Assembly (NCBI RefSeq): GCF_037975245.1
Contig: NC_092574.1
Location: 23,625,713 to 23,689,712 of the forward strand
Length of the DNA stretch: 64,000 bases
DNA from: Apostichopus japonicus
Taxonomy: Eukaryota > Echinodermata > Holothuroidea > Aspidochirotida > Stichopodidae
Reading direction: 5' to 3'
The notes beneath the pieces are model-generated. The model did no database searches. It worked only from the letters and a program-made list of their open reading frames with translations, and was not told where the DNA came from. Shown one piece after another: positions 1 through 64,000 of the stretch. The position numbers and the translations under genes are program-made. How positions within the stretch are numbered: position 1 is the first letter of the stretch; each line of letters begins with the position of its first letter.

Positions 1-48
1 GGGTGGGACGCGCGATGATTAGAACTTTCTGAAATCTTTTCCTCTCAG

Positions 49-203
49 ACCTCAAATGGAAAATCCAAGTTACAACATTGGACAACACTCCAAACTCCAG
101 TCCTTACAGTGTCAAGACCATTGGTCAGGGCGCCCTCCCACCCCAATACGTCAACGCATGGTTAATGGACGAGAAGAGACCAAAAGGAGAATTACACAAT
201 TGA
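49..203 (+). CDS. Putative terminal coding exon of an unrecognised gene entering from the left
   Basis: A pyrimidine-rich tract ending in CAG at 46-48 looks like a 3' splice site. It is followed by 50 codons open to a TGA at 201-203, with two bases (49-50) completing a codon from an upstream exon outside the window. The translated stretch starts LKWKIQVTTLDN and ends WLMDEKRPKGELHN. Codon choice (AAG, GTC, GGC, GCC) and base composition are clearly richer in G+C than the AT-rich DNA that follows. The other two frames are also open for part of the stretch, so the frame is inferred from composition and the splice phase. I do not recognise the family. The reading would end in a long AT-rich 3' UTR; a possible AATAAA lies at 1346-1351. 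Confidence 0.45.
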
Positions 204-2692
204 CTAGGAGAGACAATTAATGATATTCCTTTGAATACGATATAAACAATCAACATATGGCTACATGCATTTTCTTATTCTTAAAGAAATGGCAGAACAC
301 AATTACAGTTTTCAATAATTATTATCAAACACACGCGATCAAACAAATACAACTTTAGATCTGTCGAAAAAGTCAATATGGTAATAAGCATATTTACAAA
401 TCCCAATGAAAATTGACTCAAATCTAGCGAACAAAATTCAGAATTAGATATTATGTATGAATGGACTATAGTACTATTACTTTGCCTGCCCAGCCATTAA
501 CTTAACATCAATGAAATGCAATGTGATTGAAATTATTATTTTTTATTTCTAATTCACTACAAATTACAATTGAGCCAATACCAAAAGAAACAAAGGAACG
601 GCCGTCTGTAGCATTCAAACACAAAACATTCCTCAGAAGGAGATGTGACACACACCTTACTCTCTATTGTGATTTGTATCTGAAAAAGTTGCAAAGCATT
701 TTAAATTTGAATACAAAATACATTTTCGTAACTTCCGTCTGTCATGTCCTGGATCTCTCAGTTAACTGTAAAGATTATTCTTCCTTGAAATCAAATTAAA
801 CATTTTGTTTCTCTCCATCAAAACTTTGTCATGAAAAAGGTTCTTAAAATTTCTATTCCTGAAGGACGCCCTCTTTTAACGCCCTCTTTCCTGTAACAAT
901 TTTTTTTTTGGGTGGAGTTTTGGGGAGTTGTAAACAGTGATACAATACATGGTTATCTCTGTCGCCTATCCAGATACCATACGATTCAACTCTATTATAA
1001 ATACTAACATTGTAATAATAACATAATAACCAGGATATGCTGATACACAAAACACATCTTATTGCTAAAGAATACAAGAGTTTGTTTCCTTGAAGAATAT
1101 CAAAACGTGGCAAGTTTTCAATGTTAGGACAATGGTCTCTTACTTAATCACTCAGAAACTTATATTTAATCCATTTATCATTTTGTTGCAAAATGATACA
1201 TTACTTAAAAGCCATAATAGAGCATTTTTCAATAGTTTGAGTAAAGTTGCCAAATTAACAAGACCACTTCAAAACTTTTTTTCAGAAAATGGTTAAATAT
1301 GCTAAGAATTTCATTGAGTTTCTGCAGGCAGATGAATTGATGAAAAATAAATTTCTCAGTTCTTTTGCACCTTGTTGTAAACTTGTAACATATTAACTGG
1401 CCAATCCATCATTGCCTTATGGAAATAGCCAGATAAGGGTAACATAAACATGGTAAAAGTAAAAGTTTCAAAATTTGGGTGGTAAGACATATTCACAACA
1501 TGTATTCTGTTAAATACATCATGAATTTCATGAGTTGGGAAAGGGGGGGGGGTGGTGGGTTTGTGATTGTTCCTGTATCTGTCCTAAGTCACATGTTTGA
1601 TTAAATTCAGTAAAGTTGAACTGAGCCTCAAGTTCTGTGCAAATAACGCTCTTTCTACAAAGCAATTTTAACACATTTCAAACAAGGAAACAGGTGAGGG
1701 TACCAAATGAAGGAATTTAATAGTTCCTTATTCGTACCTGCTGATGTTATTGTAATACATTACCAAAATTCCTTTTCAGTTAGCTTGAAAAAAAAGCATT
1801 AGAAGTACTGTTAAAATATTACAATGAATTGGTTCGCTCTACAAAAGACCTACGTAGTTTGATATTCTGTCATTAAACTGAAAATGGTTTTGAGTCTCTT
1901 CGCCGAAGGTGCAACTGTAAAGGAAAAGCTAGTCTGTGAAATATGTGAATCCAGTCCATCACTTACTCACAGAGGTTTAATGCAAAATAGACTCAATGCT
2001 CACCTACGTAATGTTTAATAGTATTAATTATAGAGAAATTGTGGATATTTAAACAGAATGGAAATGTAACTGTCATCATAAAGAGAGACAATAAGCAGAT
2101 ATACAAAGTAACTCATCATACAATTTATTGGCTGCTACAGTAGTCCATTCTACAGAAATCTGTTCATAATAATGACCTGTTGTAAAATTTAATTGATGAA
2201 GTACATCTCAAATAAATATTGTATGCAAAATCTGACCTCAAAAGGAAACTCAAATTTTATTTCTTTACTTTGTAAAACATATATATTTCTGGGAATAAAT
2301 GAATTAAATTAAAGTTTAGAGCCTTATCTGAGAGGTTCCCTGAATTAAACCTTTAAAATCATGAAGTCATCCCCCCCCCCCCCCCTTCTTGATAATTTTA
2401 TCTGTAATGTTAACAACAAGCAATGAACATGGATATTCATATCCAGACTACTTAATTCATGTAAGACTCACATGACCAGAACTGACATGTATTGTAGTAA
2501 AGATGTGATGTAGTCTAGATGTAAAGTTGTATACTGCCACCATTTGATTACTAACTACAAAAAGCCATGTATTGTAGCAAACGTTATATACTATTAGAGG
2601 TATTGGATTATGAAAGTGAATATCAAGGTACACTCTGTTTTCTCCTCTCAATACCTCTTTCCACAACAAACATTAATATACTTAATCTGAAT
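204..2692. other. AT-rich non-coding stretch
   Basis: I see no supportable gene here. It is AT-rich with homopolymer G and C runs (about 1543-1552 and 2371-2384) and scattered short open frames without coding character. Part may be 3' UTR of the left-edge exon and of the minus-strand XTBD gene. Confidence 0.5.
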
Positions 2693-2698
2693 TTTATT
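2693..2698 (-). promoter_or_regulatory. Candidate polyadenylation signal of the XTBD gene
   Basis: TTTATT on the plus strand reads AATAAA on the minus strand, about 390 bases downstream of the stop codon of the CDKN2AIPNL-like gene. It is the nearest exact hexamer I found on that side. Transcript data are needed to confirm its use. Confidence 0.4.
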
Positions 2699-3089
2699 CA
2701 GACATTGACCTTTGACCCGATCATTCAATTTGACATAATTTCTTAAGTGTGTAATTGAATCTCATTTTATATCATGAATATTCATGCATATCTGAGATGC
2801 ATAATGCTAGTCACTACCAGGATACTCTTCCAACAATACAGCTCTCTCAAATATTGAGGTCACGGCCAAATTACGAGCCAGTAGATCTGCCTCCCTCTCT
2901 CGTTGATACAGCATTGCGTATCCTTCTCTATGTTTTCTATGGAATGACTGTTTTCCTCCATGATCCATGTTAACTCCAGAAGACAATAAGATTCCTGAAT
3001 AAGGTTCAAGTTCTATTCTCCACCTTTTGTCGCAGCCTTATCATCGAACATTGAATCCAAAAATGATATTGAGTTGCGAATTTCTGCCC

Positions 3090-3171
3090 TTAGCTCTTGT
3101 CATTATTTTCGAAAGATTTGTCAATACCAGCGGACATTTCTTTCACTCTAGCCATGAGTTCTGGCTGATAC
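3090..3171 (-). CDS. CDKN2AIPNL: CDKN2AIPNL-like gene, coding exon 2
   Basis: This exon has one base plus 26 codons and a TAA stop at 3092-3090. It encodes YQPELMARVKEMSAGID, which aligns with the last XTBD helix, then a short polar tail. It was found by searching the minus strand downstream of exon 1 for the expected continuation. The AG acceptor and the phase both agree. Confidence 0.82.
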
Positions 3172-4863
3172 CTACAAAGATAATTAAACATGTTATGTTA
3201 TACTCATACTGTATTCCTTAATGTACAAAGTGGAGAAATGAATTTGTTACATCTTAACACTTCTATATTGACTCAAACACTTTGACATGATGTGCTGATG
3301 TAACAAGTCAGTAGGAAAACAACTTCATCTGGCCTAACTTAGGCCTAACCACATACGATAAACACTTCCATAACAGAAAGTACCAAAGATCTATTTGAGT
3401 GCCTAAGGCACTAGATGCATGACTCCTGTACTTCCCATACACAAGAAGGTGAAACTAACTTTAGACCCCTCAATTTTGTGTCGTGAAGGGGAAATCACTA
3501 TGAAATACATTAGAACCTTGGAGTAGGCTACTTCATATCTTCATCACACAAAGCTGTTTAGCTGCAGTCCGAGTCATGGTGGGGAAATCATTACTAAATA
3601 GACCTATATTACTTCATAAATTACAACACATCTTCCGAACAATATACTTTGAGATCCATTGGCATTTGATTTGAATAATTAATTAGGGAAAGATTTCCTT
3701 GTTTTTCGTTGGAGTCTTAGCCACAATGGTGATGGTTAACAACTCCACTGCGACTTCATATGAAAAGGGACCTTCTGAAAAGGAGAGGTTAGTTTAGAGA
3801 CCCAAGAATCAGGAAGCCTTACAGTAGCTTATTTGAGACCCTGTCCATGTAAGATCATGGATGAACATTGGCTTATTTCAAGCCTTCTCTTTTTGATAAG
3901 TGTGAGAGGATAATGAGGCAGGGTGTGAATTGCTCCCATTCCTGCTCCTGGGACCGCCACTTAACATCCCCATCCGACGGACGAGAATTTTTACCTCAGC
4001 ATCTGACCACTTTAACAAATACTGAGGTAGGCAAAGGTATCCCATTCCACATCACTGCAATGCAGCCATGACGAACAAAGTTATTTCAAAACCAAGAGAA
4101 GAACAGAAAGAAACTCCATTTCCCAAGTTGACAAACCAGAAATACCAAATCCACGGAAGACTCCGCACATCACCACTGCAGCGATTGTTGAATAGGTCAA
4201 GAGAATCTGGCTCCTGGCGGAATATTGATCTGGGAACCTAAGGATTGTGAGGCGGAGACTCTAATTGCTAAGCCACACCATTGCATAATTAGGTAGGCCT
4301 ATTCTTGTAACTGATCCCGAAATCCATCACCCCCATCTCACTTAAACAGTCACATTCTGCAAAGATGTTGACATGTATAAGCTAAAATTATAGAAAACCT
4401 AACCTTCAGGACAGTTGGTCTAGCTATATATATCTCAATCTACTCAATACCACAAAGGCTAGTATAAGTTGTTTTTACATCACGATAGGCTACAATTAAA
4501 AAGGACATTTTACATAAGATTTTACTTATGAGAATATTACTGGTGTCCTGCGTTAAGTGCCTTTGGAGCTAACTTTAAATTAAAATGTCTCTGGTTCTGA
4601 CAGTGGTTCATGCACAGCCTGCACTACATGTAGTTAAAACATTTCCTATACTTGTACCAAATGCGCGAAAAATTAGGCTAGCTTACATTTTTACATACTT
4701 ACACACAACCGTCAAAATAAACGTTACTCCAAACCATTGACAATGACACCAGTTGTGGTTCTTCGTATAATTCCCAGTTGTTGATGAGAAATTGTCGTCG
4801 TAACTGCCAATGACGATCATTTTCGTGAGTTTGCCGTAACTTGTCGACGTCTTTGTCTGCCAT
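3090..4863 (-). CDS. CDKN2AIPNL: CDKN2AIPNL-like XRN2-binding (XTBD) protein, two coding exons
   Basis: Exon 1 is 4863-4703 and exon 2 is 3171-3090, read on the minus strand. The 243-base CDS encodes 80 residues. The ATG at 4863-4861 has A at -3 and G at +4. The donor after 4703 reads GTAAGT and the acceptor before 3171 reads TTTGTAG. The phase is 2, so GT plus G makes Val54. The protein is essentially one XTBD. Visible family features are the W-x2-R-R-x-F-L block (about residues 19-26), LVSLSMVWSN (38-47) followed by the Gly-Cys pair at 52-53, then Tyr55 and a helix ending VKEMSAGID (63-71). Known CDKN2AIPNL proteins have LLSLSMVWAN, GCSY and VMEMADGIE at the same places. In this family the domain binds and stabilises the nuclear exoribonuclease XRN2. 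The length is near the domain minimum and shorter than human CDKN2AIPNL (about 116 residues). The intron carries a SINE. Confidence 0.85.
3811..4284 (-). mobile_element. tRNA-headed SINE, family A, copy 1
   Basis: This is a dispersed repeat in the intron of the XTBD gene, read on the minus strand. A tRNA-like head (A-box-like GGTGTGGCTTAGCAATTAGAG near 4280-4257, degraded B box near 4243-4224) is followed by the linker ending TTCTCTTGACCTATTCA. About 350 bases of body follow and end in a short AGCTTCC-type block near 3811. Homologous copies lie at 24358-24720 and 61558-62384. All three share blocks such as the TTTCTGGTTTG-like stretch, the CTCAGTATTT-like stretch and GTCNGATGGGGAT. I cannot assign a named SINE family. 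Confidence 0.75.
4703..4863 (-). CDS. CDKN2AIPNL: CDKN2AIPNL-like gene, coding exon 1
   Basis: This exon has 53 codons plus two bases and ends at a consensus GTAAGT donor (4702-4697). It encodes the first two-thirds of the XTBD, including SLSMVWSN and FDGC. The frame stays open upstream of the ATG to about 4929, but no better ATG lies there. Confidence 0.85.
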
Positions 4864-7800
4864 TGTGTTTGTCTCGTGTATGTAACAAGTGTCTAGCCGA
4901 TAAAATGTAACCAGAATTTGGAAGAGCAAAATGCTACATAGACAGGGTTAAAAATCCCAGCTGCTAATTTCCTCTAAATGGTCTTTCAGTTCACACAGTT
5001 ACCTGATCTATGATAAGTAAGCCATCTAACAACGATGCAACCAATGAACTATTAAATTAATTGAAGGTTGTGTCGGTTGATGATATACAACCCGTGTCTA
5101 TCAACCAGACTAGAGATTTAAGGAAAGTATAAGTTAACCTTCATACTAGCCATTACCCCCACGGCATTGATGATGAGCCTAGACAGGGCCTTTCTTAACA
5201 TACCAACTGGAGAGGCAACGGCCCCTTGAATCCACTTGTTAGCTCCCCCCCACCTCATCCCCCATCCCTCCCACACACCACTAGGACCCGTTACATTTGG
5301 TTTATAAAATGGGTAATTATGATTTATTAGCAAAACTTGCTAAAAAGTTCATATTTCATATCTTTGTTCAATGTTTGTTGTGTTTAATATATTCGACCTG
5401 CACCCTCATATACATATCGTCATATTGCTTAAAAAAATTCTCTATCTTCTGATAAAGGAAAAGAAAAGAAGATCGCCGCATATATTACTCTACCAGCGAA
5501 GTATATATCATACTTATAACATCAGTGAAGTTACAGCAGTTCTGAGATTCTTGCATCCTAAGAATGAGATATTGAATTAAAAAGAACAGAGGAATGGTCT
5601 TTCCCAAAACCTATGCATATATGTAAAGAGAACCTGTGAACATTTCTTTTGTTAGGACGGGTCGTGGAAAAAATTGGTAAATGCCTTTTTGGTTTGTTCT
5701 TGTCACTTCATTAGTTACCGCACATGACTTCCAAATGCTAGAGTAGTGGCGTGGGAAGCTATCAGAAAGTAAGAAGGTAGGAAGTCGGTAGAGAGTTGTA
5801 GATCTGTATGTGCTATGGTAGCCCAGATGGGACATTGAAATTTCAACTTTCTTACCTCAGAACATTAGTCACCAGGTTGTTAAGATTGTACGGTTATTCT
5901 TTTACATGCCAAACATACATTTGCCTCTTTAAAACTATTCTAAGACTAAGCAAATATTTAATGTCCATAATCCCTCATGCCCTCACATAAACCACCCTAT
6001 TCTGTGGTACATTGGACTTATACACTCATTGTTCGCCAGCTAAATAAGTCAATACGTATTTAGTTTTATTTTCTTCATCCAGATCAGGGTTTTATGTGGA
6101 TGTCAGACTTGTCCACGAACCTCCAACTTTTCGAGACACGATCTGAGTCATTATTATACTATAATACGTATAACAGTGCTTCGTAAAGGATCAAGTTCAT
6201 AGTGTTATATTGTAGAGGTTGTCGATAGGTAAAACGTTTGTACATTACTAAATTATACGATATATCAGATTTTAATTCAACAAAAAGTGCTCTAGTTTTG
6301 ACTTTCAGAAACGTCTCACGAACCCCCTAGGATGGACTCACGCATCCCCTGGGGCCAAGCACCCCAGTTAAGGAACCCTCGATCCAGACCTTTGTCACAA
6401 AGTTGAATGCTTCATATTATGTCGTTTTCGTTTCATGTATTAAATTAGTTATTATCTGTCCATGGTTTCTATATAAGTGCTTATACTGTAAGTTCTCTGT
6501 AACTTAGTGTATTACGGTAGTCTGCCGGACTTAGTCAGTAGCTGTGCTAGGATTGGCGGTTCTGCTATTATAGGATTGTTAAGCTTTGGTCAACAATTGA
6601 TGTAATCAAGTGCGTAGGCCTACGCTGAGCTCTAAAAGTTTGAAAGTTGAATAGAACCGCGATGGACCGCTAACTGTGAAGTTTCTAACTACCTGCTAGA
6701 AACCATAGAAATCTTGTTGAAATGCTTTAGAACCTATCCATAGTGACGCTAACAAAAGAGGTTCTCCCATTAAAGTTGGTTCAGTTTATACGTTAGTATA
6801 GGATATGAACGATCAATTACTAAAAGCTACCAGTGTGTAATTGAGATGGACTTGATAAGCAGAGGGCCTGAAACTGATTGTTAGGTCAAATCTACACTTT
6901 TGTCTGATTCAGTACCAAACATCACCGTGGCCGTATTTGTCCAGTCAAATGGTGTTTAAGAAAAACAAGTGAGTGCCACATCATATAGCACTGGAGCCTA
7001 TAGTCTTCAAATCCAATATAGCAAAAGGAAGTTATTGCGTGTATATTGACCAGATAAAACAGAAGATTATACAAGTTAAAGGTTATCAGTGCTCGTCCCA
7101 AAGTCAGCTTTAAGAAAACCCCATAATAAGGGTCACACGTGGTCAACAAGCAATTTATATGATACGCGGAACTTTATTTTCCCTTTGAGGCATGCATATA
7201 TAAGCTATACTTGTTTAAGTTAACACCCTTTAGTGTATGGAAATAGTGTAGATGGAAGGAACCTACAGGAGGCTAATTTGTTTATTAAAACTGCTACCAA
7301 TTTTATGAGCAGTGTAGATATCCCTTTAAGTAATTTCGTTACATGATGAACATTCGATGCTGCCACGTCACACTGACTGTTCATTGTAATACGTTATCCG
7401 ATAGCTCCTCACCGTCCAACCCCCACTCCCCTCCTTCCCATCCTACCCTGCCTCTCAATCCAATAGCCTTCCTGTCGCATAAACTCCTGCAGGCCCATAT
7501 ACACACGCTCTGTTCACTAGTGTTGTAAATAATTTATTTATGATATGTTTTAAATCGTACATGTTACCAGGAAGTCATTAAACAATGTGGAGTGGTATAC
7601 GTGATGAAGGGAGGGTGCTACCGATAATAATTAACGGCCCAAACAAAATATGAGTTTTGGCTGAAAATCCCAGACATGGTATCACTGTTGTCTATTACAA
7701 ACCACTTTTCTCATTCGTTGCCTTTCTCGTAAGGATTGACACAAACACTGTATAGTCAACTTCTCCAAAATGTCAGTCATCCATTTTGTTGATAATTCCC

Positions 7801-7941
7801 ATTTCTCAAGTTATTTTGCTAAATTTGCGATTAACGTTGCAAAAAGAGAACATATTTTCTTAATACCAGCTTAAGATGTTTGGTATGGTTTAAGTTATGT
7901 ATACCTTCGTGATTCTTAAAACTGAATAAAAATCCACTTAT
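4864..7941. other. Intergenic stretch upstream of the XTBD gene
   Basis: I see no coding region with exon-like signals. The first 200 bases upstream of 4863 should hold the promoter of the minus-strand gene, but no clear TATA box is visible. The rest is AT-rich unique-looking DNA plus one transposon-end fragment at about 6308-6395. Confidence 0.5.
6308..6395 (-). mobile_element. Probable hAT-type terminal fragment
   Basis: On the minus strand this reads GGTTCCTTAACTGGGGTGC, then a block like TGGCCCCAGGGGATGCGTGAG. This is the style of end seen in many non-autonomous hAT elements (a 'GGTTCTTAACTGGGGTGCGTG' type). No matching second end or target duplication was found, so it is a fragment or only a resemblance. 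Confidence 0.35.
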
Positions 7942-7949
7942 TGTTTTAA

Positions 7950-8244
7950 CAGGCGCGTAGCCAGGAATTTGCCAAGGGAGGGGCGAAACTGTTTATTCGG
8001 GATCGCAAAGTATCTAAGCGTAGCGCCACCATGATTGGCGCGAAGCGTATAAGAAAATTTTGGCTGAAAATGCCTCCCAGATCGCTGGAATTGGCACTTC
8101 CCAGGCCTTGTAAGTTGCATCTTAGCATTTTCTCTTTTGAAAATACTAGCGATATCATATAAACATTAAACAAATATATAAAAATATGCTCAAGGGGGGA
8201 GGGGCGGCTGCCCCCTTCGCCCCCCCCCCTTGGCTACGCGCCTG
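7950..8244. mobile_element. Non-autonomous hAT-like element with perfect 8-bp target duplication
   Basis: This 295-base element starts CAGGCGCGTAGCCA and ends with the exact 14-base reverse complement. It is flanked by TGTTTTAA at 7942-7949 and again at 8245-8252. An 8-bp target duplication with CAG...CTG termini is the hallmark of hAT-superfamily transposition. It has no coding capacity, so it must move with a transposase encoded elsewhere. It contains the GC-rich core at 8011-8110 that recurs in elements near 11-12 kb and 17 kb. The right end carries a long G/C-rich stretch that pairs with the left end. Confidence 0.85.
8011..8110 (+). repeat. Shared GC-rich core, copy 1
   Basis: The core starts TATCTAAGCG, contains GCGCCACC...TTGGCGCGAAGCG (an imperfect inverted pair around GCGCCA/TGGCGC), then GCCTCCCAGATCGC and ends AGGCCTTG. 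Four further copies are listed at 11230, 11391, 12010 and 16969 (minus). Confidence 0.85.
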
Positions 8245-8252
8245 TGTTTTAA

Positions 8253-9747
8253 AAGGAACTGCGATCAAATGTTCTTCCGTATATATGGTATGGAGCTGCA
8301 TGCATCGTAGTCTGAGTATACTTGTATACACAGGACGCTCATACACTGAGACAAGGAGCAGAAACCTGTTTTAAAGAAGCTTTCAATGTTAATGTATACT
8401 GCTTAGAGAAGAGCTTAGATCGAATGTTGTAGTATATGGCACAGATTTTGTAGTATATGGCACAGAGACTCTGAATGTTGCTTTAAAGGAACTTTGAACA
8501 TGAGTATGTTTGATACCGTTGTCATGTATGCGTGCCTCTTCGCGTAAAAAAAAACTTTAATGCTGAATGGTATTGTCATAATTTGATAGCAGGCCTTCTA
8601 TTAGTGTTTATAGTTTACTCATAACTCACATTAAAGGAACTTAAATCGATTGTGTTGTTGTTAAGTACGGTCAGAGTTGTGTATGGTCAGCGGTCCACGA
8701 ATGTTTAGGCCCACGATGTCTGTGCCACGACCCACCACCTTCCCACCTCTCCGAATCGACTTTCAGAATGTATAAAAGGAAGCTAGCTTGTACTATGGAC
8801 ATATAGGCAGTTTCCGAAACGGTTAAAAGAGATCAAACGACTGGAAAAATCCTGCGACCCCCTGACAATTTTTACGCAACCCACTGTTGCGGGCCTCAGA
8901 CATTCCTGAGCTTTCGTTCAAGCTTCAACTTGTTTGTAAGATTATAACAGCTTCTATATGCTTGTTTCCAAAGCGAGGACAGCAGCAATTTTCCATACTT
9001 TTGAAGTGAATATGACGGAAAAATGTATTTCAAGCGGGCAAGTCAAAATGTGGGTCACAGCCGAAAAAAAGGTTGTTGTTCTTTGAGTACCATACGTAAA
9101 CTGTGCATTGTATTATTACACTAGAGCTGTGAACATATTGTTGACTGTGGTTAAGTATAGAAATACTGCACATTGCAAGCCATATAGAAAAAAATAGCGT
9201 TGCGTGTGAGATACAACTCCAAAAATCTGCGTATATTATTGTGTCACAGACTGGTGAATAGACGAGATTGTATTGTTACTCAAAAGCCGAACTTGTGACT
9301 TTTTTAGAAATATCAATTTGGGCTAAAACTATAGTTATTTGCGTCGTTTCTCATTAAGCATGCAACACGGGAGTCCCTATAGAAGTATTATGATAATAGC
9401 ATATATTAAAGAACTATTTTATGGATTTTTGACCCTCTTTATTTATCGTGCAATGAATGGGCATGAGTTATTTATCCTTTAGTCTTCACTCAGTCATTAA
9501 CCAAGAGAATACAAATATGGAAATTGACAATAAAACTTATTCTATTGTTTTCATATAACCAAAACCTAATTGGTTTCCAATCACATAGAAGATAACTAAC
9601 GAAAATACTCTTCTTGTATCACATGTGTGTAATAGATTCCATTCTACCATTTAAACTATGTCTCGCTTAAATCCTGTCGATATTATTAGATCAATGTTAA
9701 TGTTCTTCATATATAGTTAAGCAACAACGTATAGTCTTCACTTTACA
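8253..9747. other. Intergenic stretch, no gene seen
   Basis: AT-rich DNA with a short direct repeat (TAGTATATGGCACAGA, near 8431-8468). Around 8690-8890 it has a transposon-like C-rich patch with phrases such as CGACCCCCTGACAATTTTTACG, resembling hAT-derived ends, but no paired terminus was identified. Confidence 0.4.
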
Positions 9748-9751
9748 TTAA

Positions 9752-10113
9752 AGGCATTGAAGACTCGCCCGAAACCGCGTGCGGCCATCTGAAAAAGTTA
9801 ACTTTCCGTTGCTTGCAAGTGACGTTTTGTTCGTGTCGCTACAAAATGCAGACAGTAATGAAACGTGACACCTTGTTATTTAGAGCTGGACCTGAGATGT
9901 CCATCACTCTATCGTTTGTACACTGTGCTGTGGGTATTGACCGCAGCTGTATGTACTGACTGTACACTAGTGTCTAATTACCGATGGTAGCAAGCTGTGT
10001 GTGTGTATTTTCTGGGATCGATGGTGGTGTCTAACACTTCTGTTACACCTCATTCGAAACTAGGTCAGATTACCGGTGTTAGACGTTTCTTTTTGCGCGA
10101 GTCTTCACACCCT
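9752..10113. mobile_element. TTAA-flanked short inverted-repeat element (piggyBac-like MITE)
   Basis: This 362-base unit is flanked by TTAA at 9748-9751 and 10114-10117. The left end reads AGGCATTGAAGACTCGCCC. The right end, read inward on the other strand, is AGGGTGTGAAGACTCGCGC, which matches at 15 of 19 positions. TTAA target duplications are typical of piggyBac transposons, although the termini here are not classic CCC ends. The unit has no coding capacity. An internal inverted pair, GTCTAACAC/GTGTTAGAC, lies near 10028-10085. Confidence 0.65.
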
Positions 10114-10117
10114 TTAA

Positions 10118-11136
10118 TGGCAGCATACTGCTTGTGACATGCATGGGGAACAATAATAACTGAGAGGCACCCTTACTACCCTCCGACTCATCCAAGATCA
10201 AATTGTCCATGGATCCATATATTTGGTTGCGAATAACACATTTAGTTTTGTTTATCTTCTATCAACCTCCCCCTCCCTCACCCCCTCCCATACCTCCCAC
10301 CAGCACCACTACAGAAACGAGTGGATAGTCTATCAGAAGGGTATTCATCTCTATGAGATTAATCAATTCAAGGACATGAATTGGAGGAGGGAAGCCATGA
10401 ACCCCCCCCCCCCAAAAAAAAATACAACAACAAACAAATATAGGTACAATGAGATACTGATTTCAGTCACGGCATTACAAACTCAATTTCCAGCTAGGTA
10501 TTACTTTAAGTTTCCATGGTGAACTAGACTGGTCACTTGTCAACTGGTTATAAATACATATAAAAGATTCTCACGCTTGATTTACACAGGACACCAGTCA
10601 CGGCGCCTATATAGTTCAAAAGCCCTTTTTTGATATTTCACGGAAGGACAAACGGGATGCCACGGACCTTGATGGAATACTGGCTGTTGTTAGGTCGTAA
10701 AGTTTGGCTAAAGTAAGATGCAACAGTGCGTGTTTTGAAATTAGTTAGAACTATTGTTCGAATTATGAGGAAAGAAATGTCAAAACACGCTTGACCAAAA
10801 TTGAGCGAAAAGATAAAAAACAACACTTCAGGGAAACATAGCCAAAAATACAATATAAATATATAAAACAAATTATCAGTGAGATGATAAACATTTCAAG
10901 GAATAGTTTACCTCCGCAAATGTTAGCTGGAAGGGAGTTGTACGATTATAAACCCTGTTATTGAATAATTATCAACAATGCTGGGAATATTGCATATACT
11001 TATCGGAATTAGTCTAAAAACTCAGACGGATAAAAACAAACAAATAACTAATATATAAAAAAAAACGGAAGTAAATAAACCTTATCTTAAAAAGATTCTG
11101 CAGCTTAAGGATGTGTAAGGTGTCGATGGAGGAATT
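10118..11136. other. Intergenic stretch, no gene seen
   Basis: AT-rich, with a C/A homopolymer junction near 10400-10425. Open frames here lack splice signals and coding composition. Confidence 0.45.
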
Positions 11137-11229
11137 CTATAGCACAGTGGCGGAGATTTCTTGTCAGAAGTGGGGGGGGGGGGGGGTGCAGGCCATTGAT
11201 GAAATAAAAAGTCATAACTGCTGGCTCAC

Positions 11230-11330
11230 TATCTAAGTGGAGCGCCACCATAAGTTGGCGCGAAGTGCACAAGAATTTTTTGGCAAATATTGCCTCCCAG
11301 ATTGCAGTAAATGGCACTGCCCAGGCCTTG
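11230..11330 (+). repeat. Shared GC-rich core, copy 2
   Basis: Same layout as copy 1: TATCTAAGTGG, GCGCCACC...TTGGCGCGAAG, TGCCTCCCAGAT, CAGGCCTTG. It lies about 85 bases inside the left end of the 11145-13096 element. Confidence 0.85.
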
Positions 11331-11390
11331 AAAAGCTGCATTTAACCAGGGGCGTATGCAGGATTTGCTAACCCGGTGGGCGCGTATTAC

Positions 11391-11489
11391 TATCTAAGCG
11401 GAGCGCCACCATTGGTTGGCGCGCAGCGTACAAGCAAATTTCTGGTTTTGGTACCCCCAGATCACCGGAAATGGCACTTCTCGGGCTTG
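11391..11489 (+). repeat. Shared GC-rich core, copy 3
   Basis: This copy starts TATCTAAGCGG and has GCGCCACC...TTGGCGCGCAGCG. It diverges in the second half, with ACCCCCAGATCACCGG in place of GCCTCCCAGATCGCCGG. Confidence 0.85.
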
Positions 11490-12009
11490 AAACTGACCAA
11501 CCATATGTACACTTTTGCCTGAGAACCAAGTTTTTTCCAAATACTTTTTTCTCATCTAACCTTTTTGAAGATTGTCACCAGTCACACATCACGTTCGACT
11601 TCATCACATATCCTGTGGATCATTGCTTTTGTAGGTGATTCTTCATCGCGGCCCACAATATCCGTCAGCCCCACTGTTCAGAATTTGAAAATTCACAATT
11701 CTCGTGAATAAATTCACTTCAAAACATACCCATAATGTTGCACAAAATATCATCTATGGACAACCGATATAGAAAAACCTCCTTCAAACCCTAACAGACG
11801 GGTCAAAATTGCACGAGTATGATGAAGTATGATGAAGAATGTTGGTTAGGGAATTTTCGAAAATTCAGACGGCTACTAAAAAATTTCGTTGAAGGAAATA
11901 AAAATATACCAGATATTTCCGAAACCGAACACTACACACATCGACAGTTTTGAGCATGGGCGCAGATCAGTCTTGGATAATGGTGGAACGCGTGTCTGTT
12001 CTATGACAC

Positions 12010-12107
12010 TATCTAAGCGGAGCGCGACCATGGGTTCGCGCGTAGCGTGGGATTATTTTGGGCAAATATACCTCCCAGATCGCCGGAAATAACACTTCCC
12101 AGACCTA
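12010..12107 (+). repeat. Shared GC-rich core, copy 4
   Basis: TATCTAAGCGGAGCGCGACC...TTCGCGCGTAGCG, then CCTCCCAGATCGCCGG. Compensating changes keep the inverted GC pair (GCGCGA with TCGCGC, where other copies have GCGCCA with TGGCGC). Confidence 0.8.
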
Positions 12108-13104
12108 ATGATGCTCCTAAACCTCCTTAAGTTTTAGATCTCATGGCTTAGAAATTTAGTTTGGAGAAATACATGGGCGTCTGCAGAAAGAAAATCAGGG
12201 ACAAATAATCCAAGTAGACTTATGTTTATACGATCGGTCTGGGGTCCTCTCCCAGAAAACAAATATAGACTGCCGCAAATGCGATTTCCGTCCTATATTT
12301 AACAACTGTGGATAAAATACAATAAACTGAGAACTGCTGCATGTCATTTGCACAATGCTGGATCAAACTGCGCCAAAGTTCAATACAGGGGAACTTGAAA
12401 TGCAGCTATTGGTCAAGACAAATTGGTGGGGCCACGGTATATCATGTCCCCACTACTGCAAAAGTTGGTGGGGACGCGTCCCGCTGTCCTCACCAGGATC
12501 TGCGCCCATGGTTTGGAGGCTGTTTATCGTGGAACGCCATTTTCATGCTCACTGATATGATGTGATATCTGCTGTTTGCTTTACAAATTCGAATAATTTT
12601 GTCACTGTTCCTCTTTCTCTTCCCGTTTTCTTGCCGTATTTTCTACTCCATCCTTTTCTCCTTTTCTCTCTTTCTTCTTTTTCTTTTCCTTCCTTCACCT
12701 CGTTGAAGTTGGCAAGTGTATACAGTTCCAAAGCTATATTCAACAGCAACAAAACGTTATTTTGTGTATGTATGTTGTGGGGTGAAGTTAGCGCTATGAG
12801 CTACAAGTTCCAATGCGCAAGGTGGGGGAAAGGGGCTAGAAATAATGTGTGGGTCAATTCTAACTCGGTTTTCGGTCGTTAATTGTTGATGTAGCCTACC
12901 AGGTAAAAGGTTGAATTGACTTTAACAATTTCAAATTAATAATTTGATTTATTATGCCATTTGGAGCACATAACATAGGCTATAACAGAACATTACTGGC
13001 AAAAACTAGGGGGGGTTGATTGTGTGGGCCAACCCCCCCCTCTTCAAAAAGTGGGGGGTTAAAAAAAACCCAACCCCCCTGTTTCTCCGCCCACTGCTAT
13101 AGCA

Positions 13105-13825
13105 TGGCCATCAATATTGACAAGAACAATTTCGTAACCGAAGAATTACCGAAATAAGTCAATATCATCGAATATCAACATCATCGTTCATTCGTTCATT
13201 CGCTGTTTACTTCGCAACAACTATACAAAGCAAAGAACAAATTGTTATAACATTACAACAATGCTATGAAGAGGAAACCCTGGTGGGCTTGACATGATGA
13301 CCACACCCCCTGAGGAACCAGCGAAAAAGTAGAGAACATTGCGAAATATGTCAGGATGAAAACAGAAAACTTAAGACAAAAAGAAAAGAAACTAAGGAAT
13401 ACAACTATAGCACAACCCACCACTTTCGAGTTCACCCTCCGCCTCCCATAAGATGAGTAATGATGCTCAGTATAAGTTTGAAAGAGTTCGACGTAAAACA
13501 TATCTAAATGATATACGGTAGCGGTTATGTATAGTCTCTAATATGCTAAACGACATGTTAAGCAACATCAGCCCCGATTTGATGTATGCAAAACCGCCTT
13601 TTTTTCCGAAGAACCTAAACTATATATGTTAACATGCGACGTTAATAACAAACGAAAAAGGACATAACATCTGTTCAAGCGTGGTGTGTATTTTAGCTTA
13701 TAGACTAAGTAAACATGTTTTTTTTTAAATATATTATTACTGTTTAAGGTGTGATCTTTTCTTATTCATCAAAAATACAATTCATTTACTTGGTTGTTAA
13801 TTCATTTTAGCTCTCCGTTTGAATG

Positions 13826-13826
<1 letters not shown>
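13105..13826. other. Intergenic stretch, no gene seen
   Basis: AT-rich DNA between the 2-kb hAT-like element and the (TA)n/SINE cluster. Nothing supportable is visible. Confidence 0.45.

Positions 13827-13901
<75 letters not shown>
13827..13901. repeat. (TA)n microsatellite next to a SINE
   Basis: About 37 uninterrupted TA units end exactly where the SINE's distal end begins at 13902. In the SINE's own orientation (minus) the tract is the 3' tail. Confidence 0.95.
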
Positions 13902-13905
<4 letters not shown>

Positions 13906-14093
13906 AAATCCAGAACAGTGAAAATATTCCAGCCTCCACAGGGATTCGAACCCGGGCTTCCCGCTCTGTACCCAAACACCCTAACCACTAGGCTATGGAC
14001 GCTGGTTGTATGTCCAGAGGTTCGAAACCGGCAAGGAAGGTCGTAATTCCACGTCTGTAGGCGTTTGTCACCTGTATCGAACAATACTAGTTC
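13902..14093 (-). mobile_element. tRNA-derived SINE, family B, copy 1
   Basis: Read on the minus strand. About 90 bases of head (AACTAGTATTGTTCGATACAG..., a TTACGACCTTCC block, GGTTTCGAACCTCTGG) precede a 71-base tRNA-like unit (14002-13932) with A box TAGCCTAGTGGTTAGGG and B box GGTTCGAATCC. A short 3' part ending CTGTTCTGGATTTTCC and the (TA)n tract follow. The acceptor arm still pairs with one mismatch but the anticodon arm is degraded, so it is not a functional tRNA. Confidence 0.85.
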
Positions 14094-14272
14094 TGTTATT
14101 TATAAATATATATATATATCGCAGGTAGTGCTTTATATTCACAGTCATACGGTGTGCTAATTACCATAACACCCTTTCAGTTTTCATCCAAATTGTCAAT
14201 TAATTATTTCAAAATAACTAGCTCTGCATGTGCTTAACCAAGTTAAGTCGCTACGTGTAGAGCCTAAAAGGG

Positions 14273-14334
14273 AAAACAAACTGTCTTGGGTCATTCGAAT
14301 TAAGAAAACAAACTGTCTTAGGTCATTCGAATTA
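14273..14334. repeat. Direct 32-bp duplication
   Basis: Two adjacent units start AAAACAAACTGTCTT and end TCATTCGAATTA. They differ at one base (GGG versus AGG). Confidence 0.9.
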
Positions 14335-16785
14335 AAAACGAAAGAAAAGAAAAAGAATTGCAAGTTATCGACACCAAATTTTGAGGTTTTGTGTACACAA
14401 AGCTTGCCTTGATCTTTGTAAAAAGTTAATCACTTGTGTTAATGAAAAACGGATAAAAGTAAATACTAAGCTATATGCTCCTATTTGAAAGGTGAGAGAT
14501 TTGACTGCATCGTTCCTAACCGAACACTCGTAAATTAATACGAATCAGTGAGTTTTCACACAAGCTTATATCGCCTCCATCGATTTTAACTCCGGCATGA
14601 AACAACGTGTAATTGGACTCTTCAAGAAATATTTGTGGAAATATTTCAAGGACGACTTTAAAAGACACAGAATTGATGTTTTATATCTTGTTAGATTGAT
14701 TTAGTATCATTTCTATCATAGCTATTATTATATTTTTTAATGAACAAAATGAAAATATATTAAAAATTGTATTATGATGCACAATGTATATACATGGCTA
14801 ACATAAGATCCTGACAAAACAAGTTCAAAGCTTCATATACGCAAGGGGAAACACTCTCAGCCAATGCAGTACTATTACAGTTAATCAAACGTTAATATTG
14901 TCAATGTATAAAATAATATGCATTAATTGAGCTTACAATATACAAAACAATCAAAGTTTATCAACTGAAGGATAATAGAGGAATACATATAAAGTAAATA
15001 TTTGGATAAATCCAAAATATTACTACTCGTTCCGCAGAAAACAATATAGTCTACCCTGACTCGGTGCTGGCTTCACGTAGTCACAATAGTGGCATATGAT
15101 ATGTGGACCCCGCATTTTCAATGGCCCCACGCTAAATGCTTGCAAGCTAGCTATCCGATCCCATTCAGTGACTCTTCACTTGCTCTACTACTGTAGATCT
15201 ACAAGTAAACTGCCTTCAACTTTTATGAACAACTGGGTATTTAAGGTTAGCAATATTAGCCAATTATCACCTTAAATTGGGGTTATTATTTATTATTTAT
15301 TTATTATTATTAACACAGTAATTAATGGGAGTGTGGAATCTATGTGATGGACAACGCAAAAACATTTGAAACTGAAGTCATATAGGCGCCGCACAAAGAT
15401 CATTTGAAAACGAAATCGAACGCGCCTTCGCTGAATGCTTAAGGCCCCGTTGACTAGCCTAATCTTGCCATGTCCTGACAAAATACCACGACAATGCCAT
15501 TGGCAAAACCCAATACATACACAATAGTAACGTGAAATGCACAAAAGAAAACACAATAATGAAATAAGCAAAGCTATTGTTCTTGACTGAGCTGAATATA
15601 ATACAAAATGTATATTGAATATAAATAACTAACTTCAACACAATATACACCTCATGTCTATTATTAGTCCAGGTTGTATTTCTTTAACACTTTCAATTTT
15701 TGAGAAAAGGGGTCAAATGACCTTGCAAATTATTCAGGTTCATCATTTAAAGTGATTGTACTATATGTAGTGCTACAAGCAAAATGCAGTGGGCAAACAT
15801 GATACTATATTTATGGCCTCAACCAATATATTAATAAGGTAATGCAAGATTACGATGGACCAACGACATTGAATATCATCTAAGGGTGCTCTGTCGTTTA
15901 TAGGAAGTTAAAATAACTGTATAAAATAATGGATTGATATTTTACTGATAATGTGTGCACTGAGGAGCCGGTGGCATCATCAAAAGAACATTTAAGAAGC
16001 GTTCCATAGAGTTAACATACTTTGAAGGGGAATATCTTCCAAACCAGTTATAGTTATAGAAACATTACTAGAGCTCAATTTTTTCGTTTGTCTTTGAACC
16101 ATAGAACAACAAGACTGAAATTCTGCCTCAAGTCGTTAATATTTGCGCTATTATATCTTTCCTTTGGGTTGAGGTGGATACATTGGTGGCCCATGGTGAC
16201 AAGGGGAAGGGGGGGGGGGCGTGGAGTACTACACAAGAAGGGAAGCAAATGCAATTTTATAAGCATATTTAATTCACGACTGAATGATTTGTTTCGTAGT
16301 GATATGTAACATTGTCGGTTTTCAAGTAACTCATCAAGTCCAAGCTAGTTTTCAGCCTATTCTGAGCATTGATTCTGAGAGGTGAGGGTCTGATGGTTAG
16401 TGGCTCTGTCCTCCTGGACGTTCCTAGGTGGGCCAAAGGGATTGCGAACTGTTGACCTATAACACGGCTCTCGTAGACCAATAAACAGGTAATGTTCACA
16501 GAATCAGTCTATTTCGTCACCTTAGCCGGCCACACACTGCCCGATTGAGCGCCGACCGACTCCAATGGGACCGTCTATAGACACGTGTTCAACACTTACA
16601 ATCATGTTCTTTTCCCGAGAGCAGAACCTGTCCGAGATAATTACCCAGGTTCCTTCACGTGGTTTTATCAAGATTTTTGTTATTTCAAAATTATGTAAGA
16701 TGACAGTCGTAAAGGAACGTATACCGACTAATGTACTTAATAGTAATAATGCTGCACGACAACACAAGAGTGAACGTTGTGTATA
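14335..16785. other. Intergenic stretch, no gene seen
   Basis: AT-rich to about 16380, then a more GC-balanced patch (16380-16700) with open frames on both strands. That patch has no convincing splice signals or recognisable protein. A G-run lies at 16209-16218. Confidence 0.4.
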
Positions 16786-16793
16786 GCAGCGGT

Positions 16794-17134
16794 CAGTGGC
16801 GGAGCGTCCATACAGTCAGGGGCGGATGCCCCCCCCCCCCTGACGGACTCAAATGGACTGCTGGCGCCCTTTTCAGCTTTTTACCACTTTTTACTTATTC
16901 GCGATTATTGACTTTTTTACTGCGCTCTCATCTACCTATTGACATTTGTCACATTATCTGCAAATTAGCAAGGCCCGGAAAGGGTCATTTCCGGCGATCT
17001 AGGGAGTATCTTTACTCAAAAAAAAGTATGTACGCTCCGCGCCAACCTGTGGTGGCGCTCCGCATAGATAGTGTCGAAAGCGCCCCTACAGACCATTCTC
17101 GCCCCCCTGACCAAAACCCTTAGCTCCGCCACTG
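16794..17134. mobile_element. Non-autonomous hAT-like element with perfect 8-bp target duplication
   Basis: This 341-base element has exact 12-base terminal inverted repeats, CAGTGGCGGAGC...GCTCCGCCACTG. It is flanked by GCAGCGGT at 16786-16793 and again at 17135-17142. It has no coding capacity. The GC-rich core is inside on the minus strand (17070-16969). The termini resemble those of the 11145-13096 element but differ from those of 7950-8244. Confidence 0.85.
16969..17070 (-). repeat. Shared GC-rich core, copy 5
   Basis: On the minus strand it starts TATCTATGCGGAGCGCCACC, then GGTTGGCGCGGAGCG, CTCCCTAGATCGCCGG and ends GGGCCTTG. Confidence 0.85.
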
Positions 17135-17142
17135 GCAGCGGT

Positions 17143-20100
17143 CGGAATCTTTTAGGCCCTTGACACAGAGAGAGAGAGCCAAGACTCATCATCCACCAAA
17201 CACTCATCGTTAAGAATCCATGCTAACAATGCATGAAAACTATAGCTAGGGCAGTATGGACTTGATGTTTAAAAAATAGTAATTGTAACAATCAAACAAA
17301 GAAAGAAAACTTAATCGATCTCCGTCAACAATCTCTGAAACATCTGGAAAATTCATACGACCCACCAAAAAATAGTTCGCTACCCACATTTTAGTTCGCG
17401 ACCCACATTTTGTATAAGTTTCCGTGCTTTAGCCGACGTTACCAAAATGTAACCAAACAAAATAATGGAGCCGTGCGTGGCATATCAATGATCTCGTGTG
17501 TTATATATTGCTAAACAACTTGTTGGGGTTTACAAGATGATGCAATCTTATATTATCTAGTTTGGATTATTTGAAATTATTTTTAAGTACCGAATATAGA
17601 ACTGCAACTGCAGACATATACCACATATAACTTCCTTCATTTGTTCATACACAATTTGGAACTTGTTTATACGGTATGTGTATTCATTTGCCAATACTTT
17701 AAACTAAACACGTTCAACACAGTTAAACGACGGAGCGGACGATTTTTCTTGCAACATCTGTAAACTAATATCAATCGAACAATTTTGTAGTCTAAAGCAC
17801 AGGATCCTGAGCAGACTTTCGATTTCACGCCCCCACCCCCCCCCCCCACAAAAAAAAAACTAAATAGGCACGCTAAATCCCTGGTGGTTGAAGGGAATAT
17901 CTCTTGGACGAATACCTTTATCTGTTTACTGCTAAATTTCTTTCCTATATATCTTGATACGTTTTGAACTTTTGTTAGTATTTTATAAGATTTGATCTTG
18001 ATTTTGAACATCATGAACTTCGTCAAAATCAGTTGTTTTACAAAATAATAGTAACGAATCAGTCAGCTAAGCGGGATGATATCGTAACCATTTCACTCAT
18101 ATTTAAAAAACAGAACAATCCCAAGTCGAAAGTACAAGGACACCCAAGTATGCTACATAATTATAGTCAAATAGTGTTAATCATACGTAGATGTATAATA
18201 AGCATAATATAACACTCTAAAAACAGTTGCGCAAATATTTTACCCATCACTAGGTATGTATAGGGCTCTTTATGTATGGCAACCAAATTTGAGGCAAGTT
18301 TTGCCACTAAACAAGATCAAACGAAGACGTGATCTACGATTTGAATATTTCTCCGCCTGACGGGGGCCACTTCTGGGTGTTTTCCCGGTCCCGGTATATG
18401 ACTGTCCTCATGGCCTCTATCCGTTATCACAGAATATTCTGAACCAAGTTGGCCCTGCCTGGTTACAAACTGACGCCCAGGCAACAACCACTTCGACCTC
18501 GTTACGATGAAAAGCGGAAGTACAAAACACACAATTATAGGTCTCAATTACCTTGATTTACCTGGAACTGTGTATATACCCTATATCATGCATGGAAGTG
18601 TAGCAACGCGAGTTGTGTTTTGTACTTTTGAAGTCCACACTATAGACATAATACAGATAGGGTCTTCAGTTTATACTATTGTTTGTTTAGGACTCCCATC
18701 AATAGATTGTGTGGGCTTCTTTATAGGTGAATAATGGTATTCAAGTGCCAATCAGCTTAGGCAAAGGAGCCTTTTCCGAAAACTTATCACCGTGGTAACC
18801 AACTCAAAATACACGTATAATAGTTAACAAGCTATCGGTAATACCGACGTAAAAAAAAATGCATGTACATATAACAATAGCCTATGTGGGAATCGCGTGG
18901 CCGAGATAACATGCTCAGTAACCATGGTAGCTCATGTCATTTCCGGTTATAACAATATATAGGATATTTATTATATTAAGTTCCGGTGCTATGCATGCAA
19001 AGATTAAACATAATATATATGTCTGGTAGAATGAATAGTGATAAATATAGTAGGCCTATTATATATTTTAAAATATGCTTACATCATTTGGGTCGAGGTT
19101 CCATTCCGTACTTCGCACATCTGATTTTAACAATATACATAATCAACAGCTTACACGTTAAGTGTTTTAATTATTGTCTGGTAGACTAATTAGTGACAAG
19201 TATAGTATTCTCATGACGAAATGAGCGCGCAAATTGAAAGTGACCAGAAAGTAAAGTCACACATGCACACACACACGCACACACATGGTACACTCAAAAA
19301 CACGTTAGGTATAGTGATGGGGTCATTTGAATGTCCAGCCAGGTCACCGAAATGAATATTCAAAATGGCATGTTGTGACTGCATTAGTAAAATTTGCCTA
19401 TTCAATGCTATATCTTATGTAAATATGGCATGTCCATGTTAAGTAAACGATATACGGTACAATTCCTGTACCTCCCAATCCTGCCACAACTGACCGTGAC
19501 ATCTGAACAGTAAATGTAAGTTGTTGACTTTGCTGGTCAAAGTGTTTTCTCTTATGAAAGAATGTGTGAACAAGTATAACTATAGAGACCTATAGCTACT
19601 GCACACATCATGATTATAGTTATTTATACTATGCTATAGTTATACAGACATATCTCGTTAATAGTTTGCGGAGAATCTCGGGTTCATTAATCTGATTTTC
19701 ACTGTACGAAAATAGGTAACGCTCAAATGTATATAGCCTATACTTTAATTGAACTGCTTTCTGTTATAACTATACTAACGGTCGAATTCTGTCTCTGTTA
19801 ACATAAAAGTCAATCATTTGAATGCTGTCAAGACCACCCCCCCCCCCCCCAAGTCGCCTTACCTGTCTTTTCCTGATATTTTCAATAGGAACCGTCTACA
19901 AAGTATCCAACCAAATACTTCACTTTTGATTTTGTGTGTTGTTCAAATTAAGCTCTAGTGTTACGTTCTTTAAAGGATGACGGGAGCATGAAGTATAATA
20001 TGTGTCCCTCTCGATAAAACTGTGTACATAATTCTGTAATTTCTGTTAAAAGTCTCAAGTATATAGTGCTTCTTCTTAATACTGCACGAATCCGCTTACG

Positions 20101-21700
20101 ACTGTTAGACATTGGCCACACTATAGGCCTATACTGTTATAACCAGTCATATCCTTACGGTGTTCATAGCCTAAGTTATTTCAGGACACATGTATTATTG
20201 TGAGAAAGAAAGGAAACAAAATGAAATATTGAAAATGCTTATCTTAACATTCAATCCCGAGTCAAATGCAGAGAATTAAAAAAAAAATGTAAAAAAGAAC
20301 GGAAAAATTACTCAAATCATGGTTGTAGGCGAGATAATTCGTTTATCATTTGACATCCGAACAGAAAGCGAGAACAGAAAAAAAGGCAAACAAAACTGCC
20401 GTTAGAGGATTAACGTTTTCAAGCCCTCTTTTTAAAAAAAATATTCAATTTAATTGATAGATTTTATATTATACATTGGTCTGCATGCAAAAAGACTATG
20501 TCATAAAACAAACCATCTTTATATATTCTCATTATTTTATTTTAACGAGTCATAATTCCTATATTAATTAACAAATTAGTAGACATTCATTAGAGATTCA
20601 TGTAGTGTTTCGCTTAGGATAAGTGTAAACCCCCTATTTATTATTATTATTATGTCCTGTTTATTACGTCAACATTTATCACAGTCTACTGATTCGGAAA
20701 TGAGTTAATATTTGAATTATGAAAATGTTGACGCCTAGTTTCAGCTATGGATTGTTGCCAAAACTGTTTTGTTCTTGGACACGTAAGACAATACGACAAA
20801 ACCACGTTCCATGCCTACCCACATAGTCACCGAACCAGTCATAAAATGACTGAAATTGTCAGGCTCTCTCTCTCTCTCTTACCGAAGTATACAGACATGT
20901 AAACAAACGAACACATTTTTCTTCTTTTACTTTGTATCGGATTGATAAGTAAATATAGTAGGCTAGGTTTGTCTTCCCCGCGATACAATAGGCTAGACCG
21001 TAGATCACAAGCTTGTATATCACGCACTTGTCATTTTCGTGATTCTCAAATATGTTAGTGGTGAATCTATTGTAAAGCAATATAAGGACTGGAAAAGCAA
21101 ACAAGGTTTTTTTTTCCCCCTCACATTTCAACGATCGTCACGGCCTCTAACAAACTCAGAAAACATGAATGACGCAGTCTGGTCTGGACGGTCAAGTGAA
21201 ACGACATCCCCGGTTATTTACGGGACCCAGTGTCATTTAGGGGGCCTACGGTCATTTATGGCCCGGGGTCATTTAGGGGGCCCGCCGGGGTATCTGTATA
21301 GGTATGGACTGGATATGGATTTCCGTCCACATTAAAAAAAAAAAAAACTTTTGTGAATGTAACCTAAATTTAAGAAGACTTTATAGAGCGGGCACGTTTA
21401 CTTAACTTTGCGATTGGCCTCTAGCTCTCGACGCACCCGCATTTGTCAATTGCGTAGCTTTGAGTAATATTTTGCTACCGATGGAAAAGGGATCAAGAGA
21501 TATATTAGTGCAATATGAAGGCGAGGGAGAGGATGGGTGACCACTTACTACCTACTTCGTAGTTTTAATGATCGACACCATGTCCATTGTCAAGTGAACC
21601 AAGCTGGCCGAAGGAATGACTCTTTAACTCAGTGCCACCGGATATGTGTTTGTTTGGTGACGTCTTCTTTTAGACATCATCTTAGACCGAAACAGTAACG
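17143..21700. other. Intergenic stretch, no gene seen
   Basis: AT-rich DNA with minor repeats: a 20-bp duplication of GTTCGCGACCCACATTTT type (17373-17412), an (AC)n tract (about 19262-19286), (CT)n at 20863-20878 and a GGTCATTTAGGGG-type repeat (21226-21285). A GC-rich open frame on the minus strand near 18317-18547 has no ATG start and is stopped immediately upstream. I did not call it. Confidence 0.4.
21226..21285. repeat. Short GTCATTTAGGGGGCC-type direct repeats
   Basis: Three imperfect units contain GTCATTTA followed by GGGGGCC or GGCCC in a locally very GC-rich stretch. Confidence 0.7.
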
Positions 21701-21714
21701 AACTGTTTGTGTCG

Positions 21715-21787
21715 GCTATAACGGGATTCGAATCAGTGACCTTTTGTTTGCAATCCGTGCTCTCTACCAACTGGACAGTACCTATAG
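21715..21787 (-). repeat. tRNA-like sequence, probably a SINE head or decayed tRNA
   Basis: On the minus strand GGCTATA at one end pairs perfectly with TATAGCC at the other. Between them are CCAGTTGGTAGAGAGC (A-box-like), GGATTGCAAACAA where the anticodon arm should be, and GATTCGAATCCC (B-box-like). The spacing before the D arm is four bases too long and the T stem does not pair well. I treat it as tRNA-derived, not a working tRNA. Confidence 0.45.
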
Positions 21788-22012
21788 CCCTTGTTGATCT
21801 ATCCAACAAATTTAGTTTGTGGCGACCCCGACGTTCTTCTGTTGAGCTATATCCAGCCATTAGTTGATGAGGATCCCGATCTTTGCTCTTTCCCAGTTGG
21901 TTTATAATTTCCCAGTCAATTTTCCGTTGTTCATCGAGTCATAAAAATATCTCGTTTACAATCCGTGTTCTGTCCTTCCTGTACTGTATTTTTCGTTCAA
22001 TGATTCGGAACT

Positions 22013-22200
22013 TGGGTGGGTAGGGGACGGTGGGAGTGAGTCCGAGCTCTTAGCGCGTTCAACGATTCGCCCTTTGTACCCACTGATCCTGATCAACGGG
22101 ATCTTGGGCGGGGTAGGGGACGGTGGGAGTGAGTCCGAGCTCTTTGCGCGTTCAACGATTCGCCCTTTATATATACTACTGATCCTGATTAACGGGATTC
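22013..22200. repeat. Tandem duplication of a roughly 91-bp unit
   Basis: Two adjacent copies each contain GTAGGGGACGGTGGGAGTGA, GTCCGAGCTCTT, GCGCGTTCAACGATTCGCCC and end CTGATCCTGATYAACGGGAT. The copies are about 90% alike, with a short TATATATA expansion in the second. Confidence 0.9.
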
Positions 22201-22481
22201 TGTACTTCTGTTTTTTTTTCTGGTTTATTTTGAATACTGGGGCTGTTTGTTCTGTCCCTTTTAAAAGACATCCGCGTCCCGTCATAAATAGCTGAACTTC
22301 AATTACGATGAATGGAGTGCCTTTATACATTCTTTGTATATATAAACAGTCAAATGCGTCGGTACACTACATGTCCTTCCGTTTACAGTGTTAGGACGTG
22401 AAATGGTGGAATTTGCTTGAAAGAGACATGCTTGCCTCCAAGAGATCTGCTCTCAGTGATAAATCTCATACCCGCAGAGCC

Positions 22482-22548
22482 CAGAGCCCGTATAGATGTC
22501 TATGTACGGCTCTGGTCCGTTCTAGAGTTCCTTTATAGAGGAACTCTA
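22482..22548. other. Two adjacent perfect or near-perfect hairpins
   Basis: CAGAGCCCGT (22482-22491) pairs with ACGGCTCTG (22506-22514). TAGAGTTCC (22523-22531) pairs with GGAACTCTA (22540-22548) over an 8-base loop. The function is unknown; it could be a MITE remnant or a structured RNA. Confidence 0.5.
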
Positions 22549-23615
22549 ATTGGTCCATGTAGACACCGCCCTCATTTTCCTGAGCATGTGCATTTCAGTT
22601 GCTTCATCAAATTGGTTACCTTACGACATACCCCCTGACAACTAGATGAAGGACATGTAGCTATATGCTTGTACATGTGAAACTCATGTCTCTGTTTACT
22701 ATCAATTTATGACTGTACTTCCTCATAGTAACGGCTAAATGTTCTTATTGGTCGGATTTTTGGATGGTGGGGTGGGATGGGGGTGAGCCTGAGGTTGTGT
22801 GTGGGCTTGACAAGTCAGAAAAACAAAAACGCTTCAATCATCTTTTATTCCTGTGTAATTTCTGATCCCTCATGAATATTCGAGTTATAGATTGACAAGT
22901 TTCTTTTGCCTCTGCTGAACCGCTATCGCTTTGTCATTTGTTTTAAAACTTTCACCCTCACAAGTGTAACGATATTTAATCACAGATTAATCAATAAAGC
23001 GTTAAGAAAGATAACGCGTAGATTAAGGGGGTCAGGTGGGACAGGCAAAGACCCTATACAAAATATAATGAAAAATGTTTAAAAAACAAAAAAACAAAAC
23101 AAATTATGTTGCAAATATTAAAACAACTTTTAGTTATATTTACCATGAATGACCCCTTAAAGTTAACAATCAATAGGTAAATTATCAAGTTGTAACTGAA
23201 CAGGTGAAATTTTACAGATACTAGTTAAAAGTCTACAGATATCACACAGGCTTACGAGTGTCGTAAATAATGTCTGAAAAATAGCTATAACAATTGCTTA
23301 AATTTTACGTCCTGTTACTTTTCATACTCTTGCGAATTTTGAGTGGGCGAATCTCTCGTGAATAGTGTGGGAAAATCAGTACATCAATTGCACCCTATCC
23401 ATTGAGACTGCGTATTACTGTCATCACGTTTAAACCACTATGTATTATTATAAAAAAATAGCCATAGTGCATCGTCAAGACTAATCAACCTTTCATTCTT
23501 TTAAAATGCACACACACAAAAAAGTCAAGGTTAACCCAAAACGGCTATCTGAATAGTTAACCGTTGACTAGTATTTCGTGAGTGAGAAAAAACAAAACAG
23601 CTGATAAATGTTTAC

Positions 23616-23979
23616 ACCCGTAACCCCGCCTATTAATGAATATGCATAATCAATGCAGCACTCACTTGCACTTACGAACCTGATGGGTTTAAAGTTATTG
23701 AGTTGGAGTCGAGTAGCAAAGATTAGACGAGTCGCGTCGACATATCATATATACACACAGTGTAGTATAGAACGGTTCATTCATTCAAACAATCCACTGC
23801 AACCTGCAGGGTACCACTTCATGTAGGCGGGACGTCCAGGTTTGAGCTATACGTTGCTCAGGAAGCTTCTTTATCATAGTTCTTTGGTCTCTTAAATAAG
23901 TTTCCTAATGTTTCATCACTCAAGGAAAGTGAAATTATACGTATAAGTCGAAAAACACCGACAATATTTTGTTGTCATT
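23616..23979 (+). promoter_or_regulatory. Candidate promoter and 5' UTR of the KLF5-like gene
   Basis: Visible elements are a GC box-like CCCCGCC at 23624-23630, a POU dimer-type ATGAATATGCAT at 23636-23647 and a CATATATAC TATA-like stretch at 23746-23754. Initiator-like TCATTC repeats follow near 23778-23788. An in-frame TAA at 23944-23946 shows that the ORF cannot extend far upstream of the ATG unless a 5' intron intervenes. The start site itself is inferred, not seen. Confidence 0.35.
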
Positions 23980-24102
23980 ATGGCGCAAACGATGGGAATA
24001 GAACCGGAGATGTCCTCGCTTTTCTCCCATGGAGGCTTACAGTTGATTGATGATGACCTTTCTCTTCGACTAAGTCCTCTCGGTGACTGGCAAGATGAAG
24101 AC
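23980..24102 (+). CDS. KLF5: KLF5-like gene, coding exon 1
   Basis: This exon has 41 codons starting [13 protein letters not shown] and ending DWQDED, with a GTGAGT donor at 24103. Its end is acidic and joins in phase 0 with the acidic start of exon 2 ([12 protein letters not shown]). That, the strong start context and the consensus donor are the evidence for linking it to the gene. Confidence 0.8.
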
Positions 24103-26880
24103 GTGAGTTACTTTTAGTTTTCAGGGGGTATATTTTAGTTAAAACTAGGATCATTGTCAACCGTGTCGTTGGACATTTATTGTACCTGTTCTCAACCTAG
24201 TCGTTACTTAGGCCGAACTTGGGCTATATTATGAGACTTATGCAGTAACGTTAGGCCTACTATGCTACTAGTAATGGTTAGTAACAGGTAGTGATACTGG
24301 TGTAAATGAGAGTTTGTAAGCCTAACTTTACTTTAGTTAAGTATTGCCCAAGGGGTTAGGAAGCTGAAAGAAGCTCACTTGAAACCCTATCCAAGTGGAA
24401 ACCATGGATGAACAACATGAGTGTTCGGAGAGTTATGAGGCAGGCATGTAGTTGTCACGTCCATTCCTGCTCCTGCAGGGACTGCCATTTAAATCCCCAT
24501 CTGACAGATACCCTGTAAGAGCTAGTGAACCTCAACATCTAGCAACTTTCTCAAATACTGAGGGAGGTGAAGGCACCCACCCCATTCATCATCACTTCCG
24601 TGCAGCTATGTTGAATGAAGTTGTTTTAAAACCACTGAGAAAAAACGTAAACCAAACCCCAATTCCCAAACCAGAAATGTACCAAATCCATAGTAGACTC
24701 TGCTTAACAAGACTGCAAAGCAACAAGAAAACAGACCCAACAAAAGTGAGGGATCCCTGATAAATTGACACTTACAGTAGATTATCAATAAAGTTTCTGA
24801 AATTTGAGCCATGAGAGAAAAGGCTTCTAAAGTAAGTGGTCCAATTGTTGCTCTGCATGGAGAAAATATGACCCATTATTTAATGACTGTCACTGACATG
24901 TATTGTACAGATCTTTCTGTTGCTTCTCATATTTCATTCACTAGCAACCAATTAAAGCATATATATTAGCCATGGATGTAAAATTGACTGAGCAGGAAAA
25001 TGGTTTCTTGTACAAAATGTAAAGGGTGTAACCTTGAGTACTTTGTGAGAGTTTTTGTTAGGGGAAGAAACATATCAAATTAGTAAAATAAGAGAAGTTA
25101 CAACATAGCTAATATCAACATGTATACTAGATATTGTTACCATGGAAGGTTTATCACAACAATTTTGTTGTTGCCAAGGTAATTTTTTGAACCATAATCT
25201 TTGTTCACCTCAACACTAGCACTTCAAATCACTGAAGCGTATCGTCTGCATGGAACGCAGAGCTTCCTATCTCAAAAATATTTGTAGTAAAGTATGTTAA
25301 ATGCACTTGTAGTATAGTGAAATTTGAAGTTTGAGATTCTGTTTTATAAGAAAAGAAATGTGTGAGAAATTGGAAGTAAGTACTTTAACATTAAAGCAAT
25401 TTTGACTCTTCAAGTAGTTTGGGCTCAACATAGTGCAAGCATGGTCATCCAAGGAGATATTATTAAATCTAATGTGGCATTACTACTTAGAGGTTATCAT
25501 CTAAGGTTTAATGATTAAAAAAACTGAGGTTGGGCCTATACCTTTGATAACAGGTCATTGTAGGCTCAATTACATGGTACGCTATATAACTGTGTGCATT
25601 ACAAAGTGTAGATCCAATTTATACACTTACTACATGTATATTGTGGAGTTACTTGTTTCAATTAGGAATTTAATTCTTTCAGAATCAAGGACTTAGTATG
25701 TTAAAAGATGCAGGCATAGAAAGTGCTGCCTATGATTTCATTAACAAGTAAAAGGCCCTTGAATTTTAGTGCTTGCTGGTTGTTTCATTGTAACTGAATC
25801 CTCCTCTACAAGGCACAGACCAACCAATTACCCTTATGGAAGTCACTCTAAGGAGGAGAATTTCGATAATTACATTACTCATTCAAACTCACTAAGCTCT
25901 GGTCAATTGGGCCTTAATTAATTAATTAATACTCTATGATTAAAATTCAGACTTATACAGTGGATCACACAAGTTCAATGTAACGTTTTAACTCTTCTTA
26001 CACATCGAGGGGTAGAAGCAGTTCTCGATTTGGGTTTCCTTGTCAAAAATTTTGACCTTAATTGTTGTAAAGTTACAAGTCTGAATAGAAAATTTGTCCC
26101 TAGAGCCTGCAAAGTTTATTTGTTAGAAGACTTTTCATTGTAATAAAGATATTATACCCCTTTTTGTGTTACTGCACTGTGGTATCATGGTTAATGCCAT
26201 GTGGGCATTGGGTATACCTACTGTAACAAGGTATATATTGTTCTGACTCGTTGAAGAAAAACATCTCAATATATGGAAATGGCTAATCATTGATATGTTT
26301 CGGAGACTTATTTTAAGATCAAAGATACTAAGGGTTAATACACAGTTTGACATGGTTATTGGACAGAAATACCACCTGATTACCATCAAATATGAGGAGA
26401 GTAGTGCATTATATTATTATATTTTTTACCTTATGGTCTGCAGTTATGATTATTCCAACATATCATTCAGTTAATTCAGCTGAGATTGGAAAGCAAACAG
26501 ACTCTATGAAATTTGAACAAACACTCGGGTGGTATTTGTTGAAAGGAGACTATTATAAAGTTTGACCAAATAGTTCAATAAAGACTGACCTAGTTAACAC
26601 ACTGACAATGACGTCACAATAAGGACCATACTCGACTTGTGTTAGCAGAGATAACCACTAACCTGATGGGACATATCCCAAGTGCTGGATTACAAGTAAA
26701 TATTATAGCCTAAAGGTCACTTATGGCTGCACAACATCTTGTGGGCATTTAAGACACCTTTCATATGTGTTGAACAGATGCTACGTGTAAGGTACTGTAC
26801 CTTTATGTACTATAGTCATACTTTACAAGATACTTTCCGTATGGTTAAGGATTCCCATTAAGAACTTAGAACAAACTAAT

Positions 26881-26972
<92 letters not shown>

Positions 26973-29900
26973 ATTGAAATTGTAGTGAGTTGGAAAATCC
27001 AGAACAGTGAAAAAACTTCCAGCCTCCACCGGGATTCGAACCTGTGCCTCCCGCTTTATATGCGGACACCCTAACCACTAGGCTATGGATGCTGATTGTA
27101 CGTCCAGAGGCTCGGAACCGATAAGGAAGGTCGTAATTCCACTGTAGGCACCTATGAATTTTCCATTTAAATCATCGATTAATCTTTCTTATTTTAGTTT
27201 TTTTATCCTCCGTCAAACATTCTGATACGGAATGATGGATTTAAAATTGGTGTTTAAAGTTAGTTCATTAGTTCGTTAGTTCATTTCAATGCCCTCTTAA
27301 AACAAATTCGATCCTAGACACACTGTACACCCAATCGAGCTCAAAAGACCAATTATTCTGAGCATAATGTTCAAGAAATCTCTGCTAAGCTATTCTGTCA
27401 ACAACTGTTGTTTACTTGTCAGATTGAGCTAGAACTCACAGACAGCCCGAGGCAGCTTGCCTCAAAAGTAACTCATCGATGCAGCAAACTTGTTAAGTCT
27501 CAATTGAATGCAACTGGCAAGTTCACAGCTTATCACAGTTAAGTTATATTTAGTCCTAAGATACCCCCTGGTTGGCCCTAAACATGATTAACTCCCCTAC
27601 TGTATATATAATTAACTGTCATGACAGGCAGACAGGGATAAAAAAGGGACTTGGTTCATCTCATAGTCCCCTGTCTTTATTTAAATACCATTCATTCTCA
27701 CATTGCTTAAGATGTTTGTGTAAGGGATGTAATAGAAAGAATTGAAAAGATGGCCACTTAAACCTTTGAACACAGCAATTTGTGCATGCAACCACAAGCT
27801 TAACTTGTGAATCAGACGTGAAGGCAGTCCGAAGATGCATCTTTAAACTTGTAAAGTCTAGTTTTATCACATCCATTATCACCGTTTACCCTGGGCTCCT
27901 TTCCCCCTCCCCTTCTTTCTTGACCTATAGATGCTATAGCAGTCCGGATTCACAGTGTTTTTTAGGTGCTGAGTTAGCCTGTGCCAGCATAATACATTTC
28001 AAAGAGTCACAATATCTTTTTTAGTATACGTTCAGCTAATTGTCCACTCGATAGTTTTTTTTTTAAATTTGCAGTTTTTTATGGCCTTGCCTGGGATTTT
28101 GAGATCTATAGTACATACAGATACAACAAAATATTAGTCCCAGGTTATTATAAATCTATATAACAATTTCAACTTGTTGTCAGGGGATGTGTTTTTGTTG
28201 GGAATGATACATGTGTAAAAACTTCCGAAAATTTGAGATCAAGTGATAACAATCTGATTTTAATTTACGACTTACAGACACAGAATGAGCCCTACCATTG
28301 TGTTTGTAACGATGAGGATCTTTTCCATTCAAGTTATCATTTTTGTTTTTGGTTTATCAAAAACAAGAACCGTTGCGGTGAACCAAAATGACTGAGATTT
28401 AAAGCAAACAGGTTTTTGTAGTTGAAGTTAGGCGCGTGGGTTGTCATTGTTTGCAGAATGAATTTTGCGTGACTGGTGATGTGGGAACAAAACTACAGCC
28501 AATTAGTTGGTGCAGGGTTCAAATGAATCACGATAAGGTGATGGCTAATGGATCCTTCCAATTTAATCCTTGTGTTAAATTAGAAAGCAAGGAAATGGGT
28601 GTTTGGAGAGGAGGGTTGGATAGGGCAGGGGTGAGGGCAGGCGGGGAGGGGGGTGAGAGGAGGAAGAATTGAAATGAATTGAAAATATATGAACACAGTA
28701 AGAAGCTTTAGTATTAGCTTAGCATTGTAAGAACTTTTTACAACTAGACTTCAAATGTTTCGTTCCTTCAATAGTAAGACCTTATTAATTAAGTCTTACA
28801 GAGACCTGTACCATTGTATGGTACCGTACATTTCATAGTCAACCACCCTCTGAAAGTTATCAGCAAGGCAAGAGAGAGCACTTTCTTGTATGTTGTAGTA
28901 TGTATATACTGTATTTCATCCTGGGTGTTTAAAAACCAAACAGATCAACACGACAACACCAATAGCAATACATTTGAGTCCTGAGAAACCATCTGCTGTT
29001 TTTTTTTTGGGGGGGGATGGGGGGAGGAAGAGCCATGTGTTTTACTTACTATGTACTGTATGTAATTGATTGATTGATAGTGATTTCCTGGTATTAGGCA
29101 CAGTTTTCAAATTTATGTATCCAGCTACTATATCAAATTTGTTTTTTTTGAGCTGCCAAACTAAATTTCGGATCTGATGTTAAACCTTCTTCTGGATTTG
29201 GAACATATTAAAAGAAGATTAATTTTTTTGTATTTGGTGCTGGGAGGGGAGGGGGGGGAGGGGGAGGGACATAGAGGTGGGAATGGGTGCAGGGTTGATG
29301 GTGGGTATTGGTGATGGTAGGCATTGGTGATGGTGTTTTGTACAGTATTGAGTTAAATTACTAGATCATGGACTTGAATTTTTTCTTGTGTGCATTTTAT
29401 GTGAAAATGTTAGGGCTCTGCTTAAATGAGCAACCAGAAACTCTGTAAATGTACCATTTTTGACAATATTATGTAACAGCTGACTGCAGGCCACATGTAC
29501 TCTACCCTTAGGATACAAATATTTCCTGTATATACACCTCAAGATGGTTAGCCTACCTCAAGAGACCACATTGCATACTTACTAGAAAATGGAGACTATT
29601 GGAGAAATGTTATTATGTAGCTTCAATCAGATGCAACTGAATTGGTAAATACAGGTTAGAATTGGGTGTCCCGTGAATAGCAGCTTTTCCAGTTGATGAC
29701 CCTCTCAGAAACGAGCAGGATAAGAAGCTTTTTCCTTTGTGTTTTCTGCCTCTTCATTTTGGCTTATCTTTTGTTGATCAAACAATCACTGCTTCCCTTC
29801 TCAAAGCAAATGGCCAAAAATAAAAAACAAGAAACAAAAAAAATTGACCAATGGCACCCCCTGACTGGTCGTCCAGGAAAATCATCTGCAGTGATTTTGC

Positions 29901-32900
29901 GGGGGCTACGACTCCTTCAGAAACCTTTTGGATAGTGGTTTGATAATTTAACAGGATTTTCTGCAAACCATTCACTAAATCAGTCGGTTGAAATGGTAAT
30001 GGGGTGAAGAAAAAAAAAGCCATTGCACAAAAATAGAAAGAGAACTGAATCCCCGGGGGCCCCTTGTATGGAGAAAATGGGTCTGTGGTTAAATATTGAG
30101 GCTCATGCTAGAGAGAAAAGGTCCATGTGATATTACAACCAGCCATGGGTAACCACCTCTGTCATATTACACCCAGCCATGGGTAACCACCTCTGTCATA
30201 TTACACCCAGCCATGGGTAACCACCTCTGTCATATTACACCCAGCCATGGGTAACCACCTCTGTCATATTACACCCAGCCATGGGTAACCACCTCTGTCA
30301 TATTACACCCAGCCATGGGTAACCACCTCTTTGATATTACACCCATGCAGCCATTGGTAACCACCTGTTTAATAGCTATCTGCTGTGTACGTGAATAACG
30401 ATTTGATATTTCTCACCGAAAGACAGACAGAATACAAGGACATGGGAAGGCCACGAGGCAACCGTTTTAGTTTATTAAACCGAACATAGACTTTTGATCT
30501 GAAGCTAAAAATGTACGACGGAACAAAGTGTCGTTACTGACACATGGCTGGTGACTTCCCTTTCAGTGGTTTAGTAGAAGACAATCGTAGAAGATGAAGT
30601 CAAAAGACACTTTAATTGTCGCCACGGTGACTTGAGCACCACCTCGTGTGAAGCGAAGGTCATTTCCAGCGGATCCATTGTTATCTTTACCGATCGCCCA
30701 ACGTGATGGCACCCTGCCAGCTTCATTCATTATTCTGTATTGTTCTGTTTGTAATAATTGTACCCTGGTCTTTTTAATTCATGCCGTTGAATCATGCTGA
30801 CGAAGACGTTGTGAATTATTTTTCGTCCTGACCAGTGGTCAGTGGAGGCTCCTCCTCTTTCTCCTCGGCTTCAACGCTCTGTGGCAGGTCACACAAGAGG
30901 CTGTCACCCAAGAAAGTCTCCTTGATGCAAACAGCTCCAAAAAAAGTCTTGAAGGTTGTGGTCGAGAAAGACTGACACGTTCCTTTCCGAAAACAAAATT
31001 GTGGATGTGTCCCTCTGGGAACACAACCAGATTCACAGATTCTTTTAGAAACAATTTTGATTGTACAACTGGTTGTTTGAGTTAAGACCCCCCATGGTGT
31101 GTTAATTTGCCCTTGAACACACTTGTTGAAACTGCTATGAATACAGTTTACATGATATTTCACGATTTTGAAAGTGCTTTCTGTTTCAGACTTCCCACGT
31201 TTTCAATGATGTCTAACAGGTTTTGGAACAGTGTTGTCTATAAAGTCAGCACCAACAAACGTAAAATGTCTTCTGCCAAATCCTTTCTCTTTTTATGTGG
31301 GGGGAATGACCAGCCTTCCTTGAGGAACCCAAAGGGCTACATTTTAGGTTCAACATATTGTTAAAAGGCCAGACCATAATGCATCAGTCCATGTAGTTGC
31401 ATGTGGCCATAGTTCGGTTGTCAGATCTTACAAGTCGTTGGATCACGGATGGCTAAATGACTCATCCCTGGTTGGATGTTGCAAATTAACTTGAGCCACA
31501 AGTCTGCTGTAGTGTATGGTGAAGTCAGTCACTGAATGTCATTCGTCTAGTTGGTTTTGAAAAAAAAAGTAATCTGTCTTTTTGTAAAAATTCTAATTTG
31601 ACTTTTGTTTGTACATGTGAACAAGACCAAGATGAAAAAAGGTTGTGTTGGGGACGAACATGATAAGTTTCAGACAGATCAATGATCTATCGATATTTAA
31701 AGCAAAAAATGTTAAAATAGAATATGTGGGGGAAAAAAAAGAAATAAATTGTACCAAAAAAAAAAGAAAAAGGTCCTTGATCAATTGTACTCTCATTTTG
31801 ACTAAAAATGAAAATTTGGAAAAACTTTGAAGCAAGTCGATGACCAACATACAAAACTACCATCAGTGTCCCAGAGATTAAATTTAAACTTAGTTGAATG
31901 GCATTTAGGGCCATATGCGGTGCCTTGCCACAACATTTGGCCTTGCAGGAGACAAGTTGCTTGTAGGATTGTGAAATAGAACAAATGTACCCATGGCGAC
32001 AGGTAAATCTGTTACTACTTAGGAGTACTTTATACTTTGATGTATTGTGTTTGGGTACAATTCAAAATTCACTTTTGAATGTGGAACATAAAAAAAAAAT
32101 AGTCAAAAGGAGATCGAGGAGCCATAGAAGACCTTATCTGGCCAGTCAGCCAGCCAGGAGATTACCAACTTTTTATTAATAAGACAGATTTTCCAGATAG
32201 TTAAACAGGGACATTCTCTGTGTAGGTCAGGTCATGAAAGAAACCTACATTGCCCGTCAGTCGTCAGTGGTGGATTTAATTCCTATTGACATGATTGATC
32301 CTTCTGTCATGGTTGTTGATTAGAGTAGGCATTATCAATTAAAAACAGAGCCATGAAGCTTTATAGAGAAAGTGCATGCACGTGTTATGGACTGCAAAAT
32401 GAGACATACATAAAACTATGTTTCATAACAATAACAATTTACTGTGGGAATTATGAAATACTACCCAACAGCCACATGTATCAAATAATATAATTGGTGT
32501 CATCATGCTATTTTATTCTACCTTAAGCAAAGAAAACTCTTATCACAAGAAAGATCTCTCTAACAATGTGGTATTAATGGTATTCTATGGCAGCTTCAGA
32601 ACATCCCCCCCTCCTCCTCCCCCTCCTCCTACATCTTCCCCCTCCTTCATCTCCTCAATGCAGTTCGTTGGTAGTAGGCACATTAATTGACATTCATGTT
32701 TTCGACCGAACAGAATTTTGCTGCAGCTACAGTTTCTGGAGCGGAATAACATCGATTAATTTCCAATGTTAAAAATGCTGCATTGTCTGTATTTTATCGA
32801 CACATTGTTCAATTAATATCATTGAATATGTTTACCAGTGGTTCTTATTTCCTAAATATTGTAAACAATTTGACAAAGTTGTTTCAATTTCCATCCTTTC

Positions 32901-35900
32901 TTCCCTCTTAGAATCTGATCAGTATTTTAACATGATATTTATGTATTTATTTGTTTATTTATTAATGGAATTATGCTTTTGAGTTATGTTATATTTGCAG
33001 GGAATAAGGAGAATATTTTGGTAGGACCTTCTAAATTAACCATATATATATATTTTTTTATAAGTAAATGAACATGTGAAAAGTGTTGGTGTAAAATATC
33101 AAACAGACTTCTCATCAAATCCTTTTAAAATTATTGGAATAATCTCTACAAATGTACTTCCTCAGAGATGTTGCTGTCTCAGTTAAGAATTACAGTTCAG
33201 ATTAGGTCAAGACTGATTGCACTTATTTCTGTATGGCAACTTTTATCTTCTGTTTTTGGCGCCATCTGTTTATTTTAATGAAATTTAGCCTATCAAATCC
33301 TTTTTACATTCAGATCCATGTCAATATCCGAGTATAAACTCTCTTTTGCATTCCACTCCAAACAAATTTCTTGATGCTTTTTTTACCTTTTTTATTTACA
33401 TCACTCATCCTTTACTGGGATATTTTGTACATGTTAACATTTCTTTCACATTCAAGCTTAACTAATCTGCATGGTGCATTAATGTTTCAACGAGCTTGTT
33501 TTGAGTTTTCCAAATTAATGTCCTTGATGAAAAGTACTTTTTGATGGCAAAATTGAGTGTAGAATAAAAAAAAAAAATTTCACTAAATTCTGTTCCAGCA
33601 TTTCTTGCTCTGAGAGTTTTTGTAGCTAGTTAAACTGAATGGTACCTGCAAAAATGCAACTGACATGTCAAGTTACCATCTGGTTGGTAAATGGTAGATG
33701 GAGCCTGCACAGACAGAGGAAGTCATTAAGCACTTTAACGAAGTAATATTTAGTACTTGACCCCACGCAATCAGCCCTGGACTATGACAGCATATGTTTA
33801 AATAGTCCAATCGACTCGCAGGTGAAGAAACAGAACTCATTGATTTTAATCGTAGACCGCTGTATGCTCGGATAAATATTACTACTATACTGTAAAGCGT
33901 GGATAATATAGATGTATAAGAAAAAGACCCAAAAAATATATATCCTGTCAGTTCAGATTCCTGTCCTTTTTATTAGAAAGGAAACCTCAAATGTTTGAGG
34001 CCAGACAAGAGAATCACACCAAGTAGAAATAATAAGAAGAAGTTGACTGACTGTCCTTAGATTATGGTGTCAATTAAATCTTGAATATTTCAGTAAAACC
34101 TTAACAGAAGTTATCACGTCATATGGCTATATTGCAATGGCACCCTACCCCCTACCCTACTTCTTAGGTCAATTTTGGGCAAAAGATGTATGAACCATCT
34201 GGTGATGATAAAGTTTAAATTAAAAGTACAGTTTTGAGGAATCGAATTTTTTTGCTTCATGCTGCCTGTTATTTGCTGAATAAAGTGACTATACTGTAGA
34301 TTGTATGAAGAAGAAAAAAAGGGGATTAAAAGGGTGAAAGACTCTATAAACCTCCTCAGATACTAATCAGAGTTTATTATGGCTGAGTGGGTTTATGAGC
34401 CACGAAGCAATAGCCCACAACAATTTATTCCTTTTTTTGTAATTTTTTATTACTGTTTTTATTTTTCATTAAATTTATTATTTTTGATAAAATAATCACT
34501 TTCTGCAGCAAGTGCAGGGTCACTCATGGAAATATTTGTGTTTGTTTGTTCGTTCGTTTGTTTGTTTTTTAGCTTTGTCAGTTACTGTCCTGGGCAGTCC
34601 CCTCCCCTACCCCTGCACCTCCTCTCCAACCCCACTTTCCGTTCTGCATTTTCTAATCTACCATGAATTGTTTGCATTCTGTGACACTAATGAAGTCAAA
34701 TGGTTGAAAGTAATTTACCAGAAAAAATACATTTCAAAGAGCAAGGAAGGTTTTCTTTTCTTGATTTGATTCAAGTCATTTGGGTCTAATTTAAAATTAT
34801 CAAGTTCGAATTTTGCTGTGATTTTTGTCTGCAATTCTATGTGGAAGAAGGAAATATATTTGTAGCTGTCGTATAAGACATTACCAATCTGTAAAATTGA
34901 ATAAATCAGTCAGACAAGATGTGAAATATCTTGGTGTAATTTTAGCAAAATTAAAAACATTTTAACCAATTTTTTCATGAGCCCCTACACTGTCGTAGGT
35001 ATCAACTACATGTGGCAATCAATAGATCGGTGAAAAGTGACTGATTCAGTGTTGCCATGGGTTGAACAGGTGTTAACATGGTGTGTAAACACATGTCTGT
35101 CAGCATCCCATAGATACTATAGCAGGCAAGGAAGTGGTTTAACACAGTAATACTATACATACTCTATTCACTACAGTTTATATACAGTATAAACCAGCAA
35201 TTTGATAGACTCTGGCAATTATCAACTCACATCAACTGATTAATTGTGGAATTTGAAATTTACCAAACAAATGAAATTACTCTCTCTCTCTCTCTCTCTC
35301 TCACTTGGTTCAAATTAGCTAAAGAGACATGGTTTGAAATCGACAAATGTCAATAATGTAAATAATTCGGTGTTGAAATTAATTTATTCCGTGTGAGTTA
35401 ATCAAAAGCAAACTTTTAAAAGATGAGCGATTCATTTAGAATGATAATAGTGCACAAATTAACGTTGATTAGTTGTAGAGCATTAAAGCACTGCTAAATC
35501 AGTCTAGGTCGACCTAAATTACATGGACAGTCGCTTTAATCGCATTCTCTGTTTTGTACACATGCATAGTCTGTTATAGTGAGATATCGATTTCTAAGCA
35601 TCCATCCGATGAATGGGTTGCGGATTGTCCGTCTGTTTTTGCTGTTTTTGTGCTTTACTTGTATATGACGTGTGAAGGAACAACGCAAATGCTCTTTGTG
35701 ATGTTTAGAAGTACCTGAAATTAGTATGTTTGCTCTGTGGTACCACGACAAATAGGTTTAGTGGAAAATTGGCAGTTAATGCAAACAATGCGTTGGATGT
35801 AATCATCAGACAGGAAGTTTGCATTAGGCGAAATGAGTGCAGGATTATTTCGGGAACAATTCCATATCTTGTTACAAACCTCATATGTGTACAGTATATA

Positions 35901-36420
35901 TCTAAAACAGGATGCAAGGCATGGATGGGTTCTGTCCTGAAGTACTGTGTCCTACATTAAGGCTTGAAAACTTATTTCAAAACGGTTATAATATTTGTTC
36001 AAATTTCAATATCATAAACACTTGCTATACATTATCTTATATAGTATAACCATAAGGTACTTGCCTTGATGGATTTAGACTCATCCTGGTACTCTAGTCC
36101 AGATACTAAGTACTGCAGTGCAAATGGTTAAGTATAGCCTAAATACTCATTTGTAGAGTCTTATACTCATATCATACTCACACTGGTATATCATACTCAT
36201 ATAATACTCACACCAAGGAGTAATGTAGTTTGTACTCAACCTCATGCTGTTGTACTGTTACACTGTAAGAAAACAAGCATTGTAACTGTTAAAGTTATGT
36301 ATAATTAGTATATGATAGCTGTCTTCCCTTCCCCCCCGCCCCCTCAACCCCCTCCAAAATACGACTCAACGGTTAGTTTAGTAAATTACATGTCAGCCAA
36401 TGTAAGATATTATATATATC

Positions 36421-36468
<48 letters not shown>

Positions 36469-39400
36469 TATCAGGCTGAAATTTCTATTGTCTATGAGAG
36501 ATTACTATCCGTGCAGTTTCCTAATTATGATCATGTTGGTTATATTCTGTGGTCTGTTAGGAATGTGATGTATTCATCTGTGAGTACTATTAAATCAGAA
36601 TGCATTCTATTCACACCTTTTCAGTTGGTGTTTTGTTTTGTGGCTTACGGACACAGACATAACTAACACTTTGCGGTACTTGCTGTAATTTGGCAGTTTG
36701 CCAGACTAATGTAAAGTGTTAAAGTTGTAATGCTTCTGTTTATAATGAACTCTTTCATGTTGTCTCACTGTACTTTATGTGTGAACTAAATACTAAGCTT
36801 GAAGGACACAGCAGTATTCTGTACACAGTGTACAGAAACATCTTTCACTTGAAATTATTATTTTCTTACTACATAATACATCTGTGTGTGATAACCTTGC
36901 ATTAAAAAGGAGAAACTATGAATAGAAATTAATTACTGTTAAAAATGGTTAATTAATTACCATCCTACCTGTCTCCGCTTACATCATGCACTTTCTTATC
37001 TAAAAACTTACCAGCAAATTGTTAACTTTTTTTTTATTGCACTATGTCCACCCTGACCCACTTCCTGCACTGTACTAAATATAAAAAACCAAGTAAAATA
37101 ACAAGGACATAGATTAGTATTAAGTTGAATTGACGAGTATGAAATAAAAAGAATTTATTTGAAAGTTTTGGTTCCCCAGTAAACCCATAAGTGTAAATGA
37201 ATACAAATAAAATACCAGTTCCAAGCAACATTGTCGATAATATTGTCCACAATAAAAATGGTTAAGGAGGGAGTACATGGTTTATCTATTTAGTTTATCT
37301 ATAGACTATATATAATATAGTATGTCTATTTTTAACCTACAACATGTTGTTACTGGAGTTTCACGCCTGTGCGGCGATCATCAGACAACTGGAAGCAAAT
37401 GTTTGTGTCTGTTTATACATGCACATAATGTTACATTGCTATAGTGAGGAAGGGGGGGGGGGAATCAAGCAGGGTATGGGTATAGTGCCTTGGGGAGAGG
37501 GGTTATCAAGAGAAAAGTGGGTGGGGGCGGGGAAGGAAGATAGTTCAGTGGGTATTTCGGATGTGACATGATAAGGATTAAATGCAAAACATTTAACAAA
37601 CCTGATATACAAAGCATTCAGTATTTTATCGATCCTTACAATTTACTTTATCCCCTTAGGTTTCCCCTGGTTACCCTTAGGTTACCCTTAGGTTACCCTG
37701 GTTACCCTTTATCCCCTTGGGTTCATCCCCTGTAGGTTACCCTGGCTTTCATGTCTTTTGGACACATGTACAAGCTTGTCACTCATAAATAACCAACTTA
37801 AATAACTAAAGTAGATTGTTCTGCAGATAAAAATATATTTGTGGACAGTTTGCACTCACTCTGTTATAAATGGTGCTATTTATAGCATAAGGGACAGGTT
37901 CATTAGTCCATCAGTTGTAATGTACACTTGAGTTTGAAATGTATAGCCAAGTATAGAGATTCAATTACGCATTAGTTGTATTATATTCAATGTACAATTC
38001 TGTTCATCACACAATAGAAGCTAGCTAGGTGTCATCATTTTGCTGGGAATTAAGTGTCCTTCAAATATGCCATTTTAGTGATTGCATCTAGATCGCTAAA
38101 AACGATGAAAATTAATTAATGGTGAGACAAAGGTGATCACATTTGCTGTGAATGTCTTGAGCCAATTCCCTACCTGGGATATTTTGACTTTCTGTTGTGT
38201 TTAAAGTAGTATATTGTGTTTAAATATATGACCCCAAAGTTACACCTACACTACCATTCATTGTGATCCTTACGCTATTCCAAACACGTACCAGGCATAT
38301 TTTGCGAGCAAGACATCTTGAATCTTACAAAATTTAGCAATCAGGATAAACATATTCGTCAGCAAAATGGCTAATTTTATTTCGTTCCCCGCTTACCTGT
38401 CTCCCCACAACTTTAGCACCTTACTCTGCAGTGCCTAGAATTATCCAACAATAAGCCACATCACATCTCTGTTACATATATATTGCATTCATGTATGAAG
38501 GGCACATCGGGTTGCCTCAGTATTGCGCAATCTGATGTGTGAAATTTCTGGATTACTAACAGTCTCTTACACTGTATTAGTGTTAGAACGATATTTATAT
38601 GCACAGTATAGTACACTTTTGTCCTACTTGGGGTTCTCCGATTAAAAATTCTATCACAGTAATCTCTCTGTCATAAATTGCAAGTTGCTGATATATGTAA
38701 ATGAATGTAAGTGACAATGGAATGCTAAAAATTCCAGTTAAATGCAATATGGAACTTTAAGGTTGTCCCAATTGGCAATCTGAGTTGTCTAATATGGTGT
38801 GATATTTACTGTACTTTCATGCACCAAATATATTCATTTCAAATTTTGGTGAAAATATTTAAATCAGTCCATTAGCAACTCCCCACACTCCCCAATTCCT
38901 TCCACACTCCCCAATTCCCCCCCCCCCCAAAAAAAATGGCTGGGTTGGTTGTCTTACATTTGTACCACTTATTGTCTGAATTTAGATTGCCTTTTTGCTT
39001 TATTTTTATATTTCCATAACTATTTCATAAATGGTACTCCTCTGTTTTCTTCATTCAGCCTGACTTTGATCTGGATCCTTACTTCAAGAGAGAACTTGAG
39101 AGCCCACCCAGATCGGAGGATTCCAGTAGCCCGCATCACCAGAGCATTTCTTTGTTGGAGGATATCCTGAAGGACACAGAGGAGCTCTCACACCTATGTT
39201 TGACCTCACCAACACCCTTTCAGCAAAACTCCCAGGAACCAGTGGTAACCATCAAACAGGAGCCGGACAGTACAACATCCTCGCCCCCGATGTGCCTCCA
39301 GCAAGTCGAGGAAGGCGTTAAAGAAGAAGCCATGCAGACTGTCTCCGTCGAATCTTTATTAGGCCAGGAGCAAGTCTCGAACGATTTACGTGGAACGGTG

Positions 39401-42400
39401 ATCAAGCGAGAAGCCTGTACGATAGACGAAGTGGTCTCCCCCGTACCATCTTCTTGCTCTTACACCGCGATCCAGAGAGGGGACTTGAAACCCCTGAACC
39501 TGATTGTCGCAGGAGCAAACCAGAAACGAGAGACGCCTCTACCGAGTCTACAGTCGTTCATGAATTCAAATTTTAGATCGTTGTCACTACCAGCCATTCC
39601 ATCGTTGAACTTTCCTTTTACGAGAAGTGATACAAAGTTGCCTCCTATTGCTCATACACTGAACAGCAGCTGCACTGGTAATGCTGTTCCTACAGTCTTG
39701 CCTCCCACACCCCCTAACTCTCACCCAGGCTCTCCTTCGGACTTTCCATTGACCCTTGACCTCAGGCCGCCTCCGCCTCCCTATCAAGTGGCAATTGCTA
39801 GCAAAGGTAGGCCTACTAGACCGATCCTCCCGGTTGGTTCTGTTTCCAATGCCTTGCATACGAACAATGTTACAAGCACTACATCTCTGCTGAATCAGCA
39901 TCCAGTGAAATACAACCGCAGAAATAATCCCGATTTGGAAAGAAGGAGAATCCATCACTGTGAATATCCAGGTAAACTAAATTCTATTACTTTTCCAAAA
40001 AAATAAAAAATAAAAAAAATTATCACAACATTTTCATATATTTTAATGGAAACTTTGTGATAGAAATTAAGAACAAATAAAAAACAAATGGAAGAAGAAA
40101 AAATTGGCTGACTTTGAAACTGTTTTACAATATGACACGAAAACCTTCTTTGAGTAGAATTTTATCCATCACAAGCAAAAGTGTGGATAATATTATATTG
40201 TAGGGCTGTATTAAAATTTGATTTTGAAAACCAAATATTGACTTTTCGCATCCATACTTCTGCTACTGCCTGCAGGACAGCTGTATACAAACATTTGATG
40301 TAGGAACTTTCTATCATCATTGATTAAATTTGTCTGTGTTTTGATGGTAAGGTAAGGATGTACTCTAGTGCCCATTTCTAAGTCCTTCCTAATGGTAATC
40401 ATATAGTACTATAATGAATGCCGGAGATATAAGAATTCTTCAGCCTATTCCAACCTGCTTTGTGTTTGCGATTAAAAGTGTTGTAGCACACTCTGCATGT
40501 TACATGGTGTGGTATTAATATGCACATAGGACTGAGCACTTTTAATGTTTAGATGTCCCTGGATATTTTTGGAAAAAGAATGAAGGTTGGAATATACCGT
40601 CAGTTTTGATAGTTTCCCTAAATATTTATGGAGCCTGCAGGACTGGTCAAAGGTCATGCAAAGATTCACATCCCCTCAAGGTGTCGATAATTGATATTTT
40701 CTTTTTATGCGATGAAAATGTCCCATTTTTTCCCCTGCAATTTGGATAAAAGGATTCCTTTCCTTCAGATCTGAAACGATTAATAGCCTGAAGAGAAATG
40801 CATGTTACAGATGTTTTTTCACGTTATTGCTCAAAGGTCCTCAATGTATCTGCTTTTTAAGTTTTTTGATGTAGCAGACACTTTCGACATATCGTAAAGT
40901 TTTTGCAACCAAATAGCGTTACAAATTTTGTACATAATGTAAGGCTTTACAAACGTGAACTCTAGTTACATGGAAAGCCACTGGCAGTTGTGCGAAATGT
41001 TTTCTAAGGATGAAGTTATTGTAGTGTTGCACATATGTGTGTGACATCCCAATTGACAACTTGTGTCTTGATGCCTGTGAAGTAGTATTGTTATGCTAAT
41101 TATTTCTGCCTAAATGGTTTGCCAGTTTACAGCCATGTTGTCGCTGGCATATTGCAACCGAGTGTTTCGTGTTTCACAGAGCTGGTGATGCGTTCTGCAG
41201 AGGCTCGATGATCAATATATAATACACCAACCTGTAAAATTCACACTTCCTAAGAGTTTACATTTCGATCAATTTATGAAAACAGAAAAAAAAAATCAAA
41301 ACAAATAACAAAAAATCCATCCTTGTGATAAAGGCAAGATAGAACTTTACATACTGCGAGAAAGACATCTTAAGATTTGTTTGATAATATACAGTAGCAC
41401 TTGTGGCATGCATGATTGGAAAATTCCCAAATACTACAATGAAGATGGTTAGTCCTTCCAATGTAGAGTCCGGTCATATTATTAAAATATTGTACAGTGT
41501 ATACTGTACATCCATACATGGCAGAGATTACTTGTCACATTGTGCTTCCTCACAACACCTGCACATGGCTTTGGGGAGGTGGGTGGGGTGGGGGAGGGGT
41601 GGGGAGATGTGACCGTAAGAAGACCTGATGAGAGGGGTAAGGGTGTGGATGGTGGTGGGCTATAGCTGCAGGGGTTAATAAGGGGGCCCAGAGAAATATG
41701 GGATGGAGTAAAATATTTCTCATTTTCATTATATACTGTTCCGAAAGGGAAAATGAAGACTTTTTCCTAATATCCTGACTTGGCTCTCACAACACCTGTG
41801 GCTTTGGGGAGGTGGGTGATGGGGGGGGGGGAGGAGTGGGGAGATGATGATCATTTCAATCTCTATCACCTGATCTGTTCTTGTGGATGATGGCATTGAG
41901 AAGAGGATGGAGGGGAGAGTCTACATATTGTACATGTATAGTGAATATGGTAATGGTAGTTTACTATATATACTGTATAACTGCCTTATGATTGAGCTTA
42001 TGGTTTTGAGTTTGTCTGTCCTATGGGTAACTTCAAAAAACATTTCTTGCATATATTGAGCATGCATGACTACAAAGTTTTCTTATCAATATTTCCAACA
42101 CAATAATTCATCATACATATTTACATGTAGCTGTAGAGCTCTCTTATAGGCTATGGGTATGATCAAGTACACAAGTACACAGTATTTTTTGTCATATTTG
42201 AACCTCATCAAGTCAGAAATGGAAACGGTCAGAAACGGTATTAACGTTCATCTAATAATAGATAGGGAGGCCCTCAATTAGTTTATACTGGTATCAATCG
42301 ATGAAAAGATATACAGTAGGCAGAAATATCTAAGAGGACTGTTATTGTTAGTAAAGATCCAAACTGTTTTGGCTCAATTATCTTGGTCCAAGAATTTCAA

Positions 42401-45400
42401 TGCCTGAGTGCAATATTTCTATGGAATGGCCAAATATTGTTGTTTTGTACCAGAAAGCTAGTTGCAATAATTCCTGCTAAAACATGCCAGGTATAGTAGT
42501 TCTACAATTCGGCAATGGAGGCACCATTTTAATATCGATCTGAGATCGACAGTGTTGATGGCCGAAACGTCTGTATAGAAGGGTGGTTGTCCAGAAACTG
42601 GTATTGATGGAACCTCTGATAGCTGCGAGATTTCTGGATTTACTTCGTTCCTCGCTTACCTGTCTCCCCACAACCTTAGCATCCTCGTTCTACAGTGCCT
42701 AGAATGAACTGGTAACCTTTTAACACTGTGTGCCCTCTATAACCAGCTCCTACAGTCAATGCCTTTCCTTCTTCTTTCACAAAGCATTTCTTTATAAATG
42801 TTCTTTATAAATTTTTCTTAATTTTCGTAATTTTTTGTTCAAACTGTAATATTTGGCATCTCCCCTCTGACTGGTACCTGGGGTAGACCCCACCCCCCCA
42901 CCCTGGGCTTAGTACGCCACTGGATACAATATGGCACTCGGTGTTAAATTAGCAATAAAAGTTGTGCAGCTTGGGGACTCTTTATCCGTGTTGACCTTTT
43001 CGTGCGCCCTCTGTGGTTTGTTATGTCTGTACTATTTCACATTAGAGGTGGCCATGAATAGCAGTGTGCTGAACATCACACTGATTATGGGGTGTCTGAT
43101 ACCCAAGCCCAGGGTCTAACATTAAACTCATGGGAGTTCAGAAGCAATTTCAATGCGGCTATATAGTGTGCTGTGTACAGTGTACAATGTATAATGTTTT
43201 CATTGGCTAATATCAGGTAATATCAATCACATGACCAAGTACATAGCATTGAGATCATGGACCTATCTTTAATTTACATCATTTAACGTCTGCCATTGCG
43301 TTGGTGAACACTTTGGCAACCCATACAATAGTCATATATGATTTGTTTACTATGTTAACAGTTCTACTATGTACAGTACAGTGAGGTATATATATGGTGG
43401 AATATGTTGACACTCACAGTTTGGTGGTGCAATTTTCAAGTTTAAATTATGCAAATTACATTGGAGCCTGACCTTCATGAAGACTTAGCTCAGATTAAAG
43501 TGCCTCAGCATGCAGTGACTATGTTAGTGATGAGTCCGTATGCATATGCACAGTTTTCAACAGTCGCTTTAAATGTGCTACTTTAATAATGGACTCTGTG
43601 CATTCTTAACTATACATGTGCTGTATACTAGTATAATTTATCATTTTTAGTTTATAAATCTCTAAAATGTGAAGCATTGGACCCTGATGAAATGAATGCC
43701 TGTTTGTTTCAGTTTCTTTTCTTCTGTTTAATGTTACTGTAGTGATTGGAGAAGAATCTCGGTGTAAGTTCAACATTTTTTTGTAAGAATTAAAAAAAGA
43801 AAAAAAGGACAAAACTAACTGCATGACTTAAAAAGTTGAGAGTGAGAGATCGGATATCATTTTTAGGACAATGAACAAGTTAAGCTGCCTTGATGAGGCA
43901 ACTCAACATATATGAACAAACTACTGTGAAATATAATACTTGTGTGTGTAAAGGTGGCTGCAATTGTTTCATAAGGCTGGCTGCGATTTGTTGTACATAT
44001 TTTACGAGTCAGAACCTTACATTTATGATATAAACTATTAAAAGTAGTTGATCAATGTATTTCATGATGTTAAACGAAAGGACACTCCCTCGGAATTCAG
44101 TGTTTGGGGATTACAAAGAGTTTAACAGTTTTTAAGTATGAAAGCTAGTTAACACTGACAAAATGGAAAAGGAACAAGGTATTTTGTCATGTAAATTAAT
44201 AACATAGTGGTATATACAGTATGTCCCCTCCTCTTACAATTCCTTGGCATTCACTGACTACAGCCTAATAAGGACGCAATTTACATTGTATAATTCCTTC
44301 GCTTCTTCCAAGCCCCACTTGATAGAAATTTGGGATGTTGGGTTGGGTTGTGGGATTGGGGAAGGGGGAAGTTAGCAGGGAAGGGGGTGTGGATGTGGGG
44401 ATTGGGGGTGCAGTGCTCAAATGTTTACCAATGCTGAGAAGGTTTATTCTAAGGTAGATTAGGAAAATGCATATTAAGTAGACATGCAGCTGAATATGGT
44501 CACTCGTATTGTTATTGTACAGTAACATATTTGTAACATTTATATGTCTCAGGGATGGCAAATGCTCGGGGGTGGTAAAGTAGTTCATGTATGTTTAATA
44601 ATATAGGCCTATCCTGTGAAGTGATCAATGTCTTGTGTGTTACAACCTTCTAAGCATGGTAGAAAACATTACTAAGGACTTACTAAGTTTCCCATTGTCA
44701 TTAAGTGATTGGCATTGAGTATTTATCAGCTGATATAGTTATGAATTTCAAGTCATGACCAAATATTTCATAATGGTGGTATGGTATTACTTTATATGAG
44801 TATGTTAGCTAGCTTTAAAATAACTTGTGAGTCTGTACTCTGTTGTGGGAGTTGGTCATATAATGCAGGCTGCCAGTACAGTAAGCTACATGCAGCAAGC
44901 AGCCACAGAGGCAGCTACAGAGGCAGCTATAGCCAGGCTGCTACAGGCGAGTACAGGCAGCAGGCTACAGTAGCTATTATATGGATAATTTCATATGAGT
45001 ACAGCTACTGTAGCTATGGAATAACTTTGTGAGTCTGTACTCTGTTGTGGGAGTTGGTCATATGATGCAGGCTGCAGCTAGCTATGTATAGAATTAACTT
45101 CATATGAGTACAGCTACTGTAGCTACATGGAATAACTTTGTGTGTCTGTTACTGTACTGTAGTGTGATAATCATACATGTACAATGTAGGCAGCTGGCTA
45201 TATATCTCTGCCTATTAATTTATTCTTGCTATTTAATAGAACTACATGGATGATTTGGGTGATATGCTGGTGCCAGACTATGCACACTATGACATTTACT
45301 GTATGTCGCCTATGATTTACAAAGCAAATTTACACATGCAAGCATGGGGTTTAGGAATATTACCATAGTCTGAATCTGACTGAAGTATAGTGGTTATCAA

Positions 45401-48400
45401 TTTAAAGGAATATGTATGCATTATAGAGGGTAGTTATGGGAGCTAATATAACATAAACATTTAATTGACCTAAGAGCAATACACTAATATTAAGTATGAA
45501 GACCTTAAACCATATTTTGCATATATACAGGATATTAAAGTAGCATGCTGTGTAACTTGTTAGGTATGTAAGTACCATAAAGTGTCAGTGTCTCCTATCA
45601 GACAATGAAATGTGCATATATATAGTTGTATGGCTCCACAATTATTTTACTTACAGTATATTAGATGTACAGCTATAAGCTACTGTATTAAAGTGATAAC
45701 TTGCATATAAGTCTGTTATCATTTAATATTATGGTCAGTAGTGGTGGTAGTGCTGGGATGAGAAGAAAGTTCGCACAGACCATTATGCACAGTACAGTCT
45801 AGTCATTTGAGTTTACGTTAAGTAAATACCATCTGGTTTAATATGAAAGGTTTCAACTTTGGATTATTTCACGTTCAAAGGTAAAGTAATGCCAATCGAG
45901 AACACTCAAATTGTATGCAACAATAATATCGATTGTCCTACAGTACTGTAGCTATTTCACTTTGAAATACTGTCTACAATGTTTGTAAACTACAATAACT
46001 AGAAGCCTAAGCTCTTATTGTTTTGGTATAATTATATGCACACAGAAAAAGTTTGTTTAGGCTATAAAATGTTGTCACTGATTGCTCGTCAAGAAGGTAT
46101 ATTGGGACATGTTTGCTGGGTTTATAAAGTCAAGTATAACTATATATAGCAGGAATTCCAGGAAGGATAAGAAATATGTGATAAAAGGTGGGAACTCTTA
46201 AACATGCCCCCCCCCCCAAGAAACCCAAATTTGCATTTGACACTTTTCGTGCTGTTCAGAAATGATGATCCAGCAATTAATCCAACTCATCAGTACTGTG
46301 TATGAACACCGACAGAAATTTCTAGACCCTGTGAGTGCCCTAAGATTGGAACAAATAAAAATGTCTGTCCGAAAGAAACCGCAAAACGAACAAAAACATT
46401 CCAAGCACTTTGGTTGGTAGAATAACGATGGTCATTGATTAGAATTCACTAGTCATACCAGGGTGTACAGTGCTATTAAAATATTACACTCCAGGCAGGG
46501 CAGAGCGAGCTTGTCACTCGTAAATATCCAAACCAGTAAGTTCTAGGATATAATTCCTGTCTCCATATTCTGATACTTCCACACTCAAAATATATGCCAT
46601 AATTACTCCCTATCAGAATGATGTAGAGTATTCTAAATATACGCTCTCTATATAGTATTATAGTAACATGGTCACGAACTTGTCCCAAGTTATTAACTCG
46701 TTAGTAGTCATCATTTCTGACATCTATCAAGAATTAATGCTTTTCATATGAGAGTATAATGAGATCCCCCCCCCCCAAAAAAAAAATTTGGTTACACATT
46801 TTAAAGTTTTCTCCAAATTTTGACGAAATTATGGCACTTTTGGACCAAAGGAACAGTCTATTCGTACATGTATTAAAATACTGTACTGTATGAGAAAACT
46901 GTTGTAATTGTAATTTAAGTAAATGGTGGCTTCAGGACTGAATAATCACAGGTGATTGAATGCATACTACATTAACACTGTTTACATGGTACACATGTAC
47001 GTATTTACTCTGCCTCCTTGCATACTTCCTCCTGTCTTCAGACATCATTAGCACTAATTTCCCTCGAGTCATGTCTAGAGTTAACTGGTATTTGCTGCAA
47101 ACTTGTTTGAGAACCTGAATTGCTCTGAAAACGGAAGAATTGCGGCAGAAAAACGCAGCAAGGCGCGAGAGAAAACGGAGCTTGAAAAACACACGTTTCA
47201 CTTCGGAATGGTAAATTCAAAAGGAAGATCTTATAGTGCACAGTGACCCGTGAGGGTCACCAAGGGCGCAGTGCAAAAATTATACCAGTGGCGTCTTGGT
47301 AGACTAGGAAAGTAGGTTAGTGTAGTTGGAGACAGGTAACAGAGGAGTGAAGTAAATATTGATAACACTTCTCTCTCAACGATCCCCCTTTTCTGAATTT
47401 TTCTGATTTCAGTATTTATCTCATTGAAAGTCATTGGCGTGCTGAAAAACTGCTAAAAATCTTTTTTAAGTACTGCAATATTGAATTGTGCATGATATGA
47501 GATCTTTCTGAGGCATTGCGGAGGAGGGTTGAATATTTAAAAGACAGGGATATGAATTATTGATTATGAATGAGGGATTGTACTGTAGTAAAAGGAAATG
47601 TATGGTTTTAAAATGGTTGAGAATGGCTGACCGATTTTTGTAGTTTCTAGCATGTTCTAGCATGCAGCAGCGGTGACCTTTCAGTTGGATTCGTCTGTGT
47701 CCTCAAAACTTAACAAGTCACTTAACAAGTCACGATTTTGTTGTTAATTCTACTTTATTTACATGTTTTTTCTTGTTGACTATATGTATCTCTTGAACAA
47801 CAGGACAGAAGAGGACATTAATTACCATTAAAATCTGTGCAAGCTGTATAAATTGTTTGGTTTTATATTGTGTATGCCAAGTACGCGCATAGGGACAGCT
47901 GTGTAAGGTTTCAGTGGTATTGGTTGTATGTATTAGTGTGTTTGTTAATCAGTAAATAGTTAAAAACCAAACAAATACTGGCTACTTGATCGAGGCAGCT
48001 GAAATTCAGGAAATTATATGTTTTTTTTATCTTCTTCAATATAATATAGTCAACTACAGCTCTATTAATTAATCTGCCTAACAAATTTGACTATATATGG
48101 AGGCTGTGCTATATGACAATAAATTACCATTATGACAATAAATTTATGTAAATTAAATTAAATTAAATTATTTATGTAAATTTTAATATCACATCAGTGA
48201 ATTTCATGGAAGATGACGGCAGTTGTAATCGTTTAATATTTAGTCTTCGATCTGATTGGCTACGGATATAGTTCAATTACTGTTACAGTAAACTTACCTA
48301 ACGGTATGGTTACCTATAGAGATGATAGTTAACTGAATTAATACCATTCCCTGTAATAGTAATGTTTCAAACTAACATTTAAGTGTTCTCTAAAACCTTG

Positions 48401-51400
48401 TAGAAGTTTTCACATGGTACAAATGCTGCCACTCACTGTGTAGGTGACATCGGCCTGCCTGCCTTCATGGCACATTATTTTTGCCATGTACCAGGACGTT
48501 GCAGATTAGCTCAACTGTATATAAACAACCTGTAGTACTTGAAATAATCCATAAGTCAGTTGAGGTGCAACTGTATAATTTACATCTCATATACGATATA
48601 TGAAATGTAAATTATACAGTTGCACGCACCTCAACTGACTTATGGATTATTTCAAGTACTACAGGTTGTTTAATACCAATGATCCGCTCAGATTTATGAC
48701 AAGTTATTTAGTACAAATATTTACACTATAGTGTAATGACACCATCTTTCCCTAGCTGAAAAACTAGAAACCATTCTTTGTAAACAATGGTTCAACATTG
48801 ATTTGTTATAAACGGTAAGCAGTCGAGAAAGAATTGGAGATAATTTTTACTTAACAATATATGATCAGATGAACCTATGGCACCCAATTTGCATTTATAA
48901 ATATCTCAGCAAAAGTAAGAATTGTTGAGTTTCATTTTTTTGCAATAATAGTAGTACACAGAGATATATAGTCATACACTAGGCATAGCCATATGCTGGC
49001 TGATATGCTGGCTGAAGGATAGGTGCTATGCTTTGTTCCCACTGTCCCATATGGAACCCAATTACTGTACTTGTGGAGAAGTGCAAACCTGCATACAAAG
49101 ATCAAAGTTGACAAATAATCTTTCGAGAGGATATATTTTTATTCCTTCCTCTGCTAGTCAAGGTAAATAAACTCTAGAGTAGCTTTGCTCGAAACCCATC
49201 TGAACCTGATCTGCATCTCTCTTAATTATGATAAACTACAGTACTGTAGGTGCTTCACAGAATTAATCAAACTGACTGTATTAGAAATAAGCCAATTGAG
49301 TCTGACTATAGGAATGCCACAGTTGAATACAATGTGAGTTGGTTTTAAGGGACATTGTGGTTGTCTGTTGTAGTAGAGGCATTTTGGTCATGCAGCTGAA
49401 GTGAAGAATGTGGGACTGTTGGGAGAATGTGGGACTGTGGGAAGAATGTGGGACTGTGGGGGAGAATGTGGGACTTTGGGAAGAATGTGGGACAGGGGGG
49501 GGGAGAATGTGAGACCGTGGGGAGAATGTGGGACTATGGGAAGAATGTGGGAAGAATGTGGGACTGTAGGGAGAATGTGGGACTGTGGGAAGAATGTGGG
49601 ACTGTGGGGAGAATGTGGGACTGTGGGGAGAATGTGGGACTGTGGGAAGAATGTGGGACACAGGGAAGAATGTGGGACTGTAGGGAGAATGTGCGACTGT
49701 GGGAAGAATGTGGGACTGTGGGAAGAATGTGGGACTATCAGTGAATAGATAAGGTTAGAGGTGGGGACTACAGTTAAGGAGTAAAGTACATTTTGGGAAG
49801 CTTACATCCTCTGAATATTCATGTTAATCATCCCATCTTGTACTGTTCATCATGAGTGATAACATGCTTACAAGTTTTGTGATAGTATATAATTGAGGCG
49901 TTGATTCCCCCGTGAATACATACATACAGTACACTATGGTACAGTGTACAAAAAGAGCTCTGTAATGGAAACATTCTAGTACATGTATGTAAAGTTAGAT
50001 TTTTCATTTAAATTACCTACCAGCAGAAAACAGTCTATCTATATAGAGGATTGAAAGGTTTCTGCACCTGGCCGATATGTTAGCACACACTGTATTTTGT
50101 GTGGGTTGAATTCAAACAAGCAAAATCATTATTCAAATAATACTGTAGCGTTGCTTCCATGATCCTGTCAAACCGTTAGTTATGGTGCCTTAACGAATGG
50201 GAGGTTTATAAAATAAAGTCCATAAGGGCAATTTGGGTCTACATTCATAGAAAACAGGAAACAGAGTCATTGGATTCTGTTTAATATTAAGTAAATGTCT
50301 CTTGTAAATAAAAGCCGTTCCATTTTTATTGACCCCTATAATTTTTCGAGTTGTGTCGTACAGTATTGGTAACATTTGTTTAATGTACTTAGAGATCTGT
50401 TATCTCTGAGGTCTGAGGAATTAACTCTGTGGGCTTTGTGTGCACAATTTAAGCGCATCGAAGAAGGTGGAAATTGCGGTCTTAATTCACCTCTTCGTGA
50501 GCTTCCAAACAAGCGTTTAGAAGTAATCACCAGCTGCCAAACAGCTATGTACAGCAGTAGTACCTGTAACATGAAGTTTAGTGAATGAATTAAAACAGAC
50601 TATGCCTTTTTTTTCATGACCATAGTTAAGCATACTTTAACAGCTGTCCCAAACAGCTAGATCCTTCATACAACATTATATGCTTAGCTATACTGTATCA
50701 GTATCTGAATTCCCCATCAATATTTCTCTATGCTTCAGTATTTCCCTAGTATCAATATTTCTCTATGCTTCAGTATTTCCCTAGTATCAATATTTGAGGT
50801 ATGTATCTGTTGTATTAAATTGAAACGGCAAGTAACCACTCAAGTTTGAGATCCAGTTTAAATTTTTATCCCTGAGTCAAATACGGTAATTATTTTCTTA
50901 GACACTAGTTTGTAAATTTATATAGTTGGCATTCATTTTCTTTTCAGGAAGAATATTTTGGAGATATCCAGACCAAGTTTTGAGCTGTTTCCTAATATTT
51001 TTTGTAAAACACTAAATGATTCAATATGTAGGATATGTTTGATGTACAATATGTTCTGTTTATTAGGAAGTAAATATCAGACTGTGGGATCTACATTGTG
51101 TAGTTGTGTATATAGTTTATAGTTATACCCCTGACTTTACATAATGTATGCTCATTTCAGTAGTCTAGACACTGTTGGTAACATCTACAAAAGCAATAGC
51201 ATTATGTGCAAGGGAATTAACCGTGATACAAAAAAAAAAAAAAATTGTTAAAAGTCACTCTTGCATGCATGGAATATGAATGCACTTTTGCTGGTGTGTT
51301 GAAAATAGAACTCCAATGATCTATTGAAGCTCTCCAATTAATGTGTCTCCATTGGAGCATGCTTTGACTGTTTCATTGGCATATATGCTAGCGATTCAGA

Positions 51401-52823
51401 TTAATACAACGCTATTGGTTTTGCTAGTTAAAGCCTCGTTTATATTTTGAGAAAGAAATTAATCATGGGGATCAGGATTTTGGTTATCCTCAGCGCAGTA
51501 ACAATAAAAGCTCACCTTGGACACATCAGCATTTCAGAATGGCGGGCTGATCAATGTTGTTCGCACGTTGAAGAACATATACGCCAGCTATATTTCCACC
51601 CATGCATTTTTTTTTAGAAACACTGCCTAATTAGTTCATCTATGTCCACTTTTGTTTTTGATTGGGGGAATAGCAGATTGGGGGGGGGGGGAGGGGGAGT
51701 TGGTTTCTGGACAGTCTATATGCAAAGGAAAATGTCTTGTTTAACCTGTGTGGCATTTTAACTTCATAAAAAATAATGACGTATGTTACTTCTTATTCTG
51801 GGTACGGTTCATGAGTAGTCAATCTAGCGTTATATGATATGTATGCACAGACATTGTGTACAGTATTAAAGCAAGACACTGTTTGTTCTTCTGTCCTACA
51901 GTTCATAGACTGTTCAAATTTGAGTAGCTGTGTACAATATAACTGGTTTCTATAGATTTGTTATTGTTTGGAGTAGAGCTTCTGTCTGGAGTTAGGACCT
52001 AACTCTGTCTGTCTTTAGCAATGGTTACTGGTACCTGGGTATTGTTGTTGCTATGTGCAACCAGTCCTGTTTTGTGGCATATCAAGGACGAAGTCAATAA
52101 AGTGGGGGAAGGGGAGGCGAGGGGGCTGAGAGAAATAGGAAGGGGCTGAGAGTGGGTTGAGGAGTTAAAACAAATGTCTAAGTTGGTCTGCAGTTACTGA
52201 CAGGGGCATAAACTTGACAAAGATAATAGCTCATATTGATCAATTCAGGGTCTTCATTACATTGATAAGATTGATCAGTCTTTTTTGTATGCCCTGCCCA
52301 TAAATTAATTATTTTCTTAATAATGCCGTCATTATAACACAATTATAGAGTTCACCAGGTAGTGTGTAAGTAATGTGGAGAAGCTCTTACATGTTAAAAT
52401 AACCACACTTGTATTTATGTATTATTTATTTATGTATTTATTTACTTATGATTTTCATTATGAGCATTATTATCTATCTGTTTTCTTTCTTCCCATCCTT
52501 CTATAGGTTGCACCAAAGTGTACACAAAGTCATCACACCTGAAGGCCCACGAGAGGATACACACCGGTGAGAAACCTTACCTGTGCTCCTGGCCCGGTTG
52601 CCTCTGGCGATTTGCCAGGTCCGATGAGTTGACCAGACACTATAGAAAACATACGGGAGCTAAACCCTTCAAGTGTAAAATATGCGGCCGGTGCTTCTCG
52701 AGATCGGACCATTTAGCGCTCCACGTGAAGAGACATCAAGAGAAGATGAGGTTGCAAGCGCTTCAAGCTCAGCAAGGAATGGAGTTCTGCCTTCCCCTGA
52801 TGAACCAACCAGTTTCTCTTTAA
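23980..52823 (+). CDS. KLF5: KLF5-like Kruppel-like zinc-finger transcription factor, three coding exons
   Basis: Exons 23980-24102, 39059-39971 and 52507-52823 join in phase to 450 codons (human KLF5 is 457). The ATG has A at -3 and G at +4. The protein would act in the nucleus on GC/CACCC boxes. Order of features: acidic N-terminus (about 20-95); psi-K-x-E SUMO-type sites at K107 (IKQE), K129 (VKEE) and K157 (IKRE); TPPNS at 258-262, like the FBW7 phosphodegron of KLF5; PPPPPY at 278-283, a WW-domain ligand; [21 protein letters not shown] leading into the fingers. The fingers are C342/C347/H360/H364, C372/C377/H390/H394 and C402/C405/H418/H422, with helices carrying [14 protein letters not shown] and RSDHLAL. 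The blocks before the fingers match vertebrate KLF5 in order and wording, which separates it from KLF4 or KLF6/7. A 28-residue tail follows the last finger, unlike vertebrate KLF5, which ends two residues after it. Confidence 0.88.
24358..24720 (-). mobile_element. tRNA-headed SINE, family A, copy 2 (head truncated)
   Basis: This body is homologous to 3811-4284 and 61558-62384. On the minus strand it runs from GCAGAGTCTACTATGGATTT through TTTCTGGTTTGGGAATTGG and CTCAGTATTTGAGAAAG to AGCTTCTTTCAGCTTCC. The tRNA-like head present in the other copies is missing. Confidence 0.75.
26884..26969. repeat. (TA)n microsatellite next to a SINE
   Basis: About 43 TA units, separated by roughly 20 bases from the tail side of the family B SINE that starts at 26990. 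Confidence 0.95.
26990..27158 (-). mobile_element. tRNA-derived SINE, family B, copy 2
   Basis: Same order as copy 1. The tRNA-like unit is 27092-27022 on the minus strand, with A box TAGCCTAGTGGTTAGGG and B box GGTTCGAATCCC. The tail side ends CTGTTCTGGATTTTCC... and the head contains TTACGACCTTCC. The far head is shortened by a small deletion, and the match stops near 27158. Confidence 0.85.
27159..30128. other. Intron 1 stretch with G-rich simple sequence
   Basis: No exon-like region seen. G-rich tracts lie at about 28600-28665, 29008-29030 and 29240-29275, and a GGTGATGG-type simple repeat is near 29297-29335. Confidence 0.4.
30129..30370. repeat. 34-bp minisatellite, seven copies
   Basis: The unit starts CATATTACACCCAGCCATGG and ends ACCACCTCTGT. 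Units 2-5 are identical. The first has one change in its AACC part and the seventh carries a 4-base insertion. Every unit has an NcoI-like CCATGG palindrome except the last. Confidence 0.97.
30380..30720 (+). promoter_or_regulatory. Candidate intronic regulatory region
   Basis: This patch of intron 1 is less AT-rich, free of simple repeats and dense in known-type sites. They include CTTTTGATCT (TCF/LEF-like, near 30490), CCATTGTTATCT (SOX plus GATA-like, near 30677) and AACCGTTTT (Myb-like, near 30460). The motifs are weak individually; I call it only because composition changes sharply from the minisatellite side. Confidence 0.22.
30816..31163 (-). other. Open frame of coding-like composition on the minus strand, unassigned
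   Basis: About 115 codons are open to a TAA near 30816. The last 70 codons use AAG/GAG/CTG/CTC-type codons and are cysteine-rich, ending [18 protein letters not shown]. The upstream end has no ATG context I trust and only a weak acceptor-like site (TTTCTAAAAG near 31050). An overlapping frame contains VVFPEG, reminiscent of the acyltransferase PEG motif, but the rest does not hold. It could be a decayed retrocopy, a nested exon or chance. Confidence 0.2.
31170..36408. other. Intron 1 stretch, nothing definite
   Basis: AT-rich, with a CT-rich tract (32605-32660), a (CT)11 tract (35281-35302) and poly-A/T runs. No convincing exon. Confidence 0.4.
36409..36466. repeat. (TA)n microsatellite, interrupted
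   Basis: TA repeat with single C and G interruptions. No SINE is attached, unlike the other two long (TA)n tracts. Confidence 0.9.
37649..37745. repeat. TTACCCTTAGG-type degenerate tandem repeat
   Basis: About eight imperfect units built from GGTTACCCT and ATCCCCTTAGG. It resembles telomere-type sequence only superficially; the register varies. Confidence 0.75.
38379..38442 (+). repeat. Dispersed 64-bp repeat, copy 1
   Basis: Contains TTCGTTCCCCGCTTACCTG and TCTCCCCACAACTTTAGCA and ends CAGTGCCTAGAATTA. It matches 42643-42706 at most positions. Copy 1 is in intron 1 and copy 2 in intron 2, in the same orientation. Confidence 0.75.
39059..39971 (+). CDS. KLF5: KLF5-like gene, coding exon 2
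   Basis: 913 bases. The acceptor is CTGTTTTCTTCATTCAG and the donor is G|GTAAAC. It encodes residues 42-345 and the first base of Gly346: the regulatory half of the protein and the first cysteine of finger 1. The long open frame has clearly higher G+C and codon bias than the flanking introns. Confidence 0.93.
41551..41848. repeat. G-rich duplicated block
   Basis: CACAACACCTG...GGCTTTGGGGAGGTGGGTG followed by a G-rich run and GGGGAGATG occurs at 41551-41610 and again at 41788-41848. Confidence 0.8.
42643..42706 (+). repeat. Dispersed 64-bp repeat, copy 2
   Basis: Matches 38379-38442, with TTCGTTCCTCGCTTACCTG, TCTCCCCACAACCTTAGCA and CAGTGCCTAGAATGA. Confidence 0.75.
42875..42922 (-). mobile_element. 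Solo hAT-type end
   Basis: On the minus strand it starts CAGTGGCGTACTAAGCCCAG followed by a G-rich run, in the style of the termini at 11145 and 16794. No partner end or 8-base duplication of the flanking GATACAAT was found. Confidence 0.4.
44793..45195. repeat. Three partial copies of a 90-110-bp unit plus CAGCTACAG-type repeats
   Basis: Units start near 44793, 44991 and 45101 with TATGAGTA...GCTA...AATAACTT. The first two share GTGAGTCTGTACTCTGTTGT and GGGAGTTGGTCATAT, then ATGCAGGCTGC. A short GGCAGCTACAG-type array lies between the first two. Confidence 0.85.
47285..47330 (+). mobile_element. Solo hAT-type end
   Basis: CAGTGGCGTCTTGGTAGAC resembles hAT termini in this window, but no matching right end or repeat of the flanking AATTATAC was found nearby. 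Confidence 0.25.
48524..48670. mobile_element. TA-flanked near-perfect palindrome (palindromic MITE)
   Basis: The left arm (48524-48592) and the right arm (about 48600-48670) are reverse complements over about 70 bases. The only differences are a 4-base insertion (GCGT) in the right arm and a few changes at the centre. The outermost bases are AACAACCTGTAGTACTTG and its complement, with TA on each side, as expected for Tc1/mariner-type insertion. It has no coding capacity. Confidence 0.85.
49404..49738. repeat. G-rich minisatellite, about 17 units of 17-20 bp
   Basis: Unit of GAATGTGGGACTGTGGGA type, with variants in the spacer (AGGGA, GGGGGA, ACACAGGGAA). All guanine runs are on the plus strand. 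Runs of three or more G at 5-8-base spacing make G-quadruplex folding possible. Confidence 0.97.
50716..50794. repeat. Exact 35-bp tandem duplication
   Basis: Two identical units start ATCAATATTTCTCTATGC and end TTTCCCTAGT, at 50716-50750 and 50751-50785, followed by nine bases of a third. Confidence 0.97.
52507..52823 (+). CDS. KLF5: KLF5-like gene, coding exon 3 (zinc fingers)
   Basis: 317 bases. The acceptor is preceded by a long pyrimidine tract ending CTATAG. Two bases complete Gly346, then the exon holds the rest of finger 1, all of fingers 2 and 3 with TGEKPY and TGAKPF linkers, and the tail [14 protein letters not shown]...NQPVSL. The stop is TAA at 52821-52823. No intron interrupts fingers 2 and 3. 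Confidence 0.97.
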
Positions 52824-53104
52824 GTTGAATGGAAAAATCTTCTGCTTTTATCGCTGCTATGCAGCTATATCTATTAATGTCGGTCTCTTTCAAGCTGAAA
52901 TAGTCATGTGTGATCTGCTCCCTTACATCATAGCAAAGCTACTGTACACATAGCTGTGCCATTCATCATCAACTCAATATAGCCAAAAAGTAACTTTTTG
53001 TCGTCGTTAACTTATTTGCAGACTGGATGGAAACAAGTATGCCAGGGATCTACAGTGTTGTTTAGTGTTAGGATAGTACATGTGATGGAGGCATTGCATT
53101 AGTC

Positions 53105-53110
53105 AATAAA
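53105..53110 (+). promoter_or_regulatory. Candidate proximal poly(A) signal of the KLF5-like gene
   Basis: First exact AATAAA downstream of the stop codon, 282 bases away. Its use is not shown by the sequence. Confidence 0.35.
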
Positions 53111-53420
53111 CAGCTAGGCTATCATTCATGCACCAAGAAAGCTAGGAACAATTAAATCAAGATTCACATACATTTACTGGTCGGTCATCTTCTTTGGTCG
53201 TGTAACTGATTTACTGTTATTCTGTCTTGTCATCAGCCTGTATATCAGTGACTGCAGAAACAGCATCAGTTAGCTGTAACCAGGGTGTTGTCGTAGTAAC
53301 AGGTAGTCCCCAGTACTACTAAACTCTCTGACAGTTACTCTCATTAATATGTAGACTTTGTTAACCTACTTGCTTCTCAGGTCTGGTAGGCCATAGTCTG
53401 CATATAGCTGACCATAATGG

Positions 53421-53447
53421 TTATTATCTAGATCATCTAGATAATAA
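53421..53447. other. Perfect short palindrome
   Basis: TTATTATCTAGAT, one C, then ATCTAGATAATAA: 13-base arms with a single-base centre, in the probable 3' UTR. It could form a tight hairpin in RNA or be a protein-binding palindrome. Confidence 0.7.
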
Positions 53448-54711
53448 GCTGTATAGATAAGAGAATATAGATATAGATATAATAAGATTTATTTCTTGTA
53501 CAGGAGAGTACACTGTATGCAAAAATTACATACTGAATCATCTAATGGTGGTAACGGGGTTTGTTGAGAACTATCAAACGTTGACCTTGTTATTGGAAGA
53601 AAATACTCTTAATTAATATTTAATAATTAATATTTAACAGCAAGTTATTATGTTATAACTACATCGAATATCTAACAAGTGACGTGGTTATAACCGGTGA
53701 CTCGATGGGCTGTCCGATGACTCAGCTGGGCGGTGTCATGTGACTCAAAATCCATTTCATTGCAGCACCACACTATTATCAGGTTAGCGTAAACAGACCG
53801 TACTGTATATTATCAACCTACGAACCGCTGGAACTAGGATATTATGACTCTCCTCTGTTGCACCATAATTTGTAACAAATGAAGGTTTCAAATCTGAACC
53901 TTTTACAGTATTTTTCCGTTAAATTGACAAGCAACTCATTAGTTATATTTTTCAACTCTTTAGCAAGGAATGTGTTTGTGTACACAAAGTAAGAATAGTT
54001 ACTGAAGTATTTGAATTTTCTTGAAGTTTGAAAATTTTGAAATGCCCTTTTTTCTTTACCATATACTCTAATCTGTCAATTTTATCAAACACTTTTTATA
54101 AGAAATTTTCATAATCTTTGTATTGAGCTGGAACTGAATCTGTTAGGGTATATGTAATATATTAAAAACTAAACCTTCTGGTTGAACTCTACATGTTGGC
54201 TTTCACTGTATTGACACAACAGTGTAGTCCACAATGGACCATTGTTGTGGTGAAACTGTTAAAACTCTGAAATTTGATAGAAAACCTTTCTGTGGGTGTT
54301 CATGTGGTTATATGCAATTAACTGAGACCTCTCTTCCCCATTGCTTTGATCACGCTGTCTTGTATATCCAGTCATTTAAAAACCCATAAAATATTGTTAG
54401 AATATATTTAGCTACATATTTATATATATGATTCACTCGTCTGTTAGTGGAAACAACTCATATAGTTTGTATCATCTTTCTATTAGCCTACTAACTCTTT
54501 TAATATCATTGACAATGGGGTTAATTAAATTCAGACCTCTGTCTCTCTCTAAAAAAAAAATCAAATCAAATCAAATTCAAACCAAAAAAAAATTTAAAAA
54601 ATTCAAATAGTGGAAGCCAATATTTCCTTTCCTGTAAATGACTGTATATTTTTTGAAGTTCAGTTGCACACTGTCGTTAACTTTTGTCTTTCATAGCAAC
54701 TGTACTGTTGC

Positions 54712-54717
54712 AATAAA
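54712..54717 (+). promoter_or_regulatory. Candidate distal poly(A) signal of the KLF5-like gene
   Basis: AATAAA followed within 20-30 bases by TTTCTTTGTGTACTG, the usual T/GT-rich downstream context. It would give a 3' UTR of about 1.9 kb. Confidence 0.35.
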
Positions 54718-55348
54718 TTTGTGAACTTTCTTTGTGTACTGAAACTTTTCAAACTAGCCATTCCATTATAATATTTCCAATAATTTAACTCAAAGAGAAG
54801 GTAAATTTCTCTCTCGATAAGAAAACAACTTTTAGACGTGTATCACGTCTGAAACATTTTTACCGCAGTGTTTGTGTCACTTTTTGTTTTAAAAGGTCGC
54901 CCTCTCTTTCTGCTTATTCCAATACCGAGTTAAGCATATCAGTATCTCTCAAAAATCAATCACTGCAACTTGTCCAAATCATGATGTTATTTGATTCACC
55001 TCAAAACTTGTCTCGAGCCAATAATTTCTCCCAACATTTTGGTTCTTTAATGTCTTGTAATGTCTATTCAGGTTGTCTCAGGACTAGTCTCATACCAAGT
55101 AGTTCCCTTAAAATTAAATTTCCTTTCGGATTTGCCGGGAATTCAATAAAATCTTCCAAATACAGTGCCGATGGCTTACAAGCTTTTCTGATAAATATTT
55201 TGCCTTGTGACAATTTTCCTGCTGTAAATTGATATTTGCAGTTGTTGGTTGTGTTTACAAGTTCTTTCTACCATTAATGCAAATACAGGGACAAGACGGG
55301 TGTTTCATTTAGATACGATTTCAAAGGGTAGGATCTGCGAAGGATGGG

Positions 55349-55420
55349 GGCTGCGGATGGGGGCTGTGGATGGGGGCTGTGGATGGGGGCTGCGGATGGG
55401 GGCTGCGGATGGGGGCTGCC
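55349..55420. repeat. 12-bp tandem repeat, six units
   Basis: GGATGGGGGCTG with C or T variation (GGGGGCTGCGGAT/GGGGGCTGTGGAT). It lies between the two exon-like stretches on the opposite strand. Confidence 0.95.
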
Positions 55421-55496
55421 GCATCTATTCAACCAGGCTGTGTCTACCGCAATTTATTTTGCTCCAGTTTCACACAACAATGACATTGATTCATCC

Positions 55497-55744
55497 TTAA
55501 CTGAGCAGGATTTTGAAGTGATTAAACCGTAGCTTTTCTTGTTGCAATATGTCATAACAGATATTTAATCCCTTCAGATAATCTTTCTTACTTACATCAA
55601 AACAAAGGTGTCTACCCTTAAAGCCTATAGCACTGCGAACAAAACACTCTTCACAGATGGGTGTTCCTAAGAGGTACCTGACTTGCATATGAAATTTCTG
55701 CCGTGAATTCTGGAATAAAGTCTTGATATCGTCAAAATATGCAG
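55497..55744 (-). pseudogene. Exon-like open stretch, possibly from a transposon or an unrecognised gene
   Basis: On the minus strand, after an AG at 55746-55745, the frame reads AAYFDDIKTLFQNSRQKFH and then MQVRYLLGTPICEECFVR. A consensus GTAAGT donor follows at 55595-55590, after ...RHLCFD. Without splicing the frame runs on to about 55497. The pattern hydrophobic-L-x-G-x-x-I-C-x-x-x-F resembles the DDE-type 'uncharacterised' transposon proteins common in invertebrates, but I cannot confirm that. Further downstream on the same strand another open stretch (55221 to about 55066, with LYLEDFIEFP and LRELLGMRL) follows a TTTACAG acceptor-like site. Confidence 0.35.
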
Positions 55745-56299
55745 CTTTTAATTTTCAAGGCCAAGTTGTTAATTTTTTTGTGGTTTAGTTTTGTAGTAAA
55801 TAATATCTTTCTAAAAGAGGCTTCATGGAACTATTGAGGAAATACAAGCAGCTTTTAGGTTTTTTTCTTTCTTTGGGCCTTTTAGAAAATTATCAAACAT
55901 TCCAGATATCACTTCACTCCTCTCTCCATTCCCTTACAGACTACTAAATGAAAAACGATATCGTTTTTTTTATGTAGGACTAATAACTTAGTTTAATTGT
56001 CATATTTTACCAGAAGTGTTTTGTCACCAAATAATAAGAAGTGATCTGTGTTCCTCAACAGCAAGCATCAAGTGAACTTTCTGGGTCGTGTTGTTTAGAG
56101 GATTGTATTTGTTCTATGCTTAGATCCTGGTTGTAATCATTGTAGCGTAATTTTTTTTGTAAATTTAGTTGCATACAAGGGCACGCCCCGACTATCAACG
56201 ATGCAGTTTCTGGCCACTGCCAGTAAAGTTGCCATTAAAGTAGACCAATACAACTGGACCCTTTTCTTTTTTACTGTTTCTGCTTCTGAATGTGCTGCA

Positions 56300-56488
56300 T
56301 TACTCATCCATCTCTTTTGGAAAACATTCCAGCAGTGACCGGTAATTATTTATATCATGACTACTTGTACCTTGTACCTGCCTGTCAGTTGCTCCTTCAG
56401 TCATTCCAGGAAGCTTCCCACCGCTGTGACCAGTCGTGGTGACATCACTGCCACAGGTTGTGGACATCACTGGTGTTTGCGTTACCAT
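56300..56488 (-). other. Open frame on the minus strand, unassigned
   Basis: From an ATG at 56488-56486 the frame reads MVTQTPVMSTTCGSD and continues Thr/Gly-rich to a stop near 56300. A possible GTACAAG donor follows a CAG near 56385. A stop lies shortly upstream, and a second frame is also open over part of it. It lies 5' of the 55.7-kb exon-like stretch on the same strand, so a small minus-strand gene convergent with KLF5 is possible but unproven. Confidence 0.2.
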
Positions 56489-56620
56489 CCTTGTAGATTG
56501 CTTCCTTGTTGTGCCTTTCACATTGATTTAACACCTCATATCATTCTTCCTTGCAACTAATTTACAAGTTCTATCAATCATGTTTGATCTCTTAGAGTAA
56601 GGCAAATATGTCACCAAAAA

Positions 56621-56812
56621 AGAACTAGTATTGTTCGATACAGGTGACAAACGCCTACAGTGAAATTACGACCTTCCTTATCGGTTTCGAACCTCTGGAC
56701 ATACAATCAGCGTCCATAGCCTAGTGGTTAGGGTGTCCGCATATAAAGCGGGAGGCCCGGGTTCGAGTCCCGGTGGAGGCTGGAAATTTTTTCACTGTTC
56801 TGGATTTTCCTT
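56621..56812 (+). mobile_element. tRNA-derived SINE, family B, copy 3 (best preserved)
   Basis: The head is AGAACTAGTATTGTTCGATA...TTACGACCTTCCTTATCGG. The tRNA-like unit (56712-56782) has A box TAGCCTAGTGGTTAGGG and B box GGTTCGAGTCCC. The tail ends TTCTGGATTTTCC. The T arm pairs perfectly and the acceptor arm has one mismatch. The anticodon stem CCGC/GCGG encloses a seven-base loop ATATAAA. This copy has no (TA)n tail. Confidence 0.88.
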
Positions 56813-59011
56813 CTCATTATGTTTTCAAATTATATATCTCAAATGCTTTGAATTGGTGAATAAAAGTAGATGGGTAGATGAGTTGTCGTACGCTACCACT
56901 CAGTCAGTATGCAGGTTGGGTATTACACTGAAGAGGATAACATTCACATGTTCAGCTTCTTTGAAATATATGTTGACTTTAAAGAATGTCGAAATGGTAT
57001 TTTATTCGTTACTACATTTTGGGAAGCAACTTGTTTACTACCCATGACAACGAAATCCATCCATGAATGTGTCGCTGTTTGCCTCCAAACATTGACTCTA
57101 CATATCGATACAAGCATTAACATGCCGACTAATTGTTATTGCTCAACTATGCCAGTATTATTTGGTAACTGTTTTGCTGTTTATAGATACAGCAGCCTCT
57201 ATTAGGACTGAATCAAAGTATTCCATTATTCAGTTTTGTCTGGCATATTCAGAAATGGTGTTTTATGGTGTTAAAAGTAACACAATGAATTGAAGAAAAG
57301 GCACGAGGTCCCAACGGTCTAAATATTGACAAAAAACCTTTCCACTTTGAAGGTACAGGTATAACAAAGGCAAACATTCCTTCTCTGGTAGTTTTCAGAT
57401 GAATGATTTTATTTTAAACCTAAGTAGTTCTGTATTTTACATAAAATTGTGGAAGAAATGTTTGAGGTTTAAATTGTGCTTTGTTTCAGGATCAGTGAGA
57501 CAATTCTGACTTTATAAAAAAATGTTACTGAAACCCAATTTGATATCACCAGCTCTCATGCAGGTACTCATATATATATGCCTGATTGTCTGCCTGTGTT
57601 GTTTTGTTTAATGTTGTATTTTGTATATTGTTCTTCCATTCATTATTTATCAGCTATATTGTATAGCAATAGTAAAAGCATTCAATTGTATGATAGGTTA
57701 AAATGTATTTTGAATTGAGATATAGTTAATCAGTATAAAAGAAGAAGAAAAACATAAATAAATAAAGGAGATAAAGTAGTCTAATTCTATAGAGAATAAC
57801 ATAAATTTGATACATTTTTAATTCAAAGAATGTTTTTTTTTTATATATATATATTTATAGAATATTGCGTCCTGCCTGTGTTAATAGTCAAATGATTTAA
57901 AAAAGTTATTGGTATTAATCTATTTCATCGTGAAAGTTATCTGTAAGCACAAACTGCTTTACCATGATAATTTAAAACGATATTAATAACTCTTCAGGTA
58001 TGCAGCCTCAAAAATGAATTTGTAATGTGTTTGCCTTGGGCAAGTGGGAGGAGTTAATAATAAGGTATTGTAATTGGTTTTACAAACTAAATTAGTCTTA
58101 TATCAGTCGTTCTCTGTCATTATCAGCAGCTGTTTGGATAAAAGAGGCTGTGAGATTATGCTCCCTGTAAAAGTTACATTTGAGGTAGTCAATTAAGTGA
58201 TAGCTGTAATCTTTCTGTGGTACCTCATGGGAGGTAACCTATGGATGTAACCCCAAAGTGACAGCTCAATTATGGGTTTTTCTACTTAGACATTTGCATC
58301 TGTCCTTTCCCAGAATATTTGTAAAGAACAATTTAAACTAATTATATTTTCCTCTTTGGATTTGTTAATGAAATTTTCAAGTGATTTAAAACTGTGCCTT
58401 GAATGAGCAAACACACTCCAGTGAGAGATGATCTTTTGAAGTAGTAACTCTTCTTAAGATTGAGAAATATTGTGTAACTTTTCTTAAATATTTTTTTGAA
58501 TAACAATAAATATGATGTTGGGATGAGGTCCCCTGTATTTTATGTCCCTTATTGTAAGTATGTCCCTTATTATATTTAAATGGTGGTAATAAGCTGGTAA
58601 TATTTATTTTTAACTTGTATAGTCAGTAGCTTACCCCCTATTTTTTTCTTGTTTTTTTTTAGTAACTTCCAATTTACAATACTGCTCTGCAGTCTTTCAG
58701 CTATGTTTCATTGTACAACGATGGCAGTGGTCTTCCATATACCTGTCTAATGATGTATTAATGCTTCCAATAAAGTACTGTAGTTGTAGAAATTACTCCA
58801 ATCAAAATTGCAATGCTTCTGGACTTTTCTTTTAGTGTTTTCTGCCATGATTGATTTGTGCATTTGTGTCTCATAACTGTTATGTCTATTAAACCCAACC
58901 GGGATTAATCTATTAATTAATTATTTTAATTAATTAATTCATTAATCTATTGATTCCAACTCAGTTTGACTCAGAATGATCCACAAACTATATAGTGACG
59001 GTTACAGGGAT
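56813..59011. other. Stretch without recognisable genes
   Basis: AT-rich, with AT-only simple sequence (57839-57856, 58910-58945). Nothing supportable as coding. Confidence 0.4.
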
Positions 59012-59048
59012 GGGTTAGGGGAGGGAGGGAGGGAGGGAGGGGAAGGGG
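59012..59048 (+). repeat. GGGA repeat with G-quadruplex potential
   Basis: GGGTTAGGGGAGGGAGGGAG continues as further GGGA units to GGGGAAGGGG. At least seven guanine runs of three or more are separated by one to three bases. Confidence 0.9.
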
Positions 59049-59483
59049 TTTGGAGAGAGAAACAAATTGCATCCAAAAAAAAAAGAAGCAAAAACAACAA
59101 AAAAAGGAAAAAGAATAATGGGGATCTGGTAAAGGGCTGAGAGTGCATAATCAGAATATCAGACAGCTATCTGAGCGACAGATGGCCCCCTTCCTCCATC
59201 CATCCACCCCACCCCTTTGTCCATCAAGAAAATAGCTAGCTGACCTCTGGCATGAGTGAATTTATGTTAATCCTGGCAGTAATTTAATTAACAGATTCAA
59301 ATTCGCTGTCTGAGATCGGTCTCCTTGTATAACCCTTTAGACATAATTTGCCCCTTTCCCTTTCACCTCAACAATGTATGTTAAAAGCATTCACTAGTAG
59401 CCCTAGACTAATAGTCGCAATAAAGCATTATCCTGTTGCTACTGCGTTGAGCATGAAGCCACAACAAAGTATTCCACTACACT

Positions 59484-59874
59484 CAGGGGGGTAGGAAGCT
59501 TCCAAAAAGTGGGGGAAGGCATAACATCAGAGGGGCACTTTCTCATTCCACAACCACCACTCGTTATGCTATTAACCGATACACACCTGCCATATCACTT
59601 AAATATATATGATGTGTTAGTATGCTATCAATACTATTTATTGAGATTGTTTATTGTTAACCGTGCTACAAAAAGATATGGGATGCCATTTTAAAAATAG
59701 CATGTACAGACTAAAAATAAATGATTAAAGTAAAATATTGAAATTAACAAAAGGCTTAAGATATCCAAAAGACAGTTCTTCAGCAAAGGGTTGTATTTTA
59801 TTTGCCAGTAGGGCACAAGTGCTATATTGGAAAAAAATGGGGGGCACGTGCCCCCCCCGGCTCCTACCCCCCTG
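59484..59874. mobile_element. Non-autonomous hAT-like element with perfect 8-bp target duplication
   Basis: This 391-base element has 13 exact terminal inverted bases, CAGGGGGGTAGGA...TCCTACCCCCCTG. It is flanked by ACTACACT at 59476-59483 and again at 59875-59882. It does not contain the GC-rich core found in the other three, so it belongs to a different family. It has no transposase; its open frames are short. Confidence 0.85.
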
Positions 59875-60831
59875 ACTACACTGACCTCCTTATCAGTTGT
59901 TACCTGGGCGATATTCTGCTAGGTTACTTGAATCATACCTGTGACACACTACAAATGTGTCCCCACACCATAGAATTGGTGTATAGTCACCTCAGTCATA
60001 TTGAACAATTGATTTATATTACGAATAGTTTGTAAACACAGACAGAATAGGGGCCTCCTATAACAGCCTGAATCCCCTCAACACAAGGGGTGGTGACTTT
60101 CAAATCACGGATACACCCTCCACCCTTCTTAATTGGGTTTGAATCACGATTGTATGAGACATATTTTCATTGTGACAATTAACAGAAATAAGTCCTCATT
60201 AGACGAGCATGTGGGAAGGGGCAGTCAAGCATGATACTGCCTTGTCTCAGCATTCTTTCTGCCATATTTGGTATCAACTTAGAAATCTATCTGTATTAAG
60301 TTTTTTCCATTCTCTTTTGCTGCCCTCGCTATAAACACCCCCACACAAACTTCCTCACACTATAACTCAATGCTCTCAGTAGGTGCCACTCTTTACCTTA
60401 GCCTGATGACACATGGGTGAATTCTTCACTGCTTGCAAGTTATTTACTATTCAAGAGGTGACATTTCATACACCAAACTTATTGGCTTGTTTTACCTTCC
60501 AAAATAGGCACAGGAACAACTATTAACATCGACAGAAAAATTCAGACTGCGGTTCAGAACTGAATTTAAAAGGAGGTGAGCAGAATATCACCAAACAAAT
60601 GAGCAAAAACTGTCTACAAAGATTTTACTAAATTGATAGGCTGGATCAAGATATGGCACAATCCGTGTGTTGTGTTGAATATCAGCCATCTGATTTTTAT
60701 TATGTTGCCATGGTTATATGCAGCCAGGCTGGCCAAAACACCAAACCGGTTTTCAAACACACATAACAGTTAGAGTGCATGAGTATAGTTCTATGCTTAG
60801 TACGGTCAGAGCCCACCAGTTTTAGGTCACA

Positions 60832-60915
60832 CATTATTATGAATATGTATAGATCTGAATATGTAAACAAACTCATTATCATGAATATGTATAGATCTGA
60901 ATATGTAAACAAACT
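60832..60915. repeat. 42-bp tandem duplication
   Basis: Two units of CATTATCATGAATATGTATA...TATGTAAACAAACT differ at one position (TTATTAT versus TTATCAT). Confidence 0.95.
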
Positions 60916-60984
60916 TAACAAAAATCACAGTCCTTGGTTGCTAACGGTATGACTACAACATCTCAGCTCCTTGCTTTGTACTGC

Positions 60985-61055
60985 ACAATTGGAATTGGAA
61001 CCCATGCCATAGTATGGGTCTCCTCTTTGCACATTAACACTAGGCTACAAAGGTT
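60985..61055 (-). repeat. tRNA-like sequence, probable SINE head
   Basis: On the minus strand TTTGTAGCCTAGTGTTAATG (A-box-like) is followed about 30 bases later by GGGTTCCAATTCCAATTG (degraded B box). The D arm and T arm are imperfect, so it is not a working tRNA. Confidence 0.4.
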
Positions 61056-61557
61056 AATAGCAGCTCGTCCTACAATTCTACCACATATATCGCTCGTATG
61101 TATTACCTCGTCAAAATCATTGTGAACCTCAACAATAGATTTTCTCCCCAAATAGGCCTATAGTGTGTTTTACATCTATAGTGTTTTTCATCTATAGGGT
61201 GTTTAACATCTCAGCAGGAGTGATGAAAACTCTTACTGTCACTAGTAAGAGTGCACACCAAACCTGTGACCAGCATGTTGCTCGGGCAAAAAAAATGAGA
61301 AGTCAAATATTGACAACGCCCCCACAAAGTATTTCTCAGACCTGCCAAAGGTGTGAACCTTGAGAGACTCGACAACATACAAAAAAAACTCGTCCGAGAT
61401 GGTGCCCCCCAAAAAAAGGAGATTTCACAAAACGTTTTATTAAGTCAAATTCATATGAGATTTGAGTATCACACAGGGAGACAATACATGAGAGGTGTGG
61501 GCATGTTGTTAAACTTGAAATCTCACCAACTGCCACCTGAAGACATTTGGTTTAGGT

Positions 61558-61990
61558 CTGGTGTAGTGGTTAGACTGTTGCAGCACAACCAATAACTTCC
61601 TGATTCAAAACCTCACCAGGAATCAGATTATCTTGACCTATTCAGAATTAGTGTAACAGTAAGGGTGTCCACCCATCAGCCTCTAGGTTCAAAACCTCAC
61701 CAAAACCAGATTCTCTTGACCTATTCAGAATTGGTGTAGCAGTTAGAGTGTCCAACCAACAGCCTCTAGGTTCTAGGTTCAAACCCTCACCAGGAATCAG
61801 ATTATCTTGACCTATTCAGAACTGGTGTAGCAGTTAGAGTGTCCACCCAACAACCTCTAGGTTCTAGGTTCAAAACCTCACCAAACACCAGATTCTCTTG
61901 ACCTATTCAAAATTGGTGTAGCAGTATCCACCTAACAGCCTCCAGGTTCAAAGCCTCACCAAGAACTAGATTCTCTAGAACTACTCAGAA
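61558..61990 (+). repeat. Array of five tRNA-like head units
   Basis: Unit lengths are 90, 83, 91, 91 and 78 bases. Units 3 and 4 carry an internal GGTTCTAGGTTC duplication just before the B box. Unit 5 has lost 13 or so bases of the A-box side. Every unit keeps CACCA after the B box, the position where a tRNA 3' end would be. Confidence 0.88.
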
Positions 61991-62384
61991 TTGATGCTGT
62001 GCTGTGTTGTTGAGGGAATTATTGCATTGATGTTTTACTTCTGGTTTGGGATTGAGAAATGGTGCTTCCAAACAACTTTGTAAACCATGGCTGCACTGCT
62101 TTGATGATGCATGAGATGCCTTCAACCTCTCTCGGTATTTTGGGAGAAAGTAGTCAGATGTTGTGGTACTCCCCCTTGTGGGTCCGTCAGATGGAGATGA
62201 TTAAGTGGCAGACCATGAATGGGAATAGAAAGCAATAGTTACAAGCCTTCCTCATAATTCTCTGAACATTCAATCAAAGAATAACAATTTAATTCTTTTT
62301 TTAAAAAGACAAGCTTTATAGAGGGAGGTCTACACCCATAATAATATAATGGATAGTTTTTCAAATGAGCTTCTGTCGGCTTCC
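61558..62384 (+). mobile_element. tRNA-headed SINE, family A, copy 3, with five tandem heads
   Basis: Five direct head units (61558-61647, 61648-61730, 61731-61821, 61822-61912, 61913-61990) each have a GGTGTAGCAGTTAGAGTGTC-type A box and a GGTTCAAAACC-type B box, then TTGACCTATTCAGAA. A single body (61991-62384) follows, homologous to 4180-3811 and 24720-24358. Body landmarks are TTCTGGTTTGGGATTGAG, CCATGGCTGCACTG, CTCGGTATTTTGGGAG and AGCTTCTGTCGGCTTCC at the end. Confidence 0.8.
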
Positions 62385-64000
62385 TTCAGTAAATAAAAAC
62401 AAAGCATTATGTACCTAGCAACCAGTTTCATAAAGTACACAGAGCCTGCTAGAAGTTTACTGTGAAGGTATTGCAAACATGCATGATGACATTTTATTTG
62501 CAAACAATTTCAGACACATTGCAAGATGACTATTTCACACCTATTGTTCAGCACTGAGTTGCAACAAATTACTACATTGTTCTGTGGTCATGTATTGACA
62601 CAGTGGCAATACACTGCAAATATAAAAATCAAAGGTGTACAATTTTGTTACTTTTGACCTCATTGCATGCACGCTGACTACATGTATTAGCGACAGATTC
62701 AGCCACTCCCATATGAATATTTATGACAGCGAGTCCAGTCATATCAAAAGCATGTACTATTCCAAACCATAGTTCAGACATGAAGTAATTATGCATAGCT
62801 CCACCCACTAATTAATATTCAATTTGTGGCATCAAATCAGAAAACAAAAGAACACATAGACTATGGACTATTTCTGACATCACAACTGTGATTGTGGGGT
62901 GAATGCGCTTATTTAAACCTAACCTCAAATCAGCCGCTTTCAGATACAGAATTACCAGTCAGTAGGGCTTTGTCTTTCTGTTACGATACAACCGCTCTCA
63001 TCTTAACCTCAATTCATTCGCTTCCTTTACAGTGACACCTAATGCATATTACAAGACACAAGTAAATTCATTTCAATTGATTTATATATTTCTATTTTAC
63101 ACCAACCTTTCAAAAGAAAGTGGAAAACATTACATCATCAATAAAATCTGTGTTATCATACCAACTTCCCCACGAAACAATAACAAACCAAAAAAAAAAC
63201 TAAAAAAATTAACAAAATTGGACTGATTATGCAGCATGTATATATATATATATATATTATATATAGAGATATATCAAATGAAGAAATCAAATTAACTAGT
63301 CTTTGCTAGTTAATTAACCCACACTCATATTAAGTACCAATACAAATGTCAAATTAGAAACAAAAAATAGGCTGCATGACAAGAAAATTGAAAACAAAAC
63401 AAAACAAATTATTTTCATTAACATTCAGATCACAAAAATGTCATTATTTTAATATCACAAACCCCCTCCCCCCTAGCCGACCCCAAATAAAAAGACAAAG
63501 ATCATGAAATATAAGACAAAGTATAAAAGTATAGAGTTTTGGGATTCTAAATGTGACACCTCTAAACTAAGGGTGCTGGGAAGGGAATTCATGTTTTGTA
63601 ACCTCCATTAAACATAAAGGGCTCCAAGAAGCATTTCTTCCAAACATATGCAACTGTCATCCCCTGCACATATCCTCCTGCAATCCAAACCCTCCCTTAC
63701 CTCCCCCCCCCCCCAACACCTTGGCGATGCAAAATATCCTTCCTTGCTTGCATGATCTCTTCACACGACCACGTTAACATCTGTTATGAACATATATATA
63801 CCTACAATGTTTGGTACACATACATGAACCCATTTAATTGCCAAACTAAAAAAAAACTTGCATAAAATGATAACACTGTAATAAGAAATGTTTATCTTTA
63901 ATACTTTGTATGCAGAATGTTTCATTGAGACCCTTTTGACTCCACACTTGTCGTAAGAGTTAAATAGGACCTTTAGATGAAGATGTGGATGATATAGATT
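62385..64000. other. Right-edge stretch, no gene seen
   Basis: AT-rich with a (TA)n tract at about 63237-63257 and C-runs near 63461-63474 and 63702-63714. No exon-like region is supportable. Confidence 0.4.

Follow-up and report, generated by a model that had tools for sequence, protein, structure and literature searches.

A SINE-like element with five tandem head units in front of a single body: a probable proto-satellite grown at its insertion site

The Twin SINE of Culex contains two tRNA parts. Further dimeric SINEs are Alu and the dimers of insects and plants (PMC10702118). Tandem repeats built from parts of SINEs have been described in squamates as SINE-derived satellites, sSat (Vassetzky et al. 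2023, PMC10702118); according to the available portion of that paper, their unit consists of a part of the head and a part of the body, a longer terminal unit runs to the SINE end, alternating subvariants were taken to suggest dimeric growth, and the similarity at cobra loci is 82% with four units and 87% with five to nine units. In the limpet Patella caerulea, the large satellite PcH-sat, which accounts for about 10% of the genome, is said to derive from Nin-SINE, and boxes A and B are said to be absent from it (PMC11121367, available portion). None of the literature matches listed, as judged by title and the beginning of the abstract, described a five-headed SINE, the subscription journals lying mostly outside the search, and a search with motif letters of the SINE superfamily domains gave no SINE paper by title.

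The window, that is, the whole 64-kb stretch of DNA analysed, contains near its end five tandem units followed by one single body, as the first-pass annotation had described; sequence inspection, TRF and BLAST agreed on this arrangement. TRF gave a period of 91 for the array (4.6 copies) and also one of 174 (1.8 copies). The repeated unit is the head together with the first ~30 nt of the body (the linker) and not the head alone, since copy 1 of the element, found elsewhere in the window, carries head and linker once, directly before its body. The four junctions between units coincide in their position within the element, following CAGAATT, CAGAATT, CAGAACT and CAAAATT, and unit 5 with the body reaches to about 62386, the same end point as in copies 1 and 2. 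The features are as follows.

61560-61992, forward strand: array of five head-to-tail units, each with an A-box/B-box pair.
61560-61649, forward strand: unit 1, 90 nt; A-box at 61559 (no mismatch), B-box at 61602 (one mismatch), gap 32 nt; linker of type A, head the most divergent of the five.
61650-61732, forward strand: unit 2, 83 nt; A-box at 61649 (one mismatch), B-box at 61686 (none), gap 26 nt; linker of type B, 7 nt missing.
61733-61823, forward strand: unit 3, 91 nt; A-box at 61732 (one mismatch), B-box at 61776 (none), gap 33 nt; linker of type A, identical to that of unit 1 at 30/31 positions.
61824-61914, forward strand: unit 4, 91 nt; A-box at 61823 (one mismatch), B-box at 61867 (none), gap 33 nt; linker of type B, head identical to that of unit 3 at 57/60 positions.
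61915-61992, forward strand: unit 5, 78 nt; A-box at 61914 (one mismatch), B-box at 61945 (none), gap 20 nt; 6 and 7 nt missing, continues into the body.
61993-62386, forward strand: single SINE body, with blocks common to copies 1 and 2.
3811-4274, reverse strand: copy 1, one head and linker (4274-4186) followed by the body; one TTTT (4091).
24358-24720, reverse strand: copy 2, body only, no recognisable head.
22199-22370, forward strand: probable fourth, decayed body fragment; the body profile matched 22195-22370 (E 5.2e-6).

The array resembles the dimeric SINEs (Alu, the insect and plant dimers, Twin) in having more than one Pol III head-like unit per element; dimeric SINEs, however, amplify as dimers, and no second multi-head copy was seen in the window. 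The closer likeness is to the squamate sSat, as these are presented in the available portion of PMC10702118: the unit joins a tRNA-related head part to a body part, a longer terminal unit runs to the SINE end, subvariants alternate, and unit identity is similar, here 0.75-0.90 with a mean of 0.83 over ten pairs (gaps ignored). Where the squamate type has at least four units made of SINE parts and a longer terminal unit, the array has five units, with unit 5 as the longer terminal one. In contrast to the snake sSat, whose unit is described in the same portion of that paper as the box B-containing 3' part of the head, the unit here has both the A- and the B-box, and unlike the squamate sSat, with few to many units at many loci, the array is one locus seen here (PMC10702118). 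PcH-sat is comparable as a satellite unit with part of an invertebrate SINE and differs from the array, by the available account, in being a large satellite without boxes A and B (PMC11121367). The statement that SINEs normally have one, sometimes two, heads omits the squamate sSat (PMC10702118, available portion). By this comparison the locus fits an already known kind of sequence, SINE-derived tandem repeats.

The body of the element was found dispersed in the window, as had been noted for copies 1 and 2. Body against body, BLAST gave about 70% identity over 195-266 nt (E 3.6e-12, 1.1e-18 and 4.3e-25), and over 319 gap-free body columns the array copy differed from copy 1 at 103 and from copy 2 at 95, copies 1 and 2 differing from each other at 90. 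The head and linker of copy 1 matched the array by BLAST (E 5.9e-10), whereas neither BLAST nor the head profile recognised a head in copy 2, so that the three clear copies of the window carry five, one and no heads. The body profile was made from these three copies and therefore recovers them by construction, the array units being found through its head part. The fourth fragment scored 18.9 bits (bias ~11) against a best score of 9.5 in 20 shuffles of the remaining window; when it was compared directly with the three bodies, its score was equalled by 1, 0 and 0 of 200 shuffles, and its opposite strand scored at shuffle level. No head was seen at this decayed fragment. The profile also matched 52985-52955 at chance level (E 0.9) and gave no match at E ≤ 5 in the reversed window. 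Thus, the dispersed body copies that mark a tRNA-type SINE are present, as three copies and a probable decayed fragment in 64 kb, and these together with the Pol III boxes support a SINE-like element carrying five tandem head units.

In the target-site duplication search, in which one mismatch was allowed from 8 nt, positions 61500-61562 and 62375-62440 on the two sides of the array copy shared no word of at least 5 nt, and the flanks of copies 1 and 2 each gave one chance-like shared 5-mer. The missing duplication weighs little, since such repeats are expected to be decayed at ~30% divergence. In non-eukaryotic collections, two element patterns had no match in viral contigs and one had none in genome contigs; one further pattern matched five viral contigs, which had little in common with the element beyond the motif itself. 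Because of the make-up of these collections, the outcome carries no information on the host.

Directly before the fourth fragment lies a tandem duplication of two ~96-nt units (22007-22198), 89% identical over 100 columns. It was considered as a second head amplification and rejected, having no likeness to the heads (in five comparisons, 83-266 of 300 shuffles scored equally), so that head likeness gives no explanation of its adjacency to the fragment.

The Pol III boxes follow the consensus strings TRGYNNARNGG (A-box) and GGTTCRANNCC (B-box), and in the search 0-1 mismatch was allowed in each. Within these limits an A-box with a downstream B-box was present in 5/5 units, with a mismatch in four of the five A-boxes, as compared with a mean of 0.004 pairs in 500 dinucleotide shuffles of the 436 bases of the array (2/500 with one pair). 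With wider spacing the whole window gave 11 pairs against 0-4 in 10 shuffles, five of them from the array, three from tRNA genes and three background-like. The distance between the boxes is tRNA-like (32-33 nt) in units 1, 3 and 4 and shorter in units 2 and 5; in the tRNA genes of the window it is 32 nt (3/3). The boxes of every unit were thus confirmed, and the label "tRNA-like" that the first-pass annotation had attached to the heads rests on the boxes and on a marginal in-register resemblance; the Rfam tRNA model did not match the heads even at E ≤ 5. The resemblance was seen when the head profile was compared with the three tRNAs of the window, two of which matched in register (E 0.12 and 0.16), with scores of 8.9 and 8.4 bits where the highest of 20 shuffles reached 8.0. 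Folding was compared with 200 shuffles for units 1, 3 and 4, copy 1 and one window tRNA; shuffles folded as well in 75/200 cases for unit 1, 104/200 for unit 3 and 84/200 for copy 1, unit 4 was somewhat better (10/200), and the tRNA was clearly better (2/200). The CACCA that trails the B-box was rejected as a tRNA 3' CCA end: it begins 1 nt past the B-box in the units, where copy 1 has CGCCA, whereas the tRNA gene at 56709-56782 continues for 12 nt past its B-box before it ends.

The long and short forms of the unit differ by the stretch GGTTCTAGGTTC, which had been taken for a duplication in units 3 and 4 and for a sign of their local amplification. This reading did not stand as evidence of a derived mark, since copy 1 and unit 1 match the long form and align with units 3 and 4 across GGTTCTAGGTTC without a gap. 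Judged from this alignment and from the A-B gap of 32-33 nt, like that of the window tRNA genes, the better reading is that the long form would be ancestral and that 7 nt were lost in units 2 and 5, once or twice, perhaps between two copies of TAGGTTC. Strictly speaking, units 3 and 4 could instead have newly duplicated a segment of this length, their two 7-mers being identical.

The units differ in a graded manner. Units 2-4 were mutually identical at 0.87-0.90, unit 5 agreed with them at 0.83-0.86, and unit 1 agreed with the rest at 0.75-0.79; outer units more divergent than middle ones are as expected in arrays evolving by unequal exchange. The linkers alternate in the order A-B-A-B, those of units 2 and 4 agreeing at 29/30 positions pairwise and at 28/30 in the multiple alignment, and the closest heads are those of units 3 and 4. 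Between units 1 and 3, 18/59 head positions but 1/31 linker positions are different (Fisher p 0.002); for units 3 and 4 the corresponding counts are 3/60 and 7/31 (Fisher p 0.028), and units 2 and 4 show no contrast between head and linker (p 0.70). Among the informative columns of units 1-4, three, in the linker, group unit 1 with 3 and unit 2 with 4, none, in the head, groups unit 1 with 2 and unit 3 with 4, and one, in the head, groups unit 1 with 4 and unit 2 with 3; the alternation is carried by three linker sites only, which gives the mosaic a weak footing. Taken together with the 174-nt TRF period, the mosaic suggests exchange between units. The body branch of the array copy has a length of JC 0.224, and five units inserted together would be expected to differ by up to ~0.45, an expectation that takes the whole branch as age, although subfamily divergence also contributes to it. 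With differences of 0.10-0.15, units 2-4 would on that assumption be too similar for joint insertion, which speaks for on-site growth or homogenisation.

The locus is likely to be a proto-satellite derived from an old Pol III-type SINE copy, in which on-site multiplication of the 5' part produced five units. The process would have started from an already inserted old SINE copy with a tRNA-like head, in which the head and the first part of the body would have been multiplied by replication slippage or unequal exchange; later exchange between the units would have followed, and the outcome would be a short SINE-derived tandem repeat ahead of one 3' part. The edge divergence and the alternating linkers fit slippage or unequal exchange in an already inserted SINE, and unequal exchange, proposed by the first-pass annotation as the origin of the repeated heads, appears likely on the same grounds. 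Growth after insertion is most likely in view of the divergence pattern. Against it, the dating argument would fall away if the element had been inserted recently from a diverged source, and the missing target-site duplication also counts, if only slightly. The array probably has no selected role. Its boxes may attract TFIIIC at more than one place, and at most the units are several weak predicted Pol III start sites; as the transcripts would tend to stop at T-runs of the body, the array copy is probably immobile.

The next best explanation, a multi-headed SINE subfamily that was transcribed and inserted with at least two heads and perhaps grew afterwards at the locus, is unlikely. The head of unit 1 lies at JC 0.31-0.43 from the heads of units 2-5, which could be about what a duplication of insertion age would give and speaks for this subfamily and against growth wholly after insertion. 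However, the sole other headed copy in the window has one head (1/1), and units 2-4 resemble each other too closely for five heads to have been inserted together, unless homogenisation followed. In addition, the body of the array copy has T-runs at 62033 and 62138 (TTTT), 62296 (T7) and 62357 (T5), the first of them ~40 nt past the array. Since Pol III transcripts tend to end at such runs, those of the array copy would tend to stop short of the 3' end required for copying by a LINE. The array copy is not singled out by this, because T-runs also occur in the bodies of copy 1 and of copy 2 (24731, 24645 (T6) and 24631). That a SINE lineage moves with at least two Pol III heads, whose number rises and falls through slippage as in a regulatory repeat, is quite unlikely; if true, each copy would have several start sites, and mobile multi-headed copies would make the number of heads an adjustable property of Pol III transposons.

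Serial insertion of SINEs into each other with loss of the intervening bodies has a precedent in the tandem full-length SINEs, up to eight, of the Dip SINE of the jerboa (PMC10702118, available portion), but four junctions at one element point, with no tail or extra body between the units, make it highly improbable here. An unrelated satellite beside a body, or an assembly error, is equally far-fetched: in copy 1 this head and linker immediately precede the body, and, although the array was judged from the assembly alone, its units differ by 10-25% and hence are no mis-joined copy of one sequence.

With the five units read as grown in place on an inserted SINE, the array would show clearly, on a small scale, how a dispersed repeat begins to turn into a satellite. 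Should the host lie outside the squamates, as is suspected, the locus would also answer the question posed in the available portion of PMC10702118 of whether such arrays are restricted to squamates or are more widespread.

Other repeats were observed in the window. Three ~190-bp repeats are located at 13903-14097 (reverse strand), 26966-27149 (reverse strand) and 56618-56837 (forward strand), the first two being 90.3% and 90.8% identical to the third and 84.3% identical to each other over 254 columns including a TA tract. Each has a complete tRNA-like gene (called Cys, Tyr and Tyr) in its 3' half, and two of the three abut long (TA)n tracts; they may belong to a mobile element carrying a tRNA at some distance from its 5' end. 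A ~100-bp interspersed repeat has five copies, at 8011-8120, 11230-11341, 11391-11486 and 12010-12106 (forward strand) and at 16969-17075 (reverse strand), which are 75-81% identical and have a TATCTAAGCGGAGCGCCACCAT-like block in common; four of them lie within 4.1 kb.

An exon with KLF-like C2H2 zinc fingers is located at 52464-52820 (forward strand). Over one continuous stretch it matches KLF5 (E 1.7e-43) and KLF4 (E 2e-38), and by summed score many-finger proteins such as ZNF568 rank first. These matches place the host among the animals, and no more narrowly than that; a resemblance of the SINE body may hint at a marine invertebrate, though a squamate is also compatible with the results. 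Upstream of it, a 328-codon open frame at 39020-40006 (forward strand), with no Pfam match, may be the N-terminal part of the same gene. Finally, a 19-bp minisatellite of 17.7 copies at 49405-49736 is open in four reading frames of at least 110 codons.
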